Shown one piece after another: positions 1-64,000 of a stretch of DNA of 64,000 nucleotides (positions are counted from its first letter, which is position 1; every line of letters begins with the position of its first letter). The DNA comes from Pisaster brevispinus. Its lineage: Eukaryota; Echinodermata; Asteroidea; Forcipulatida; Asteriidae. The stretch spans positions 5,115,421 to 5,179,420 of the forward strand of contig JAMKCF010000006.1 in the NCBI GenBank assembly GCA_023634235.1, written 5' to 3'. Position numbers and translations under genes: made by a program. A model generated the notes under the pieces. The model saw nothing but the letters and a program-made list of their open reading frames with translations, searched no databases and had not been told where the DNA came from.

Positions 1-2113
1 TACTTTAAATTACTCCAAGTTACAATAAACAACATAACAATATATTTAAAGATTGCACCTGTTGGAAAAGTGGATATTGTGGCGTTCAAAATTTTCCGGG
101 AAATTAAATATTTTTTTGCAGTATTTCCTTGAACCTTGAACTCTGACTCCAAGATAAAAAATGTGGGATTGTCAAAGGAGGTTACGACATTGTTTGTAAA
201 AGTGAACTGTTACTTTAAATTACTCTAAATTCCAATTAACAACATGACAATAAATTTTAAGGTTTAAATTTAAAGATTTAACAAATTTCTCTTATGAACC
301 AGTATGTACACAATATCACTCTGTTTCCTTGTATTAAATGAAAACAAATTCATTACATCAACGATGATTAATAAACAAAGAGAACTAATTTGTTTAGATA
401 TGTTTTTTCATTAAACTATAAAAACAAATGTGATCATCATGGGGTTTTAGGAGGAAGCGAAAATTGTGAAACCCCGTGCCAAAATCAGGCACTAATCAGA
501 AAAGTTTGAAATGACATTAAAAGTAGAGAAAACCAAAACAACACCCATGATATCAAAAGTCTGAAACATTTTGTTTGATAAGAAATGCTCACAACATGTA
601 GGCCCTAGTTGGTTGATATCTAATGAGCAAATAAAACCCAGTTTTGACTGGTTTGGGCAGTAAGTGCCTGGTTTTGGCGTGGAGCGTCACATATGTATGC
701 CACTCCTCCAGCTTTCAACACACCTCTGCACAATGCAGGTCTACCATTTCCACCATATCGGGAGTCAATTCCTTTGTGTACATTTTGACTCCCAAAATGG
801 CGGACACTGAATAAGCACGACATGTAAAGTGCGCTGCCCATCATACAAAGGGGTCATGACACACACCTGCCAACATTTGAAATCTAAAAATCGTAATCTA
901 AAAAATCAATTAAACAGAGCTGGAGAGCAGATTGTCCAGGATGAACTGCCAGAAGGCCCCTGAAAGGGTACGGGATTTGGGCTCATTTAGACCTACAGCA
1001 GACCACGACCTCTGGTTTGTGAAATAGCGCCCTCACGTTATAGAGTCTTCTAATTTCAAATGGTGTCTGCCTCAAGACAGCTTTGGGGCTTTTTTTGGGG
1101 GGGGGAGGGATTAATAAATATTGACTTATCCCCTGCAGACTAGGATGCCCTGGATTTGACTGGTGTGTTGTTAAAACTCAGAAATTGGGACAATCCTGGG
1201 AAGAACAGGATACATGTACTTGGCAGGGCCCAATTTCATGAAGTTGTTTAGCAGATAATCACACTTAGCAAAGAAAAATCTTGCTTAGGAGAAACAGGTT
1301 ACCAGCCAATAAACCATGTAAACTCTAATGCTTGTGACTGGTTCCCTGCTATTTTTCTTGGCTAAGCATAAAAATTTGCTAAGCACCATTTTCTGCATAA
1401 CAGCTTTATGAAATTGGCCCCTTGTATATACACAACCAACCTGCACAAAAAAAGTCATAAGTTTAGCTGGCCACATTGGGAACACTCTTAATGTAATGAC
1501 GGGTTAATGCTCTGTAAGGGATTTTGTGCTAGTTCGTTATGTGCTTTTGTCCAACTTGGCAAACAATCAAATAAGCAAGGGAAGTGTCTGGTACAACTTC
1601 CTTGTAGATGTAGTTCAGGCAGAGATATCGTTTTAAGTATGACAATTGACTGTATTTTAGACCGCCGCTTCCATCAGCCAAATTTCTTGCATCACAGTAA
1701 CGGATGATCTTATTTTGAATGCTTGTATGGTGTTTTCTTGTATCAATGGCCAATTAAATAACAACAATAACAATGGAAAAACACTTGTTTTTACTTTTTT
1801 CCAGTACATATGGTTCACACACATGCCATCATGCCATCAAAAATACTGCGAATCAGTCCAGGTATCAAGAGTTTATAAGATTTCAGATTTTTTACAAGTT
1901 TTTCTCCCCCCATCATTAGAGAGGTTTTGCAAGTCTATGGATACATATATGAATAGTGTGCAGAGTACCAGCCAAAAATTGTACATATGTTACATGGTAT
2001 TTTGGCTGGTAACCTTAATCTGGTAAGCGTAACGTTGCTGTGCTTAGCTACTTTTTGTGCTAAAGCAGCTTCATGAAATTAGGCCCCGAGCGTTGGCCTT
2101 TAAAACAACTCAC
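1..2113 (-). other. KTI12 intron after exon 5 (left end of window)
   Basis: No coding exon was found. The stretch is AT-rich, with one clear inverted-repeat MITE (1226-1421) and a partial relative near 1965-2090. A minus-strand open frame at 620-844 has no recognisable family and no splice context. I searched by eye for the next KTI12 exon (a RFEAPDSRNRWD-like block) and did not see it. Confidence 0.6.
1226..1421. mobile_element. MITE with TIR GGGCCCAATTTCATGAAG
   Basis: The left end reads GGGCCCAATTTCATGAAG and the right end CTTTATGAAATTGGCCCC, giving an imperfect 18-bp terminal inverted repeat around 196 bp of noncoding sequence with internal TTAGC/GCTAA inverted segments. Related elements with the same CAATTTCATG / CATGAAATTGG ends lie at 8650-8764 and 42888-43012, so this is a dispersed family. 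There is no coding capacity. Confidence 0.7.
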
Positions 2114-2193
2114 ATTTCCTGAGTGTATCTGTCCTCCTCCTGTCTTGCACTGTTCCATTTTGATGCAACCTCTGCTGGGGTGTCGCAGAAAAT
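2114..2193 (-). CDS. KTI12: KTI12 exon 5 (EVASKWN..R-EEDRYTQE segment)
   Basis: An 80-base minus-strand exon after a TTTTTCATATTGCGTAG acceptor and before a GTGAGT donor. It enters in phase 0 and encodes IFCDTPAEVASKWN and then SARQEEDRYTQE, leaving two bases (AT). The pattern C-x3-EVA-x-WN-x2-R-x2-E-x-RY-x2-E is the conserved middle of KTI12 that precedes the FEAPDSRNRWD-type block. Exons 1 to 5 join to 395 coding bases (131 codons plus two), roughly half of a usual KTI12. I found no sixth exon between here and position 1, so the C-terminal half must lie left of the window. Confidence 0.9.
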
Positions 2194-2738
2194 CTACGCA
2201 ATATGAAAAACAAAAATTGAATAAGCTCCATGCTTCAAGGAAGAGTCCGAGTCCATCAGATATCACTTTTTTTTTTATTTCAGATTGTTGAAAAACAGAT
2301 GATAATTCACAAATTGATGGAGAGAGGTAACTGGGCTTTTGGACAGTTTTGGGTCACTCTGACGTGCCCTTTCACTTTCAGCATTGTACATGTTTTACAG
2401 GGTGGTGTAAGGGCAGAATTCTGCGTTAAGCAGTGTGAAGAAATTGGGTCCAGCCCTCTTAAAAAAGAATCAATCATTTATTAAAAAAGAATCAATTTGT
2501 CCAAAGGTGGTAAGCACAAAAATTCCTGCTTAGCGAAAACAGGTTATCAGCGAAAATGCTACATAGATTACATTACTGTGACTGACACCCCACTAGTTTT
2601 CTGCTCAGCGAAGCAATTTGCTGAGCAGGGTTTTCTACTTTAACAGCTTATAAAGAATGGACACTCGATGTAGAACAGGTACAGACTTTCTTCAAAGTGG
2701 CAGTGCCGACCAAGAGTTCTTTGACCTCCTGAACTCAC

Positions 2739-2794
2739 CACACAATGAGGCGTTTGTGAAGATTTGACTGCACAGTACAGCTCATACCTGAAAC
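2739..2794 (-). CDS. KTI12: KTI12 exon 4 (GFRYELYC segment)
   Basis: A 56-base minus-strand exon between an ACCATTGCAG acceptor and a GTGAGT donor. Its first two bases finish the Gly codon opened in exon 3, and it then encodes FRYELYCAVKSSQTPHCV, leaving phase 0. This is the GFRYELYC-A-TPLC block that directly follows SLNYIKG in KTI12 proteins. The donor is chosen at GTG|GTGAGT because it keeps phase with exon 5 and ends the exon within the conserved hydrophobic strand. The opposite strand of this exon also reads as a plausible plus-strand terminal exon, but the minus-strand match to the family makes that a shadow. Confidence 0.92.
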
Positions 2795-4822
2795 CTGCAA
2801 TGGTGAACATAAAATGGAACAGTACAAATCAACAGATTGCAATATTCTTTTCTGAAGTAAAAAGAAAGATGGCGGAGCAATGACTAGAATAACAAACTTT
2901 TGCCTTGCTGACTAGATGTTGGAAAGAGAGTTAGACACATGCCTCTTGATTATCATGGATGAGAAACAAAAACAAAGTTTGGGTTTTTTCTTCTTGTTTT
3001 TATCTATTCTTGTTTTTATATATTCCAAGGATGTCTCAGAAGGTGAACTTAATAATTGTAGCTCTCAAGCCTGAGGAAACCTGCAAAAAAGGTGCTTGCT
3101 ATGTGAACCAGAAACACCAAGGTTAACCCCTACTCTTCCACGATAAGTGCTCTGGGTCTTAAGGACATATAACGATCATGGTTAAGTATCTTGACACAAG
3201 TGCCATGATAGTCGAGAAAAAGTGCAATATTAGTGAGATATGGTTTTATGCCCCCCCCCCCCCCCCCCCCACCCGGCATAGCTGTGTTATTCACACAAAC
3301 TTAGCATCAACTGAAAGAAGCTTGCCAACAACCATACAAAAATACATGTAAATATTAGTTCTGGCTTTTATTTCATAGTATGTATCAAAAGAAAGAAAAA
3401 AGACGAAACAAAACAAAAACAGACGAACCTGCAGTGACTGTTAAGAGTCCCAACAAGGAAATAAAAACAGTTACTAAGGTGCCAAAAGGAAGCAAAACAG
3501 GGAAAGATGGTATTTCTGTCGAGTGAAAAACAACTACTGTATGGAAGAACTTCTCAGACACACCCATCGAAACATACATGCCAAGCAATGCACGTCATTT
3601 TTAAAGGTAATGCAGTAGGCAACATGGATACATGGAGTTATGTGCATTGTTTGGCGTGTGTATTCATTTTTTCACAGTGATGCATTATGCACATTGCATG
3701 ATGTACACATGGCTTACCAGCCTGATATTTGGATACATTCTAGCTCTGTGGGAAATCACAGTGGAATGGGAGGAAAATTACAAAATATACACACAAGGTC
3801 CAATAAATAAGCCAACCTTGTAAGTGGCTAATCCCCGGATTAGAGGGCTGGGGGGTATTTTACCTTTGGGGAGAGGGAGGTCATACATTTATACGGGGCT
3901 CTGAAACACAAGATGGCAGTAATATTCAATGGAAAGACACAAGACCAAGTCTGATCATGAGTTTACTGGCCCGACACTAAAACCACGGGGCATCGGGCCT
4001 GCGATCAAATCCACAGGGGTACTAGACTTTCAGAGAAACCAAATCTCATCAGAACTGGGCTTGTACAAAAGCTCAGAGAATAAATTTGACTGTAAATAAT
4101 TCTTTTGGCAAGACCAGAGCAGAGTAAAAACCTATCCCCAATCAATTTCTTTAACACCTGTTAAACATTTTAATGTTTGGTTTTTTTTTGTACTTTAATG
4201 AAGCTCTGCATGAACATGAGCTTCAGGCCTGGAGTTACAAGGAGGCCCTTATCTTGGCCCTTGTTACTCCCATCCAAAGTTTCCCATAAACTTTAAGATG
4301 TTCCAATGAAAGTGCCATTTGCAAAATGAAAATGACCTTGCCCTCTCAAAGATGAAGATCCAGTCCTGGAACTTGTTGACCCAATTTACCCCCAAATCAT
4401 CATCCACAACAAATCTTGGTTATAATGCTATTTTGTGAGAGTCAGATTCAGGCGTAATGAGATAATGGACCTAGGTCTGACACCAGTCTGTTCGAGTAGC
4501 TTTGAAGTCTTTGTCATGGCTCACTGGGGTCAGACCCAAGAAACCTGCTTATGGAGCAGGTTACACTACCTAACTTGGAGCTAATCTGAGCGCATGACGC
4601 CAAGATGAAAAACTTTCTCACAAGCCGTAATTTTTTTAAAGTTATTCAGCAGAATACTTTCAGGAAGTTTGACACCCATTTTCCCTCTTAAAACAGAGAC
4701 TTTGTGAGCATTAAGTATTTTGGGGGGCTTGTTCATTCATTTGTACATTCAATACAATAATAACTTGTGCACTGTCGAGAATAGTGTTAAAGAGAGATGG
4801 ACTAGTGTTTAGCCTCCATAGA

Positions 4823-5126
4823 TTATTTCAAGGCCATGTTGGGACGACTTCTACATCGAGGGGCATCAGGCTTCCAGAGATGGACACGATAAGCTGGCTC
4901 ATCATGGCGGAAAACGTGACTGGCTAGCCAAAGGCGACGTTGCCTGATGATGGTGGAGATAGAGGGAAGCTTGGGCACCATATAAGGCAAAGTTAGGGAG
5001 ATGTTGGTGCCAAGAAAAAGTCTGCACAGCACGCAACATCCGTGTATAGAAGCCATCGATGGATGCAGTGATTTGATCAGTCAGGGGCCAGGACTCACAC
5101 CCGTAGTCAGCTGTCCCAAAATGCAT
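4823..5126 (-). pseudogene. Decayed non-LTR reverse transcriptase C-terminal fragment
   Basis: Two overlapping minus-strand frames carry successive blocks of a LINE reverse-transcriptase C-terminus. One is YGCESWPLT followed by IDGFYTRMLR, and the other, in a shifted frame, is STIIRQRRLWLASHVFRHDEPAY. In intact elements these blocks lie in one frame (Y-G-CESW-L, then DG-YTRMLR, then RR-L-L-GH-RH-E), so a frameshift separates them here. The clade is uncertain. Confidence 0.7.
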
Positions 5127-5229
5127 TGCTATGAAGTTGGCAATCTAAATGCTCTTGTCAGGGCTCACCCGGATGAGCACAAACGGGTCAACCCGAGCAA
5201 GCTAAATTGGCAAACTGTGGGCAGACTAC

Positions 5230-5510
5230 AGCTGCATGTGATGTCAGTGCAAGTTTCTCCACGCTATTTTTGTTTTATGTGCACCAAAGCTGTGTGGAAT
5301 ACCCTCCCCTATCAACTCTGTACACTTTACTCCTTTCAGATCTTCGAAAGCACACTTTCTCTTTGAATCTGCTTAAATTTTAGTCCATTGCACTTGTCAT
5401 TTCCACATGAAATTCTCTGAACTCCTTTATCTTAAATTTGTCTTCACTTTGCTAAGCGCCTCGGAATAGGCAATTAGAATGATGGGGCTCTACAACTGCC
5501 TGATGTTTGA
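5230..5510 (+). mobile_element. LINE 3' end remnant
   Basis: A plus-strand frame reads AVWNTLPYQL and then FQIFESTLSL, which resembles the LWN-LP--IR---SL--FK--LKT-LF terminus of CR1/L2-like reverse transcriptases. It is followed by a short tail ending near GCGCCTCGGAATAGGC and TGATTGATTG. It is strongly decayed. Confidence 0.5.
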
Positions 5511-5753
5511 TTGATTGATATCTTTCACTCAACATCAGAATTTGTTAGTGACAGCAAAAAAAACAACCCCCAAAAACATCACCATCCCTGAATTGTCCCT
5601 GGCCAAACTTTTGATGAATATAAAAAAACCAGGGTATCTGCACACTTTAACAAGTCAAATTGAAGACTATTTAAGACCTTTTTAATGCTGCACTTAACAA
5701 AATTTAAGGTCCAAAGAATAAGTGAATAAAGCAGGGGAGAATCAGCTACACCT

Positions 5754-5902
5754 GGGGTCGATTTCACAAAGCACTAAGACTCATCTTAAGATGAGTTGGC
5801 AGTATTACCATAGTGATTTGTATTGTGACATCACACTTTGCTTAGCAATTAAGATGGATTTGCATTTAAGATCAATCTTAACTCTTTGTGAAATCGAGCC
5901 CT
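5754..5902. mobile_element. Palindromic MITE, TIR GGGGTCGATTTCACAAAG
   Basis: A 149-bp element with ends GGGGTCGATTTCACAAAG and CTTTGTGAAATCGAGCCC. Internally TCATCTTAAGATGA is itself palindromic. Relatives occur at 9655-9966 and, with damaged left ends, at about 14640-14790, 21050-21190 and 33900-34050 in the receptor-gene flanks. Confidence 0.75.
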
Positions 5903-6605
5903 GCTCACATTTTGATAATTTTTTTACACGCAGCGTTATTTGGTTCTTTTGGGGCCGATAGGAAATTCATTACACGCTTCATCCAATTGTGTTAAGACCT
6001 CAAATAACTGAATTTAAGACTTTCAATTTAAGGCCTTCAATTTCAGACTTTTTAAAAAATACTTTTGAAGGATCTGCAGAAACCCTGAAAAAGCACCTTA
6101 CTTGCCAAAACAAAAACTTAGCGTACCAGCCAAACCGTCATTTGTTTTGCATTTCAGAAATACTTTCTCCCTGAAAAGTTTTACCGGCCTGATGCTTAAA
6201 TCACTGGACGCCCACCAGCAGTCTATCAAATCATTTCCAGACCGGATGATTTTTTTTTTCACACAAGGAAGTTAAGTTACAACCAAGGGTGAAGTTTTTA
6301 CTGTCCACTTTGCCAAAACGTCCGGAGCAAGCTGAGGACACATCTGTTAATCACTTCAAACATCAGACATTGTTCTAACATATTTTATATATCACTTTCA
6401 TAAAGTGTTGTTTGATATTAAAATAAACAGGTGCAAAACTCTGGGAACCCCAGAAAAGTTGAAGGTTAAACAGGACTTCCTTCGAGCAACCGAATGCTTC
6501 GAGCAACCGAGCAACCGAGCAACCCTGTTAGCGTGTTTGGATTTAATCGATTTTAATTTTGCATTGGGAATAAAAATAGGATTCAAACTTACACTAGCTA
6601 TCAGG

Positions 6606-6720
6606 CAACCTTGGTGGTCTAGAGGTGAGACATCTGATCTAGCATGACATACGTTGGGGGTTCAAGTCCCAACCAGGTGATGTGCCTGTGAATGTTTTTT
6701 TTCACAGGTCTCAGGCAGGG
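6606..6720 (+). repeat. tRNA-derived SINE, copy 1
   Basis: The head TGGTGGTCTAGAGGTGAGAC resembles a tRNA A box, and GGTTCAAGTCCC resembles a B box about 50 bases later. After it comes a tail with CACAG..TTTTTT..CACAGGTCTCAGGCAGGGAAAGTAC. The same head-tail order appears at 50905-51050 and 51807-52000. Confidence 0.7.
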
Positions 6721-6739
6721 AAAGTACTGAGTGCACATG

Positions 6740-6990
6740 TAAGGTAGGGTCTTAAATTGGTGAGTACTCCAAAAATTAATGACCATAAAAACTTACTTGC
6801 GAGAGAAGCACTACAGCTGTTGATAGTATAAACTATTTTGAGAAACAAAGGATTCCCTTCGAAGTAATATGGTGGGGATAATTTTTCACCCAAAACGATT
6901 GAATCTCGTTTGTCAAATTTCTGAGGATTGGTGACCCTACCTATAATACACATCGGAGTAAGAACAAAAACCACATGATGTTTGGTTTTA
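6740..6990. repeat. Partial copy of long echinoderm-type MITE
   Basis: The segments AATTAATGACCATAAAAACTT, CACTACAGCTGTTGATAG, ATTTTGAGAAAC and CTTCGAAGTAATATG follow the order of the inverted element at 39456-39823, whose minus strand carries related blocks. The outer end is not clear. Confidence 0.5.
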
Positions 6991-7169
6991 AGCAACTAAA
7001 CATGCCACTGTGTAAAACACCGATGACAATACATGTTTGTTTTACAACTTGGCTGTTTGATGTATAGCATGAACAACCCATTCAAAAATTGAAACACTCC
7101 CTGGTTCAAAAAACCCGCTCACTTCAAAAGATTTGTCCTAGTTTATGGGTAATTTCTACAATTCTTTAC

Positions 7170-7222
7170 CTTTGATGTAATTTAATGAGTCAAGGATGAG
7201 AACGCTTTCCTTGGAGAGTTTT
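7170..7222 (-). CDS. KTI12: KTI12 exon 3 (Walker B-like strand, LDSLNYIKG)
   Basis: A 53-base minus-strand exon preceded by TTTTTTTCAACAG and followed by the donor GTAAAG. The first base completes the Arg codon of exon 2, and the frame then reads KLSKESVLILDSLNYIK plus the first base of Gly. The VLILDSLNYIKG segment is the most conserved KTI12/PSTK-family block, a hydrophobic strand with the Walker B-like Asp. Phase fits exon 4, which begins with the two bases finishing Gly. The overlapping longer open frame in this area is an artefact of a 9-bp minisatellite in intron 2. Confidence 0.93.
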
Positions 7223-7271
7223 CTGTTGAAAAAAATAAATAATAAAGATAATAATTAAGATAGGGAATAAG

Positions 7272-7478
7272 GCCATGACACAAATGACATTAATGACATT
7301 AATGAAATATGCCCACAAATGAAAAAACCCATAAAGGACACAAATGACAAAATGGCACAAAGAACACAAATGACATAAAGCACATAAATGACACAAAGGA
7401 CACAAAGGACACAAAAGACACAAAGGACATAAAGGACATAAAGGACACAAATGACATAAAGGACACAAATGACATCGA
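7272..7478. repeat. 9-bp minisatellite (ACACAAAGG / ACATAAAGG)
   Basis: A degenerate tandem array of 9-base units such as GGACACAAA, GGACATAAA and TGACACAAA in KTI12 intron 2. It creates long spurious open frames rich in Cys-Pro-Leu or Ser-Phe-Val repeats on the minus strand, which are not genes. Confidence 0.85.
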
Positions 7479-7794
7479 ACTGTAGTGGGAGTTTGAGGAG
7501 TCAGGAGGAACAAACTTGCTGCATGGTTGGAACATCAGCTTTCAACCTAAACCCATCTTCTTCACCTCCCCCCCCCCCCCCCCCAACACTGAAATAGAAG
7601 CTGCAGGGTAAATAGTCTAGCACATGTTCGCTTATCATTTGTGTTTTGGGGTTGGGTTTTTGGTTTTTGCGGGGGATTTTTCTGCTCTTCCTAATGCCTA
7701 AAAGTTAATTTAGTGCCACATACAATCAGTGCCCCACACTGGCCCCTCCCCGCCCCCATAACCCTATCAGAAAAGTTAGAAATATTATCCATAC

Positions 7795-7846
7795 CGAATC
7801 ACAGCCGACTTCAGTGTCCCTCGCAGCTCTTTTTCATTCTTTGAAT
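7795..7846 (-). CDS. KTI12: KTI12 exon 2
   Basis: A 52-base exon read on the minus strand. It is preceded by a strong polypyrimidine tract ending in AATCCAG and followed by the donor GTATGG. It enters with two bases completing the Asp codon left open by exon 1 and encodes SKNEKELRGTLKSAVI plus two bases of the next Arg codon. This matches the helix DSAREKALRGALRASVER of vertebrate KTI12 residue for residue in spacing. The exon is too short to stand out as an open frame, and its support is the phase and sequence continuity with exons 1 and 3. It shows that the KTI12 transcript must cross the whole nested receptor cluster before reaching this exon. Confidence 0.92.
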
Positions 7847-8227
7847 CTGGATTAGAGAAAAATAAAAAGAGAATAAAGACACTACTGAAACAAGTTTTTG
7901 CTGTTCTCATATCTCAGTGGACGTGACTTTGCAAGGTTTTCTTTTTAAATAAATTTTGACCTTGCACATGTTTACCAAGAGATGACCTCTCCAAAGTTAA
8001 GTGAAGTTCACAAACTTGATATTGTTTTCTACAAATATACTGTGCAAGTCTCGCACAGTAGGTCCTGATAAAGTAGGCGATTTCTCTTCACCTGCAAACA
8101 TTGGATTCCAAAATATGTTTGAAGATTGTGACTTGCAGTCCATTAGCTTCGATGCTGGATTTCTGTACAACGTTCATCGGTTATTTACCTCATTAATGCT
8201 TACATACACTGTACTTGGTATATTGGT

Positions 8228-8404
8228 GAACTGGTTGGGGGTGGGGGACAGGGAGTGGGGGACATGTGGGAGACAAGGAGTGGGAGACAGGGGTGTGGGT
8301 AGCAGGGGACATGGGTGGGAGTTGGGGGAGGGGGTGTAGGTTGTGAGAGCAACAAGGATGTGGGGGGGCAGGGGAAGGTCGGTTGTGGGAATGGGAGGGG
8401 GCAG
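8228..8404 (+). repeat. G-rich GGGAGACA-type minisatellite, G-quadruplex-prone
   Basis: The plus strand is a run of short G blocks (TGGGGGTGGGGGACAGGGAG, GGGAGACAGGGGTGTGGG and similar) with 8-16-base degenerate repeats. Many runs of three or more G fall within 170 bases, which fits the G3+N1-7 quadruplex pattern. The open frames across it on both strands are compositional artefacts. Confidence 0.7.
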
Positions 8405-8649
8405 GGGAGGAGCTCTGACATCCAGCTTTTGTTCCAAAAGAGGGAAGTTTACAAAGTCATTCCTGCTTTCATAAAGCACAATTGTGAGGGGATGGGGAAG
8501 TCAATTTGGTCGAGTGTGGAGACAGCCAAGCAGGTAAAGTTAATATCAGTGTACACAGCCCTTCTAAATTTAACTCTTGCGTGGGCAAAACTACTTTTTC
8601 TGGAAAAGGGGATACTTCCTCTCTCCAGAGAGACATTTAAGAAGACTGT

Positions 8650-8764
8650 GCCCAATTCCCCGGCACTGCTCACCACAGAGTTCTACAGTTACCGACACCC
8701 TTGATCCATTCTATGGGTCGGTGAGAGCAGAATTCCAGTGAGCAGTGCCATGAAATTGGACCCT
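8650..8764. mobile_element. Short inverted-repeat MITE (CAATTYCA..TGAAATTGG family)
   Basis: The left end GCCCAATTCCCCGGCACTGCTCACC is answered by GAGCAGTGCCATGAAATTGGACCC at the right end. The arms pair over about 25 bases with mismatches. The interior also folds (CCGACACCC..GGGTCGG). Confidence 0.6.
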
Positions 8765-9654
8765 GCTAAAAGTTTTAGTCATTGACAAAAGAGTTCGAAT
8801 AGCAACATTTGGCAGACAATGTACCAGTTCCTTTTCATATTCACATTGTAACCTATTTGGGCATACAGCTTGTCATTGCACTATGGTACAAACAGTGCCA
8901 AACTAAGGAGGAGTCTTGCCCTCCCCATTTGATGTCCATGCCCCCCCCCCCTCTTCCCCTCCCGTTTGAAATTTAGACTTTTAAAATTTATCTGAATAAA
9001 AAAGTTACATTTTATGAGCTTTTAATATGAAGTGTATCAGTGTATTTCAGTGTATTTCAAACTATTTATATGCAGACAATGTATTTGTGTTTACCTCAAA
9101 CAGTACATTACATTTAAGAGAGCACTGAAATGGGGCCTGTTTAAGAGAAATGCAAACAGAAACTAAAGTTTTAATTGACCACAAGTGCCCCCCCCACAAG
9201 CAATGGTGCACCCCTTGTGCCCCCTAAAAATGTGACCCTAGTGTCAGCACCAAATGTGTAAACCTATGAAAACTACCACTGAAGCACAAAAAAAGCCGTT
9301 TAAAGTGTAGTATATGAAAAGAAAAAACACACTCCTTATATCAATAACATTCCATCACACTTTGATCTATTTTGTGAGCATTGAGCATTTTTATTGAAGC
9401 AAGCAAATTCTTCTAAATATATATCTTAAATTTCTAAAAATAGTTGATATTGTAAACAGTGCAACTACCTTGCTTGCACACTTTTAAGTATTAAAACCAA
9501 TAAAGTGTGCATGTCTCGCGCATATAAGAACTGAAAGTGAAATTTAAAATTCAAGTAAGTATAAACTTACAAAACTGATTGTTACAATTATTGGTATACT
9601 GATAAAAAAAGTCTTATTACAAAGAAAGGAGACTTTCCAGAACATATGAATCCA

Positions 9655-9966
9655 GGGGCCAGTTTCACAAAGAGCTAAAAGATAGATCTCCAGGCTGTGT
9701 ATCAATCTTAATTGCTTAGCAAAGTGGGATAAGAAGTACTTTATAAACTAGCAAACTTGCGGGTGCAACCATGAGTACGATCTCTTTTGGGAAGAGTGTT
9801 GGCTCTGAAGAGAGCAGGTGTGGTGTCTGCGTTTTTCGAATAGTATGCATGTACTCTGCTTATCTTCAGGAGAATGTGTGATGTCAATTAAATACAAATA
9901 ACTATAGTGGCAATATTGACCACTCATCTTAAGATGAATCTTAGTGCTTTGTGAAATTGAGCCCTG
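9655..9966. mobile_element. MITE related to 5754-5902, enlarged
   Basis: Ends GGGGCCAGTTTCACAAAG and CTTTGTGAAATTGAGCCC enclose 312 bp. Family blocks CAATCTTAATTGCTTAGCAAAG and CTCATCTTAAGATGAATC are present, but extra sequence in the middle makes it twice the size of the 149-bp copy. Confidence 0.6.
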
Positions 9967-11703
9967 GCCTGATACAGTTTCCCTTCTTATGAGGGAAATC
10001 AAAGTTTCGACTGGAACATTTTAAGGGCCACCAAGGCAATGCCCGGGGCATGAAGCCAACTGCCTCCAACTGCCTCCATCCATTGCGTCCGCAAAGTCGC
10101 AAGCCTGTAGTTTTGATTGGGCCATAGATTGGTGCTTGTCAACATAATGTTGATTGATAGGCAATTTTTGAAAGATGCAATAATAGTTACATGTGAAAGT
10201 TTCAGCTTGTCACAATCTTTCCACACGAGCGTCAAATTCATCCACGTTTAGTGAGGTGACATAGCCGGTACCAACTGCATTTCTGGTGGCAGTGTTCGTG
10301 AACGCACACCAACCCTCGGAAATCTGAGAAGTACGGTTCATGCATAAATCATTTCTCAGATTAAAATATTTTTTATTGATTTCTAATCAACGGGGGCATT
10401 TCAGAAAAAATAATTTCACAGGCTTACTACTACTATCTTTATAACAAATACGCTTTTGGATGAAAATTTCACCCTTTTTTTTTTCAGGGACATTTCCAAA
10501 GTATGACAATACCTTTAAATATTCAGGTTTTCATAATTATTCAATTTACAGTGAAACTTATTACCAACGAAACACTGTCCTTGATTAAAACAAATGAGTT
10601 TCACTTCCCAATATTTTGTATTTGGGCTTCAGTTATTCGCAATTACTTGTACATTTAGTTTCGATGTTCACAATGAAAGTGCAAACAAACACCCTCCTCA
10701 CAGCACTTGTACTTTAAGTGTATTTAACCAAAAATATGCGTGACCGAAATGAGTAAGGGGAAACTGCGTATGAAAAATGAGAAACTAGTCGAACGTAGAC
10801 TATATTTTTGTGTGAAATCATCTATTCTGCTTAAATTCTATACAAAATTCTTGAAAAATAAAAAAAACCATAGCAAGTTGCTATAAATACAATTTCAATT
10901 TTTACATAATACAAATAATTTAATCAAATTAAGATTGAAACAAAACTATAACTTATTGTTTAGAAAACCCCATTTGTGAACCACACTCTTATTTGTGCAT
11001 CCATAACATAGTTTGAATGATAACATGAACAACAGATGGTCAAAGTTCTTAATTTCATACAAGCAACCTTGGGTTTTCTTCACTTATATTTTTTTTAATC
11101 TATTTGACTTTCATATATTTCACAGCTAAATCTTACTTTCCCAACAATATAATTTTATTTTCTATGGCCAAAAACTACAAAGCTAAACTAAAGTATTTGA
11201 AGAAATAGAATCGTGTACACGTCAAACTCAATATGATTGGGACCAACTTGGTCCCCGGAAATTTGAATTTGTGCAAGACTTGCAAAGTCTATATGTTGGC
11301 GTAACTAGGGGGGGAGGGTGACCCACTTGATGTCAGTGCCCCCCCCCCCCCCCCCGGTGCCCCCCATTTAGAACCCGCCATTACGTAGATCAACCAATCT
11401 AGAGTACAATTTTTATTCATTGTAATAATACAATTGTAATAATTTTAAGATAGTACTTGTCAATCCAGGTAAATTGGTCAACGCATTTTGCACAGTCTCC
11501 CTTTCATAACTAAGAAAGATTGAATTGTCCTTCTTCATTGTTCATCCCTTGCTTTTTCTGTCCGCTTTCTGCCTCTCTCTTTTCATGTCTTGATTACACC
11601 AGTATACCAGTTCCTGTTTATGCGTGTTGTGTAACAATCTAGCCCTCAAGAAAGACTCTGCTAAGATTGAAACATCAGGGCATAAAATATGTTACGCAAC
11701 TCC

Positions 11704-12687
11704 TCATCTTGACACACTGAGGCATCCATTTACTTTGGAGTAGACACACCTTACTCCTTCCTTACTCCTTAATGGCGGAGTCTCTGTCAATTCTTCACCG
11801 GTCTCTAGCCGTGGGTCAAAATTCAGTTCAGCGTACGGCAACTCTTCCTGGACCCCCCTGTGCTGTGGTGGCAAGTGCATTGACCAATCACCACTCTGAC
11901 TGTCCCAACTTACAAAATCTACATGTACTCTACTGTCCGCATTTCTGAGTCTGTCATTTTGGTGATTCCGTCGGCATTGACACCTTTTTCTGCGTTTACA
12001 TGTAACCACTATGACTAGAGCAAAGAGAAACATGACAGTACAAGCGCTGCCTACAATCAGGTGCACAACATTCAAATGGGATGCATTGTCCCTAGCAGAG
12101 GGTCTCTTTGTTTCAGTAAAACGAACAACAGTTTGCAACCCTTGCTCTGTGGTTTGACTGACACTTGGGGCACTGAAAGGATCCAAGATTTCACTGACAC
12201 CCTGGGAATGTGTGAGCTCATCGACTGTTGCAGTGGCTGCTGCTGCACTAAGGACAGTGAGAACAGCATCACCTGTGACAGACTTTGATTTGTTTGCCTT
12301 AACATATGCTACACAAAAAAACTCATTGGTGCTGTCCGCCAGTTCTACATTCTTAACTCGTAAGGTAATAAAACGGTCATCAACAAACACAGAATATTTT
12401 TCAGCATCCAAGTTGTCATAAATTGTCTCGCAATCGCTGACATACTCTTGCAGGGTCACATTCCCATGCCATCGCACAATCCAATAAACGAATATCTCTT
12501 CCCTTATCAAGTGCGTGCAGTTAATCGATACCAGTGTTTTGCAAGTTAGATTTACATCATCCCCTTCAATGGCAGTCACATTGTATGGATCGCTAGTAAA
12601 AAACTCCCATCCATAGGACATTTTAAAGGACATGTAAAACAATGTATACAGCAAAGCTAGTGCTCTTAGTGCATTCAATGGTAACAT
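11704..12687 (-). CDS. Single-Ig type I receptor with canonical ITIM (nested gene 1)
   Basis: Predicted cell-surface inhibitory receptor of 327 residues from the chosen Met, which is followed by a hydrophobic signal peptide (LPLNALRALALLYTLFY). The frame stays open 22 codons further up, to 12753, but those codons look like leader or intron sequence. There is one V-type Ig domain: Cys49 and Cys125 (NEFFC) form the core disulfide with Trp69, and an extra pair (Cys57 at Cx7C spacing, Cys86) is shared with the other cluster members. A Ser/Thr-rich stalk follows, then a membrane segment at about 206-229 ending in KRRKR. The cytoplasmic tail has a perfect ITIM, LPYAELNF (Tyr285), and a second Tyr316 in CVYSKV, 31 residues later. 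This resembles the paired-tyrosine tail of CD33-type Siglecs. It is the leftmost and most divergent receptor and has no close duplicate here. The fold and ITIM are visible; the function is inferred. Confidence 0.85.
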   Translation of the reverse strand: MLPLNALRALALLYTLFYMSFKMSYGWEFFTSDPYNVTAIEGDDVNLTCKTLVSINCTHLIREEIFVYWIVRWHGNVTLQEYVSDCETIYDNLDAEKYSVFVDDRFITLRVKNVELADSTNEFFCVAYVKANKSKSVTGDAVLTVLSAAAATATVDELTHSQGVSEILDPFSAPSVSQTTEQGLQTVVRFTETKRPSARDNASHLNVVHLIVGSACTVMFLFALVIVVTCKRRKRCQCRRNHQNDRLRNADSRVHVDFVSWDSQSGDWSMHLPPQHRGVQEELPYAELNFDPRLETGEELTETPPLRSKEGVRCVYSKVNGCLSVSR

Positions 12688-13019
12688 GACAAATGTATTA
12701 GCGGCACTACTGACTGATGAAATGTACTGAAAGTTTTGTAAGTTTCCTAGCATATTTCAAAAGCTTCAGGGTAATGTAACATTTCGCCTGATTTCAATAC
12801 ATTTTATATCAGCACTACGGTCCATCAATCTGTCAAACAGTAAGTTGTGAATGGTTGCCACACACTACATGTAGTTACAATTGTGTAGAACTGTTGTATT
12901 GCAAGTAAGTTTTCCTTCCATGACTTTTAATATGTGTGTCGCGTAAACAAGCAGACAAAGTCAAACTGAAATCTGTTGGATGCATTTGCCGAGCTCTGCT
13001 GGCTGCCGGGTACAATCTT

Positions 13020-13410
13020 GAGCAGACCCCATCCACAAAGTAGAAAGTCATCAGTCATGATGTAAGATGTGTAACTCGACTTCACCACCACAACCAATTA
13101 ACAAGTCGATAGTTAACAGTCCTCTCGGGGTTGTGATTGTAGAAAAGTGAAAAATCCTGAGAAATGGGAATCAGTCTCAGGAAGACGCGACTGAAAGACG
13201 TTCAGCCTCTCTACCACAGGTGGGAAAAACGCGGTTTGGTAACAATACAGCCGCCCTCTATCTCCCCTTGAAGGTAGAACGTTTGATAGACTGGTCCCCT
13301 CGAAGTGTGACGTCAGATGTTCGGGCAAAACGTTTGAAGGCAAGGGACATATCTGTAGAAGAAAGTCTTGACCCTCACGCGAAAACTCTCTCCGACAGCT
13401 CACAATAACG
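13020..13410 (-). promoter_or_regulatory. Possible upstream leader or promoter region of nested gene 1
   Basis: A GC-richer island about 330-720 bases upstream of the first receptor. It contains TGACGTCA (13311-13318) and no transposon signature that I recognise. An untranslated first exon and promoter could lie here, because several sister genes appear to have a spliced leader. No TATA or initiator element was convincing. Confidence 0.25.
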
Positions 13411-13629
13411 AACAGTTACAAAAACGCTTACTGTGATGACAAACTGTTTGCTCCATTCATATACATAGAGTCCGTGCTTCTTTTGATGTGCACAGTAAAA
13501 AAATTCCATCAAACAGATTGACATATAAAAAAAAACTACATAGATTTTCAAATCTGATCATTTGCCACAAAACGAGGAAAACGTACACTGTGAACACTGA
13601 AACTTGGAGATTAGCTCATCTATACACAA

Positions 13630-13647
13630 GTGTGTGTGTGTGTGTGT
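13630..13647. repeat. (GT)n microsatellite
   Basis: Nine consecutive GT dinucleotides. Confidence 0.9.
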
Positions 13648-15963
13648 TAATGCAAGAAATTTCCTTTTTACAAAATTTTCTACATAAAAGATTACATGTA
13701 GGTATGCGTCTTAACAACTGAAACTCTCTTAATAGATTTATGTTCATTTATGGGTTTATCTGTACTTACTAAAATAATAAGGAACTACTACCAAAAAAAC
13801 CCCAAATCAATTTCACTTTCATTAACTGGTTACGGTAGCAGAACAAAAAACATGTTTGAAAAACATTCCAAGGAGTTTTTTTCAACCATCAAGAATTTTT
13901 TCGAGTCCAAGATAATCATTTTTTCCTTTTTACTGAAGCTAGACATGACATTTGGTGCTTTGGGAAAAAGTAGGAACATTTTATTGAGTAGAAGAGCTAG
14001 CCTACATGTAGGTGTGGTGTAGGCTTTAATAGACTTTTCAGGCTTTTTAATCATAACTTTCCTGATTTTTCCCAAAGGCAAAAAAAAATAAAAAATCGTA
14101 AATCAGTCTAAAGTAGGTTGAATATCATGCCAGACTGGAACAGACAATTGACACTAACCCTATAAAGCAGAGAAAATGGTGACTGTACAAAATGCACAAT
14201 TCCACAGCAACAACCATCCAATATGGCACGGTGCATAAAATGTTTCAATCAGAACAAACTGCCCAGACTTTGTACATGTGGTACCTTTACACTGTAAAAA
14301 TATAAAGAGCCATGTAATTATAATAATAATATGCAGTTCTTAAAACGTGCTTATTAATAAAGCTGAAACAAAAAGTGATCAACCTGGCGCCCAAACAATA
14401 AGTTCTTTCCCCAATGGGCAGCTCCTATTGGCTTATTGTTACTTTACCAAACAACCACCAAACGGAACTGGCCAATCCCAGGAGGGCCCGCGAAACCACG
14501 GAGTGGTCAAGTCCTACCCGTCCAAATTTGAGGGGTTGCAGTTCAATGATTACATTTCCACCTTTTGGTAATCCCTGAAGTTAGATTTCAATGAACTTTT
14601 GGAAACAGTATTACCATCACAAAAGAAGTAAACATTAAAAAGAGCTGGGCTCGAGCCAAGATTGATCTTAACTGTGAATAAATCTTAATTGCTAAGCACA
14701 GTGTGACGTCACAATACAAATCACCAACAGCATTACTGAAAACTCATCTTTAGATGAATCTTACTGCATGATTTGTGAAATTGGCCTCAAGACTTTTTAT
14801 ACATATAATAGTCAGTTGATAACAGCAATATTTTTTCACAAGGCATACATTAAAAAGTCTACAATTTCTCATTCTTGCTTATTATATACTGTTGAAAGTA
14901 AAATGAGTAGGTTTTTGCAAACTGCTTAACAACCAAAATGATCATGGAAATTGTAAAGGCACTGATTATTCATTAATGGATAGTTTCCTTTAAAAAATTC
15001 TGTACCAGGTAGATCTAGACCGCTTAACTAGGACACACCACAAATACTGTAATACCAGGGTTCTCCCCATGTACAAGCTAGCATATCGGGGTGATACCCG
15101 CGAATTGTGTGCCGATATGTGGCAAATTTCGGCCGATACACCAAAAACAATTACATTATGTTTGTTGGGTTTTTTTCCTCAAAAAAATTGAGAAAAAACC
15201 AAAAAGAGTGCTCCAGGTTGTACAGTAGGGCTTTTAAAACCAAGATAAAGTAGAAAGCATTCCAAAGATGTTGTTTCAATTTAGCATGCTTCGGCCAAGC
15301 ATCAAAAATGTATGTCCAGAATGCCCAACAGTTTTGAAAAAACCTGGGGAGAACCCTAAATACTGTTAGTGTTAGAATTTATCAGCTACATTATGTTAAC
15401 TATCAAGTAATAAACCACAAGGGAAAGTGACTGGGTAAATTTAAAATAATTTGGGGTTGAGCAAAGAAAAATTGACAAGATCGGAACTTGAACCTGCAAC
15501 CTCCTGCAAGTAATCCAGATGCCGCAGGCTCCAGGGCCGCCATAGTCAGTTTTTCTTTATTCAAACCCGAGTTACAATATTTTATGTACAATATGTTTAC
15601 GGCAATTACAGACCATGTATGATTGTGCATATGCTGTATAGACTGACAGTTCGGAAATCCACTGAAAATTTTAGACTCTTGACCCAAACCAACCCACCGA
15701 TTGAAACCCTCTGCTGCACAGGTAATATTATTAAAACATGCTACTCTGAACAGGAGTAAATTAGTTATTGAAGCAGTTTGGGTATTTTAAACACATTTTT
15801 ATGAGTAATTACAATTGAACCGATAATAATAGTAAAGAAAAAATGACATGTTTTTTGGTGATAGATCCATCTAGCACAGTGTTGCTGTCAAAATGATCAA
15901 AAAGTGTTAAAAGACACTTAAGTGCTTCAGACAAAGTTTGGTGACCACCCTGACTCTTACTTT

Positions 15964-18005
15964 TTAGGTGTTCGGCCAGCAGCCGAACAACTATTGTAAT
16001 TGTTCTGTTTCTTTTATTTATTTTTTTTCGTCGTCTTCTTCCTTCGAAAATTGTCGGTCGATTAACTCAATAATGAAAATGAATTGAAATTGAAACTTAC
16101 CATGTACAAAGATCTTAGTGATGAAACCGCAACTTTTTGGGAATGATGACGTCATTAATGACGTCATTACGTTAAAAAAATCTTAAATAATTTGAAAATT
16201 TCATATCTTGAGAACCATAGATGCTACATACAAGATCTTTGATGCATATGAATGGTCTTGTAATGTTGTACAAATTGTATGCAAATCGTGACCTCATTTG
16301 ACTTTTACTTCCGGTCGAAACCGGAAGTTAAAGGTACAAATTATGTTATTTGGGGCTCTGGAGCCTAAGTGAAGCAAAATATGAAAAAACTTTCAATGAA
16401 TAATATTTTGTTTAGCTCATGAGCATTCTAGAAATATAATACGTGACGTCATAGCTACGTCACAACGAAAATCGTAGACGAGGTTGAATTTTTTTTTATT
16501 TTGCTATCTCCAAAACTAAAGCTTGTACGGACTTGAAACTTTCCAATTACCTAGACCACAGTGTGTACATGACAAAAAACAATTTTTGGAATGATGACGT
16601 AATTACATTAAATTGAAGTTTTATGTTAAAATTATCATATCTCAAGAACCATATATGCTACATACATGATAATTGTACCATATAAAAGCTCTTGAGGTAT
16701 TAAACACTTCTTACACACTTCTTACACCCATTTGACCTTTACTTCCGGTCGAAACCGGAAGTTGAAAGTTTGTAAATAAAAATTTGTATCTCATTTACTT
16801 AAATGTTTTTGTTAATATAATTACGTGATTTTAAAACCCTTAGACCATTCTACAAATTTTTACAATGTGTGACCCCATTTGACCTTCACTTCCGGTCCAA
16901 ACCGGAAGTATAAGTTTGCACATACAAAAATGTGTATCTTATTAATGAAACGTGGTACATTAATAGTCATTAAGCCATGAGAATGAAAGTTATAGATTTG
17001 CGTCCGGGCATTTTTGAAATGACATGAGGCTTTTTTTCATTTTTCATTATTCATTATTTTCTTGCAGTAAGCTTCTTCAACGATGTAATTGCAATATAAC
17101 AAGTGTGAATGTAGTTATTAATGCTAGTGATCTTGCTATATTGGGTAAACAAACTCCTGAGATTTCCCTACATCTGTCTCACATACCATGCGTACTAAAA
17201 AACAGCGTCCGTCCAAAATTCTCAAAATACCAAATGCGCCCGTTCAAAAAATGTAGCGCCCGGACAAAATCGTCAACGCCCGCGCAACAGAATCACGACG
17301 TACATGTACACATGCACAAGCCACCGTTAATAGTGTGCAGCGACTGGTACCCAGAGGTCGGCTATTTCCTAACGGCATTTCGCGTGCATTTTTCTCTGTG
17401 TCGCAGGGCATCCTGATTACATTTTTAGTCGATGAACGGAAACTTGTCTCCAAGACTCAATAATTAATTCAACCCCGCGCTATCATGAGAGATGTTATTA
17501 TTGTACATTGTCCACCCTGTGGAGAACCCTGCTTGTATACTACTAATAAAATGCGTAAATATAACCTTTTACCGTTGTTTGATGATTTGAAACTTGAAAA
17601 TTTGTGATGCAATCTTTTTTGTGAAAAAAATGAAATTTTTTGAAAATAATAAAAATTTTCGGTGGTAGCTTTCAGAGCATGCGGGCGGTGGAAGCAAATC
17701 TATCATTTTCATTCTCATGGCCTTACACCATTTCAAAGCTTTTTGGCAATTCTAGATATCTCGTACAAAGTGTGACCCCAGTTGACCTTTAGTTCCTGTC
17801 AAAACCGGAAGTTGAAGTTTCATATGACAAACCTTCATGCTATGATCTTGCATAAAGATTAACAAAAGCAAGTAAATATTTTGCCCGTCAGCACAGTACA
17901 AGGAGACAAAATACCTGCACGCAATATTGAACTTATTTTCAACTACGCAGTCACTACGTTCAAGGTGAACACCGTGAGTTTGTACACAAACTCTCAATCT
18001 CTAGT
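15964..18005 (-). mobile_element. Hairpin-ended noncoding element, 2-kb copy in unit A
   Basis: Starts TTAGGTGTTCGGCCAGCAGC with the hairpin GTTCGGC/GCCGAAC and ends near CTCTAGT, so it is inverted relative to the 8.1-kb copy, which starts ACTAGAC and ends GCCGAACACCTAA. Inside are the same CTTCCGG..CCGGAAG palindromes (for example near 16310, 16740 and 16890) and CRE-like TGACGTCA pairs (16147, 16159). A nested TIR element lies at 16973-17722. The orthologous positions in units B and C hold 30 and 28 T residues, which marks the insertion site. There is no coding capacity. The hairpin followed by CTAA is reminiscent of Helitron 3' ends, but the other end does not begin with TC, so the class is uncertain. 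Confidence 0.65.
16973..17722. mobile_element. Nested Harbinger-like TIR element, copy in unit A
   Basis: A 750-bp element with terminal inverted repeats GGCCATGAGAATGAAA (first G changed to A here) and 3-bp TTA target duplications on both sides. Close copies lie at 25993-26750 and 28890-29648. The 3-bp TWA duplication and GGCC start fit PIF/Harbinger-type elements. The interior holds no transposase. Confidence 0.65.
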
Positions 18006-18286
18006 TTTATTTTTGTTGTTGTTAGCAATTCACTTTTGGGTTGCGACCCATACATGTAGTTTGCCAACCATTATAGGCAAACTAATACAAAGGAAACTGA
18101 ATATTATGGACAAATAAAATACAAATTATAATAACAATAACAGAAATCAGTTTGATTTTTTTTGTTTCGTAATACATACATTTGTTTCACACATGCCCTC
18201 ACACGGTCCAAATTACTGCAAATTAAAACCACATACACAGGGCTATGACAGGGCTTATTCTTGGGAGTGGCACCCCTCTTCTTCAC

Positions 18287-19417
18287 TCAGTAGACATGTG
18301 GGATGACAGTTGGGGCGAGACAGACTCCTGCAACTATGAAACACCACACGATGAGCCCCATAGAAGAGTGTGCAGCATCTGAAGGAGAGATTGCTGATGA
18401 AGGAGTTCCAGAGTCCTGTGTAGAAATCAGCAGCACTGACCAAGAACTGCTCTGACTGCAATGAGGTTGGTACTCCACCTCACATTTCACTTCAGTTCCG
18501 TTGTCGGCTACAGACGGAGCATTCACTCTGAGGGATTTCCCAGCTTCAAGCAACTCAAACTTATCAGTCTCTCCATCAACGGCTTGTGGTGGTTGGCCAT
18601 TTGAGCGTACAAACCATTTGTAGAAAGAAGGCAGAGCACCAGTGTCACAGTTGAAAGTATATGGCCCACCACTTTCCACTAACTTCATTACTAGAGGTGA
18701 TATAGACACAGGTAACTTGAATGGACCTACTTCACACTGTGAAACACTACAACTTCCCTTGGCGCGGCATGTAAACCTCTCACAGTTGTGAGATTTTCTG
18801 AGATCATGTGTCACATTGTGAAAGTTGCCTTGAGTTGAAGTCTGTTCCAAAGTTTCATTGTTGGAGGAAAACCAGGTGAGTGTAGTCTGACTACCCTTTG
18901 GTTGTTTACAACTTAAAAACAGGTGGTCAGCTTCTTCAAGGACGCTACACTGTGGATAATTGTCGTTCTGTGGTTGACATGTGGGAGACGGTGCTGTTGC
19001 TGATTTCATGATGTTTACATGTAACTGTGCCTCTTCAGATTTACTAAGGTAGTTATTAAAAAAAACACAACTATATATCCCTTCATCTGACGAGGTAACA
19101 TTGGAGATGTTCAACTGATATAAATGTGAAACACTGTCCCAACTTACACTTGCATGTTCAGGCAGTGCAGGTTGTTTATTTTCACAGGTACTTAACATGG
19201 TTTTTTCGGAGGGTTCAAGTTCAGACTTAAATTGCCAATAGATCCATGAAGTTCCACTGCACTGAATGTCTACAGTAGTGGAGCAATTAAACGATACACT
19301 GCTCCCCTCCTCTACAGTCTGATCCTGGGGATGCAGACTCCATTCACCAGACGCTAACCCATGAGACAAACACAGTCCCAGCATCACCATACAAACAATC
19401 ATCACAGATGCCCCCAT
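18287..19417 (-). CDS. Three-Ig receptor A, hydrophobic C-terminus, no signalling tail
   Basis: A 376-residue single-exon protein. The signal peptide is VMIVCMVMLGLCLSHGLASG. Domain 1 is V-like (Cys45, Trp61, Cys117 in EGIYSC, extra pair Cys53/Cys78). Domain 2 has Cys170, Trp182 and Cys217. Domain 3 has Cys257, Trp268 and Cys312. The protein ends SSMGLIVWCF and then IVAGVCLAPTVIPHVY, a hydrophobic stretch reaching the C-terminus after a small-residue SPSDAAHSS spacer. That is the layout of a GPI-attachment signal, although a plain membrane anchor with a tiny tail is possible. There is no tyrosine signalling motif. Domains 2 and 3 share blocks (HNVTHDLRK, NGTEVKCEVEYQP, SSSWSVLLIS) with the ITIM and ITAM-like receptors at 46080-53579. 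It is the first of a tandem trio and retains a 10-residue segment of domain 3 that B and C have lost. Likely a decoy or co-receptor. Confidence 0.85.
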   Translation of the reverse strand: MGASVMIVCMVMLGLCLSHGLASGEWSLHPQDQTVEEGSSVSFNCSTTVDIQCSGTSWIYWQFKSELEPSEKTMLSTCENKQPALPEHASVSWDSVSHLYQLNISNVTSSDEGIYSCVFFNNYLSKSEEAQLHVNIMKSATAPSPTCQPQNDNYPQCSVLEEADHLFLSCKQPKGSQTTLTWFSSNNETLEQTSTQGNFHNVTHDLRKSHNCERFTCRAKGSCSVSQCEVGPFKLPVSISPLVMKLVESGGPYTFNCDTGALPSFYKWFVRSNGQPPQAVDGETDKFELLEAGKSLRVNAPSVADNGTEVKCEVEYQPHCSQSSSWSVLLISTQDSGTPSSAISPSDAAHSSMGLIVWCFIVAGVCLAPTVIPHVY

Positions 19418-19825
19418 TCTTCACACTTCAGATTAACGCTTCGGCAATGTCGACCTGATCATCCGGATCAAAAGAAAGCAATGACTTCTACTTCATGGTG
19501 TCTCAATGTCTATAAAGTTTCCCTGTCACTTAGTTTGCAAATAACCAAATGAAAAGACCCCTTGTCAAAACAAAAGTCCGTTTACATGCCAGACAGGAAG
19601 TACCAGTACCTTGATGAGATACTGAAAGCAATGGATTTAAAACATACTTTTACACAAAACTGTTTTCAATTTTCAGCCCTGAACTTATTTTAAATCCTTG
19701 TATATACAAGCAATGACTTTAATAAAAATCAAGCCAAAAAAGGAGTTACATAGCTCCTTGGCTCTGCACACTAAACTGAACTCTAAGATTCCATATCTTG
19801 CCGACAGTTAAACAATGACATGTTA

Positions 19826-20132
19826 GCCTTGTTTGGGACAAACTCGCTGGGTGAGAAGTTACATTGCAGATTGTCATCTAGCTGTGGTCGACATGTGGGT
19901 GTGGTGATCGTACTATTAGGTCTAGGTGGTGACTTGAATGATTTGATGATGTGAAGATGTGCATAGCAAAGTTTTGATTTACATTTAGTTAGCAATAAGT
20001 AAACTCCGTTACTGTCAGACATTACATTCAGAAGGTGTAAAAAATATCCTGAACTTGTTCAGTTGACCGTGAACGAGTGATTGTACCCAGTGGGTTTGTA
20101 AGAATTACCTCAACCACTCAGGCAAACATAAC
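19826..20132 (-). pseudogene. Relic of Ig receptor domain 1-2 junction (copy 1)
   Basis: The minus strand reads MSDSNGVY, YAHLHIIKSFKSPPRPNSTI and CRPQLDDNLQCNFSPS, closely matching the domain 1/2 junction of the receptors at 46080-48182 and 52158-53579. Further upstream blocks (TCAGTTGACCGTGAACGAG, CAACCACTCAGG) also match domain 1 at the DNA level. The F-strand cysteine region is scrambled (YLLLTKCKSKLCYAHL instead of YYCQLN), the frame breaks on both sides, and the signal peptide, the rest of domain 2 and domain 3 are absent. It is a broken duplicate that marks a duplication boundary. Confidence 0.75.
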
Positions 20133-20340
20133 AATTGATAATTGATCATTGATTAATAATTGATCGATAGTGATTGCATCAACCAAACTACATGCAAGCA
20201 AATGGAATGATAGGGTCCTCTACAAATACAACTTATTTTTATATTTCTACATTATTTATGTATTTCTATATATATTTATTTGGAGGATTGGCACTGATGA
20301 ACTTCTTCTAAAATTATTGAGCTTTTAAGATAACAATGCG

Positions 20341-20466
20341 TCTTTTTATAAAGACTTATAAATTTAGCACTTCGCACTTCTCCTAATGCCAAAACTAGAA
20401 GATCTTTTTATAAAGACTTATAAATTTAGCACTTCGCACTTCTCCTAATGCCAAAACTAGAAGATC
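20341..20466. repeat. 62-bp direct tandem duplication
   Basis: TCTTTTTATAAAGACTTATA through AAAACTAGAAGATC occurs twice in a row here but only once, slightly altered, in the paralogous position (33277-33336). Confidence 0.85.
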
Positions 20467-21367
20467 AGTACCCGGATCTAAGATAGCGTGTCAAAATTCA
20501 CCAACCTGTATGTATGCGTGCTTACACGTCCAAGCTCTATGTTTACTCGAGTTACTGGCTGCATGTACAAATGCGGTCTGGCGCGCCAATGCAGTGATCG
20601 CAAGAGAGCTAGGTGGTGGAATGTTTGTCTGGCATACAGGTATATGGAGCAAAAGTGACATCATTATTCTTCATTTAATTGGCATCTAGTCGTGCAAGTG
20701 TTACAACTACTGTACCATCAAATGGTACATGTTGTAGGTTAACCTACATGTACTGTACTGCTGTGTACATTCAAAAGCTTACACAATAATGTAAAGTGAG
20801 CAGGCAAAATTTTTCTTTATCATACATTTTATGGATACAATAAAAACCTTATGATAATGTTATTGTTAAACTTATTCAGGGGTAAGAGTCACAGCTGACT
20901 GAAATGACTGAAACCATGCTCCAAATTTGAGGGGTTGCAGTTCAAAGATTAAATTTCCACCTTTTGGTAATCCCTGAAGTTCGATTTCAATGAGCTTTTG
21001 AAAACAGTATCCCCATCACAAAAGAAGTAAGCAGTAAAAAGAGCTGGACTCGAGCCAAGATTGATCTTAGCTGTAAATAAATCTTAATTGCTAAGCAAAG
21101 TTAGAGGTCACAATACAAATCACCAACAGCATTACTGACAACTCATCTTTAGATGAATCTTACTGCATGATTTGTGAAATTGGCCTCAAGAAATTGTATA
21201 CGTATAATAATAACAGCAACTTTTTCACAAGGCAGACATAAAAAAGTCTACAATTTCTCAATCTTGCTTATTATATATTGTTGAAAGTAAAACGAGTAGG
21301 TTTTTGCAAACTGCTTATAACAACCAAAATGATCATGGAAATTGTAAAGGCACTAATTATTTATTAA

Positions 21368-21846
21368 CCCTAACCATGCTAAATGCAACAATATGCACCA
21401 AATGGTAATAGTTGTTGTGATCTGTTGCATTTGGCAGTCAACTCAGATGTCATTTTTTGACTGAATTTGTTGCATTCAGCAGTGAAGTGACTTCATATAG
21501 GTTTGGGTGCTTCTATTGTATCTGAACAACTTATAATGGGTATTTCAAAATATTTTTTATGGGAAAAGTATTGAGAAGTATGATGTAATATTAGGTAAGA
21601 ATCATAATTCAAATCATATTCAAAAGACTGTATAATAACAGTTAAACATTACACTTATGTGCATACTGTTGCATTTAGCAGGGCAAACACCATTGCTCAG
21701 TCCTATCTAACACAAACAACATGCCTGCACAATGCAACAAAATCCCTTGTTGCATTTTGTTGGATATGGCATGGTTCTCATTTCAACTGTGTTGCATTCT
21801 GTTGTATTTGGCAGGCTTTGTGGAGAGACCCTAATGGGGGTTAGGG
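21368..21846. mobile_element. piggyBac-like MITE, copy in unit B
   Basis: A 479-bp element starting CCCTAACC and ending GGTTAGGG, flanked by TTAA on both sides (21364-21367, 21847-21850). The corresponding position in unit A reads ATTCATTAATGGATAG with no insertion, so a single TTAA-type target (ATTAATGG) was duplicated. TTAA duplication and a CCCTA start are the hallmarks of piggyBac. The interior is noncoding and rich in short TGTTGCATTT/GGCAG subrepeats. Confidence 0.88.
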
Positions 21847-22325
21847 TTAATGGATAGTTTCAATCAAAAAATTCTGTACCAGGTAGGTCTGGACCGCTCA
21901 ACTAGGACACACCACAAATAATACTGTAATACCAGGGTTCTCCCCATGTACAAGCTAGCATATCGGGCCGATACGCGCAAATTGTGTGCCGATATGTGGC
22001 AAATTTCAGCCGATACACACACAAATATTATGTTTGTTTGTTTGTTTTTTCCTCAAAAAAATTGAGAGAAAATCATAAAGAGTGCTCCAGGTTGTACAGT
22101 AGGGTTTTTAAAACCAAGATAAACACCAAGTAGAAAACATTCCAAAGAAGTTGTTTCAATTTAGCGTGCTGCGGCCTAACATCAAAAATAGTGGTCCAGA
22201 ATGCCCCACAATTTTGAAAAAACCTGGGGAGAACCCTAAATACTGTTAGTGTTACAATTTATCAACTACATTATGTTAACTATCAAGTAATAAACAACAA
22301 GGGAAAGTGACTGGGTAAATTTAAA

Positions 22326-22445
22326 ATAATTTGGGGTTGAACAAAGAAAAATTGACAAGATCGGAACTTGAACCTGCAACCTCCGGCACATTAATCCAGA
22401 TGCCGCAGGCTCCAGGGCCGCCATAGTCAGTTTTTCTTTATTCAA
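22326..22445 (-). repeat. tRNA-like SINE remnant (copy in unit B)
   Basis: The minus strand shows a B-box-like GGTTCAAGTTCCGATC after GGCGGCCCTGGAGCCTGCGG. Paralogous copies are at 15466-15548 and 35190-35300, so it predates the tandem duplications. Confidence 0.5.
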
Positions 22446-22836
22446 ACCCGAGTTACAATATTTTATGTACAATATGTTTACGGCAATTACAGACCATTTA
22501 TGTATGATTGTGCATATGCTGTACAGACTGACAGTTCGGAAATCCACTGAAAATTTTAGACTCTTGACCCAAACCAACCCACCGATTGAAACCCTCTGCT
22601 GCACAGGTAATATTATTAAAACATGCTACTCTGAACAGGAGTAAATTAGTTATTGAAGCAGTTTGGGTATTTTAAACACATTTTTATGAGTAATTACAAT
22701 TGAACCGATAATAATAGTAAAGAAAAAATGACATGTTTTTTGGTGATAGATCCATCTAGCACAGTGTTGCTGTCAAAATGTTCAAAAAGTGTTAAAAGAG
22801 ACTTAAGTGCTTCAGACAAAGTTTGGTGACCACCCT

Positions 22837-22871
<35 letters not shown>

Positions 22872-23130
22872 CAATTCACTTTTGGGTTACGACCCATACA
22901 TGTAGTTTGCCAACCATTATAGGCAAACTAATACAAAGGAAACTGGATATTATGGACAAAAGAATACAAATTATAATAACAATAACAGAAATCAGTTTGA
23001 TTTTGTTGTTTCGTAATACATACATTTGTTTCACACATGCCCTCACACGGTCCAAATTACTGCAAATTAAAACCACATACACAGGGCTATGACAGGGCTT
23101 ATTCTTGGGAGTAGCACCCCTCTTCTGCAC

Positions 23131-24237
23131 TCAGTAGACATGTGGGACGACAGTTGGGGCGAGACAGACTCCTGCAACTATGAAACACCACACAATGAGC
23201 CCCACAGAAGAGTGTGCAGCAACTGAAGGAGAGATTGCTGATGAAGGAGTTCCAGAGTCCTGTGTAGAAATCAGCAGCACTGACCAAGAGCTGCTCTGAC
23301 TACAATTAGGTTGGTACTCCACCTCACATTTCACTTCAGTTCCGTTGTCGGCTACAGCTTCAAGTAATTCAAACTGATCAGTCTCTCCATCAAAAGCTTG
23401 TGGTGGTTGGTCATTGGAGCGAACAAACCATTTGTAGGAAGTAGGCAAAGCACTAGTGTCACAGTGGAAAATATAAGGCCCACCACTTTCCACTAACTTC
23501 ATTACTAGAGGTGATATAAACACAGGTAACTTAAAGGGACCTACTTCACACTGCGAAACACTACAATTTCCCTCGGCACGGCATGTAAACTTCTCACAGT
23601 TGTGAGACTTTCTGAGATCATGTGTCACATTGTGAAAGTTGCCTTGAGTTGAAGTCTGTTCCTTGTTGCTGGACACCAAAGTTTCATCGTTGGAGGAGAA
23701 CCAGGTGAGCGTAGTCTGACTACCCTTTGGTTGTTTACAACTTAAAAACAATTGGTCAGCCTCTTCAAGGACGCTACACTGTGGATAATTATCGTTCTGT
23801 GGTGGACATGTGGGAGATGGTGCTTTTGGTGCTTTTATATGTAACAGCGCCTCTTTAGATTCCTCAGGGTTTACATTAAAAAAACTGCAATAATATGTCC
23901 CTTCATCTGACGAGGTAACATTAGAGATGTTCAACTGATATAAATGTGAAGCACTGTTCCAACTTACACTTGCATGTTCAGGCAGTGCAGGTTGTTTATT
24001 TTCACAGGTACTTAACATGTTTTTTTCGGAGGGTTCAAGTTCAGACTTAAATTGCCAAGCGATCCATGAATCTTCAGTGCACTGAATGTCTACAGTAGTG
24101 GAGCAATTAAACAAGACACTGCTTCCCTCCTCTACAGTCTGATCTTGGGGATGCAGACTCCATTCACCAGACGCTAACCCATGAGACAAACACAGTCCCA
24201 GCATCACCATACAAACAATCATCACAGATGCACCCAT
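23131..24237 (-). CDS. Three-Ig receptor B, hydrophobic C-terminus, no signalling tail
   Basis: A 368-residue single-exon paralogue of receptor A with the same architecture: signal peptide, V-like domain 1 with the Cx7C extra cysteine (FNCSTTVDIQC), two further Ig domains, a SPSVAAHSS spacer and the C-terminal hydrophobic segment VGLIVWCFIVAGVCLAP. Compared with A it gains LVSSNK in domain 2 and has an in-frame 30-base deletion in domain 3 that removes GKSLRVNAPS. The deletion is flanked by CAG microhomology. Compared with receptor C, every one of about 17 amino-acid differences lies in the first 143 residues, and the remaining 225 residues are identical. It probably acts at the cell surface as a GPI-linked or tail-less binding protein. 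Its 5' flank is close to that of A. Confidence 0.86.
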   Translation of the reverse strand: MGASVMIVCMVMLGLCLSHGLASGEWSLHPQDQTVEEGSSVLFNCSTTVDIQCTEDSWIAWQFKSELEPSEKNMLSTCENKQPALPEHASVSWNSASHLYQLNISNVTSSDEGTYYCSFFNVNPEESKEALLHIKAPKAPSPTCPPQNDNYPQCSVLEEADQLFLSCKQPKGSQTTLTWFSSNDETLVSSNKEQTSTQGNFHNVTHDLRKSHNCEKFTCRAEGNCSVSQCEVGPFKLPVFISPLVMKLVESGGPYIFHCDTSALPTSYKWFVRSNDQPPQAFDGETDQFELLEAVADNGTEVKCEVEYQPNCSQSSSWSVLLISTQDSGTPSSAISPSVAAHSSVGLIVWCFIVAGVCLAPTVVPHVY

Positions 24238-25992
24238 TCTTCACACTTCAGATTAACGCTTCGGCAATGTCGACTTGATCATCCGGATCAAAAGAAAGCA
24301 ATGACTTCTACTTCAGGGTGTCTCAATGTCTATAAAGTTTCCCTGTCACTTAGTTTGCAAATAACCAAATGAAAAGACCCCTTGTCAAAACAAAAGTCCT
24401 TTTACATGCCAGACAGGAAGTACCAGTTCCTTGATGAGATACTGAAAGCAATGGATTTAAAACATACTTTTACACAAAACTGTTTTCAATTTTCAGCCCT
24501 GAACTTATTTTAAAGCCTTGTATATACAAGCAATGACCTTAATAAAAATCAAGCCAAAAAAGGAGTTACATAGCTCCTTAGCTCTGCACACTAAACTGAA
24601 CTCTAAGATTCCATATCTTGCCGACAGCTAAACAATGATATACTAGACTTAGAATTTTTGTTTATTACAAAAATACGGTGTTCGGTGGAACGTTACATGA
24701 TGACGTAGTTCAAAAACATTGAACATAAAAAGATGAATTTTTATACAATGTGTTGTTTTTTATAGTTAAACTTGTACCACACTTTGTAACAACTCCCGTT
24801 TCTTGACAAATGTTTATGTTTGTGTTACATTGGCATCAGGTTTTTTGGTTTTATTTTGCACCTCAAAGCCCTTTAAAAATTTCGCCCATCTGGCACGGGA
24901 TATTGTACATACAGATTGTGAAATGCCAGTTGTATTATATTATTTCAATTAATTATTTGTATTTTCCTGTTTAACCGGAAGTCAAGGTTAAATGGTTAAG
25001 TTGAATGTTGTGTATGTCGTTTCTTAAGTTTCTTAAGTTATTACTATCAATAAATAAAAATTCAAATGTGTTGTTGAGAAATTATTTTTCTTGTGTACCG
25101 CGTGTTTAATTTATCAATACCGTTCAGACGACGTATGGATTGTAACAATCCATTGTGTGATTAAGGAGTTATGCATTTTTCAAATATTACACGGACTACC
25201 ATTATTTGGATGTGCAATATACCATGAAATAGCGAGCGACGCCAAATGTATTCCTATAGGTGGCTTTACAGTTTCAATTAAAGATCGTACAGCGACAGCG
25301 CTAACAATCTTTGGTTTCAATACAGACATGTTAACTTAAAAACCACGCGCACAATGTACATGTGGCTGTATGGACGTGTAGTAGCGAGACCTTGACTACA
25401 CGTGCTCGTACACATGCGTGGCTGGTAGACACTTGCGCTTTGATGTCAAGTTTGAACCAAATGCAAAGATTAAAATGTTATTATTTCTGTGCAAAATTTA
25501 CGGCAGGATAACTCATCTATATCCTGATGCAAAATTCAGGTTAAAAGGTTGAATAGTTTTTGAGATATGAATTTTTCAAACTTTCAACTTCCGATTTTAA
25601 CCGGAAGTCAAGGTCAATGGGGTCATGTTGTGTGTAGCATTTGTTGACCTTTTAACGACCAATCCGATGATGTGTAGATTGTAAAAATCCAACATGTGGT
25701 TCATGAGTTATGATTTTTTACAAATAATAAACTTTGATTTAATGTAATTCAATACCCGATGACGTCATCATGACATCATTAAGCTTGTGTCGTCTTGATA
25801 CTAAGGTTCAACTGTCTGGTGAGTTTCAACTATCAGTTACTTGTAGCTTTTGTTAATCTTTATGCAAGATCATAGCATGAAGGTTTGTCATATGAAACTT
25901 CAACTTCCGGTTTTTACAGGAACTAAAGGTCAACTGGGGTCACACTCTGTAGAAGATATCTAGAATTGCCCAAAAGCTTTGAAATGGTGTAA

Positions 25993-26750
25993 GGCCATGA
26001 GAATGAAAATGATAGATTTGCGTCCACCGCCCGCTTGCTCTGAAAGCTACCGCCGAAAAATTTCATTATTTTCAAAAAAATTCATTTTTTTCACAAAAAG
26101 GACTCTGCATCACAAATTTTCAAGTTTCAAATCATCAAACAACGGTAAAAGGTTATATTTACGCATTTTATTAGTAGTATACAAGCAGGGTTCTCCACAG
26201 GGTGGACAATGTACAATAATAACATCTCTCATGATAGCGCGGGGTCGACTTAATTATTGAGTCTTTGAGACAAGGTTCCGTTCATCGACTAAAAATGTAG
26301 TCAGGATGCCCTGCGACACAGAGAAAAATGCACGCGAAATGCCGTTACGAAATAGCCGACCTCTGGGTACCCGTCGCTGCACACTATAAACGGTGGATTG
26401 TGCATGTGTACATGTACGTCGGGATTCTGTTGCCCGGGCGCTCCACGATTTTGTCCTGGCGCTACATTTTTTGAACGGGCGCATTTAGTATTTTGAGAAT
26501 TTTGAACGGACGTTTTTTTTTTAGTACGCATGGTATGTGAGACAGATGTAGGGAAATCTCAGGAGTTTGTGTACCCAATATGGCAAGATTACTAGCATTA
26601 ATAACTACATACACACTTGTTATTATTATTGCAATTACATCGTTGAAGAAGCTTACTACGAGAAAATAAGGAGTAATGAAAAATGAAAAAAAGCCTCATG
26701 TCATTTCAAAAATGCCCGGACGCAAATCTATAACTTTCATTCTCATGGCC
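25993..26750. mobile_element. Nested Harbinger-like TIR element, unit 1
   Basis: 758 bp with TIR GGCCATGAGAATGAAA..TTTCATTCTCATGGCC and TAA target duplications on both sides (25990-25992, 26751-26753). The arms extend to about 34 bp with mismatches. No transposase. Confidence 0.7.
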
Positions 26751-28889
26751 TAATGATTATTAATGTACCACGTTTCATTAATAAGATACACATTTTTGTA
26801 TGTGCAAACTTATACTTCCGGTTTGGACCGGAAGTGAAGGTCAAATGGGGTCACACATTGTAAACATTTGTAGAATCGTCTAAGGGTTTTAAAATCACGT
26901 CATTATATTAACAAAAACATTTAAGTAAATGAGATACGATTTTTTATTTACAAAATTTCAACTTCCGGTTTCGACCGGAAGTAAAGGTCAAATGGGGTCA
27001 CACTGTGTGTAAGAAGTGTTTAATACCTCAAGAGCTTTTATATGGTACAATTATCATGTATGTAGCATATATGGTTTTTTGGATATGATTATTTTAACGT
27101 AAAAAGTCAATTTAATGTAATGACGTCATCGATGACGTCATCATTCTAAAAATTGTTTTTTGTCATGTACACACTGTGGTCTAGGTAATTGGTAAGTTTC
27201 AAGTCGGTACAAGCTTTAGTTTTGGAGATAGCAAAATATTTTTTTTTTCGACCTCGTCTACGATTTTCGTTGTGACGTAGCTATGACGTCACGTATTATA
27301 TTTCTAGAATGCTCGTGAGCTAAACAAAATATTATTCATTGAAAGTTTTTTCATATTTTGCTTCACTTAGGCTCCAGAGCCCCAAATAACATAATTTGTA
27401 CCTTTAACTTCCGATTTCAACCGGAAGTCAAGGTCAAATGGGGTCATGTTGTGTGTAGCATTTGTTGACCTTTTAACGACCAATCCGATGTTGTGTAGAT
27501 TGTAAAAATCCAACATGTGGTTCATGAGTTATGATTTTTTACAAATATTAAACTTTGATTTAATGTAATTCAATACCCGATGACGTCATCATGACATCAT
27601 CATGTTTGTGGCGTTTTGATGATAATGTTCAATTGCCTTATGAGTTTCAATGTTCAAATCAATTTCAATTTTGAGTTATGACAAAAATTTGAATTTTTTT
27701 ACAAAAAAACACAAAGGCAGACTTTGACCTTCCGTTAAGACCGGAAGTGAAGGTCATACGATTTTGGCGTTAACTTTTCAAATGTTGCCCCAATCTTGAT
27801 CTATCATATGCCCAATTATGAGTTTCATAGCTTTCAAATTCACGAAGATACAGCACAAAGCAAATGGTCTGTTTTCAACATTAAAAACCTTGTCATGACG
27901 TCATCAATGTCGTCATCATTCCAAAAAAGTGGCGGTTTCATCTACTCACTATTGCCTATGTACACAGTAAGTTTTAAGTTTGTACGAGCTGTACTTTTGT
28001 TTAAAATTGCTGGAGAAGGTTCGGAGGGAAAGAAGAACACGAGGAACTAGACTTAGAATTTTTGTTTATTACAAAAATACGGTGTTCGGTGGAACGTTAC
28101 ATGATGACGTAGTTCAAAAACATTGAACATAAAAAGATGAATTTGTATACAATGTGTTGTTTTTTATAGTTAAACTTGTAACACACTTTGTAACAACTCC
28201 CGTTTCTTGACAAATGTTTATGTTTGTATTACATTGGCATCAGGTTTTTTGGTTTTATTTTGCACCTCAAAGCCCTTGAAAAGTTTCGCCCATCTGGCAC
28301 GGGATATTGTACATACAGATTGTGCAGACTTGCGCTTTGATGTCAAGTTTGAACCAAATGCAAAGATTAAAATGTTATTATTTCTGTGCAAAATTTACGG
28401 CAGGATAACTCATCTATATCCTGATGCAAAATTCAGGTTAAAAGGTTGAATAGTTTTTGAGATATGAATATTTCAATTTTTCAACTTCCGATTTTAACCG
28501 GAAGTCAAGGTCAATGGGGTCATGTTGTGTGTAGCATTTGTTGACCTTTTAACGACCAATCCGATGATGTGTAGATTGTAAAAATCCAACATGTGGTTCA
28601 TGAGTTATGATTTTTTACAAATAATAAACTTTGATTTAATGTAATTCAATACCCGATGACGTCATAATGACATCATTAAGCTTGTGTCGTCTTGATACTA
28701 AGGTTCAACTGTCTGGTGAGTTTCAACTATCAGTTACTTGTAGCTTTTGTTAATCTTGATGCAAGATCATAGCATGAAGGTTTGTCATATGAAACTTCAA
28801 CTTCCGGTTTTGACAGGAACTAAAGGTCAACTGGGGTCACACTCTGTAGAAGATATCTAGAATTGCCCAAAATCTTTGAAATGGTGTAA

Positions 28890-29648
28890 GGCCATGAGAA
28901 TGAAAATGATAGATTTGCGTCCACCGCCCGCTTGCTCTGAAAGCTACCGCCGAAAAAATCTCATTATTTTCAAAAAAATTCATTTTTTTCACAAAAAGGA
29001 CTCTGCATCACAAATTTTCAAGTTTCAAATCATCAAACAACGGTAAAAGGTTATATTTACGCATTTTATTAGTAGTATACAAGCAGGGTTCTCTACAGGG
29101 TGGACAATGTACAATAATAACATCTCTCATGATAGCGCGGGGTCGACTTAATTATTGAGTCTTTGAGACAAGGTTCCGTTCATCGACTAAAAATGTAGTC
29201 AGGATGCCCTGCGACACAGAGAAAAATGCACGCGAAATGCCGTTACGAAATAGCCGACCTCTGGGTACCCGTCGCTGCACACTATTAACGGTGGATTGTG
29301 CATGTGTACATGTACGTCGGGATTCTGTTGCCCGGGCGCTCGACGATTTTGTCCTGGCGCTACATTTTTTGAACGGGCGCATTTGGTATTTTGAGAATTT
29401 TGAACGGACGTTTTTTTGTTAGTACGCATGGTATGTGAGACAGATGTAGGGAAATCTCAGGAGTTTGTGTACCTAATATAGCAAGATCACTAGCATTAAT
29501 AACTACATACACACTTGTTATTATTATTGCAATTACATCGTTGAAGAAGCTTACTACGAGAAAATAATGAGTAATGAAAAATGAAAAAAAGCCTCATGTC
29601 ATTTCAAAAATGCCCGGACGCAAATCTATAACTTTCATTCTCATGGCC
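28890..29648. mobile_element. Nested Harbinger-like TIR element, unit 2
   Basis: A near-identical copy of 25993-26750 with the same TAA duplication. It was amplified together with the surrounding unit rather than by a new insertion. Confidence 0.7.
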
Positions 29649-32641
29649 TAATGATTATTAATGTACCACGTTTCATTAATAAGATACACATTTTTGTATG
29701 TGCAAACTTATACTTCCGGTTTGGACCGGAAGTGAAGGTCAAATGGGGTCACACATTGTAAACATTTGTAGAATCGTCTAAGGGTTTTAAAATCACGTAA
29801 TTATATTAACAAAAACATTTAAGTAAATTAGATACGATTTTTTATTTACAAAATTTCAACTTCCGGTTTCGACCGGAAGTAAAGGTCAAATGGGGTCACA
29901 CTGTGTGTAAGAAGTGTTTAATACCTCAAGAGCTTTTATATGGCACAATTATCATGTATGTAGCATATATGGTTTTTGAGATATGATTATTTTAACATAA
30001 AACTTCAATTTAACGTAATGACGTCATCGATGACGTCATCATTCCAAAAATTGTTTTTTGTCATGTACACACTGTGTTCTAGGTAATTGGTAAGTTTCAA
30101 GTTGGTACAAGCTTTAGTTTTGGAGATAGCAAAATAAAAAAAAATTCGACCTCGTCTACGATTTTCGTTGTGACGTAGCTATGACGTCACGTATTATATT
30201 TCTAGAATGCTCGTGAGCTAAACAAAATATTATTCATTGAAAGTTTTTTTCATATTTTGCTTCACTTAGGCTCCAGAGCCCCAAATAACATAATTTGTAC
30301 CTTTAACTTCCGATTTCAACCGGAAGTCAAGGTCAAATGGGGTCATGTTGTGTGTAGCATTTGTTGACCTTTTAACGACCAATCCGATGATGTACAGATT
30401 GTAAAAATCCAACATGTGGTTCATGAGTTATGATTTTTTACAAATATTAAACTTTGATTTAATGTAATTCAATACCCGATGACGTCATCATGACATCATC
30501 ATGTTTGTGGCCTCTTGATGATAATGTCCAATTGCCTTATGAGTTTCAATGTTCAAATCAATTTCAATTTTGAGTTATGACAAAAATTTGAATTTTGTTA
30601 CGAAAAAACACAAAGGCAGACTTTGACCTTCCGTTAAGACCGCAAGTGAAGGTCATACGATTTTTGCGTTAACTTTTCAAATGTTTTCCTAATCTTGATC
30701 TATCATATGCCCAATTTTGAGTTTCATAGCTTTCAAATTCACGAAGATACAGCACAAAGCAAATGGTCTGTTTTCAACATTAAAAACGTTGTCATGACTT
30801 CATCAATGTCGTCATCATTCCAAAAAAGTGGCGGTTTCATCTACTCACTATTGCCTATGTACACAGTAAGTTTTAAGTTTGTACAAGCTTTACTTTTGTT
30901 TAAAATTGCTGGAGAAGGTTCGGAGGGAAAGAAGAACACGAGGAAAAAAACTAGACTTAGAATTTTTGTTTATTACAAAAATACGGTGTTCGGTGGAACG
31001 TTACATGATGACGTAGTTCAAAAACATTGAACATAAAAAGATGAATTTTTATACAATGTGTTGTTTTGTATAGTTAAACTTGTACCACACTTTGTAACAA
31101 CTCCCGTTTCTTGACAAATGTTTATTTGTGTTACATTGGCATCAGGTTTTTTGTTTTATTTTGCACCTCAAAGCCCTTTAAAAATTTCGCCCATCTGGCA
31201 CGGGATATTGTACATACAGATTTTGCAATGCCAGTTGTATTATGTTATTTCAATTAATTATTTGTATTTTCCTGTTTAACCGGAAGTCAAGGTTAAATGG
31301 TTAAGTTGAATGTTGTGTATGTCGTTTCTTAAGTTTCTTAAGTTATTACTATCAATAAATAAAAATTCAAATGTGTTGTTGAGAAATAATTTTTCTTGTG
31401 TACCGCGTGTTTAATTTATCAATACCGTTCAGACGACGTATGGATTGTAACAATCCATTGTGTGGTTAAGGAGTTATGAATTTTTCAAATATTACACGGA
31501 CTACCATTATTTGGATGTGCAATATACAATGAAATAGCGAGCGACGCCAAAAGTATTCCTATAGGTGGCTTTACAGTTTCAATCAAAGATCGTATAGCGC
31601 CGTAGGCGGTAACGATCTTTGGTTTCAATACAGACATGTTAACTTAAACTACGCGCGCAATGTACATGTGGCTGTATGGACGTGTAGCAAGACCTTGACT
31701 ACACGTGCTCGTACACGTGCGTGGCTGGTACAGGTTTGACATACATTGTATTTACGTGTAGGCCTACGCTACCGTGCGTTGTCGTACAAGGTCGTTCAAC
31801 AGACACTTGAGCTTTGACGCCCAGTTTTGACCGGATGCAAAGATTAAATAGCTATAATCTCTGTGCAAAAGTTCGGCACAATTACTCATCTATAGCCTGA
31901 TGCAAAATTCATGTTAAAATATGACGTAGTTTTTTAGATATGAATTTTGTGAAATTTTCAATTTCCGGTTTGAACCGGAAGTCAAGGTCAAATGGGGTCA
32001 TGTTGTGTGTAGCGTTTGTTGACCTTTTAACGACCAATCCGATGATGTGTAGATTGTAAAAATCTGACATGTGGTTCATGAGTTATGATTTTTTACAAAT
32101 ATTAAACATTGATTTAATGTAATTCAATACCCGATGACGTCATCATGACATCATCATGTTTGTAGCGTGTTGATGGTAATGTTTAATTGCCTTATGAGTT
32201 TCAATGTTCAAATCAATTTCAAATTTGAGTTACGACAAAAACTTGATTTTTTAAACGAAAAAACACAAACGCAGACTTTGACCTTCCGTTAAGACCGGAA
32301 GTGAAGGTCATGCGATTTTTGCGTTAACTTTTCAAATGTTGCCCCAATCTTGATGTATCAGATGCCCAATTATGAGTTGCATAGCTTTTAAATTCACGAA
32401 GATACAGCACAAAGCAAATGGTCTGTTTTCAACATTAAAACCCTTGTCATGACGTCATCAATGTCGTCATCATTCTAAAAAAGTGGCGGTTTCAGCTACT
32501 CACTATTGCCTATGTACACAGTAAGTTTTAAGTTTGTACAAGCTTTACTTTTGTTTAAAATTGCTGGAGAAGGTTCGGAGAGAAAGAAGAACACGAGGAA
32601 AAAAAAACAAAAAAAAAAAAAACATAACAATAACAATAGTT

Positions 32642-32770
32642 GTTCGGCTGTTAGCCGAACACCTAAAAAAACAGAACAATAACAATAGTTGTTCGGCTGT
32701 TAGCCGAACACCTAAAAAAAAAAAAACAGAACAATAACAATAGTTGTTCGGCTGTTAGCCGAACACCTAA
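32642..32770 (+). repeat. Triplicated hairpin terminus of the 8.1-kb element
   Basis: Three consecutive copies of GTTCGGC-TGTTA-GCCGAAC followed by ACCTAA, separated by A-rich AACAGAACAATAACAATA spacers of differing A length. Each copy can form a 7-bp stem with a 5-base loop. Confidence 0.85.
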
Positions 32771-33080
32771 TTAGCCTTGTTTGGGACAAACTCGCTGGGT
32801 GAGAAGTTACATTGCAGATTGTCATCTAGCTGTGGTCGACATGTTGGTGTGGTGATCGTACTATTAAGTCTAGGTGGTGACTTGAATGATTTGATGACGT
32901 CAAGATGTGCATAATCAAAGTTTTGATTTACATTTAGTTAGCAATAAGTAAACTCCGTTACTGTCAGACATTACATTCAGAAGGTGTAAAAAATATCCTG
33001 AACTTGTCCAGTTGACCGTGAACGAGGGATTGCACCCAGTGGGTTTGTAACAATGACCTCAACCACTCAGGCCAACATAA
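32771..33080 (-). pseudogene. Relic of Ig receptor domain 1-2 junction (copy 2)
   Basis: A paralogue of the relic at 19826-20132 with the same scrambled F-strand and the same break points, so it was broken before the segment duplicated. It lies immediately against the right end of the 8.1-kb element. Confidence 0.75.
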
Positions 33081-34225
33081 TAATATATAATTGATCATTG
33101 ATTAATAATTGATCGCTAGTGATTGCATCAATCAAACTACATGCAAGCAAATGGAATGATAGGGTCCTCTACAAATACAACTTATTTTTATATTTCTACA
33201 TTATTTATATTTATTTGGCAGACTGGCACTGATGAACCTCTTCTAAAATCATTGAGCTCTTAAGATAACAATGCGTCTTTTTTTAAAGACTTATAAATTT
33301 AGCACTTCGCACTTCTAATGATAAAACTAGAAGCTCAGTACCCGGATCTAAGATAACGTGTCAAAATTCACCAACCTGTAAGTATGCGTGCTTACACGTC
33401 CAAGCTTTGTTTACTCGCGGTACTGGCTGCATGTACAAATGCGGTCTGGCGCGCCAATGTGGTGATCGCAAGAGAGCTAGGTGGTGGAATGTTTGTCTGA
33501 CATACAGGTATTTGGAGCAAAAGTTACATCATTATTCTTCATTTGATTGGCATCTAGTCATGCAAGTGTTAAAACTACTGTACCATCAAAAGGTAGGTTA
33601 ACCTACATGTACTGTACTGCTGTGTACATTCAAAAGCTTACACAATAATGTAAAGTGAGCAGGCAAAATTGTCTTTATCATACATTTTATGGATACAATA
33701 AAAACCTTACGATAATGTTATTGTTAAACTTATTCAGGGGTAAGAGTCACAGCTGACTGAAATGACTGAAACCATGCCCCAAATTTGAGGGGTTGCAGTT
33801 CAAAGATTAAATTTCCACCTTTTGGTAATCCCTGAAGTTCGATTTCAATGAGCTTTTGAAAACAGTATCCCCATCACAAAAGAAGTAAGCAGTAAAAAGA
33901 GCTGGACTCGAGCCAAGATTGATCTTAGCTGTAAATAAATCTTAATTGCTAAGCAAAGTTAGAGGTCACAATACAAATCACCAACAGCATTACTGACAAC
34001 TCATCTTTAGATGAATCTTACTGCATGATTTGTGAAATTGGCCTCAAGAAATTGTATACGTATAATAATAACAGCAACTTTTTCACAAGGCAGACATAAA
34101 AAAGTCTACAATTTCTCAATCTTGCTTATTATATATTGTTGAAAGTAAAACGAGTAGGTTTTTGCAAACTGCTTATAACAACCAAAATGATCATGGAAAT
34201 TGTAAAGGCACTAATTATTTATTAA

Positions 34226-34704
34226 CCCTAACCATGCTAAATGCAACAATATGCACCAAATGGTAATAGTTGTTGTGATCTGTTGCATTTGGCAGTCAAC
34301 TCAGATGTCATTTTTTGACTGAATTTGTTGCATTCAGCAGTGAAGTGACTTCATATAGGTTTGGGTGCTTCTATTGTATCTGAACAACTTATAATGGGTA
34401 TTTCAAAATATTTTTTATGGGAAAAGTATTGAGAAGTATGATGTAATATTAGGTAAGAATCATAATTCAAATCATATTCAAAAGACTGTATAATAACAGT
34501 TAAACATTACACTTATGTGCATACTGTTGCATTTAGCAGGGCAAACACCATTGCTCAGTCCTATCTAACACAAACAACATGCCTGCACAATGCAACAAAA
34601 TCCCTTGTTGCATTTTGTTGCATATGGCATGGTTCTCATTTCAACTGTGTTGCATTCTGTTGTATTTGGCAGGCTTTGTGGAGAGACCCTAATGGGGGTT
34701 AGGG
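34226..34704. mobile_element. piggyBac-like MITE, copy in unit C
   Basis: 479 bp, the same length as the unit B copy and almost the same sequence, with TTAA at 34222-34225 and 34705-34708. It was carried along by the segmental duplication. Confidence 0.88.
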
Positions 34705-35694
34705 TTAATGGATAGTTTCAATCAAAAAATTCTGTACCAGGTAGGTCTGGACCGCTCAACTAGGACACACCACAAATAATACTGTAATACCAGGGTTCTC
34801 CCCATGTACAAGCTAGCATATCGGGCCGATACGCGCAAATTGTGTGCCGATATGTGGCAAATTTCAGCCGATACACACACAAATATTATGTTTGTTTGTT
34901 TGTTTTTTCCTCAAAAAAATTGAGAGAAAATCATAAAGAGTGCTCCAGGTTGTACAGTAGGGTTTTTAAAACCAAGATAAACACCAAGTAGAAAACATTC
35001 CAAAGAAGTTGTTTCAATTTAGCGTGCTTCGGCCTAACATCAAAAATAGTGGTCCAGAATGCCCCACAATTTTGAAAAAACCTGGGGAGAACCCTAAATA
35101 CTGTTAGTGTTACAATTTATCAACTACATTATGTTAACTATCAAGTAATAAACAACAAGGGAAAGTGACTGGGTAAATTTAAAATAATTTGGGGTTGAAC
35201 AAAGAAAAATTGACAAGATCGGAACTTGAACCTGCAACCTCCGGCACATTAATCCAGATGCCGCAGGCTCCAGGGCCGCCATAGTCAGTTTTTCTTTATT
35301 CAAACCCGAGTTACAATATTTTATGTACAATATGTTTACGGCAATTACAGACCATTTATGTATGATTGTGCATATGCTGTACAGACTGACAGTTCGGAAA
35401 TCCACTGAAAATTTTAGACTCTTGACCCAAACCAACCCACCGATTGAAACCCTCTGCTGCACAGGTAATATTATTAAAACATGCTACTCTGAACAGGAGT
35501 AAATTAGTTATTGAAGCAGTTTGGGTATTTTAAACACATTTTTATGAGTAATTACAATTGAACCGATAATAATAGTAAAGAAAAAATGACATGTTTTTTG
35601 GTGATAGATCCATCTAGCACAGTGTTGCTGTCAAAATGTTCAAAAAGTGTTAAAAGAGACTTAAGTGCTTCAGACAAAGTTTGGTGACCACCCT

Positions 35695-35725
<31 letters not shown>

Positions 35726-35986
35726 AGCAATTCACTTTTGGGTTACGACCCATACATGTAGTTTGCCAACCATTATAGGCAAACTAATACAAAGGAAACT
35801 GGATATTATGGACAAAAGAATACAAATTATAATAACAATAACAGAAATCAGTTTGATTTTGTTGTTTCGTAATACATACATTTGTTTCACACATGCCCTC
35901 ACACGGTCCAAATTACTGCAAATTAAAACCACATACACAGGGCTATGACAGGGCTTATTCTTGGGAGTAGCACCCCTCTTCTGCAC

Positions 35987-37093
35987 TCAGTAGACATGTG
36001 GGACGACAGTTGGGGCGAGACAGACTCCTGCAACTATGAAACACCACACAATGAGCCCCACAGAAGAGTGTGCAGCAACTGAAGGAGAGATTGCTGATGA
36101 AGGAGTTCCAGAGTCCTGTGTAGAAATCAGCAGCACTGACCAAGAGCTGCTCTGACTACAATTAGGTTGGTACTCCACCTCACATTTCACTTCAGTTCCG
36201 TTGTCGGCTACAGCTTCAAGTAATTCAAACTGATCAGTCTCTCCATCAAAAGCTTGTGGTGGTTGGTCATTGGAGCGAACAAACCATTTGTAGGAAGTAG
36301 GCAAAGCACTAGTGTCACAGTGGAAAATATAAGGCCCACCACTTTCCACTAACTTCATTACTAGAGGTGATATAAACACAGGTAACTTAAAGGGACCTAC
36401 TTCACACTGCGAAACACTACAATTTCCCTCGGCACGGCATGTAAACTTCTCACAGTTGTGAGACTTTCTGAGATCATGTGTCACATTGTGAAAGTTGCCT
36501 TGAGTTGAAGTCTGTTCCTTGTTGCTGGACACCAAAGTTTCATCGTTGGAGGAGAACCAGGTGAGCGTAGTCTGACTACCCTTTGGTTGTTTACAACTTA
36601 AAAACAATTGGTCAGCTTCTTCAAGGACGCTACACTGTGGATAATTATCGTTCTGTGGTTGACATGTGGGAGACGGTGCTGTTGGTGCTTTTATATGTAA
36701 CAGCGCCTCTTTAGATTCCCCAGGGTTTACATTAACAAAACTGCAATAATATGTCCCTTCATCTGACGAGGTAACATTAGAGATGTTCAACTGGTATAAA
36801 TGTGAAACACTGTCCCAACTTACATTTGCATGTGCAGGCAGTGCACGTTGTTTATTTTCACAGGTACTTAATATTTTTTCAGCGGAGGGTTCAAATTCAG
36901 ACTTAAATTGCCAAGCGATCCATGAATCTTCAGTGCACTGAATGTCAACAGTAGTGGAGCAATTAAACGATACACTGCTCCCCTCCTCTACAGTCTGATC
37001 TTGGGGATGCAGACTCCATTCACCAGACGCTAACCCTTGAGACAAACACAGTCCCAGCATCACCACACAAACAATCATCACAGATGCACCCAT
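35987..37093 (-). CDS. Three-Ig receptor C, hydrophobic C-terminus, no signalling tail
   Basis: A 368-residue single-exon paralogue of receptor B: signal peptide ending SQGLASG, V-like domain 1 (Cys45-Cys117 core, Cys53/Cys78 extra pair), two more Ig domains and a C-terminal hydrophobic GPI-type or short membrane segment. It shares the LVSSNK gain and the 10-residue domain 3 deletion with B. Domain 1 differs at many surface-type positions, for example SEFEPSAEKI against SELEPSEKNM, RALPAHANVSWDS against PALPEHASVSWNS, and FVNVNPGES against FFNVNPEES. At some of these (DSVSHL, TAPSPTCQP) C agrees with A rather than B, which points to mosaic ancestry. Likely role as for B; its ligand may differ. 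Confidence 0.86.
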   Translation of the reverse strand: MGASVMIVCVVMLGLCLSQGLASGEWSLHPQDQTVEEGSSVSFNCSTTVDIQCTEDSWIAWQFKSEFEPSAEKILSTCENKQRALPAHANVSWDSVSHLYQLNISNVTSSDEGTYYCSFVNVNPGESKEALLHIKAPTAPSPTCQPQNDNYPQCSVLEEADQLFLSCKQPKGSQTTLTWFSSNDETLVSSNKEQTSTQGNFHNVTHDLRKSHNCEKFTCRAEGNCSVSQCEVGPFKLPVFISPLVMKLVESGGPYIFHCDTSALPTSYKWFVRSNDQPPQAFDGETDQFELLEAVADNGTEVKCEVEYQPNCSQSSSWSVLLISTQDSGTPSSAISPSVAAHSSVGLIVWCFIVAGVCLAPTVVPHVY

Positions 37094-37764
37094 TCTTCAC
37101 ACTTCAGATTACCGCTTCGGCAATGTCGACTTGATCATCCGGATCAAAAGAAAGAAATGACTTCTACTTCAGGGTGTCTCAATGTCTATAAAGTTTCCCT
37201 GTCACTTAGTTCACAAATAAACCAAATGAAAAGACACATCATCAAAACAAAAGTCCGTTTACGTGCCAGACAGGAAGTACAAATAAGAGCTACTGCATAT
37301 TCAGTTCCTTGTTGAGCTGCCAAGGAATGATTTTTAACCATACTCTGACACGTAAGTGTTTCCAATGTTCAGCCCTGAACTTATTTCAAAGCCTTGTATA
37401 CATAAGCAATTACCTTGAAAAAATCAAGCAAAAAAAAGGAGTTTCATAGCTCCTTGATGGCTCTTTATGTACAAAACTAAGACTCCATATCCTGCTGACA
37501 GCTAAACAATGATATGTTAGCCTTGATTGGGGCAAACTTGCATATATATACAAACAAAAAGTTTGGGGGGCTAATCATCCTCAAAGATGCGGCTACAAGG
37601 TGGTCAAGCCGCATACAGAGGCTTCTTCGGCAGCCAACCACAATGACCACAGAGCAAAGCCAGAGATCAAAAGTGTTTGATTTTGTTTCCAAAGGGAGGA
37701 AACCAGAGGGCCCGAAGAAAAACCCTAGTGGCACAGGAGAGAAATAATCCACAACTCTATCCAC

Positions 37765-37850
37765 ATGGCCTTCGCCAAGAATCAAACCAGGGCCACAAGG
37801 GTGAAAGGAAAGCTCTTCACGTACTAGCCACCCATGCCACCAATCATGCA
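37765..37850 (-). repeat. tRNA-derived SINE remnant
   Basis: The minus strand reads GGTGGCTAGTACGTGAAGAGC and then GTGGCCCTGGTTTGATTC, A-box- and B-box-like blocks at tRNA spacing. The surrounding open frames on both strands have no family. Confidence 0.45.
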
Positions 37851-38288
37851 AAAGAAGTAAGCATACACTCTGAGAAGCTTGAGTACGCTGTACATGGACA
37901 AACCTCATTCTAAGAAGCATTCTACTGTACATCACACTTGTAGTTAAGTATAACATGTAAAAAAAAAACAGTAAACCAACCGTGAGTCCCAATTGGCGGC
38001 TACAGCTATGGCTATGACTGTTGCCAAGCATGTTGCTATAGGCATACTATGATTCAATGCATGATGGCGCGGAAATCTAGCTGTAGCCTTACATGAGCTG
38101 CCAATTTGGACACTGCCTTATTGTGGAAGAGAGAGGGCTCAGCACTGTGGTTCTGGTATGGTTTGGCTGCAAAAGTGCCATTATTTCACCAGGTACGTTT
38201 GGACACAGTGTTTTTTACATCAGTTTTACTTTAGTTTTACTCTGGAAGAAATAAATATGATCAGTAAAAAATGTGCAACCAGGGTTTT

Positions 38289-38684
38289 AAAGGCAAAGTA
38301 TACCTTTGATTTTTGGAACCGTTTGACTGTTTTAATCCTATAATGTAGGTATATACAATAGAACTAACCTGTGAAAATTTCACTTCAAAAGGTGGTCGCA
38401 TTTTTGAGATATCACCGAAAAAACGGAGCGAATATTTCCACGCAGGAAGAATATTCCCTATAGGAATGCACGATCTGAGAAGTATTACGGTCGTAACGCT
38501 TCTCAGATTGAAATTTTGGGGGATAAAAAGTGGTATATTTTTTCATAACCGCAGTACTTCGAAGTGAAAAGTTTCTCAAAATGCATTATACTATCCAATG
38601 TCCAAAGCTGCTGCACTTTACCAAGTAAGTTTTTATTGCCATTAATTTTCAGAGTCATTACCAAACGTGTACCTTCCCTTTAAA
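38289..38684. mobile_element. Long palindromic MITE (TTTAAAGG..CCTTTAAA)
   Basis: About 396 bp, starting TTAAAGGCAAAGTATACCTT and ending ACGTGTACCTTCCCTTTAAA, with a central palindrome CTGAGAAG..CTTCTCAG. Conserved blocks CCTGTGAAAATTTCACTTCA and TTACCAAGTAAGTTTTTATTG are shared with 39456-39823. I recognise the family as abundant in echinoderm sequence from general memory. Confidence 0.7.
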
Positions 38685-39290
38685 ACATAATTATGTGAAC
38701 TTCTCTACTTCCATCACAAAGATTTTTTAAAATATGATGTAACAAATAATGCATTAAACTACGCTACATCCACCCCCCCCCCCATGTACTAGTCTGTTTA
38801 TAGTACAGCATCCTCTGTCATTTGTATAAAGGACACCTCTCTATTTATGCTGCATGCAAACCTGGAATCACTCGGAGGCCACCGTGGCCGTGGCCTCTGT
38901 TGCCCCTGGTCTTGGCCATGGTGACCCCTTCATAAATTTCCCATAAACTTTCAGATTTTTTCCCATTGAAGTGCGCTCTGCAAAATGAAAATTGCCTTGC
39001 CCTGTCAAAGTTGAAACTCCAGGCATGAGGCTGTCACGGGAGGGTTATCTTGTGACAGCACATTATTTTGTGTTATCCAGATTAACCTTTAACCTCTTTT
39101 CAAACTGAACGATTCGTTGGTTTGAACAAAATGCGACCAATTATTAATGGCCACCTGCTTTTACACTGACAGAGTCTTTCTCAAAGGCAAAACAAAATAA
39201 TAATAATAATAATAATAACCACATGATGGCCTCTATTAAACCCAACGAATCTATTTTCATACATAAAGTACTACTTTTGAAGTCTAGCAG

Positions 39291-39427
39291 TTTCCCTCCG
39301 GAAAATGTTCAACCACCCCAAAATTTGGAATAAGCCAGATGTACAGGAAGTGTTGCAAAACTTTTCCCGTCTCATTTATGATCCTGACGCTCGTAGATGT
39401 GTGCTGATGCTGACTTATTTCAACAGG
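39291..39427 (+). other. Possible isolated plus-strand exon
   Basis: Between an AGTCTAGCAG acceptor-like site and a CAACAG|GTATGG donor, one frame is open and reads with coding-like character (FNHPKIWNKPDVQEVLQNFS and then RLIYDPDARRCVLMLTYFN). I do not recognise the protein and no partner exon could be linked by phase. It may be an exon of a plus-strand gene crossing the KTI12 intron, or chance. Confidence 0.25.
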
Positions 39428-39455
39428 TATGGACTAACAAGACACATTTCTTTTT

Positions 39456-39823
39456 TTAAAGGCATGGTACACTTTTAGTATTAATCAAAGACCACTATCA
39501 TCGCTTAGTATATCCAACATATGCATAAAATAACAAACCTGTGAAAATTTGGGCTCAATTGGTCATCGAAGTAGCAAGAAAATAATGAAAGAAAAAAAAC
39601 ACCCTTGTTGTATAGAATTGTGTGATTTCCGACACCTGAGAAAGGCTTCATTTCTGAAGCCTTTCTCAGAATAAATTTGGGGCAAATTACCTCTTTCTCT
39701 AAAACTATATCACTTAAAAGGATGTCGTTTCTAACAATGTTTGAAGTACCAACAGCTCTCACTCAAGAGCTCTATACCAAATAGGTTTTTATGATAGTTA
39801 ATTTTGGGAGTAATTTCCAAAGG
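39456..39823. mobile_element. Long palindromic MITE, second copy
   Basis: Starts TTTTAAAGGCATGGTACACTT. It contains ATAACAAACCTGTGAAAATT followed by TGGGCTCAATTGG, and a central inverted repeat GAGAAAGGCTTCA / TGAAGCCTTTCTC. Ends in the region TTTTATGATAGTTAATTTTG with a decayed right terminus. Confidence 0.68.
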
Positions 39824-40234
39824 GAATTACAAAAGGCTTGATGCAGCCCAAAGCTAAAACCTAAATTGTCCGTGAATATGGCATCTATCGGGAACAGGTA
39901 GTCAAGTGGGAACTGTTTATTTCTTATGGTTCATTTCATGTAAGGAAAATAACAGACAAGAAATTACTAGATAGCTGCTACATGTAGTAAGTAGTTTACA
40001 AGTTCCCATGGGATTCCTTCCCAAATTTATAACAATAATAATGTACATTTATAACGTGCCATGACGGTCATAAATGACACTCCTGGCGGCGAGTTATTAA
40101 ATTTGGTGGAGATTGTTAAGATTGATGTTATAAGACGGTGCAACCATAATACAAACACAAAACAATGTCAGGTGGTGTCTTTATGATAAATGCAGTGGGT
40201 TCTTTTACATGCATTACACAAAACAGAGGATGTA

Positions 40235-40390
40235 CAGCTTTACGTCCCATCTGAAGAACGAAGCAGTAATAGTCAATTGTCTTGCTTTAAGGACACAAGT
40301 GTCAAGACCAGGACTCTAACCCACATCTTCTGATCATAAACACCCCGGCCAGAGCTTGAGTCTGGTTCACACAAATTACTGTAGTACAAG
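40235..40390 (-). repeat. tRNA-Leu-type SINE, decayed minus copy
   Basis: CTTTACGTCCCATCTGAAGA, CTTGCTTTAAGGACACAAGTG and ACCAGGACTCTAACCCACAT are the reverse complement of blocks in the complete plus copy at 49964-50240. Confidence 0.6.
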
Positions 40391-41439
40391 TCACTGCATG
40401 GCACCACTGAGAAATCGAAAACAAGGAAATCAACAAACCACATATTTTTAGGAAACCACACATCCTACTTTTCCAACTATTTTTTAGGAGACTGCTTACT
40501 TCTGAGCCAAATTAAAGCTGTAAATTGTATTCAATCTTGCAACCGTTTTGATGAGTAATCAATTCCTAAACACATCTGTCGTTTCATGAAATAAAAAAGG
40601 AAAAACAAACTGCTTAAAAGGTTTTTATGTACAGGAGGGTTCCTACAGTACTCTGTGCAACCATTTTGCTGTTTTACCAAATTAATATTTTTATTTTTGT
40701 AATTTTATCTAGGTTTACGTGTAACCCATATTTCACCGTCGCTTTAAATCTTTAGTCTGCAATTTTTCAATTTCTTTTTTACTCTTGTAATGACACATTA
40801 TTAACATCAGCTTTGTGCTGCCATTTATTTATTTTAACTTTTTGTTTAAATGAATGAATGAATAATCACCCCACTGACGATGAACACGAAAGTAACGTTC
40901 ATGCCTGTAGCTGTAACAAATATCGACAACCATTTTGTATCGCAGCCATTGGTTGTGTGATAACATTTATAACTGGGTTTCCCCCGATACCATTTAACAA
41001 GAATACATGGGCAGTTTCATGGGAAAGGTTGCAAAATGAAAAATGGGAAATCAATGCTTTATTTGATAGGAAGACTTTGTTGGAATTTGCTGGTTTTTGT
41101 CTCACAAGAACCTGTATGTTGTACCAATCTCCAGAAAAAAAAAATTCACAGTTCTACACATTACAATTCTCAAATTACATGTATAAGCTCACATGGGTGC
41201 TAAACCACAAGATTTGGAGTCTCATTCACGTTTTCTAGAAACTGCCATTAGTGAGAAATAAAAATAGATGCCAGCGCAACCACCCAGACTTGCAGGGATA
41301 TTGAAGTATGTCCCCAAAATCTGTACACCAAACTTTATTAGGATTGGCCAATTTGTTTTTTTGTTATGCCGTTTTGAGTGAGATGTTGATGTAGCCGTTA
41401 AATGTTTTTTCAAAATGTCCTTTAATAATAATAATTTAT

Positions 41440-42080
41440 TCATTTATATAGCGCAAATTCCAATATAATTTTGTTCAAATGCGCTGAACAATAAAATATT
41501 AATGATAAAAATTTTTAAAACGAGAAAATACACTATAAAAATATTCCCATTACGCGCTATTACACACATTAAAATGAATAAAGGTAATAGCAATACAATT
41601 ACTTTAAAAATGAACCCCCAAAAATTAAAATTAAAATTACCACAATCAAAAGAAGATTGAAACCAATAGAAATACAATGAAGTAACAACAAAATCAGTAA
41701 AAGGCCAACTTGAAAAGATGAGTTTTTAACAGAGACTTGAAGTTATCAACACTGTTAGCTCTCCTTATGTTAATTGGGAGGGCATTCCAGAGGGTAGGGG
41801 CAGCATTAACAAAAACACGATCCCCAAGGGTAACTTTGGTACGGCGAAAAGGGTAGCCCAGGAGAGTGTCATCATAAGAACTAAGAAGATTGTAACGAGA
41901 TGAGGGTTTTTTAATGATAAGTTGGCTAAGGTAAACTGGAGCTAAACCATAAAAACATTTATAAGTCAACAACAGAATTTTTAAATTAGTCCTAAACCTC
42001 ACTGGAAGCCAATGAAGATCAACCATTAATGGAGTAACATGGCAAAACTTATAAGACCTAAAAATAACAATTATGAACAT
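41440..42080 (-). pseudogene. CR1/L2-like LINE 3' end with reverse-transcriptase C-terminus
   Basis: An open minus-strand frame (41694-42080) carries the classic order LHWLPVRFR, KILLLTYKCFYGLAPVYLSQ, GDRVFVNAAPTLWNALP and SVDNFKSLLKTHLF, which is the C-terminal end of CR1/L2-type reverse transcriptases. The 3' tail extends to about 41440 and ends in AATTTATTCATTTATATAGC on the plus strand (GCTATATAAATG on the element strand). It is 5'-truncated, as usual for LINEs, and this part shows no internal stop. Confidence 0.8.
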
Positions 42081-42572
42081 GGTATTTTATTCCAGAATTA
42101 AAAGAAAGGAAACACAACTTATTGCCTGTCAAAATGACGCTACACACTCCAGTAATCAAATTAAAACAATTAACCCTCAAGACCAGTCGAGATTCAGTCC
42201 AAGTGGTACGGCTGGCTAGTTCAGAGTTGAAAAGCACCCCTATTTAATATGAGTTTACGGACAAGTGCAAAAGCTGACAGCTAGTGAAATGACAAGCAAA
42301 CAGGTCCTGCTGGCTGGTCACTGAAAAAGTGAAGGGCAAACCCTGTATGTATTTCAAGGAGCTTCTGGGAGAAGTATCCTCTGCACTAGATGCTTAAATC
42401 AAATAGCATGATTAAAATTCTAAAGGGAGAAGAAGAGAAAACAAATCGCTAAGCAGACATGAAAACGGCAAAATTCAGGTAAAAATCATGAAATGCCTCA
42501 TCCCTGATAGAAAGAAGAAAGCGAGTGCAAAAATTGTAGGATGAAAATCATGTTTAGTGCCATGACCTAAAG

Positions 42573-42727
42573 CAGGGCTCAAATTGGGGGCAAAAATCCA
42601 CACGACCAAAAGGGCTTGTTGCTCAAATGTTTTACTGGACCAGAAAATTCAATAGAATTGAAAGATATTTATCGGACTCAAAGTCAACATGCTAAAATTA
42701 TTGGTCCAATGTAAATTTTGGGCCCTG
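42573..42727. mobile_element. Short MITE, TIR CAGGGCTCAAATT
   Basis: 155 bp with ends CAGGGCTCAAATT and AATTTTGGGCCCTG. Interior blocks (TTTTACTGGACCAGAAAATT, CGGACTCAAAGTCAAC) recur at 43329-43687 and 57515-57860. Confidence 0.65.
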
Positions 42728-42887
42728 CATACATTTGACACATTTGAATGATACAGGGCTGCTTGACCTATTGTACAGTAAAGCTCATTGGTTTGGTGAG
42801 GAGGCGAAAGGAAACAGGAACGAGGATTAAAAGGTTGGGAGACATTTTGAAAGATTCCAACGGTGGTTGATCCCTTGGTTTTGAACT

Positions 42888-43012
42888 GGGCCAATTTCAT
42901 GGGGCTGCTTACCACAGAATTCTGCGCTTACGGCGTCCCGTAAAAGTGGGTATTTCTATGGGCCAGGTGATAGCACAGAATTCCAAGGTAAGCAGTGCAA
43001 GAAAATAGGCCC
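42888..43012. mobile_element. Short MITE, TIR GGGCCAATTTCATGG
   Basis: 125 bp with GGGCCAATTTCATGGGGCTGCTTACC at the left and GGTAAGCAGTGCAAGAAAATAGGCCC at the right, including a second inverted block ACAGAATTCTGCG..CACAGAATTCC. Confidence 0.65.
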
Positions 43013-43328
43013 AGATGTCAAACAGAAATAACATATAGACTAAGGACATCATTATAAAGACATCATTATAATCGGTTTTGTGGCATTGCATGGTGAGGTA
43101 ACGATGTTTATTTAGTTTACGTTAACACCATGTGTAATATTAGTAACCCTAAATTAGCCATATATTTAGCAAATCTGGGAAAAGATTTGAAAGAAGCTGA
43201 TTTCAACTGATGGGTATCACTATTTACCCCCCAAAAAGTAAAGACCGATAAGGGGTGGGGAAATTTCTTTTTAGGAGGGTCGTTGAAACTAGGGGGTCTT
43301 TGACCCAAATTTTGCTCAAAGTATGTTG

Positions 43329-43687
43329 CAGGGCTCGAAATTAACACTGGACCGCAGGCCCGAGGCCAGTGATTTTAGCGCCAGGCCATACAAGTCCAGC
43401 GGTCTTGTGTTTTTGAATAACAACACATCACTGCGTTTTTAATTCAAACTGATATCAGATATCTTTCAATTCCGTTGAGTATTGAACTTTGAAGTATTAC
43501 CCATAAGAGAAACTTGATAAATCTTCTTTTAGTGCTTGATACAAAAACAGCTCAAATGTGAAATTGTGTTGTAGATAGTGTTCGTCTCATTTTGATTCCG
43601 GTCTTGTAACAAATTTTCTGGTCCAGTAAAAGTTTTGAGCTACAAGCCCTGCAGTCTTGTGGATTTTTTCCCCAAATTCAAGCCCTG
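43329..43687. mobile_element. MITE, TIR CAGGGCTCGAAATT
   Basis: 359 bp from CAGGGCTCGAAATTAACACTGG to CCCAAATTCAAGCCCTG. It is a longer member of the family at 42573-42727. Confidence 0.65.
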
Positions 43688-45834
43688 AATGTTTGGTATC
43701 AAATGAAAGGAAATTGAATTTTAACTGGAAGTGATTTGTAATTTGTCATTTTATCATCCTGTGATATCATCAAGATATATTTGTTTGTACAGGTAACATT
43801 TTGTTGAAACTGCTTTTGTGAAATTTCACCCCCTCACTCATTGACTATTATGGGGACCGTTGTCTACAAGCTTTTCTTCTTAATGGATCCCTCTGCTGTA
43901 TCACATTTCCTTTAATATTCTTATCATTATAAGTCATTCACATATGTAAGTTGTTGTGGTTTTCTTAGTGGGGGTACCTCCTGTCATGGTGATGAATGTG
44001 TCAAAGGTTAAAAAAAGCGCCGGCATCTCTAAATAACGGAGCTATCAGAATGGTCTGTTGTCAAGTAAAGGAATTCTTGGGGAATTTAAGAATAATAATA
44101 ATAGTGGCCTCTTATAGAGCACACAGGTCCGTCAGGCATGACGCTCATGGCGCTGTACAAGCGAAATATAAATACAAATACAAAAGAGAGTACAATATAT
44201 CTAGCCAACATTGACATTATATATTGACTAACTTAGGCAGACTTTAAGTTAAAGATACATGTACAGGGTAATCAGTTCATTGAAACAGAATTACAAAGTG
44301 AACAGATAAGTTTTGAGTACTTGTTTGAAAGAACTAGCGGAGGAAGCTTGGCGGAGAAGAAGAGGAAGATTGTTCCAGAGAGATGGGCCTGCGTGGGAAA
44401 AGCTGTGGTCACCCACAGCTTTGTGAGCTTGAAACTGGTTCACTCCGTGCCAACTCACCAGATGGGTTGACAGCTCTGTCTCAGGCTCCCTACATGATAC
44501 TTATTGTGTACATACATGATAAGAGCGGGATTTGTTTTATTCATGTGGCGGCACTACGCTTTCGTAGTGTACAAACCATGCCTGCAGAAGTCCAGGCTCT
44601 GTGGCTCTTTTGTAAACAAGTGCTGTCACTAAATTACATTCACTTTTTTTTTTTTACGTGAAGGAGTAAAGAAACCAACTTTTTTTTCTCGCACACAAGT
44701 AGACTGGATACAAAGTATTATTGGGAAAAATCTGTAAGTAATGTCCCACATTGTCAAATAATCACTTGAAATCACTTGAATCACTTTTTAAAATTTGTAC
44801 AGGTGGACCCATATTTAGACCCCTGCCAAGTACCCATCAAAGGCGTGATTGGTCTATCCTTATATCAGGTTGCTAAAATGTCCGTTTTTAAAGACCTATA
44901 CTTTGATATACAAATGACCTGTGCTACTTTTGACAGTATAATTTAGTTTATGGGATACCAGATACCCTTCAAATTAATTTGTGGCTATATATCTTATCTC
45001 CATTTGTAGATACAGACCTCTAAAAATGCCCAAAACACAAAAAGACAATTTGAAGGGGCGGGGCTTAATTTTGTAGAGGGTCATATCTGAAAAATTTTGA
45101 GGCGTAGGATTCTAAAAATGTTTGTGTGTTCATGGCATCCATAGGGGATTGTTAAAAAAAATACAAGCAAAATCTGAGACGGAGCCTGCCAAACTTTTCA
45201 GGATTTTAGGTGATTTGGCACGGAATGACCCAACTACATGTAGCTTCTGTAACAATTCATCAGTTGTTAGGCCTGCTAGTTTTGCCATGGAGATAGTGGA
45301 GGCAATTACGTCCACACCCAGGGCAATAATAAGCATTTTCCATGAATTATGCTAATTACATTCATGTATGCGTACATACATTATTGGTTGACAAACGCCC
45401 TAGTGTTAACTTTTGTGCTTAAGGCAGGCCCACAAATGCATGCGTCACGCCAACATTAGTCCCATAAAAAAAAGATGAGATGTTCCCTAGTTTTGCCCAC
45501 CAGTAGTGTTTAGACACGCACAATGCAATTTACACAGTTCATGGGAAAGGTCAATTGCATTGGTGCCCCTTGAAATGTTCCAGTAAAAATTAAAAACTTG
45601 TCCTCATGCCCTTTACTTGATACAACTGCCTCGCCCTATTATGAGGGAAGTATCCGGCCTGCAGATTAATTAGTCTAGCTTTCTTGAATATTCAGCAAAT
45701 AATATGTGTCAACTTTTGGCAGTTGCATGTACTTCAGACTGCAAGTTTTGGAAATTCAGTGTACTAGTAGTAGTGCAGTGATATTAATACAGGTTGTTGT
45801 TGTTTTTCTTTTTTCTTTTTTTTTCTTTTTTCAA

Positions 45835-45992
45835 GTTACTAAAGATTGTGCAAGTCTTGCTCAAAATCAAATGTTGGGACTTGTTAAAGTGCAGGATAGG
45901 TCTGGCACCATAATGTTACAATGCAATGTACATGAGAACCCAAGGATGCTAAACGTGCAAGGTCTTTCCAGTATAAGAGTACAGAATTTTCA
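45835..45992 (+). other. Possible isolated plus-strand exon next to receptor ITIM gene
   Basis: A near-ideal polypyrimidine tract (TTTTTCTTTTTTCAAG) precedes a 158-base open block, and the donor CAG|GTAAAC follows. It enters in phase 2 and leaves in phase 0, encoding TKDCASLAQNQMLGLVKVQD followed by RSGTIMLQCNVHENPRML. No family is recognised and no partner exon was found. It lies only 87 bases beyond the 3' end of the minus-strand receptor gene. Confidence 0.3.
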
Positions 45993-46079
45993 GGTAAACA
46001 CAAAGGGCTTTTAAAAATACTTTACTCAGAAGACTTGTGACAAGTTTAAGAAGCATATATTAATAAGCGAAGACAACTT

Positions 46080-48182
46080 TTACAAAAGCTCCAAGGAACT
46101 GTTATTTGCATCTGTATTCATCGCTGCGTATACTACTTGCTGCTGATTCTCTGCCTCGCGGTTCTCCCTGAAATCAGTGCGAGGGTGCCCTCCAAGCTCC
46201 AGCTCGGCATATGTGATTGCTGCGGCATTCGAGTCATCCGGGCTATAATGCTGAATGGATGCTGCTGGGAGGGTCTGTTCAGCAGTAGTTGAACGATGGT
46301 CGCCATCTGGTGGACATGATGATGATGCAGTGCCTTCAGACACTTGATTCACTTGATTCACAGTGGTCAGTCTAGTCCCTACTCTACGCTCTGGCACTGT
46401 GCTACATGCACTTGCAGGTGTTATGGACTCTGAATCATCCTGGAATCCAACTATGTCTTGCTCGTGGCTTGTCATGGGTCTCACAGATGACTTATGCTTG
46501 CTGGAAACTGTGTAGATTGCCTCCCCTACTTCGATCCGAGTTACACTGGCAACGGGCTCCTTTGGATTCCCTTCTGCACCATCCTGGAATCCCCCTATGT
46601 CTTGGTCTTGCTCGTGGCTCGTCGTGGGTCTCGCAGACGACTTACGCTTGCTGGAAACTGCGTAGATTGCATCCCCTACTTCAATCCGAGTTACACTGGC
46701 AACGAACTCCTTTGGATTCCCTTCTGCACCATCCTGGAATCCCCCTATGTCTTGGTCTTGCTCGTGGCTCGTCGTGGGTCTCGCAGACGACTTATGCTTG
46801 CTGGAAACTGCGTAGATTGCATCCCCTACTTCAGTCCGAGTTACACTGGCAACGGGCTCCTTTGGATTCCTTTCTGCCCATCCAACCATTTCAACATCAT
46901 CAACATTACCACTGCTTGGGCTGCAAGGTGGTTGCTCATGGGATCGTTTGTGAAAACAAAGCAGATAGAACGCAACGCCTCCAATGATGGCCAGAAGGAA
47001 AAGCAAAGCGACCCCTCCTCCGATCAGGAGTTCTACGTAGTTGCTTATCTTATTGGATGGACTCTGATCAGATGACAGATGAGTGTACGTGTATGCTGAA
47101 TCAGATGGTGGAGTAGTCATGTGGGAGGCTGAAATCAGCAGCACTGACCAAGAGCTGCTCTGACTGCAATTTGGCTGGTACTCCACCTCACATTTCACTT
47201 CAGTTCCATTGTCGGCTAAAGACGGAGCCTTCACTCTTAGGGATTTCCCAGCTTCAAGCATTCTGAACTGATCAGTCTCTCCAACAGCTTGTGGTGGTTT
47301 ATCACTCCAGTTTCTGCGTATAAACCACTTGTAGTCTGCCACTGTCGTAGATTCCGTGTTACAGTGAAAAATCCCCATAATTTTTTCAACCACAGTCAAA
47401 ATGGAAGGCGAAAGAGAAACTGGTAACTTGAATGGAATCACTTCACACTGCGAAACACCACAAAACTTTGCATTTGACTGGGCCAGGCAGGTGAATCGTG
47501 CACAGTTATCATCCTTTCCAAGAACATGTGTCACATTGTGAAAGTTCTCCTGAGACAAAGTCTCTCCCCCATGGGAGGCTAGTGTAAGATTCTCAGAGGA
47601 CCAGGTGAGTGTGTCCTGACCTCCCGCTGGTTGTCTGCATCTTAAAGAAACCTGCTCACCCTCTCTGGGGTCGCTGGGTGAGAAGTTACATTGCAGATTG
47701 CCATCTAGCTGTGGTCGCCATGTGGCTGTGGTGATCGTACTATTAGGTCTAGGTGGTGACTCGAATGGTTTGATGACGTGAAGATGTGCATAATCAGAGG
47801 GTAAAGTTGCATTTAGTTGGCAATAGTAAACTCCGTTACTGTCAGACGTTACATTCAGAAGGTGTAAAAAATATCCTGAACTTGTCGAGTTGACCATGAA
47901 CAAGTCATTGTACCGAGTGGGTTTGTAAGATTGAAAGCAACCACTCAGGCCAACATAACCGTCTAGGTTTTCAAAAGTTTCATAAACCCAATGAATGGTA
48001 GGAAAACCTGCTTTGCAAATCATTTCATCAGCTGCCTGACACATAAAAGTGACATTACTTCCCTCTGTTACATTCTGACTTGCTGGATGCACACTGAAAT
48101 ACTCCCTGTCAGAGTCAGTTGCCAGACCAAGAGATGAACCCCTTATCAGAAACACAACTGTCACATACATCAATGCATTCAT
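46080..48182 (-). CDS. Three-Ig inhibitory-type receptor, long repeat tail with ITIM and YxxM
   Basis: A 700-residue single-exon type I membrane protein. The start is placed at the second in-frame Met because TTTGCAG directly precedes GATG, a good splice acceptor, and the upstream 10 codons look like leader. The signal peptide is followed by ATDSDREYFSV. Domain 1 has Cys48, Trp65, Cys121 and an extra Cys56/Cys82 pair. Domain 2 has Cys182, Trp194 and Cys232. Domain 3 has Cys274, Trp286 and Cys331. The membrane segment lies at about 384-410. The 290-residue tail has three 50-residue repeats (about 439-586), each with one AIYAVSS or AIYTVSS tyrosine (Tyr457, Tyr507, Tyr557). After them come a perfect ITIM, ITYAEL (Tyr658), and VVYAAM (Tyr685), which fits the YxxM PI3K-SH2 consensus. 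The ectodomain is nearly that of the neighbour at 52158-53579, but the tail is unrelated. Predicted inhibitory partner of that pair. Confidence 0.88.
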   Translation of the reverse strand: MNALMYVTVVFLIRGSSLGLATDSDREYFSVHPASQNVTEGSNVTFMCQAADEMICKAGFPTIHWVYETFENLDGYVGLSGCFQSYKPTRYNDLFMVNSTSSGYFLHLLNVTSDSNGVYYCQLNATLPSDYAHLHVIKPFESPPRPNSTITTATWRPQLDGNLQCNFSPSDPREGEQVSLRCRQPAGGQDTLTWSSENLTLASHGGETLSQENFHNVTHVLGKDDNCARFTCLAQSNAKFCGVSQCEVIPFKLPVSLSPSILTVVEKIMGIFHCNTESTTVADYKWFIRRNWSDKPPQAVGETDQFRMLEAGKSLRVKAPSLADNGTEVKCEVEYQPNCSQSSSWSVLLISASHMTTPPSDSAYTYTHLSSDQSPSNKISNYVELLIGGGVALLFLLAIIGGVAFYLLCFHKRSHEQPPCSPSSGNVDDVEMVGWAERNPKEPVASVTRTEVGDAIYAVSSKHKSSARPTTSHEQDQDIGGFQDGAEGNPKEFVASVTRIEVGDAIYAVSSKRKSSARPTTSHEQDQDIGGFQDGAEGNPKEPVASVTRIEVGEAIYTVSSKHKSSVRPMTSHEQDIVGFQDDSESITPASACSTVPERRVGTRLTTVNQVNQVSEGTASSSCPPDGDHRSTTAEQTLPAASIQHYSPDDSNAAAITYAELELGGHPRTDFRENREAENQQQVVYAAMNTDANNSSLELL
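46440..46880 (-). repeat. Three 150-bp in-frame tandem repeats in receptor tail
   Basis: Direct repeats with an exact 150-base period (GGATTCC at 46564 and 46714), so each adds 50 residues without shifting frame. Copies 1 and 2 are nearly identical; copy 3 is shortened by a DQ deletion in SHEQDQDIGG to SHEQDIVG. The opposite strand is also open across the array, but only as a shadow. Confidence 0.9.
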
Positions 48183-49020
48183 CCTGCAAAGGTAGGTATC
48201 TAGCCTCGTCAATGATCACAAATAATGGCTTACTTTTCATAAAACAGTTTTGGTAAAGTTACATGCAAGCATCCCATTTAAAATGACAAAGGCTTGTGAT
48301 GAGTTTCTGCATTTATACTCTACATAAATATACCCAAAACCACTGTTTTCTCACAACTAAAAACCTAAACAAAATATTAGACTTTCACTTCCTCATAGTG
48401 AGTTGAACATGACATCCTCAACAAGAATGTTTTTACATTGCCAATGTACACTCATTAGATAAACAATACCAATACAATACTACATCTGTAGTCATACATT
48501 GTTTGTTATTTTTATTTAGCCCCTTATGAGCCAGAACTAAGTACATGAAAAGCAAAAAGGAGTAATATTTCCAGACTGTAAGGGTGCAAAAGGAGCAATA
48601 GCAGGATCTGCTCTAACTGTCCATTGACTAGCCGATGAAACCAGTTAACTAGTCCACCAGCTTCTTCACATAATAATAATAATAATTAAACAATAATTCT
48701 TTATAGTGCTTTATTGATGGGCATCTCAAAATGCTTTTTCAAGACAGGTTTTGGAGCACCTTTCAAGGTTAGGGTACCTTACAAGATGCTGCAGCGCATA
48801 AAAGCAGCCACTACCAGAAATATCGGGGCAAACCCCTTCTCTCAATAATGTAAAACTGGGTTCTTTTACATGGATTACATGTAGACAAAACACAGGACAA
48901 ACGGCTTTAAGTCCCATCTGAAGGATGAAGCAATGTTAGTTAAGTATCTTGCTAAAAGTACACAAGTGACAAAACCAGGACTCGAACCCACACTCTGCTG
49001 AACAGAAAAATCAGAGCATT
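48183..49020 (-). repeat. Duplicated 5' flank of the ITIM receptor (pairs with 53580-54440)
   Basis: About 830 bases upstream of this receptor are closely paralogous to those upstream of the ITAM-like receptor at 53579, with an offset near 5.4 kb. They share the acceptor-like TTTGCAG|GATG, CACTTCCTCATAGTGAGTTG (CATTTCCTC in the other copy) and a SINE remnant. Promoters of the two genes are therefore probably similar. Confidence 0.75.
48690..49015 (-). repeat. tRNA-Leu-type SINE, minus copy
   Basis: The reverse-complement order is GGGTTCGAGTCCTGGTTTTG (B box), then AGCAAGATACTTAACTAACA, then TTCAGATGGGACTTAAAGCC, then ATGTAAAAGAACCCAG. It matches the complete copy at 49964-50240. A paralogous copy is at 54090-54430. 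Confidence 0.7.
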
Positions 49021-49182
49021 AATATGATGTATTGGCTCTCTGCAGATTGTTATGAGGGTTTTCAAGATTTTATTGCATGCTTTTCAAATCTACTGTGCTT
49101 CAAAGTGCAATTGTGTGATGGTATTCGTAAATTCTCAAGCTTCACAGCATGCATATAATACAATATTATTGTCGCTTAGGCT

Positions 49183-49420
49183 TATGTGTAAATACAAAAC
49201 TTTGGAATGACCTCCCAATTGAAATTCGTCAATCACCTTCTTTGGATACATTCAAAACCCTGTTGAAAACCTATTTATTTGAGCAATAGGTTACTTTAAT
49301 CTGTTTTGTATGTTTGCCTGTTTGTTCGTTATTTCGTTTTTCTTTTTTCTTAATGCGCAGCGAGCGTCGAAAGACGGAACGTGCGCTATATAAGTATCCA
49401 CTATTATTATTATTATTATT
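49183..49420 (+). mobile_element. LINE 3' tail fragment
   Basis: A plus-strand frame reads KLWNDLPIEIRQSPSLDTFK and then TLLKTYLFEQ stop, the reverse-transcriptase C-terminus of CR1/L2-like LINEs. It is followed by GCGCTATATAAGTATCCACT and an (ATT)n tail, the typical 3' end. Confidence 0.75.
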
Positions 49421-49654
49421 AAATGGGTTTTTTTTTAATGAAAGTGTTCCCTTGGGTTGTGAGAACCTCTATCCTTCTGTTGGAACACTTATTAAGGATT
49501 GTGTTCACCCAAAAACAAACATACTGAACACTTGTTCAGACTTACTGCCAATGGTAGTCATAGATTTTCCCGCTAGCACCACAGGGTTTTAAATATTCAC
49601 AAGCAGTTTTTAATTGAATCCTAGGGTGCACAATGGTCTACGTGTTTGAATTTG

Positions 49655-49760
49655 GCGTGTCGTGGCCGAGGGGTTCACCGAACCCGAGCTCTGGTGTTGT
49701 CAGTAGCAGAGTGTGGGTTCAAATCCCGGTCGTGACACTTGAGCCATTAACCATAGTTGC
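49655..49760 (+). repeat. tRNA-derived SINE head
   Basis: GTGTCGTGGCCGAGGGGTTC (A box, Leu/Ser tRNA style) and GGGTTCAAATCCCGG (B box) are 60 bases apart. The tail differs from the copy at 49964. Confidence 0.6.
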
Positions 49761-49963
49761 TTCATAAAAAATTGGGAAGGTATCAGTGCATTCTGCTCTA
49801 CCAGCCAGGCTCCTAGTGGATGATACCCATGCCTACATCCTTACAGACTGTGAAGGGAGTTTCCCCGTTCAGCCCCAGGAGTAGGTGGCATTGTCCCCTT
49901 GAAGTGGCCGTCTGGCCTTGTGAAATCAGGCAATATCTAATAAATTATAATAATAATAACTAG

Positions 49964-50400
49964 TTCTGAAGTGTCGTGGCTGAGCAGTTAAGAGCACCGA
50001 ATTCAGACTCTGGTGTTTCTGATCAGCAGAGTGTGGGTTCGAATCCCCAGCTGTGACACTTGTGTCCTTAAGCAAGACACTTCACCATTGCTTCGTCCTT
50101 CGGATGGGACGTTAAGCCGTTGGTCCCATGTGTTATGTAACGCATGTAAAAGAACCCAGTGCACTTATCCAAAAGAGAAGGGGTTCGCCCCGGTGTTTCC
50201 TGGCCCGATCGGCAGCAAATTGCACCACAGCACCTTGTAAAACATTACATGGTGCTATCAGAATTAGGTCTCATAATTCAAACGTAGTCCCAAATCTTGC
50301 AGGAAATACTGTATGTTACAGCGCCAGGAGCGTCACTGAGTGACGGACATGTGTGCTATATAAGAAGCCACTATTATTATTATTATTATTATTATTTCTT
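49964..50400 (+). repeat. tRNA-Leu-type SINE, most complete copy, with (ATT)n tail
   Basis: The A box GTGGCTGAGCAGTTAAGAG and B box GGTTCGAATCC (50036-50046) lie at tRNA-Leu spacing. The body follows with GCAAGACACTTCACCATTGC, GGATGGGACGTTAAGCCG and GTAAAAGAACCCAGTGC. It ends GTGCTATATAAGAAGCCACT and (ATT)n, a tail also seen on the local LINEs, suggesting shared retrotransposition. Confidence 0.78.
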
Positions 50401-50660
50401 ATATAGCGCATTTCACAATAACGTCTCAATGCGCTTTACATTAGTGCCCTGGTCATTGGGCCAATAACATTCCTGTAATCTTTCTCAGCTCCCTGGGGAG
50501 TATACAGCCTGGGCTGCCGTGGTGCTCCGAAGGCTGTTTCAAACACAATATCAACCTCTACCCTCGCACGTACCCATTTATACTCCTGGGTGAAGAGAAG
50601 CAATTATAGTAAAGTATCTTGCTCAAGGACACAAGTGTCATGACCGGGATAATATAATAT
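50395..50660 (-). repeat. SINE/LINE-type 3' end, minus orientation
   Basis: Begins ATTTCTTATATAGCGCATTT, the reverse complement of the GCGCTATATAAG tail, abutting the plus copy tail to tail. Continues to GAAGCAATTATAGTAAAGTA and then CTTGCTCAAGGACACAAG. Confidence 0.6.
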
Positions 50661-50904
50661 CTCATAGAAAAACAATTCATCGTGCAGAAAGTAAACTTTT
50701 TCGAATCAAGAAACCATACATTACATAGTTAAAAATTGTGTTAAAAATCTTGACACAAACATTGCAGGTGTTGCATTTGTGGGGGAAGACAATATAAACT
50801 ACAGTGTGATACATTTATCCCCCATGCAAAAATTAACATTCTTTTAAATCATTGCGGTACCTGCGAATCCTAGCGATTCGGACCTGCATCTAGCCATCCG
50901 GCTA

Positions 50905-51050
50905 GCTTGGTAGTCTGGTAATAGGACATCTGCTTTAGCAATGCAAAGATTGAGGGTTCAGATCCCACCTGAGTATTTGGCCTGTGGATTTTTTTCACAG
51001 AACTCAGGAAAGTACCAATTATACAGTGCTTAAAACACATCGATGTAAGA
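50905..51050 (+). repeat. tRNA-derived SINE, copy 2
   Basis: The head AGCTTGGTAGTCTGGTAATA, the B-box-like GGGTTCAGATCCC, and the tail CCTGTGGATTTTTTTCACAG then AACTCAGGAAAGTACC share the layout of the SINE at 6606. Confidence 0.65.
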
Positions 51051-51690
51051 GGAAATTAAAATTATACAAGACATGCGTTTGTAACGTTACAAACACTGCA
51101 GGATTTTGGTTGTTGGAACAAAAAGAGAAAATTACATGCCATTGTATCCAAAATCTTTAATTTGGTCGAAAACCCTGAAAAAACTCTTTGAACTTGCTTT
51201 TTGGACCATAAGAAGTAAAGTAGTGTTCAAAGTGGGACCATGCCAGGAACTTTGGTGGAAATAATCCGTTGATTTTACATTGGACAACAAAAACCATTAA
51301 AAATCCCTTTAACGCTTTTACATCATTTTTATTTCTCACACTTGATCCATAACGGTTTGCTGTGTGAACTCTCCCCGAGAGGGCGCAATACAAGTCTACT
51401 GAAGCAAATTTTCAATGAAAGTGGTCGGCTGGCCAATTATTATCACAAGAGGGCGCTAAACAAGTTCATCATTGAAAGTGAAGTCGTAAAATGTTATGCA
51501 ATCATGATGTCATGTTGTTTATGTTCTAAGTTAGGGCATATGCTCTGAGTTGATGTATTGGTTGTGCTGTTTGTGACTGTAGTATCTGAGATCGAACCTT
51601 CACAAATTTCACGTGTTATAGCATAGAAAATCGCTCGCATGGAAGAATAATAATTATTTTTTTTTTTTTTATCTCAACAAAAACAAAGGT

Positions 51691-51720
51691 GGTTTCGGCG
51701 GATGGCCGAAACCCCCAATT
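51691..51720 (+). repeat. Solo hairpin terminus of a related element family
   Basis: GGTTTCGGC-GGATG-GCCGAAACC forms a 9-bp stem with a 5-base loop, followed by CCCCAATTA and preceded by a T run and ACAAAAACAAAGGT. The architecture equals GTTCGGC-TGTTA-GCCGAAC at 32642-32770, with a different but related stem. Confidence 0.5.
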
Positions 51721-51806
51721 ATTTTTCAAAGATGCAAAAATTAACATCTATTTTAATCACTGCGGTACCCGCTGCTAGGATTCAGACCTGCCTCTAGCCA
51801 TCGGTC

Positions 51807-52030
51807 TAGCTCGGTGGTCTAGTGGTAAGACATCTGCTTTAGCAATACAAAGGTCATGCAATACAAAGGTCGTAGGTTCGAATTCTACCCAAACGATTTA
51901 CATGTGGATTTTTTCACAGAACTCAAGAAAGTTCTGAGTATATACATGTAGTGCTTAAAACACATCAGTGATGAGCACCTTTTTCAGGCGGATACTGGCG
52001 CTATACTAAGTATTCTTTATTATCATTATT
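51807..52030 (+). repeat. tRNA-derived SINE, copy 3
   Basis: The intact A box TGGTCTAGTGGTAAGAC and B box GGTTCGAATTC are separated by a duplicated CAATACAAAGGTC block. The tail is GGATTTTTTCACAGAACTCA followed by AGAAAGT, and the end is GGCGCTATACTAAGTATTC plus ATT-rich sequence. Confidence 0.75.
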
Positions 52031-52157
52031 ATTATCATTATTATAAAAAACCAAGTTAAACAGCACACACCTTCTAATTTTTTAGTTCCCTATTGGAAAA
52101 TTACTTAGACATAACTTGGCGATGATGGATGATAAAACTTCCCTAGCATTTGGACGA

Positions 52158-53579
52158 TCATTCGGATGAGACTTGCACATCATCATAAACATGGTCGTTT
52201 TTCATTTCAAAGTTGAGGGCAGTGTAATCATCCCGAGACTTGTCACTGCTCCTGGTGGGGGTGCTCCTTGCTTCCATCAGACCAGCTCCAGGAGCTCCAA
52301 TGGTGGGGGCAGCGGCCCTCAATAAGATGACCCAGACTCGGTTGATCAACACACAGAGACCGCATCCAGCTACAAAACTGCCGACTGTCGCTCCAATGAT
52401 ATGCCCCCATGAAAACTTGACACAAGTAGTGTCTACTTCCAGTGAGAAATCGGAAGTTGGACTCAGCTCAGGTGAAAGATGAGTGTATGCTGAATCAGAT
52501 GATGGGGTAGTCACCTGGGAGGCTGAAATCAGCAGCATAGACCACGGGCTGCTACGACTGCAATTGGGCTGGTACTCCACCTCACATTTCACTTCAGTTC
52601 CATTGTCGGCTAAAGACAGAGCCTTCACTCTTAGGGATTTCCCAGCTTCAAGCAATCTGAACTGATCAGTCTCTCCAACAGCTTGTGGTGATTTATCACT
52701 CCAGTTTCTGCGTATAAACCACTTGTAGTCTGCCACTGTCAAAGACTCCGTGTTACAGTGAAAAATCCCCATACTTTTTTCAACCACAGTCAAAATGGAA
52801 GGCGAAAGAGAAACTGGTAACTTGAATGGAATCACTTCACACTGCGAAACACCACAAAAGTTTGCATTTGACTGGGCCAGGCAGGTGAATCGTGCACAGT
52901 TATCATCCTTTCCAAGAACATGTGTCACATTGTGAAAGTTCTTCTGGGACAAAGTCTCTCCCCTATGGGAGGCTAGTGTCAGATTCTCAGAGGACCAGGT
53001 GAGTGTGTCCTGACCTCCCACTGGTTGTCTGCATCTTAAAGAAACCTGCTCACCCTCTCTGGGGTCGCTGGGTGAGAAGTTACATTGCAGATTGTCATCT
53101 AGCTGCGGTCGACATGTGGTTGTGGTGATTGTACTATTAGGTCTAGGTGGTGACTCGAATGGTTTGGTGACGTGTAGATGTGCATAATCAGAGGTTTGAG
53201 TTACATTGAATTGACAATAGAAAACTCCGTTACCGTCAGACGTTACATTCAGAAGGTGTAAAAAATATCCTGACTTTGTCCAGTTGACCGTGAACGAGTG
53301 ATTGTTCAGAGTAGGAGTGTAAGCATGACCGCAACCACTCAGGCCAACATAACCATCTAGGTTTTCAAAAGTTGCATAAACCCAATGAATGGCAGGAAAA
53401 CCTGCTTTGCAATTCATTTCATCAGCTGGCTGACACATAAAAGTGACATTACTTCCCTCTGTTACATTCTGACTTGCTGGATGCACACTGAAATACTCCC
53501 TGTCAGAGTCAGTTGCCAGACCAAGAGATGAACACCTTATCAGAAACACAACAACTGTCACATACGTAAATGCATCCAT
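52158..53579 (-). CDS. Three-Ig activating-type receptor with ITAM-like tail
   Basis: A 473-residue single-exon type I membrane protein, started at the second in-frame Met for the same reason as the ITIM receptor (TTTGCAG|GATG). It has three Ig domains: Cys49/Cys122 with extra Cys57/Cys83 and Trp66; Cys183/Cys233; Cys275/Cys332. Domains 2 and 3 are nearly identical to those of the receptor at 46080-48182, while domain 1 is clearly more divergent, especially between the extra cysteine and the F strand. The stalk and everything after it differ. The membrane segment lies at about 394-412 with an Asn-Arg at its inner edge, then the short tail APTIGAPGAG, RDDYTALNFEMKN and HVYDDVQVSSE. YTAL-x9-YDDV (Tyr452, Tyr465) is close to an ITAM (YxxL-x6-12-YxxL/I), with acidic residues before the first Tyr. 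This tail is shared with 55527-56315. Predicted activating partner; an SH2 adaptor site is the alternative reading. Confidence 0.87.
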   Translation of the reverse strand: MDAFTYVTVVVFLIRCSSLGLATDSDREYFSVHPASQNVTEGSNVTFMCQPADEMNCKAGFPAIHWVYATFENLDGYVGLSGCGHAYTPTLNNHSFTVNWTKSGYFLHLLNVTSDGNGVFYCQFNVTQTSDYAHLHVTKPFESPPRPNSTITTTTCRPQLDDNLQCNFSPSDPREGEQVSLRCRQPVGGQDTLTWSSENLTLASHRGETLSQKNFHNVTHVLGKDDNCARFTCLAQSNANFCGVSQCEVIPFKLPVSLSPSILTVVEKSMGIFHCNTESLTVADYKWFIRRNWSDKSPQAVGETDQFRLLEAGKSLRVKALSLADNGTEVKCEVEYQPNCSRSSPWSMLLISASQVTTPSSDSAYTHLSPELSPTSDFSLEVDTTCVKFSWGHIIGATVGSFVAGCGLCVLINRVWVILLRAAAPTIGAPGAGLMEARSTPTRSSDKSRDDYTALNFEMKNDHVYDDVQVSSE

Positions 53580-54440
53580 CCTGCAAAGGTAGGTATCTAG
53601 CCTCGTCAATAATCACAAATAATGGCTTACTTTTCATAAAACAGTTTTGGTAAATTTACATGCAAGCATCCCATTTAAAATGACAAAAACTTGTGATGAG
53701 TTTCTGCATTTATACTAGTACATAAATATACCCGAAACCACTGTTTTCTCACAACTAAAAACCTAAACAAAATATTAGACTTTCATTTCCTCATAGTGAG
53801 TTGAACATGACATCCTCAACAAGAATGTTTTTACATTGCCAATGTACACTCATTACATGTAGATAAACAATACCAATACAATACTACATCTGTAGTCATA
53901 CATTGTTTGTTGTTTTTATTTAGCCCCTTATGAGCCAGAACTAAGTACATGAAAAGCAAAAAGGTGTAATATTTAAAGACTGCAAGGGGTGCAAAAGGAG
54001 CAATAGCAGGATCTGCTCTAACTGTCCATTGACTAGCTGATGAAACCAGTTAACTAGTCCACCAGCTTCTTCACATAATTATAATAATGATTAAAAACTA
54101 ATTTTCTATAGCGCTTTATCAATGAGCGTCTCAAAGTACTTTGTTAAGACAGGTTTTTGGAGCACCTTGTAAGAATACGGTACCTTACAAGGTGCTGCGG
54201 CGCATTCAGCGGCCACTGCCAGAAATACAGGGGCAAACTCCTTCTCTCAACAATATGTGAAACTGGGTTCTAGACAAAACACAGGACAAACAGCTTTAAG
54301 TCCCATCCGAAGGATGTCGGTTAAGTATCTTGCTTTTAAAGTACATAAGAGACAAAACCAGGACTCGAACCCAGACTCTGCTGAACAGAAACACCAGAGC
54401 TCAAGTCCAGTTCGATGGCTAGGCCACAACACGCGATATT
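53580..54440 (-). repeat. Duplicated 5' flank of the ITAM-like receptor (pairs with 48183-49020)
   Basis: Paralogous to the 5' flank of the ITIM receptor, including ACATAAATATACCC, CATAGTGAGTTGAACATGAC, the (AAT)-rich stretch and the minus SINE remnant at 54090-54430. Confidence 0.75.
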
Positions 54441-55526
54441 CTTTTAAACTCTGTCCATATTCTTTTAAACACTGAACTAAACAGCCAAACCACTTGGAAA
54501 ATTTGTTGACTTGTCAACAAGAGTTGAAACTACTATTTGATGAGCAGACCGCTGAAAGGATGAATGCTTGGCCATCCCCCCTCCACCCCCCACCCTGTAA
54601 ATTAATTCCCATGATGGTACACAAATTATTTGTTTTACCCCAAGTACTAGGACGGCACATCCGACACCACTCCCCCTCCCCATCCCCTTGTCAAATGACT
54701 CAAGTATAAACCAGAAAGTTCCTTTTAATAAGCTGTGACTGGGTTGAGTAAACACACATCTTAGCTGGGCTAAAAACAGCTAACGGACCACTGGCCTGAG
54801 TGCTGGGCTTTCTGCACTGAGCCAGTAACCTGTAAAACGGAAACAAACCCAGCAGACCTGCGCTTTGAAAACTAATATTTACCCATTTATTCTTTTAGTT
54901 TTTAGTACAAACTTCTTCCTAAACAATCACAACCAAGAGAGAAATAATTGTAGTTTAAAACTTTTTGAAATAATTGTAAGTAATTTATTTTTTAGCTTTT
55001 AAGTAAAAACAAAACATGTATGTATATATTTGGAGTATTGTCTTTTCAAAATATATGTATTTTCTGAAAGTACAAGACCTGTGGGCTTGTTGACAATTTC
55101 TAAGAATTTCGGCCATTGCATTTACTGCAAGTAATTTATGGAAACTTAATTTTAAATATAATAAAACTGCGGCCAAGTTCAAAATCTTACAGAGAGAAAT
55201 TCCTCAATCAAAGAATTGGTTGTTAAAATCGTAATTTGAGGTGCCTTTGTTAAAAATATTGCCTAGGAGTTTTTCAAATGAATCCTTTGGTATGTACGGT
55301 CTTTGTGTTTGTATGAGTTGTACAGAATTCAAACATTTTCAAATCATGCAAACACCGTACATTAGGGCTTACATGTACAAAAATGTCTTCAAAATCTTGA
55401 CATAAACATTACAGTTGTTGCATTTGTGAACGTTCTAGTTTTTTGCGTTCCCTATTGGAAAATTACTTTACAACTAAACATAACTTGTCGCTGACAAATA
55501 ATCAAACTTCCCTAGCATTTGGACGA
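54440..55526. other. Gene-free stretch between receptors
   Basis: Nothing recognisable apart from a CCC-rich patch (54580-54690) and AT-rich sequence. From about 55440 (TTCCCTATTGGAAAATTACT) the sequence matches 52080-52157 and is the duplicated 3' flank shared by the two ITAM-like receptor genes. Confidence 0.6.
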
Positions 55527-56315
55527 TCATTCGGACGAGACTTGCACATCATCATAAACATGGTAGTTTTTCATTTCAAAGTTGAGGGCAGTATAATCAT
55601 CTCGAGACTCGTCACTGCTCGTGGTGGGGGCGCTCCTTGCTTCCGTCAGACCAGCTCCAGGAGCTCCAATGGTGGGGGCAGCGCCCCTCTTCCAGATGAC
55701 CCAGACTCGGTTGATCAACACACAGAGACCGTATCCAGCCACAAAACTGCCGACTGTCGCTCCAATGATATGCCCCCACGAAAACTTGCCACGAGTAGTG
55801 TCTTCTTCCAGTGGGCGGTCCAAAATGGGGTAAGGAGTGATGATGAGAGGCGGTTTGGACTGGTGCAGGTTGGACTTTGGTGATGAGGCTGTCTTGAGTC
55901 TCAACTTTGCCTTGCCGGACTCACTGTGCTCCATGGTTGCACATAGTGAACAAGTATATAATATTCTGCAATAGTATGTACCCACGTCTGATTGCTCAAC
56001 TTGTGGAATTTCTAGCTTGTACAAAGGACATGCCCAACTGGCATTGTACAGGATTTTATGCTTGTGGTACACATGATTCAAACTAGCAATGTACTCATCT
56101 GGTTCATCCACAAACTGGAACATCCATAAAATGGTGAAATTGTCTTGACTCTTGCAGTCTACACGCTCTGACGTCTTGCACGTGAAAGTTGCCTTCTCTC
56201 CTTCCAATAATTTCTGACTTGCTGGATCCAGACTGAAGTAACTTGAGGCAGATGTGAAACCGGAGGCTGAGCAACTTATTAGAAACACGCCCAAAACAAG
56301 GATGAGTGAATCCAT
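55527..56315 (-). CDS. Single-Ig activating-type receptor with shared ITAM-like tail
   Basis: A 262-residue single-exon membrane protein started at MDSLILVLGVFLISCSASG, because TTTAG|GATG directly upstream mimics the acceptor of its neighbours; the frame is open 13 codons further. It has one V-type Ig domain: Cys46, Trp64 and Cys116 in DVGTYYC, with the family extra Cys54 (Cx7C) and probable partner Cys96. A Pro-rich stalk leads to a membrane segment (GHIIGATVGSFVAG) and a tail nearly identical to that of 52158-53579 at both DNA and protein level. Tyr241 lies in YTAL and Tyr254 in YDDV, with an additional Tyr251 where the neighbour has Asp. The ectodomain is unrelated in detail to that neighbour, so the anchor-tail module has been joined to two ectodomain types. 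It is the receptor closest to the KTI12 first exon. Confidence 0.86.
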   Translation of the reverse strand: MDSLILVLGVFLISCSASGFTSASSYFSLDPASQKLLEGEKATFTCKTSERVDCKSQDNFTILWMFQFVDEPDEYIASLNHVYHKHKILYNASWACPLYKLEIPQVEQSDVGTYYCRILYTCSLCATMEHSESGKAKLRLKTASSPKSNLHQSKPPLIITPYPILDRPLEEDTTRGKFSWGHIIGATVGSFVAGYGLCVLINRVWVIWKRGAAPTIGAPGAGLTEARSAPTTSSDESRDDYTALNFEMKNYHVYDDVQVSSE

Positions 56316-56701
56316 CCTAAAGTGTACTTGGACTGTATTATTACACTGTAACACTTGATAGGATTTAAATCACTGTTGTTAATGAATGCTTTGGAAGAAT
56401 GTACTTGTATGAAAACGTAGGAAAGCTTGTCACACAATGCCACACAGACTGCGCGTACTGTATCAGGATTTATGCGACACTTTTTAAATCTTTGAAGATA
56501 ACTGTCCAATTGTAATCTATTTTTTTAAGTGCCATGAATAAAGGAAGAACTGCTTAAAAAAACAACAAGCAGCTAAAAAAAAACAATGTTCCATTAATAC
56601 ATTGTAGGTGTTTTAATAAGGACAAGTAGTGTAACTTTTCCTGTTTGTACAATGTCTACACGTTAAAAGCCATGATGCTTCCTCTGTTGGTACATGTATG
56701 A

Positions 56702-56970
56702 CTGATCCAATGTAAAGCACAATCAGTTTGTTGTACTAGTGCAGTCCTCAGTTCAACACCATTCACTAACTCTACACCCAAACCCTTGGACTCTGATTAT
56801 GGTGGTATACCTGATCCAATGTAAAGCATAATCAGTTTACTAGTGCAGTCCTCAGTCCAACACCATTCACTAACTCGACACCCAAACCCTTGGACTCTGA
56901 TTATGGTGGTATACCTGATCCAATGTAAAGCATAATCAGTTTACTAGTGCAGTCCTCAGTTTAACACCAG
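56702..56970. repeat. 104-109-bp minisatellite, about 2.5 copies
   Basis: CTGATCCAATGTAAAGCA starts at 56702, 56811 and 56915. The units contain AGTGCAGTCCTCAGTTCAAC and ACCCTTGGACTCTGATTATG. Confidence 0.88.
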
Positions 56971-57423
56971 ATCTTACACAACAGAAAGCTTTCATTCAAA
57001 GGCCATTTTTACAAACTCCATTATCTCCTTGAAGATATTGTTTTACAGCAAAATAAGTAATACAAAAGTTCTTCCTTATTGAATTCCCTTTCATATTTAT
57101 AATCTAAAACTCATTGAGATTGGTCAATAAATGTCAAAGTTCTTGGTCTTTCTTTCCTCAGTGCAATCTGTAATCTCAAACACTTTTTTGTACACAACCA
57201 TATGGCGCTCCGTAGGTGTTTGGCATTTCGGATCTTCCTATTCCAATTTGAAGAGATTGCATAATAGCAACCTTATTTTATTTTACCACCATTGGAAAGA
57301 TCCGATCTCTCCCTTTCCAATGATGGTAAGCTTGGGTATGGAGGGTGAACATGGACAAAACTACAGCTTTATTACAAATGGCCTTTGTGCTCAGGCTTGA
57401 GTGCTTTTTTGTGTGCAAGCTTG

Positions 57424-57500
57424 GTCGACTAAAGTCGCCAATGGTAAGGAAGAGGGGGGTATGAGTGCAGTCGACTAAAGTCGCCTATGGTAAGGAAAGG
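57424..57500. repeat. Short 45-bp-spaced repeat TCGACTAAAGTCGCC
   Basis: TCGACTAAAGTCGCCAATGG and TCGACTAAAGTCGCCTATGG, each followed by TAAGGAA. Each copy contains the imperfect palindrome CGACTAAAGTCG. Confidence 0.7.
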
Positions 57501-57514
57501 GTTAAATAAAATTT

Positions 57515-57860
57515 TGGATCAAATTCGGGGAGAAAAATCAACAAGACCACAGGGTCTGTACCTCAAAATTTTCACTGGACCAGAATTGAGACGAAAATCT
57601 GATGTTTTTTTCCAACAAACATGAAGAGACAATTTCTCTCATTTGTCTCCTGTTCAAATGCTGACTTTGAGTAAGTTTATCAGACTCAAAGTCAACATTT
57701 GAACATCATTTTGTCTTACATTGACGATTTTGCACTGCGAGGTATTATCATTCAATTGAAAAACACAAGACTGCTGGACTTGTCTGGACTTGAGTTGACT
57801 GGCCCGACGCTAAAATCGTTGGCCTCGGGCCCAGGACCCAGTGTAAATTTTGAGCCCTGA
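57515..57860. mobile_element. MITE of the CAGGGCTC family
   Basis: Right end AATTTTGAGCCCTGA. Interior blocks TTTTCACTGGACCAGAATTG and AGACTCAAAGTCAACATTTG match 42573-42727 and 43329-43687. The left terminus is degenerate. Confidence 0.55.
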
Positions 57861-57910
57861 TAAAATACATTAGTTTAGAAAGTACGTACACCTGCCCTGG
57901 ACTATCATAC

Positions 57911-58064
57911 CTGCATACACCATGTTTTTCTCCGACCCAAGCTCAGACTCGCCTGCCACGACTACTTCTCGCTCACTGAAGTGTGACGTCAGGTAGTCCT
58001 GTAACACTTTAACACGGCTGGTCTTCCCACTACATGGGGTTCCACACATCATAACAAAGGGCAT
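57911..58064 (-). CDS. KTI12: KTI12 exon 1 (Elongator-associated P-loop protein), start codon and Walker A
   Basis: First coding exon of KTI12, a small P-loop ATPase and tRNA-binding factor that works with the Elongator complex in wobble-uridine (mcm5-type) tRNA modification. It encodes 51 codons plus one base. The Walker A motif GTPCSGKT lies at residues 8-15 directly after an MPFVMMC-type beta strand, which is the usual KTI12 N-terminus. The exon closes with SELGSEKNMVYA and a GTATGA donor. The split codon (G + AT) joined to exon 2 gives VYAD-SKNEK, matching the VYGDSxxEK arrangement I know from vertebrate KTI12. The start context GACATGC has a purine at -3. The gene continues at exons 2 to 5 far to the left, so intron 1 is 50,064 bp and contains the whole Ig receptor cluster. 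Identification rests on family memory plus phase agreement across five exons. Confidence 0.93.
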
Positions 58065-61000
58065 GTCTCTCTGATGTTCCAGCTAGCTGTTTCCGCAGAA
58101 CTTTACAGTACCTCTGAGAAGAGTAATTCAATAGTTTACAGAAAAATTAATGAATGGCTGGGATTTTGTTATAAATTTCTGGTATGAAACCAAGAATGCC
58201 TCATAAGTAAACTTAATCACTGTAGCTCGTAAACCTGAGGAAACCTGTTAACAAGGGTGCTCGCTATAGGAACCAGAGACACCAGGGTTAACCCCTACTC
58301 TTCCATGATAAGTGTTCTGGGTTGCTTTACGTGCACTACCAATCCCATATTGCACTACAAATCCTAGTACACAGGACCTATGGCTTAATGTCCCCTAAGG
58401 AAGGACAAAGCAATTATGGTAAAGACGTATCTTACTCAAGGACGTAAGTGCTACGACTGGAACTCGAACCCACACTCTGCTGATAAAACAAAACAAGAGC
58501 TTGCGTACGGTGGTCTTAACCCCTCGGCCAGGACACACCCCCAAAGCGTGAATGAACGAGAAATGATTCACTTGCACAGAATTATTTTTTTGTTTAGCAT
58601 TGGTACAATTTTCATTGTCGAGTGGCTATGCAAAATAAAATGAAATTGGTAAAACAAAATTATGTGACAGTACAATATTAAAACCATCAGTTTGAAAAAG
58701 AAAAAAAACCTGGAAAATTGCAGAGTAATTTTTTCTTCTAGAGATACACTGCAAGTGATTCCAATAAAGCAGTTAAATTGATGGGTAGGTGAATTATATT
58801 TTTGGAAATGTGTGAACAAACATGCAAGGATGGAGAAATGCTTACATTAGAAAAATAGAAGTGGGAGTCATTGTATTGGCATCGAAATCAATTACAAAAC
58901 TAGAAATGTGTTTGCTGCATAACAAACACAGGGGTTTGGGGTATAAACAAAATGTACCATTGGGAAATGTATGATGTCATGGTGACGTAATGTAGTTTGT
59001 TGACTAATAATTAAGTTGTTACAGTTCCCAACTAGTACATCAGGATCCCAACGTAAAAATAATGTAAACTTAAGTATTGAAATGGAACCTTTCGCTTGAG
59101 GGCGCTATTACATATTATGACACCAAAAAGCCAATTTTGAGGAAGTATTTTTCCCTGACAATTTCATACAGAGAAACCATATGAGACACAATTTGTTTTG
59201 TTTTTAACTTTCAGTTTGGACCAGATGGAAGGATCAAATTTAGAGTACGACACTGGTAATGAGCAATTTCGCACAGATTTTGAGTTTATATCATGCAATT
59301 CAAAATATAATCTTTTTTGTTTAAATGATCCTTTGATTTGATGTGTAAGTTCATACCTAATGATGTCAAGATGACATCCTCTATTTTGTTAAATGAGTTA
59401 CCTCATCATAAGCTTATGTACAATATGTTACAAATTGTGATTTTTCAAACTGACTGAACATGGCGTGGCATTTCACGCCTGATGCATTTTTGAAATTAAG
59501 AATATTTTGTAACAAAATACTGTACAGTGACACCCCAATTGTAATGTTAGTGTGATGGTGTTTGTGAATCTCAGAAGTGTAACTGAACACCTCTAGGCAT
59601 CAATATTCAAAGTTAGGAGTGTCCCACCACGCAGACTAGTTTGTGGCTTTTGGGTACAAACTCTTTTCTAGACTAAGTTTGAATTTTGATGGAGACGGTT
59701 GATTGACTATTTCCGGGATGAGGCTGTTCCAATCTGTTATATGATTCTTGGAAGGAAGCTCTTCTGATAAGCTCGAGTGCAGCATCTGAGAACAGAACAG
59801 CACTCAAAGTTGTGTTTATTTCTTCTAATTATGGTCTAAAGGAGTCGAGTAATGTGGAAGGTTAACAGCAACCCCTTTGTGAACAGCTTGACCTTGATTG
59901 AACATTGATAATCTTCCGATTTTCCTTCGTTTTCTAAGGTAGGCCACAGGTATTGGGTGTTTTGAAGCATATCTGTCACTTTGTAAGTCTCAGCGACGAT
60001 CCCTCCCTGATTCAAGTTTATTGATGTGGTTCATGTTGTAGTGAGTCCCATACTGTGGAAGATTCTAATTTAGGCAGTATGATTAAGGCCTTGGTAGCTG
60101 TAGGCAGCTGCTTTAACAGCCTACTAGCGAGGCATCTAACAAAGCCAAACATCTTGTTAGCTTTACTTAGCAATTTCAATATGTCAGTTGACTAGTTCAA
60201 TTTCAGATACAACTCTAGTTATATTTGCGTTTTTCTATTGGGGCCAGTACAGTGTCGTTTAAAATTAACTTACATTAAAGTGTGTCTATATGTGTTCTTA
60301 CTTCTTCATTCCTGCTGCTGCATTTTCTGGTAATGTGGAAAGTCTTAGTTGCAATAATTGTAATCCTTCCTTCCCCCCCATCCTCCCGTCGGGAAGATGA
60401 AGGGTTGCGATAATCGCAACTAGGAGAGTCTGTGACACTAACTGGGTTGAATGGCGTTTGCCAGTGATGGGACCGGTACTAGAATGATCAAAACTTCTTG
60501 AAAAGAAGTTGCTGTTGATCACTATACACCAATATAGTGTTTTATACATATGGCTAGATTTTGTTGGGCGGAACAGACAGAGAGAAGGCAGTCATCAGCA
60601 AACAATTTGATTTCTGTATGTTTGTACATATTTCATTAATCAATATTGAAAATCGATCAGGGGTGATCGATCTCCCCGTGCCATTTTTTCCCACCATGCC
60701 TTGCTCACTCATAACCCCTGGAATTGGTTCATTAAAATGTGCCAGAATCTAGCACATTTTAATTAGGACTGTGGTCAATCCACTCTATGCGCCCACTCAT
60801 ATATGGTAACCCGCAAAAGAGGTGTCAAGTCAAAGAGCAACTGGGTCGGTGGTCCCCTCATTTATTCTTTGATCTTGTAATAATAACATGTCCAACTGTA
60901 TGCATTTATAGGGTGACCAAGTAAAAACACGATTCATTTGAAATGGAATTGTCATTGTCAAGATACTTGCATTTTTACACTCAGCGCACTAAGACAAGTT

Positions 61001-61680
61001 GCCTACAAAGTACAAGCCATACAAGCCCTCAAAAATGTTTAAAAAGCGTGCACGCAAAATTGTCACCCTTGGGAGCCAATGAATCAGTGTTGTTTCTCAG
61101 TACATCCTACCACTACCACAGGGGTTAGCTGTTTAGGGGTTAGTGACCAGAGGTATCGACACAGTGCACTACCCATACTCCATCTACTACTAGTACTAGT
61201 ACTCGAGGCTGCACCCCCCGCCCCCAAATTAATTCTGTGTGGGAAATCTGCTTGAACCTTAACTACGGAGATACATAAATAATCCTATACTTACCATAAG
61301 TTTAGTAACACGGTCAAAACATTCACACGTGCAAATTGACGCGCCATCATCATCATCAAGCACTATCCTCTACAATACAACTTAGATTATGATGCACTTA
61401 TGATTATTTGACACTTGAGGGCGCTATCGAAAGTAAACATTTATTTTCGTGATGCGCTCTCTGCACGCACACACGTAAAGGGGCTGATCTATCATCACTG
61501 AGCAACCAGTTGGAGCTTTTTGTCACTATTCCCTGTTTAACAGTACTGATCAAAATGATTACACAGGCCCTATGTAAATATAGATTATTTTATAGTCTTA
61601 CATCAAAGCAATTCACGCCACTATTTCGATGTTTTCCACCAGTCAACGAGGACTTGTTTCGACCACTTCTCTTGATTCTG
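58065..61680. other. Divergent intergenic region between KTI12 and DUT
   Basis: About 3.6 kb without a supported coding exon. It holds a repeat (58190-58340) shared with 3060-3200, a minus SINE (58340-58550) and AT-rich unique-looking sequence. The KTI12 promoter should lie just right of 58064, but I see no clear TATA, CCAAT or GC box there. The pentanucleotide-like ACTACTAGTACTAGTACTCG at 61184-61205 is a small repeat. Confidence 0.55.
58340..58550 (-). repeat. tRNA-Leu-type SINE, minus copy
   Basis: The reverse complement reads GGCCGAGGGGTTAAGACC (A box) and GGGTTCGAGTTCCAG (B box), then CTTGAGTAAGATACGTCTTTACC and GGACATTAAGCC. It is a clear member of the 49964 family. Confidence 0.75.
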
Positions 61681-61691
61681 TCACGTTATAG

Positions 61692-61757
61692 CTCCGCCCA
61701 CAACCGTAAAATGATTGGCATGCGAAGAGGAATGCTGGGAAAGGCTTCGCGCCAAAA
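61692..61757 (+). promoter_or_regulatory. DUT promoter: GC box, inverted CCAAT box, E2F site
   Basis: Three classical elements occur within 66 bases: CTCCGCCCA (61692-61700, GC box), ATTGGC (61714-61719, inverted CCAAT) and TTCGCGCCAAAA (61746-61757), whose complement TTTTGGCGCGAA is a perfect E2F consensus. dUTPase genes are S-phase, E2F-driven genes in animals, so this fits the product encoded 90 bases downstream. It also argues that transcription starts after 61757 and that upstream in-frame ATGs (61510, 61711) are not used for the main form. Confidence 0.72.
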
Positions 61758-61845
61758 TCAAACAGAGTACCGCGAAAATGTCCATTTCTCGAATAATTCT
61801 TCTACCGATTCCGTCGTGACATCAAGCACAGTCACACTCAAGCCA

Positions 61846-62045
61846 ATGCCTGCCGAAGAAGAAATAATAGTTGCTCCCTTGACAAAACGTGCCAGAATCG
61901 ACACAGAGATGCCGACCACCGTCGAAATAATGGAGGAACAAACGCCGGCCGTCAAGCCACCGACGCTCCGGTTTAAGAAAATTACCAACGAGGCCAAGGC
62001 ACCCACGAGGGGTAGCGAGTTTGCAGCAGGATTTGATTTGTACAG
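61846..62045 (+). CDS. DUT: DUT exon 1 (dUTP pyrophosphatase, nuclear-type start)
   Basis: dUTPase hydrolyses dUTP to dUMP and pyrophosphate, keeping uracil out of DNA and supplying dTMP synthesis. The exon encodes 66 codons plus two bases. MPAEEEIIVAPLTKRARID resembles the MP-SEE-----SPSKRAR leader of the vertebrate nuclear form, with KRAR as a probable nuclear signal. A variable linker follows, then LRFKKITNEAKAPTRGSEFA and AGFDLY, which is the strand 1 and motif I region of trimeric dUTPases. The exon ends TACAG|GTCAGTG, splitting the Ser codon that follows DLY in the family. The frame is open upstream to 61510, so a longer, possibly mitochondrial form cannot be excluded, but the promoter elements lie inside that extension. 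Later exons are beyond the window. Confidence 0.92.
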
Positions 62046-64000
62046 GTCAGTGATTTCACAGTGATTATAATGCATTCATCTTGCTAGAAATCTTGGGTCT
62101 GTAGAAAACCAAAATATGGTCTTATAAAAATTAATGTGGTAAAAATTCCATTATCCGACTGCAACTTTTTCCTTCATTATTTAATATTTATTATTATTTT
62201 TAAAAAAATGCATGCATGTCGTGTGGCCAAGGATTCAGGTTTCCTGTCCCTTGGCCACACTTGGCCACACAGGTGGGGCTAGTTGTAAACAGAGGGTTAC
62301 TGTCAAGCAAAGATCTGTATTAATTTATTGTCTCCAACTCCTTATTCATACAACAACATTCACTCGTTATTTCACTAATGTTTAAACTAATGGTACATGT
62401 ATGAGTATAATTTATTACGGGCCTTAATTCAATTGTATTTCAGGTAGCGTGGACTTCAACCCTATAAAAAATAGTTATAGGCATTACATGTTGAATAGAA
62501 TGGTCTTTGGTCTTTGGTCTTGTGGTGAGGACAGCTCGAAGAGAAGTCCCCGAAAATGAGTTTGCAGCTGAATTTATACTAGCCGTCAGAAGTGCGTCTG
62601 TGCAACACGTACTTCTGTTACAAACGCGGTGATCAAAGCGCACTAAATTATTGACCAATCACAAACACCTTTCCACGGTAGCTTGCTCCGCTTCAGCTTG
62701 CGCGTGCCCGTACTCTGAGTCTGCGTCATGTGTGTGCCTCATAAAGAATACTCAAGAACACAACATGGCGCAGCCACAGAACCGGAACGGCACGTAGCTG
62801 GGTGTCACAAGCCTGCAAAACTATTACTGCAAGTCTGCAACAAAAGAAATGAAACATTGAAATAAATAGTTGTCTATCTTAACTACACATGGCGATTTTC
62901 GCCACATTGCCGCACACTTAAAATTCGAATGCGTCCTTGCATTCATTAACTCTCAAGAACAAAATTGCAAAGGTACATTGTGTCAATAAATTTTTAATTA
63001 TTTCTGTACAGTTATTTTCTTGTGATTTCGTTTGTGAAACAAGCATTTTGACAATAGCACTAACTGACTAATTTTCAACAACCAAGTAGCAAGAGAAGTA
63101 GTAACTAATTTAGTAAAAGAGGCGCCTCAACATGAACAAAAAAACAAAAACAATTTTAAACACTTCAACAAATTTGTTATTGACTGTAAGTGTAAACTGT
63201 AACCAATTAAATCGATAGAACAAGCATGACGAGCTATTCAATTATCAAAGTTAAATCAAGACAACCAGGACACCTGGTGAAATGGCGCTACACTACACAG
63301 CCATGACAGCTTGCTACTCCAGTGCTACTGCTAGCTGTGCTACTCTGGCTGCTCAGCCCCGTCTCTAGACCAGGAGTGCAACACAGAGCATTTTTATGCC
63401 ATTAGTTATGATTAATCGCTATCCTATGTACAGTCATTTCCACTCCTCAAACTATTTAAGACAGTTAATTATTTACATTACCTCTACTCTATTCCAATTA
63501 AAAGTGTCTCTTTGCATTAGCCTGTATTAATTTGTGTTTGTCGTTTAGAGCATGGGAGCAGACATGTTTGTTACACTGGTTTCCTGTTTCTGTACTCTTA
63601 TAATGAATGGAGACGCGGCCGTCACTGGCCGCGTACCACTGAATCACACGTCCGGGGACTGCTAACTCTGACCAATCAAAGGCTCAAATTCTGCAGGGCT
63701 AATTTACATACAGCTACCTGAGCTGACCCCCGGGTCAGTCTTAAAAGCGCGGGTTTCAAAATGTCAATATTTACCAAACTCGTCTGCTATACATATATAA
63801 TCTATTCAAGGATTGAACTAATTTAAAAACATCGTTAGAATTTCAGATCATTACTCATCGATAGGTGCATATTTTGTGGAACAGATCACACGTAGATTTA
63901 ATCAAAACATTTACGCTAATGTTTTGGCCTACTGAACACATTTGTACAGTGTGTTTCTGACGTGACTAACGTTAACACAAAAAACACTGCAACGTCAGAA
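62046..64000 (+). other. DUT intron 1 (right end of window)
   Basis: No further DUT exon was found. Notable items are a 12-bp-stem hairpin at 62221-62260 and an 8-bp GC hairpin at 63613-63634. A patch near 63670-63755 (GACCAATCA, CTTAAAAGCGCGGG) could belong to a promoter of an unseen gene. A minus open frame at 62440-62658 has no family. Confidence 0.5.
62221..62260. repeat. Perfect 12-bp inverted repeat (GTGTGGCCAAGG)
   Basis: GTGTGGCCAAGG (62221-62232) and CCTTGGCCACAC (62249-62260) with a 16-base loop. A further TTGGCCACAC follows at once. No associated gene. Confidence 0.8.

Follow-up and report, generated by a model that had tools for sequence, protein, structure and literature searches.

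How two starfish genes with closely similar extracellular parts came to carry unrelated tails, and whether they form an inhibitory and activating receptor pair, is the question raised by this locus. Within the window, the whole 64-kb stretch of Pisaster brevispinus DNA analysed here, both genes (R1 and R2) and five further members of their family lie within 45 kb, all on the minus strand. We find that one type of ectodomain and promoter has been joined at the DNA level to two unrelated transmembrane (TM) and tail cassettes, that the R2 cassette is also present in the neighbouring gene G7, and that the pair sits in a cluster with tailless relatives. Judged by sequence, this is a genuine paired-receptor layout, a variant of a known arrangement whose function we infer. 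We lean towards the view that R1 and R2 are an inhibitory/activating pair of cell-surface Ig receptors, operating as proposed below, in a phylum that is not known to have antibodies.

The receptor cluster and its relatives

R1 (46080..48182, minus strand), a putative inhibitory-type receptor, is an open frame of 700 aa, and R2 (52158..53579, minus strand), a putative activating-type receptor of 473 aa, combines an R1-like ectodomain with a different TM and tail; both lengths are counted from an ATG, and both positions agree with the initial annotation. Each consists of a signal peptide, a V-type Ig domain (D1), two Ig-like domains (D2 and D3), a stalk, a TM and a tail. The annotation had also taken both genes to be encoded in single exons, a status that we regard as predicted from the frames: each gene is indeed one open ORF, and colinear database proteins were found only for the tailless relatives.

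The other members, which the annotation of the pair had not mentioned, are all on the same minus strand and of three kinds. G7 (55527..56312, 261 aa) has one V-type Ig domain, a TM and an R2-type ITAM-like tail, its Ig domain scoring 25.6 bits against the Pfam V-set cut-off of 26. G1 (11704..12753, 349 aa) has one Ig-like domain with a weak Pfam score under the cut-off, a TM and a tail with LPYAEL. G2 (18287..19417, 376 aa), G3 (23131..24237, 368 aa) and G4 (35987..37093, 368 aa) are three-Ig forms with a C-terminal hydrophobic stretch and no cytoplasmic tail; by hydropathy only, the best hydrophobic 19-mer stops four residues before the C terminus in all three, and they are probably GPI-anchored. 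G3 and G4 share 96.5% DNA identity across 3 kb. Two orphan fragments are also present on the minus strand, namely the C-terminal half of an R-type D1 interrupted by stops (19844..20132) and a D1 piece interrupted by stops and a frame change (32792..33080).

Protein database searches returned four homologues, of which the only named one is from Asterias amurensis, in line with the echinoderm origin that the annotation had considered probable. Three of them are tailless and one is a partial protein with a G7-type tail; none of these four proteins has the R1 tail, and none joins three Ig domains to an R2-type tail. Only general Ig models scored above the Pfam cut-off on R1 and R2. A phmmer search of R2 against the PDB gave 46 sequences at E<=0.1, the best being SYG-2 (0.0035), and SIRP, Siglec, LILR and CEACAM are named in no row of these 46. 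Structure models were poor for the full R2 (mean pLDDT 44.2, with ten-residue blocks of 45-86 in D1 and <=30 in D3) as well as for D2-D3 alone (46.9), so the assignment of D3 as an Ig domain, based on two Ig_3 stretches in Pfam and on cysteines and a tryptophan recognised by eye, is a sequence-based prediction. The Foldseek and VIA matches listed are antibodies, titin and other Ig chains, and none of the matched chains among them is named as a paired-receptor family.

Ectodomains, stalk junction and upstream DNA

The aligned ectodomains of R1 and R2 are closely similar, with identical residues at 89/111 positions in D1, 110/117 in D2 and 89/97 in D3. The differences number 4/24 in the signal peptide, which is shared as the annotation had stated, 22/111 in D1, 7/117 in D2 and 8/97 in D3, the last two being exactly the counts estimated there by eye. 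D1, for which the annotation gave no count, holds nearly half of the changes (22/46 within the first 372 residues). Over the whole ectodomain dN/dS is 0.79, and for D2+D3 it is 0.60; no domain, D2+D3 included, has a ratio significantly different from 1, so the ratios demonstrate selection of neither the positive nor the purifying kind. In the C-terminal half of D1 both rates are raised (dN 0.174, dS 0.169), and its ratio of nonsynonymous to synonymous changes (20:6) does not differ from that of D2+D3 (18:8, p 0.76). Positive selection in D1 was therefore not borne out by dN, dS or the ratio of changes, and local exchange or a hot patch fits the pattern as well as selection does.

The orphan fragments were evaluated as donors of this patch by comparing site patterns across R1, R2 and both fragments. 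Unique changes were found at 14 sites in R1, 17 in R2, and 6 and 7 in the single fragments; R1 and R2 together stood against both fragments at 19 sites, and other patterns accounted for two. At no site did the two genes side with different fragments. R1 and R2 are therefore not simple fragment copies, and this comparison lends the fragments no support as donors.

The complete switch described at the stalk is clear in the DNA, where R1 49017-47058 aligns to R2 54400-52458 and identity then ends. Nucleotide alignment, which the annotation had proposed for mapping the breakpoint, places a recombination junction within the stalk at 52445..52457 (minus strand), the 13 nt between the R1-like end and the G7-like start as set by the limits of DNA homology. 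What follows in R2 is a TM/tail/3'-flank cassette (52069..52444, minus strand) whose other copy belongs to G7 (55430..55813, minus strand), the two being 90.1% identical over 384 columns (94% in TM and tail, 88% in the 3' flank). Because R1-like DNA turns G7-like within 13 nt, R2 is a mosaic. The swap was made at the DNA level, as had been argued: the switch occurs within an open frame, and the 5' flank shared by R1 and R2 and the 3' flank shared by R2 and G7 went with it.

Upstream, the promoter-proximal ~450 bp of the two genes are 97% identical, and TATAAA is found at -135 both in R1 (48312-48317, within an upstream region of 48183..48643 whose end is approximate) and in R2 (53709-53714, within 53580..54040), all on the minus strand. 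The homology block ends at the outer edge of a tRNA-SINE-like repeat with a B-box-like GGTTCGAGTCC (48817..49017, minus strand), a second copy of which bounds the R2 block on its 5' side (54185..54400, minus strand); outside the block the flanks of R1 and R2 give no match better than E 0.20. Retroposition was considered for the pair because the ORFs have no visible introns, and it was ruled out because the upstream DNA and the repeat were duplicated as well. Divergence is 13/453 in the promoter-proximal DNA of R1 and R2, and both their distal upstream segment (41/356; R2 54040-54400, of which the SINE-like repeat covers only the outer part) and the R2/G7 3' flank (11/89) are more diverged. For 41/356 against 13/453, p is 1e-6, and against ectodomain synonymous sites outside the C-terminal half of D1 it is 0.049. 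These divergences were compared to infer the direction of the tail swap, but several accounts fit them equally: the promoter and ectodomain may have been homogenised, sequence constraint may be at work, or the repeat may mutate fast.

Tyrosine motifs and competing readings

The R1 tail comprises 290 aa and contains, as annotated, ITYAEL (46200..46217, minus strand) and YAAM (46119..46130, minus strand), besides 2.9 tandem copies of a 150-bp unit (46455..46883, minus strand) with three AIY(A/T)VSS tyrosines. The ITIM consensus is [ILVS]xYxx[ILV], and it is matched canonically by ITYAEL and, by eye, by LPYAEL of G1; YAAM is not a strict ITIM and has the YxxM form of the PI3K-p85 type. Among 20,000 residue-shuffled tails, any ITIM consensus arose in the R1 tail with a chance of 0.21, and the bare consensus is therefore weak evidence; the tighter [ILV]xYA[ED]L had a chance of 1e-4, a form picked after the motif was seen. 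The R2 tail carries YTAL-x9-YDDV (52176..52226, minus strand), again as annotated, and the motif is kept in G7 and P0004. The activating character ascribed to this tail finds partial agreement: a loose ITAM with V permitted at +3 is present (chance 0.006 in shuffled R2 tails), but a pattern scan for the strict Yxx[IL]-x6-12-Yxx[IL] found none in R2. The second motif being YDDV in R2, G7 and P0004 alike, with V at +3, we class the R2 tail from its sequence as ITAM-like only. A DAP12-type partner would call for a basic residue within the TM helix; the most hydrophobic 19-mer of the R2 TM, IIGATVGSFVAGCGLCVLI, is uncharged, and NR follows at the inner edge. The best local DNA match between the R1 and R2 tails spans 15 nt, so the TMs and tails are unrelated and, with similar ectodomains and clustered genes, the paired layout that had been described holds.

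Given these short motifs, it can be asked whether R1 and R2 are uptake receptors whose tyrosines serve mainly for endocytic sorting of the YxxPhi type; R1, R2 and the tailless relatives would then be set apart by their trafficking and not by the sign of their signals. YAEL, YAAM, YTAL and YDDV all match the endocytic YxxPhi consensus, but the full ITYAEL context and the nine-residue spacing in R2, G7 and P0004 exceed what YxxPhi needs, and the tight ITIM form, though chosen after the fact, is rare among shuffled tails. For CEACAM ITAM-like motifs, the passages of PMC2832619 on that subject leave internalisation versus activation open; for the starfish pair we consider an uptake role unlikely.

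A neutral origin, in which R1 and R2 are ordinary duplicated paralogues, one of them silent or drifting, and their unlike tails simply result from recombination within a gene cluster of rapid turnover, would suit the G3/G4 duplication and the orphan D1 debris with its stops, the overall dN/dS of 0.79, and an R1 tail lacking relatives in the searches made. Both frames are nevertheless fully open, the D2+D3 ratio is 0.60 (not significantly <1), and the ITAM-like motifs have been kept in G7 and P0004, which leaves this origin quite improbable. Hardly credible is an artefact of assembly or haplotypes, with R2 wrongly assembled from an R1 allele and G7, or with R1 and R2 being alleles placed in tandem: the proximal divergence of 13/453 is within the allelic range of some marine invertebrates, yet by segment R2 differs by 3-15% from R1 and by 6-12% from the G7 cassette where a misjoin predicts near-identity to both, and the flanks past the block have no match better than E 0.20.

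Returning to the inhibitory/activating pair, R1 and R2 would be made in the same coelomocyte-type cells, as suggested by the promoter-proximal DNA common to both, and the ligands bound by their V-type D1 would be identical or overlap. Bound R1 would damp the cell by recruiting an SH2 phosphatase, perhaps along with PI3K drawn in by YAAM, whereas bound R2 would act through its own ITAM-like tail on a Syk-type kinase and lead to uptake or killing; the tailless, probably GPI-anchored relatives may be decoys or shed binders. The pair would have arisen through DNA recombination or gene conversion between the stalk junction and a 5' limit at the SINE-like repeat, a process that may also keep the two genes alike, with the D1 loops diverging meanwhile. 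For work on coelomocytes this would provide a defined pair of receptors, and a class resembling decoys, to examine.

Comparison with known paired receptors

Paired ITIM/ITAM receptors of an echinoderm appeared in none of the listed titles and abstract starts, a set covering few subscription journals, and a term search of the main text of an Asterias rubens coelomocyte surface-marker proteomics study gave no 'immunoglobulin', 'Ig-like' or 'Syk' (PMC13409769). Sea urchin slp76 was modelled, according to an excerpt of PMC5431462.

The likeness to SIRP, PIR, LILR and Siglec families suggested in the initial annotation stands as analogy of logic; Pfam and the PDB phmmer search gave no sign of sequence membership. 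Siglec-5/14, Siglec-11/16, SIRP and LILR/PIR have very similar ectodomains with opposite outputs, as in the R1/R2 layout, and for Siglec-11/16 an excerpt of PMC5701461 attributes this to gene conversion. Activating members of the Siglec, KIR and LILR type are described in part of PMC2832619 as having a positively charged TM residue and using DAP12. R2 differs from this DAP12-using type, as described there, in having its own ITAM-like motif.

Motif-bearing receptors are also found in invertebrates, including the Hydractinia allorecognition candidates (Alr). An excerpt of PMC12065747 lists these candidates with ITIM and ITAM/hemITAM motifs, together with the Botryllus fester co-receptors (FcoR), which contain Ig domains, carry ITIM and ITAM/hemITAM motifs and are clustered in the fuhc locus. 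As described in part, the oligomorphic FcoR swaps motifs between alleles and uses alternative splicing, whereas the R1/R2 arrangement is DNA-fixed in two adjoining genes. The oyster five-Ig receptor CgIgIT2 has its own ITAM, and the portion of PMC11999971 describing it mentions no inhibitory receptor that shares its ectodomain.

CEACAMs are a closer analogue than SIRP, PIR, LILR or Siglec, because activating CEACAMs bear their own ITAM-like tail and the primate set includes GPI forms. In the available parts of PMC2832619 and PMC5112662, CEACAMs are clustered Ig genes whose V-type binding domains closely resemble one another and are joined to ITIM tails or to their own ITAM or ITAM-like tails, with GPI anchors in primates as well; likeness is maintained via gene conversion or recombination, and diversification sits in the CC'C''FG strands. 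Mammalian and Xenopus CEACAMs (CEACAM1/CEACAM3/GPI) have in logic the same output set as that predicted for the starfish cluster. In these accounts the CEACAM binding domain and TM lie on separate exons, and some conversions in X. tropicalis are bounded exactly by the N exon, whereas the R2 junction falls inside one open frame. It can be speculated, as a rather doubtful extension, that an array with three outputs like that of the CEACAMs (ITIM, own ITAM-like, GPI) evolved independently in starfish from single-exon genes. Whole ectodomain and tail modules would be re-paired by recombination in the stalk, and the V-type domain would be diversified locally in its CDR2/CDR3-like part, possibly from orphan D1 fragments, giving a germline-plastic recognition system. 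Paired receptors have been proposed, in the section of PMC5112662 on their origin, to reflect pathogens that exploit inhibitory receptors and hosts that answer with activating copies. A clear non-vertebrate pair with a junction of ~13 nt and the tail carrier adjoining would make this idea testable in an independent lineage.

Junction and origin of the activating-type gene

The initial annotation had held that the inhibitory-type receptor R1 (46080-48182, minus strand, 700 aa) and the activating-type receptor R2 (52158-53579, minus strand, 473 aa) differ by a tail swap at the DNA level, and nucleotide alignment bears this out. Homology between the two genes runs from a 5' limit at 49017 in R1 and 54400 in R2 and stops in the stalk, at R2 52458, and the change from R1-type to G7-type sequence falls inside the open frame. 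G7 (55527-56312), the neighbour of R2, is a one-Ig receptor with a transmembrane segment (TM) and tail as in R2; R2 52444-52069 matches G7 55813-55430 rather than R1, with aligned identities of 22/25 at the start, 246/262 across the TM and tail and 78/89 across the 3' flank. The gap between the two homologies is 13 bases, and since the R2 residues directly ahead of the G7 DNA match, PTSDFSLEVDTT, align at the protein level with PASNCSLELDTT of P0004, a partial database protein with a G7-type tail, the R1-like and G7-like homologies nearly abut. Because the former ends in the stalk and the latter begins 13 bases on, R2 is a mosaic formed at the DNA level within an open frame, its 5' part being of R1 type and its 3' part of G7 type. 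R1 may instead be the gene with the changed tail. The tail cassette occurs in one-Ig G7 and on the G7-like Ig domain of P0004 (165 aa, beginning inside that domain and so covering only part of the ectodomain), pointing to an early origin of this combination.

A tRNA-SINE-like repeat has its outer edge at the 5' limit, and other copies of it end at most 16 nt from the same point. The promoter-proximal DNA of R1 and R2 (~450 bp) is 97% identical, with TATAAA at -135 in both. The repeat family, including two shorter matches, was located at 48817-49017, 54185-54400, 50008-50199, 40196-40340 and 58369-58483; three copies carry a B-box-like GGTTCGANTCC, and one copy bounds the R1/R2 duplication on its 5' side.

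The surrounding gene cluster and database relatives

Seven intact family members, all on the minus strand, span at most 45 kb of the window. G1 (11704-12753, minus strand) has one weak Ig-like domain (I-set E 0.021, below the cut-off; 26% identity to G4, E 3e-4) and a different ITIM-type tail with LPYAEL followed by VYSKV, and its DNA has no match of at least 60 bp at E 1e-5 in the rest of the window. G2, G3 (23131-24237) and G4 (35987-37093) have three Ig-like domains and a terminal hydrophobic stretch without a tail. G3 and G4 lie within a segmental duplication (21629-24650 and 34487-37524, 96.5% identical over ~3 kb), which other repeat families recurring at the same ~12.86 kb spacing suggest to be longer. 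Two orphan, broken R-type fragments of the C-terminal half of D1, the first, V-type Ig domain, lie at 19844-20132 and 32792-33080, one ~430 bp upstream of G2 and the other between G3 and G4. Their identity is ~90% with R1 and 88% with R2, and they represent relics or potential conversion donors.

With R2 as query, three homologues were found, P0001, P0002 from Asterias amurensis (Asteriidae, Forcipulatida; 62% identity to G3) and P0003 (83% to G3), all ending hydrophobic without a tail like G2-G4. P0002, the one homologue with a named organism, makes a forcipulatid starfish the likely source of the window. Neither the R1 tail nor a three-Ig ectodomain on an R2 tail occurred in any of the 4 distinct homologues found in the protein database (3, 2 and 1 per query; the 7993 best-sharing candidates were scored for the query returning 2).

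Elsewhere, a ~1.1-kb repeat of 95% identity, probably a mobile element, lies at 16787-17875, inverted relative to its copies at 25837-26936 and 28734-29834. A weak Rfam tRNA match at 51808-51896 (30.1 bits, gathering 29, E 0.029), uncalled by ARAGORN, sits in a stretch repeated at 50824-51041. The plus-strand ORF at 61510-62064 (184 aa) has an end similar to a dUTPase start and matched no Pfam family at E 0.1.

Ectodomains and signalling tails

The largest share of the R1/R2 ectodomain differences lies in D1 (22/111 residues), compared with 4/24 aligned residues in the signal peptide, 7/117 in D2 and 8/97 in D3, the last two agreeing exactly with the earlier count by eye. In D1, 13 of the 22 differences fall in the C'-D and F-G stretches, which are CDR2- and CDR3-like (27/111 residues; permutation p 8e-5), and 10 fall in strict loops (20/111 residues; p 6e-4), p-values that are descriptive only because the stretches were set from the strands of the R2 structure model after the positions of the differences were known and pLDDT drops to 45-62 at residues 71-100. 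DNA divergence is 25/165 in the C-terminal half of D1 against 26/648 in D2 and D3 (p 2e-6); synonymous change is likewise raised there, and the excess thus does not demonstrate positive selection.

The 290-aa tail of R1 carries ITYAEL, matching the ITIM consensus, as well as YAAM; it also has an AIY(A/T)VSS tyrosine in each of about three units of 50 aa arranged in tandem. The underlying tandem repeat (46455-46883; 150-bp unit, 2.9 copies, 94% matches) multiplies the AIYAVSS/AIYTVSS motif and is possibly length-polymorphic; in three pairwise comparisons of its units, 9-15 codons carry a residue change and 0-3 a silent one. A bare ITIM consensus arises in 21% of shuffles of this tail, and the tight YA[ED]L form, picked after the fact, in 1e-4. 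R2 has 61 residues beyond the hydrophobic core, with YTAL-x9-YDDV, which fits the loose ITAM (shuffle chance 0.006); the strict pattern is absent from this tail. Motif and spacing are conserved in G7 and P0004 (ENA).

Proposed action and known receptor systems

As ectodomain and promoter-proximal DNA are common to R1 and R2, the two would be co-expressed with overlapping ligands. Most likely R1 would dampen the cell by recruiting SH2 phosphatases, R2 would engage a Syk-type kinase through its own ITAM-like tail, and the tailless forms could serve as decoys. A Syk transcript is reported in Patiria eggs (PMC11593052); by term search, the main text of an Asterias rubens coelomocyte surface-marker proteomics study contains neither 'immunoglobulin' nor 'Ig-like' (PMC13409769).

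Invertebrate receptors with ITIM/ITAM are described in Botryllus and Hydractinia (PMC12065747) and one with ITAM in oyster (PMC11999971). Echinoderm paired receptors of the R1/R2 type were not among the matches listed in literature searches; what seems novel is that a probable echinoderm has, in open single-ORF genes, two closely similar receptors of opposite tail type, accompanied within one window by their DNA junction and tail relative. The closest match in logic is offered by the CEACAMs of mammals and Xenopus, which comprise ITIM members and members with their own ITAM or ITAM-like motif, with GPI members in primates; their V-type domains are very similar, held alike by gene conversion or recombination, and in Xenopus the CC'C''FG strands are diversified (PMC2832619, PMC5112662).
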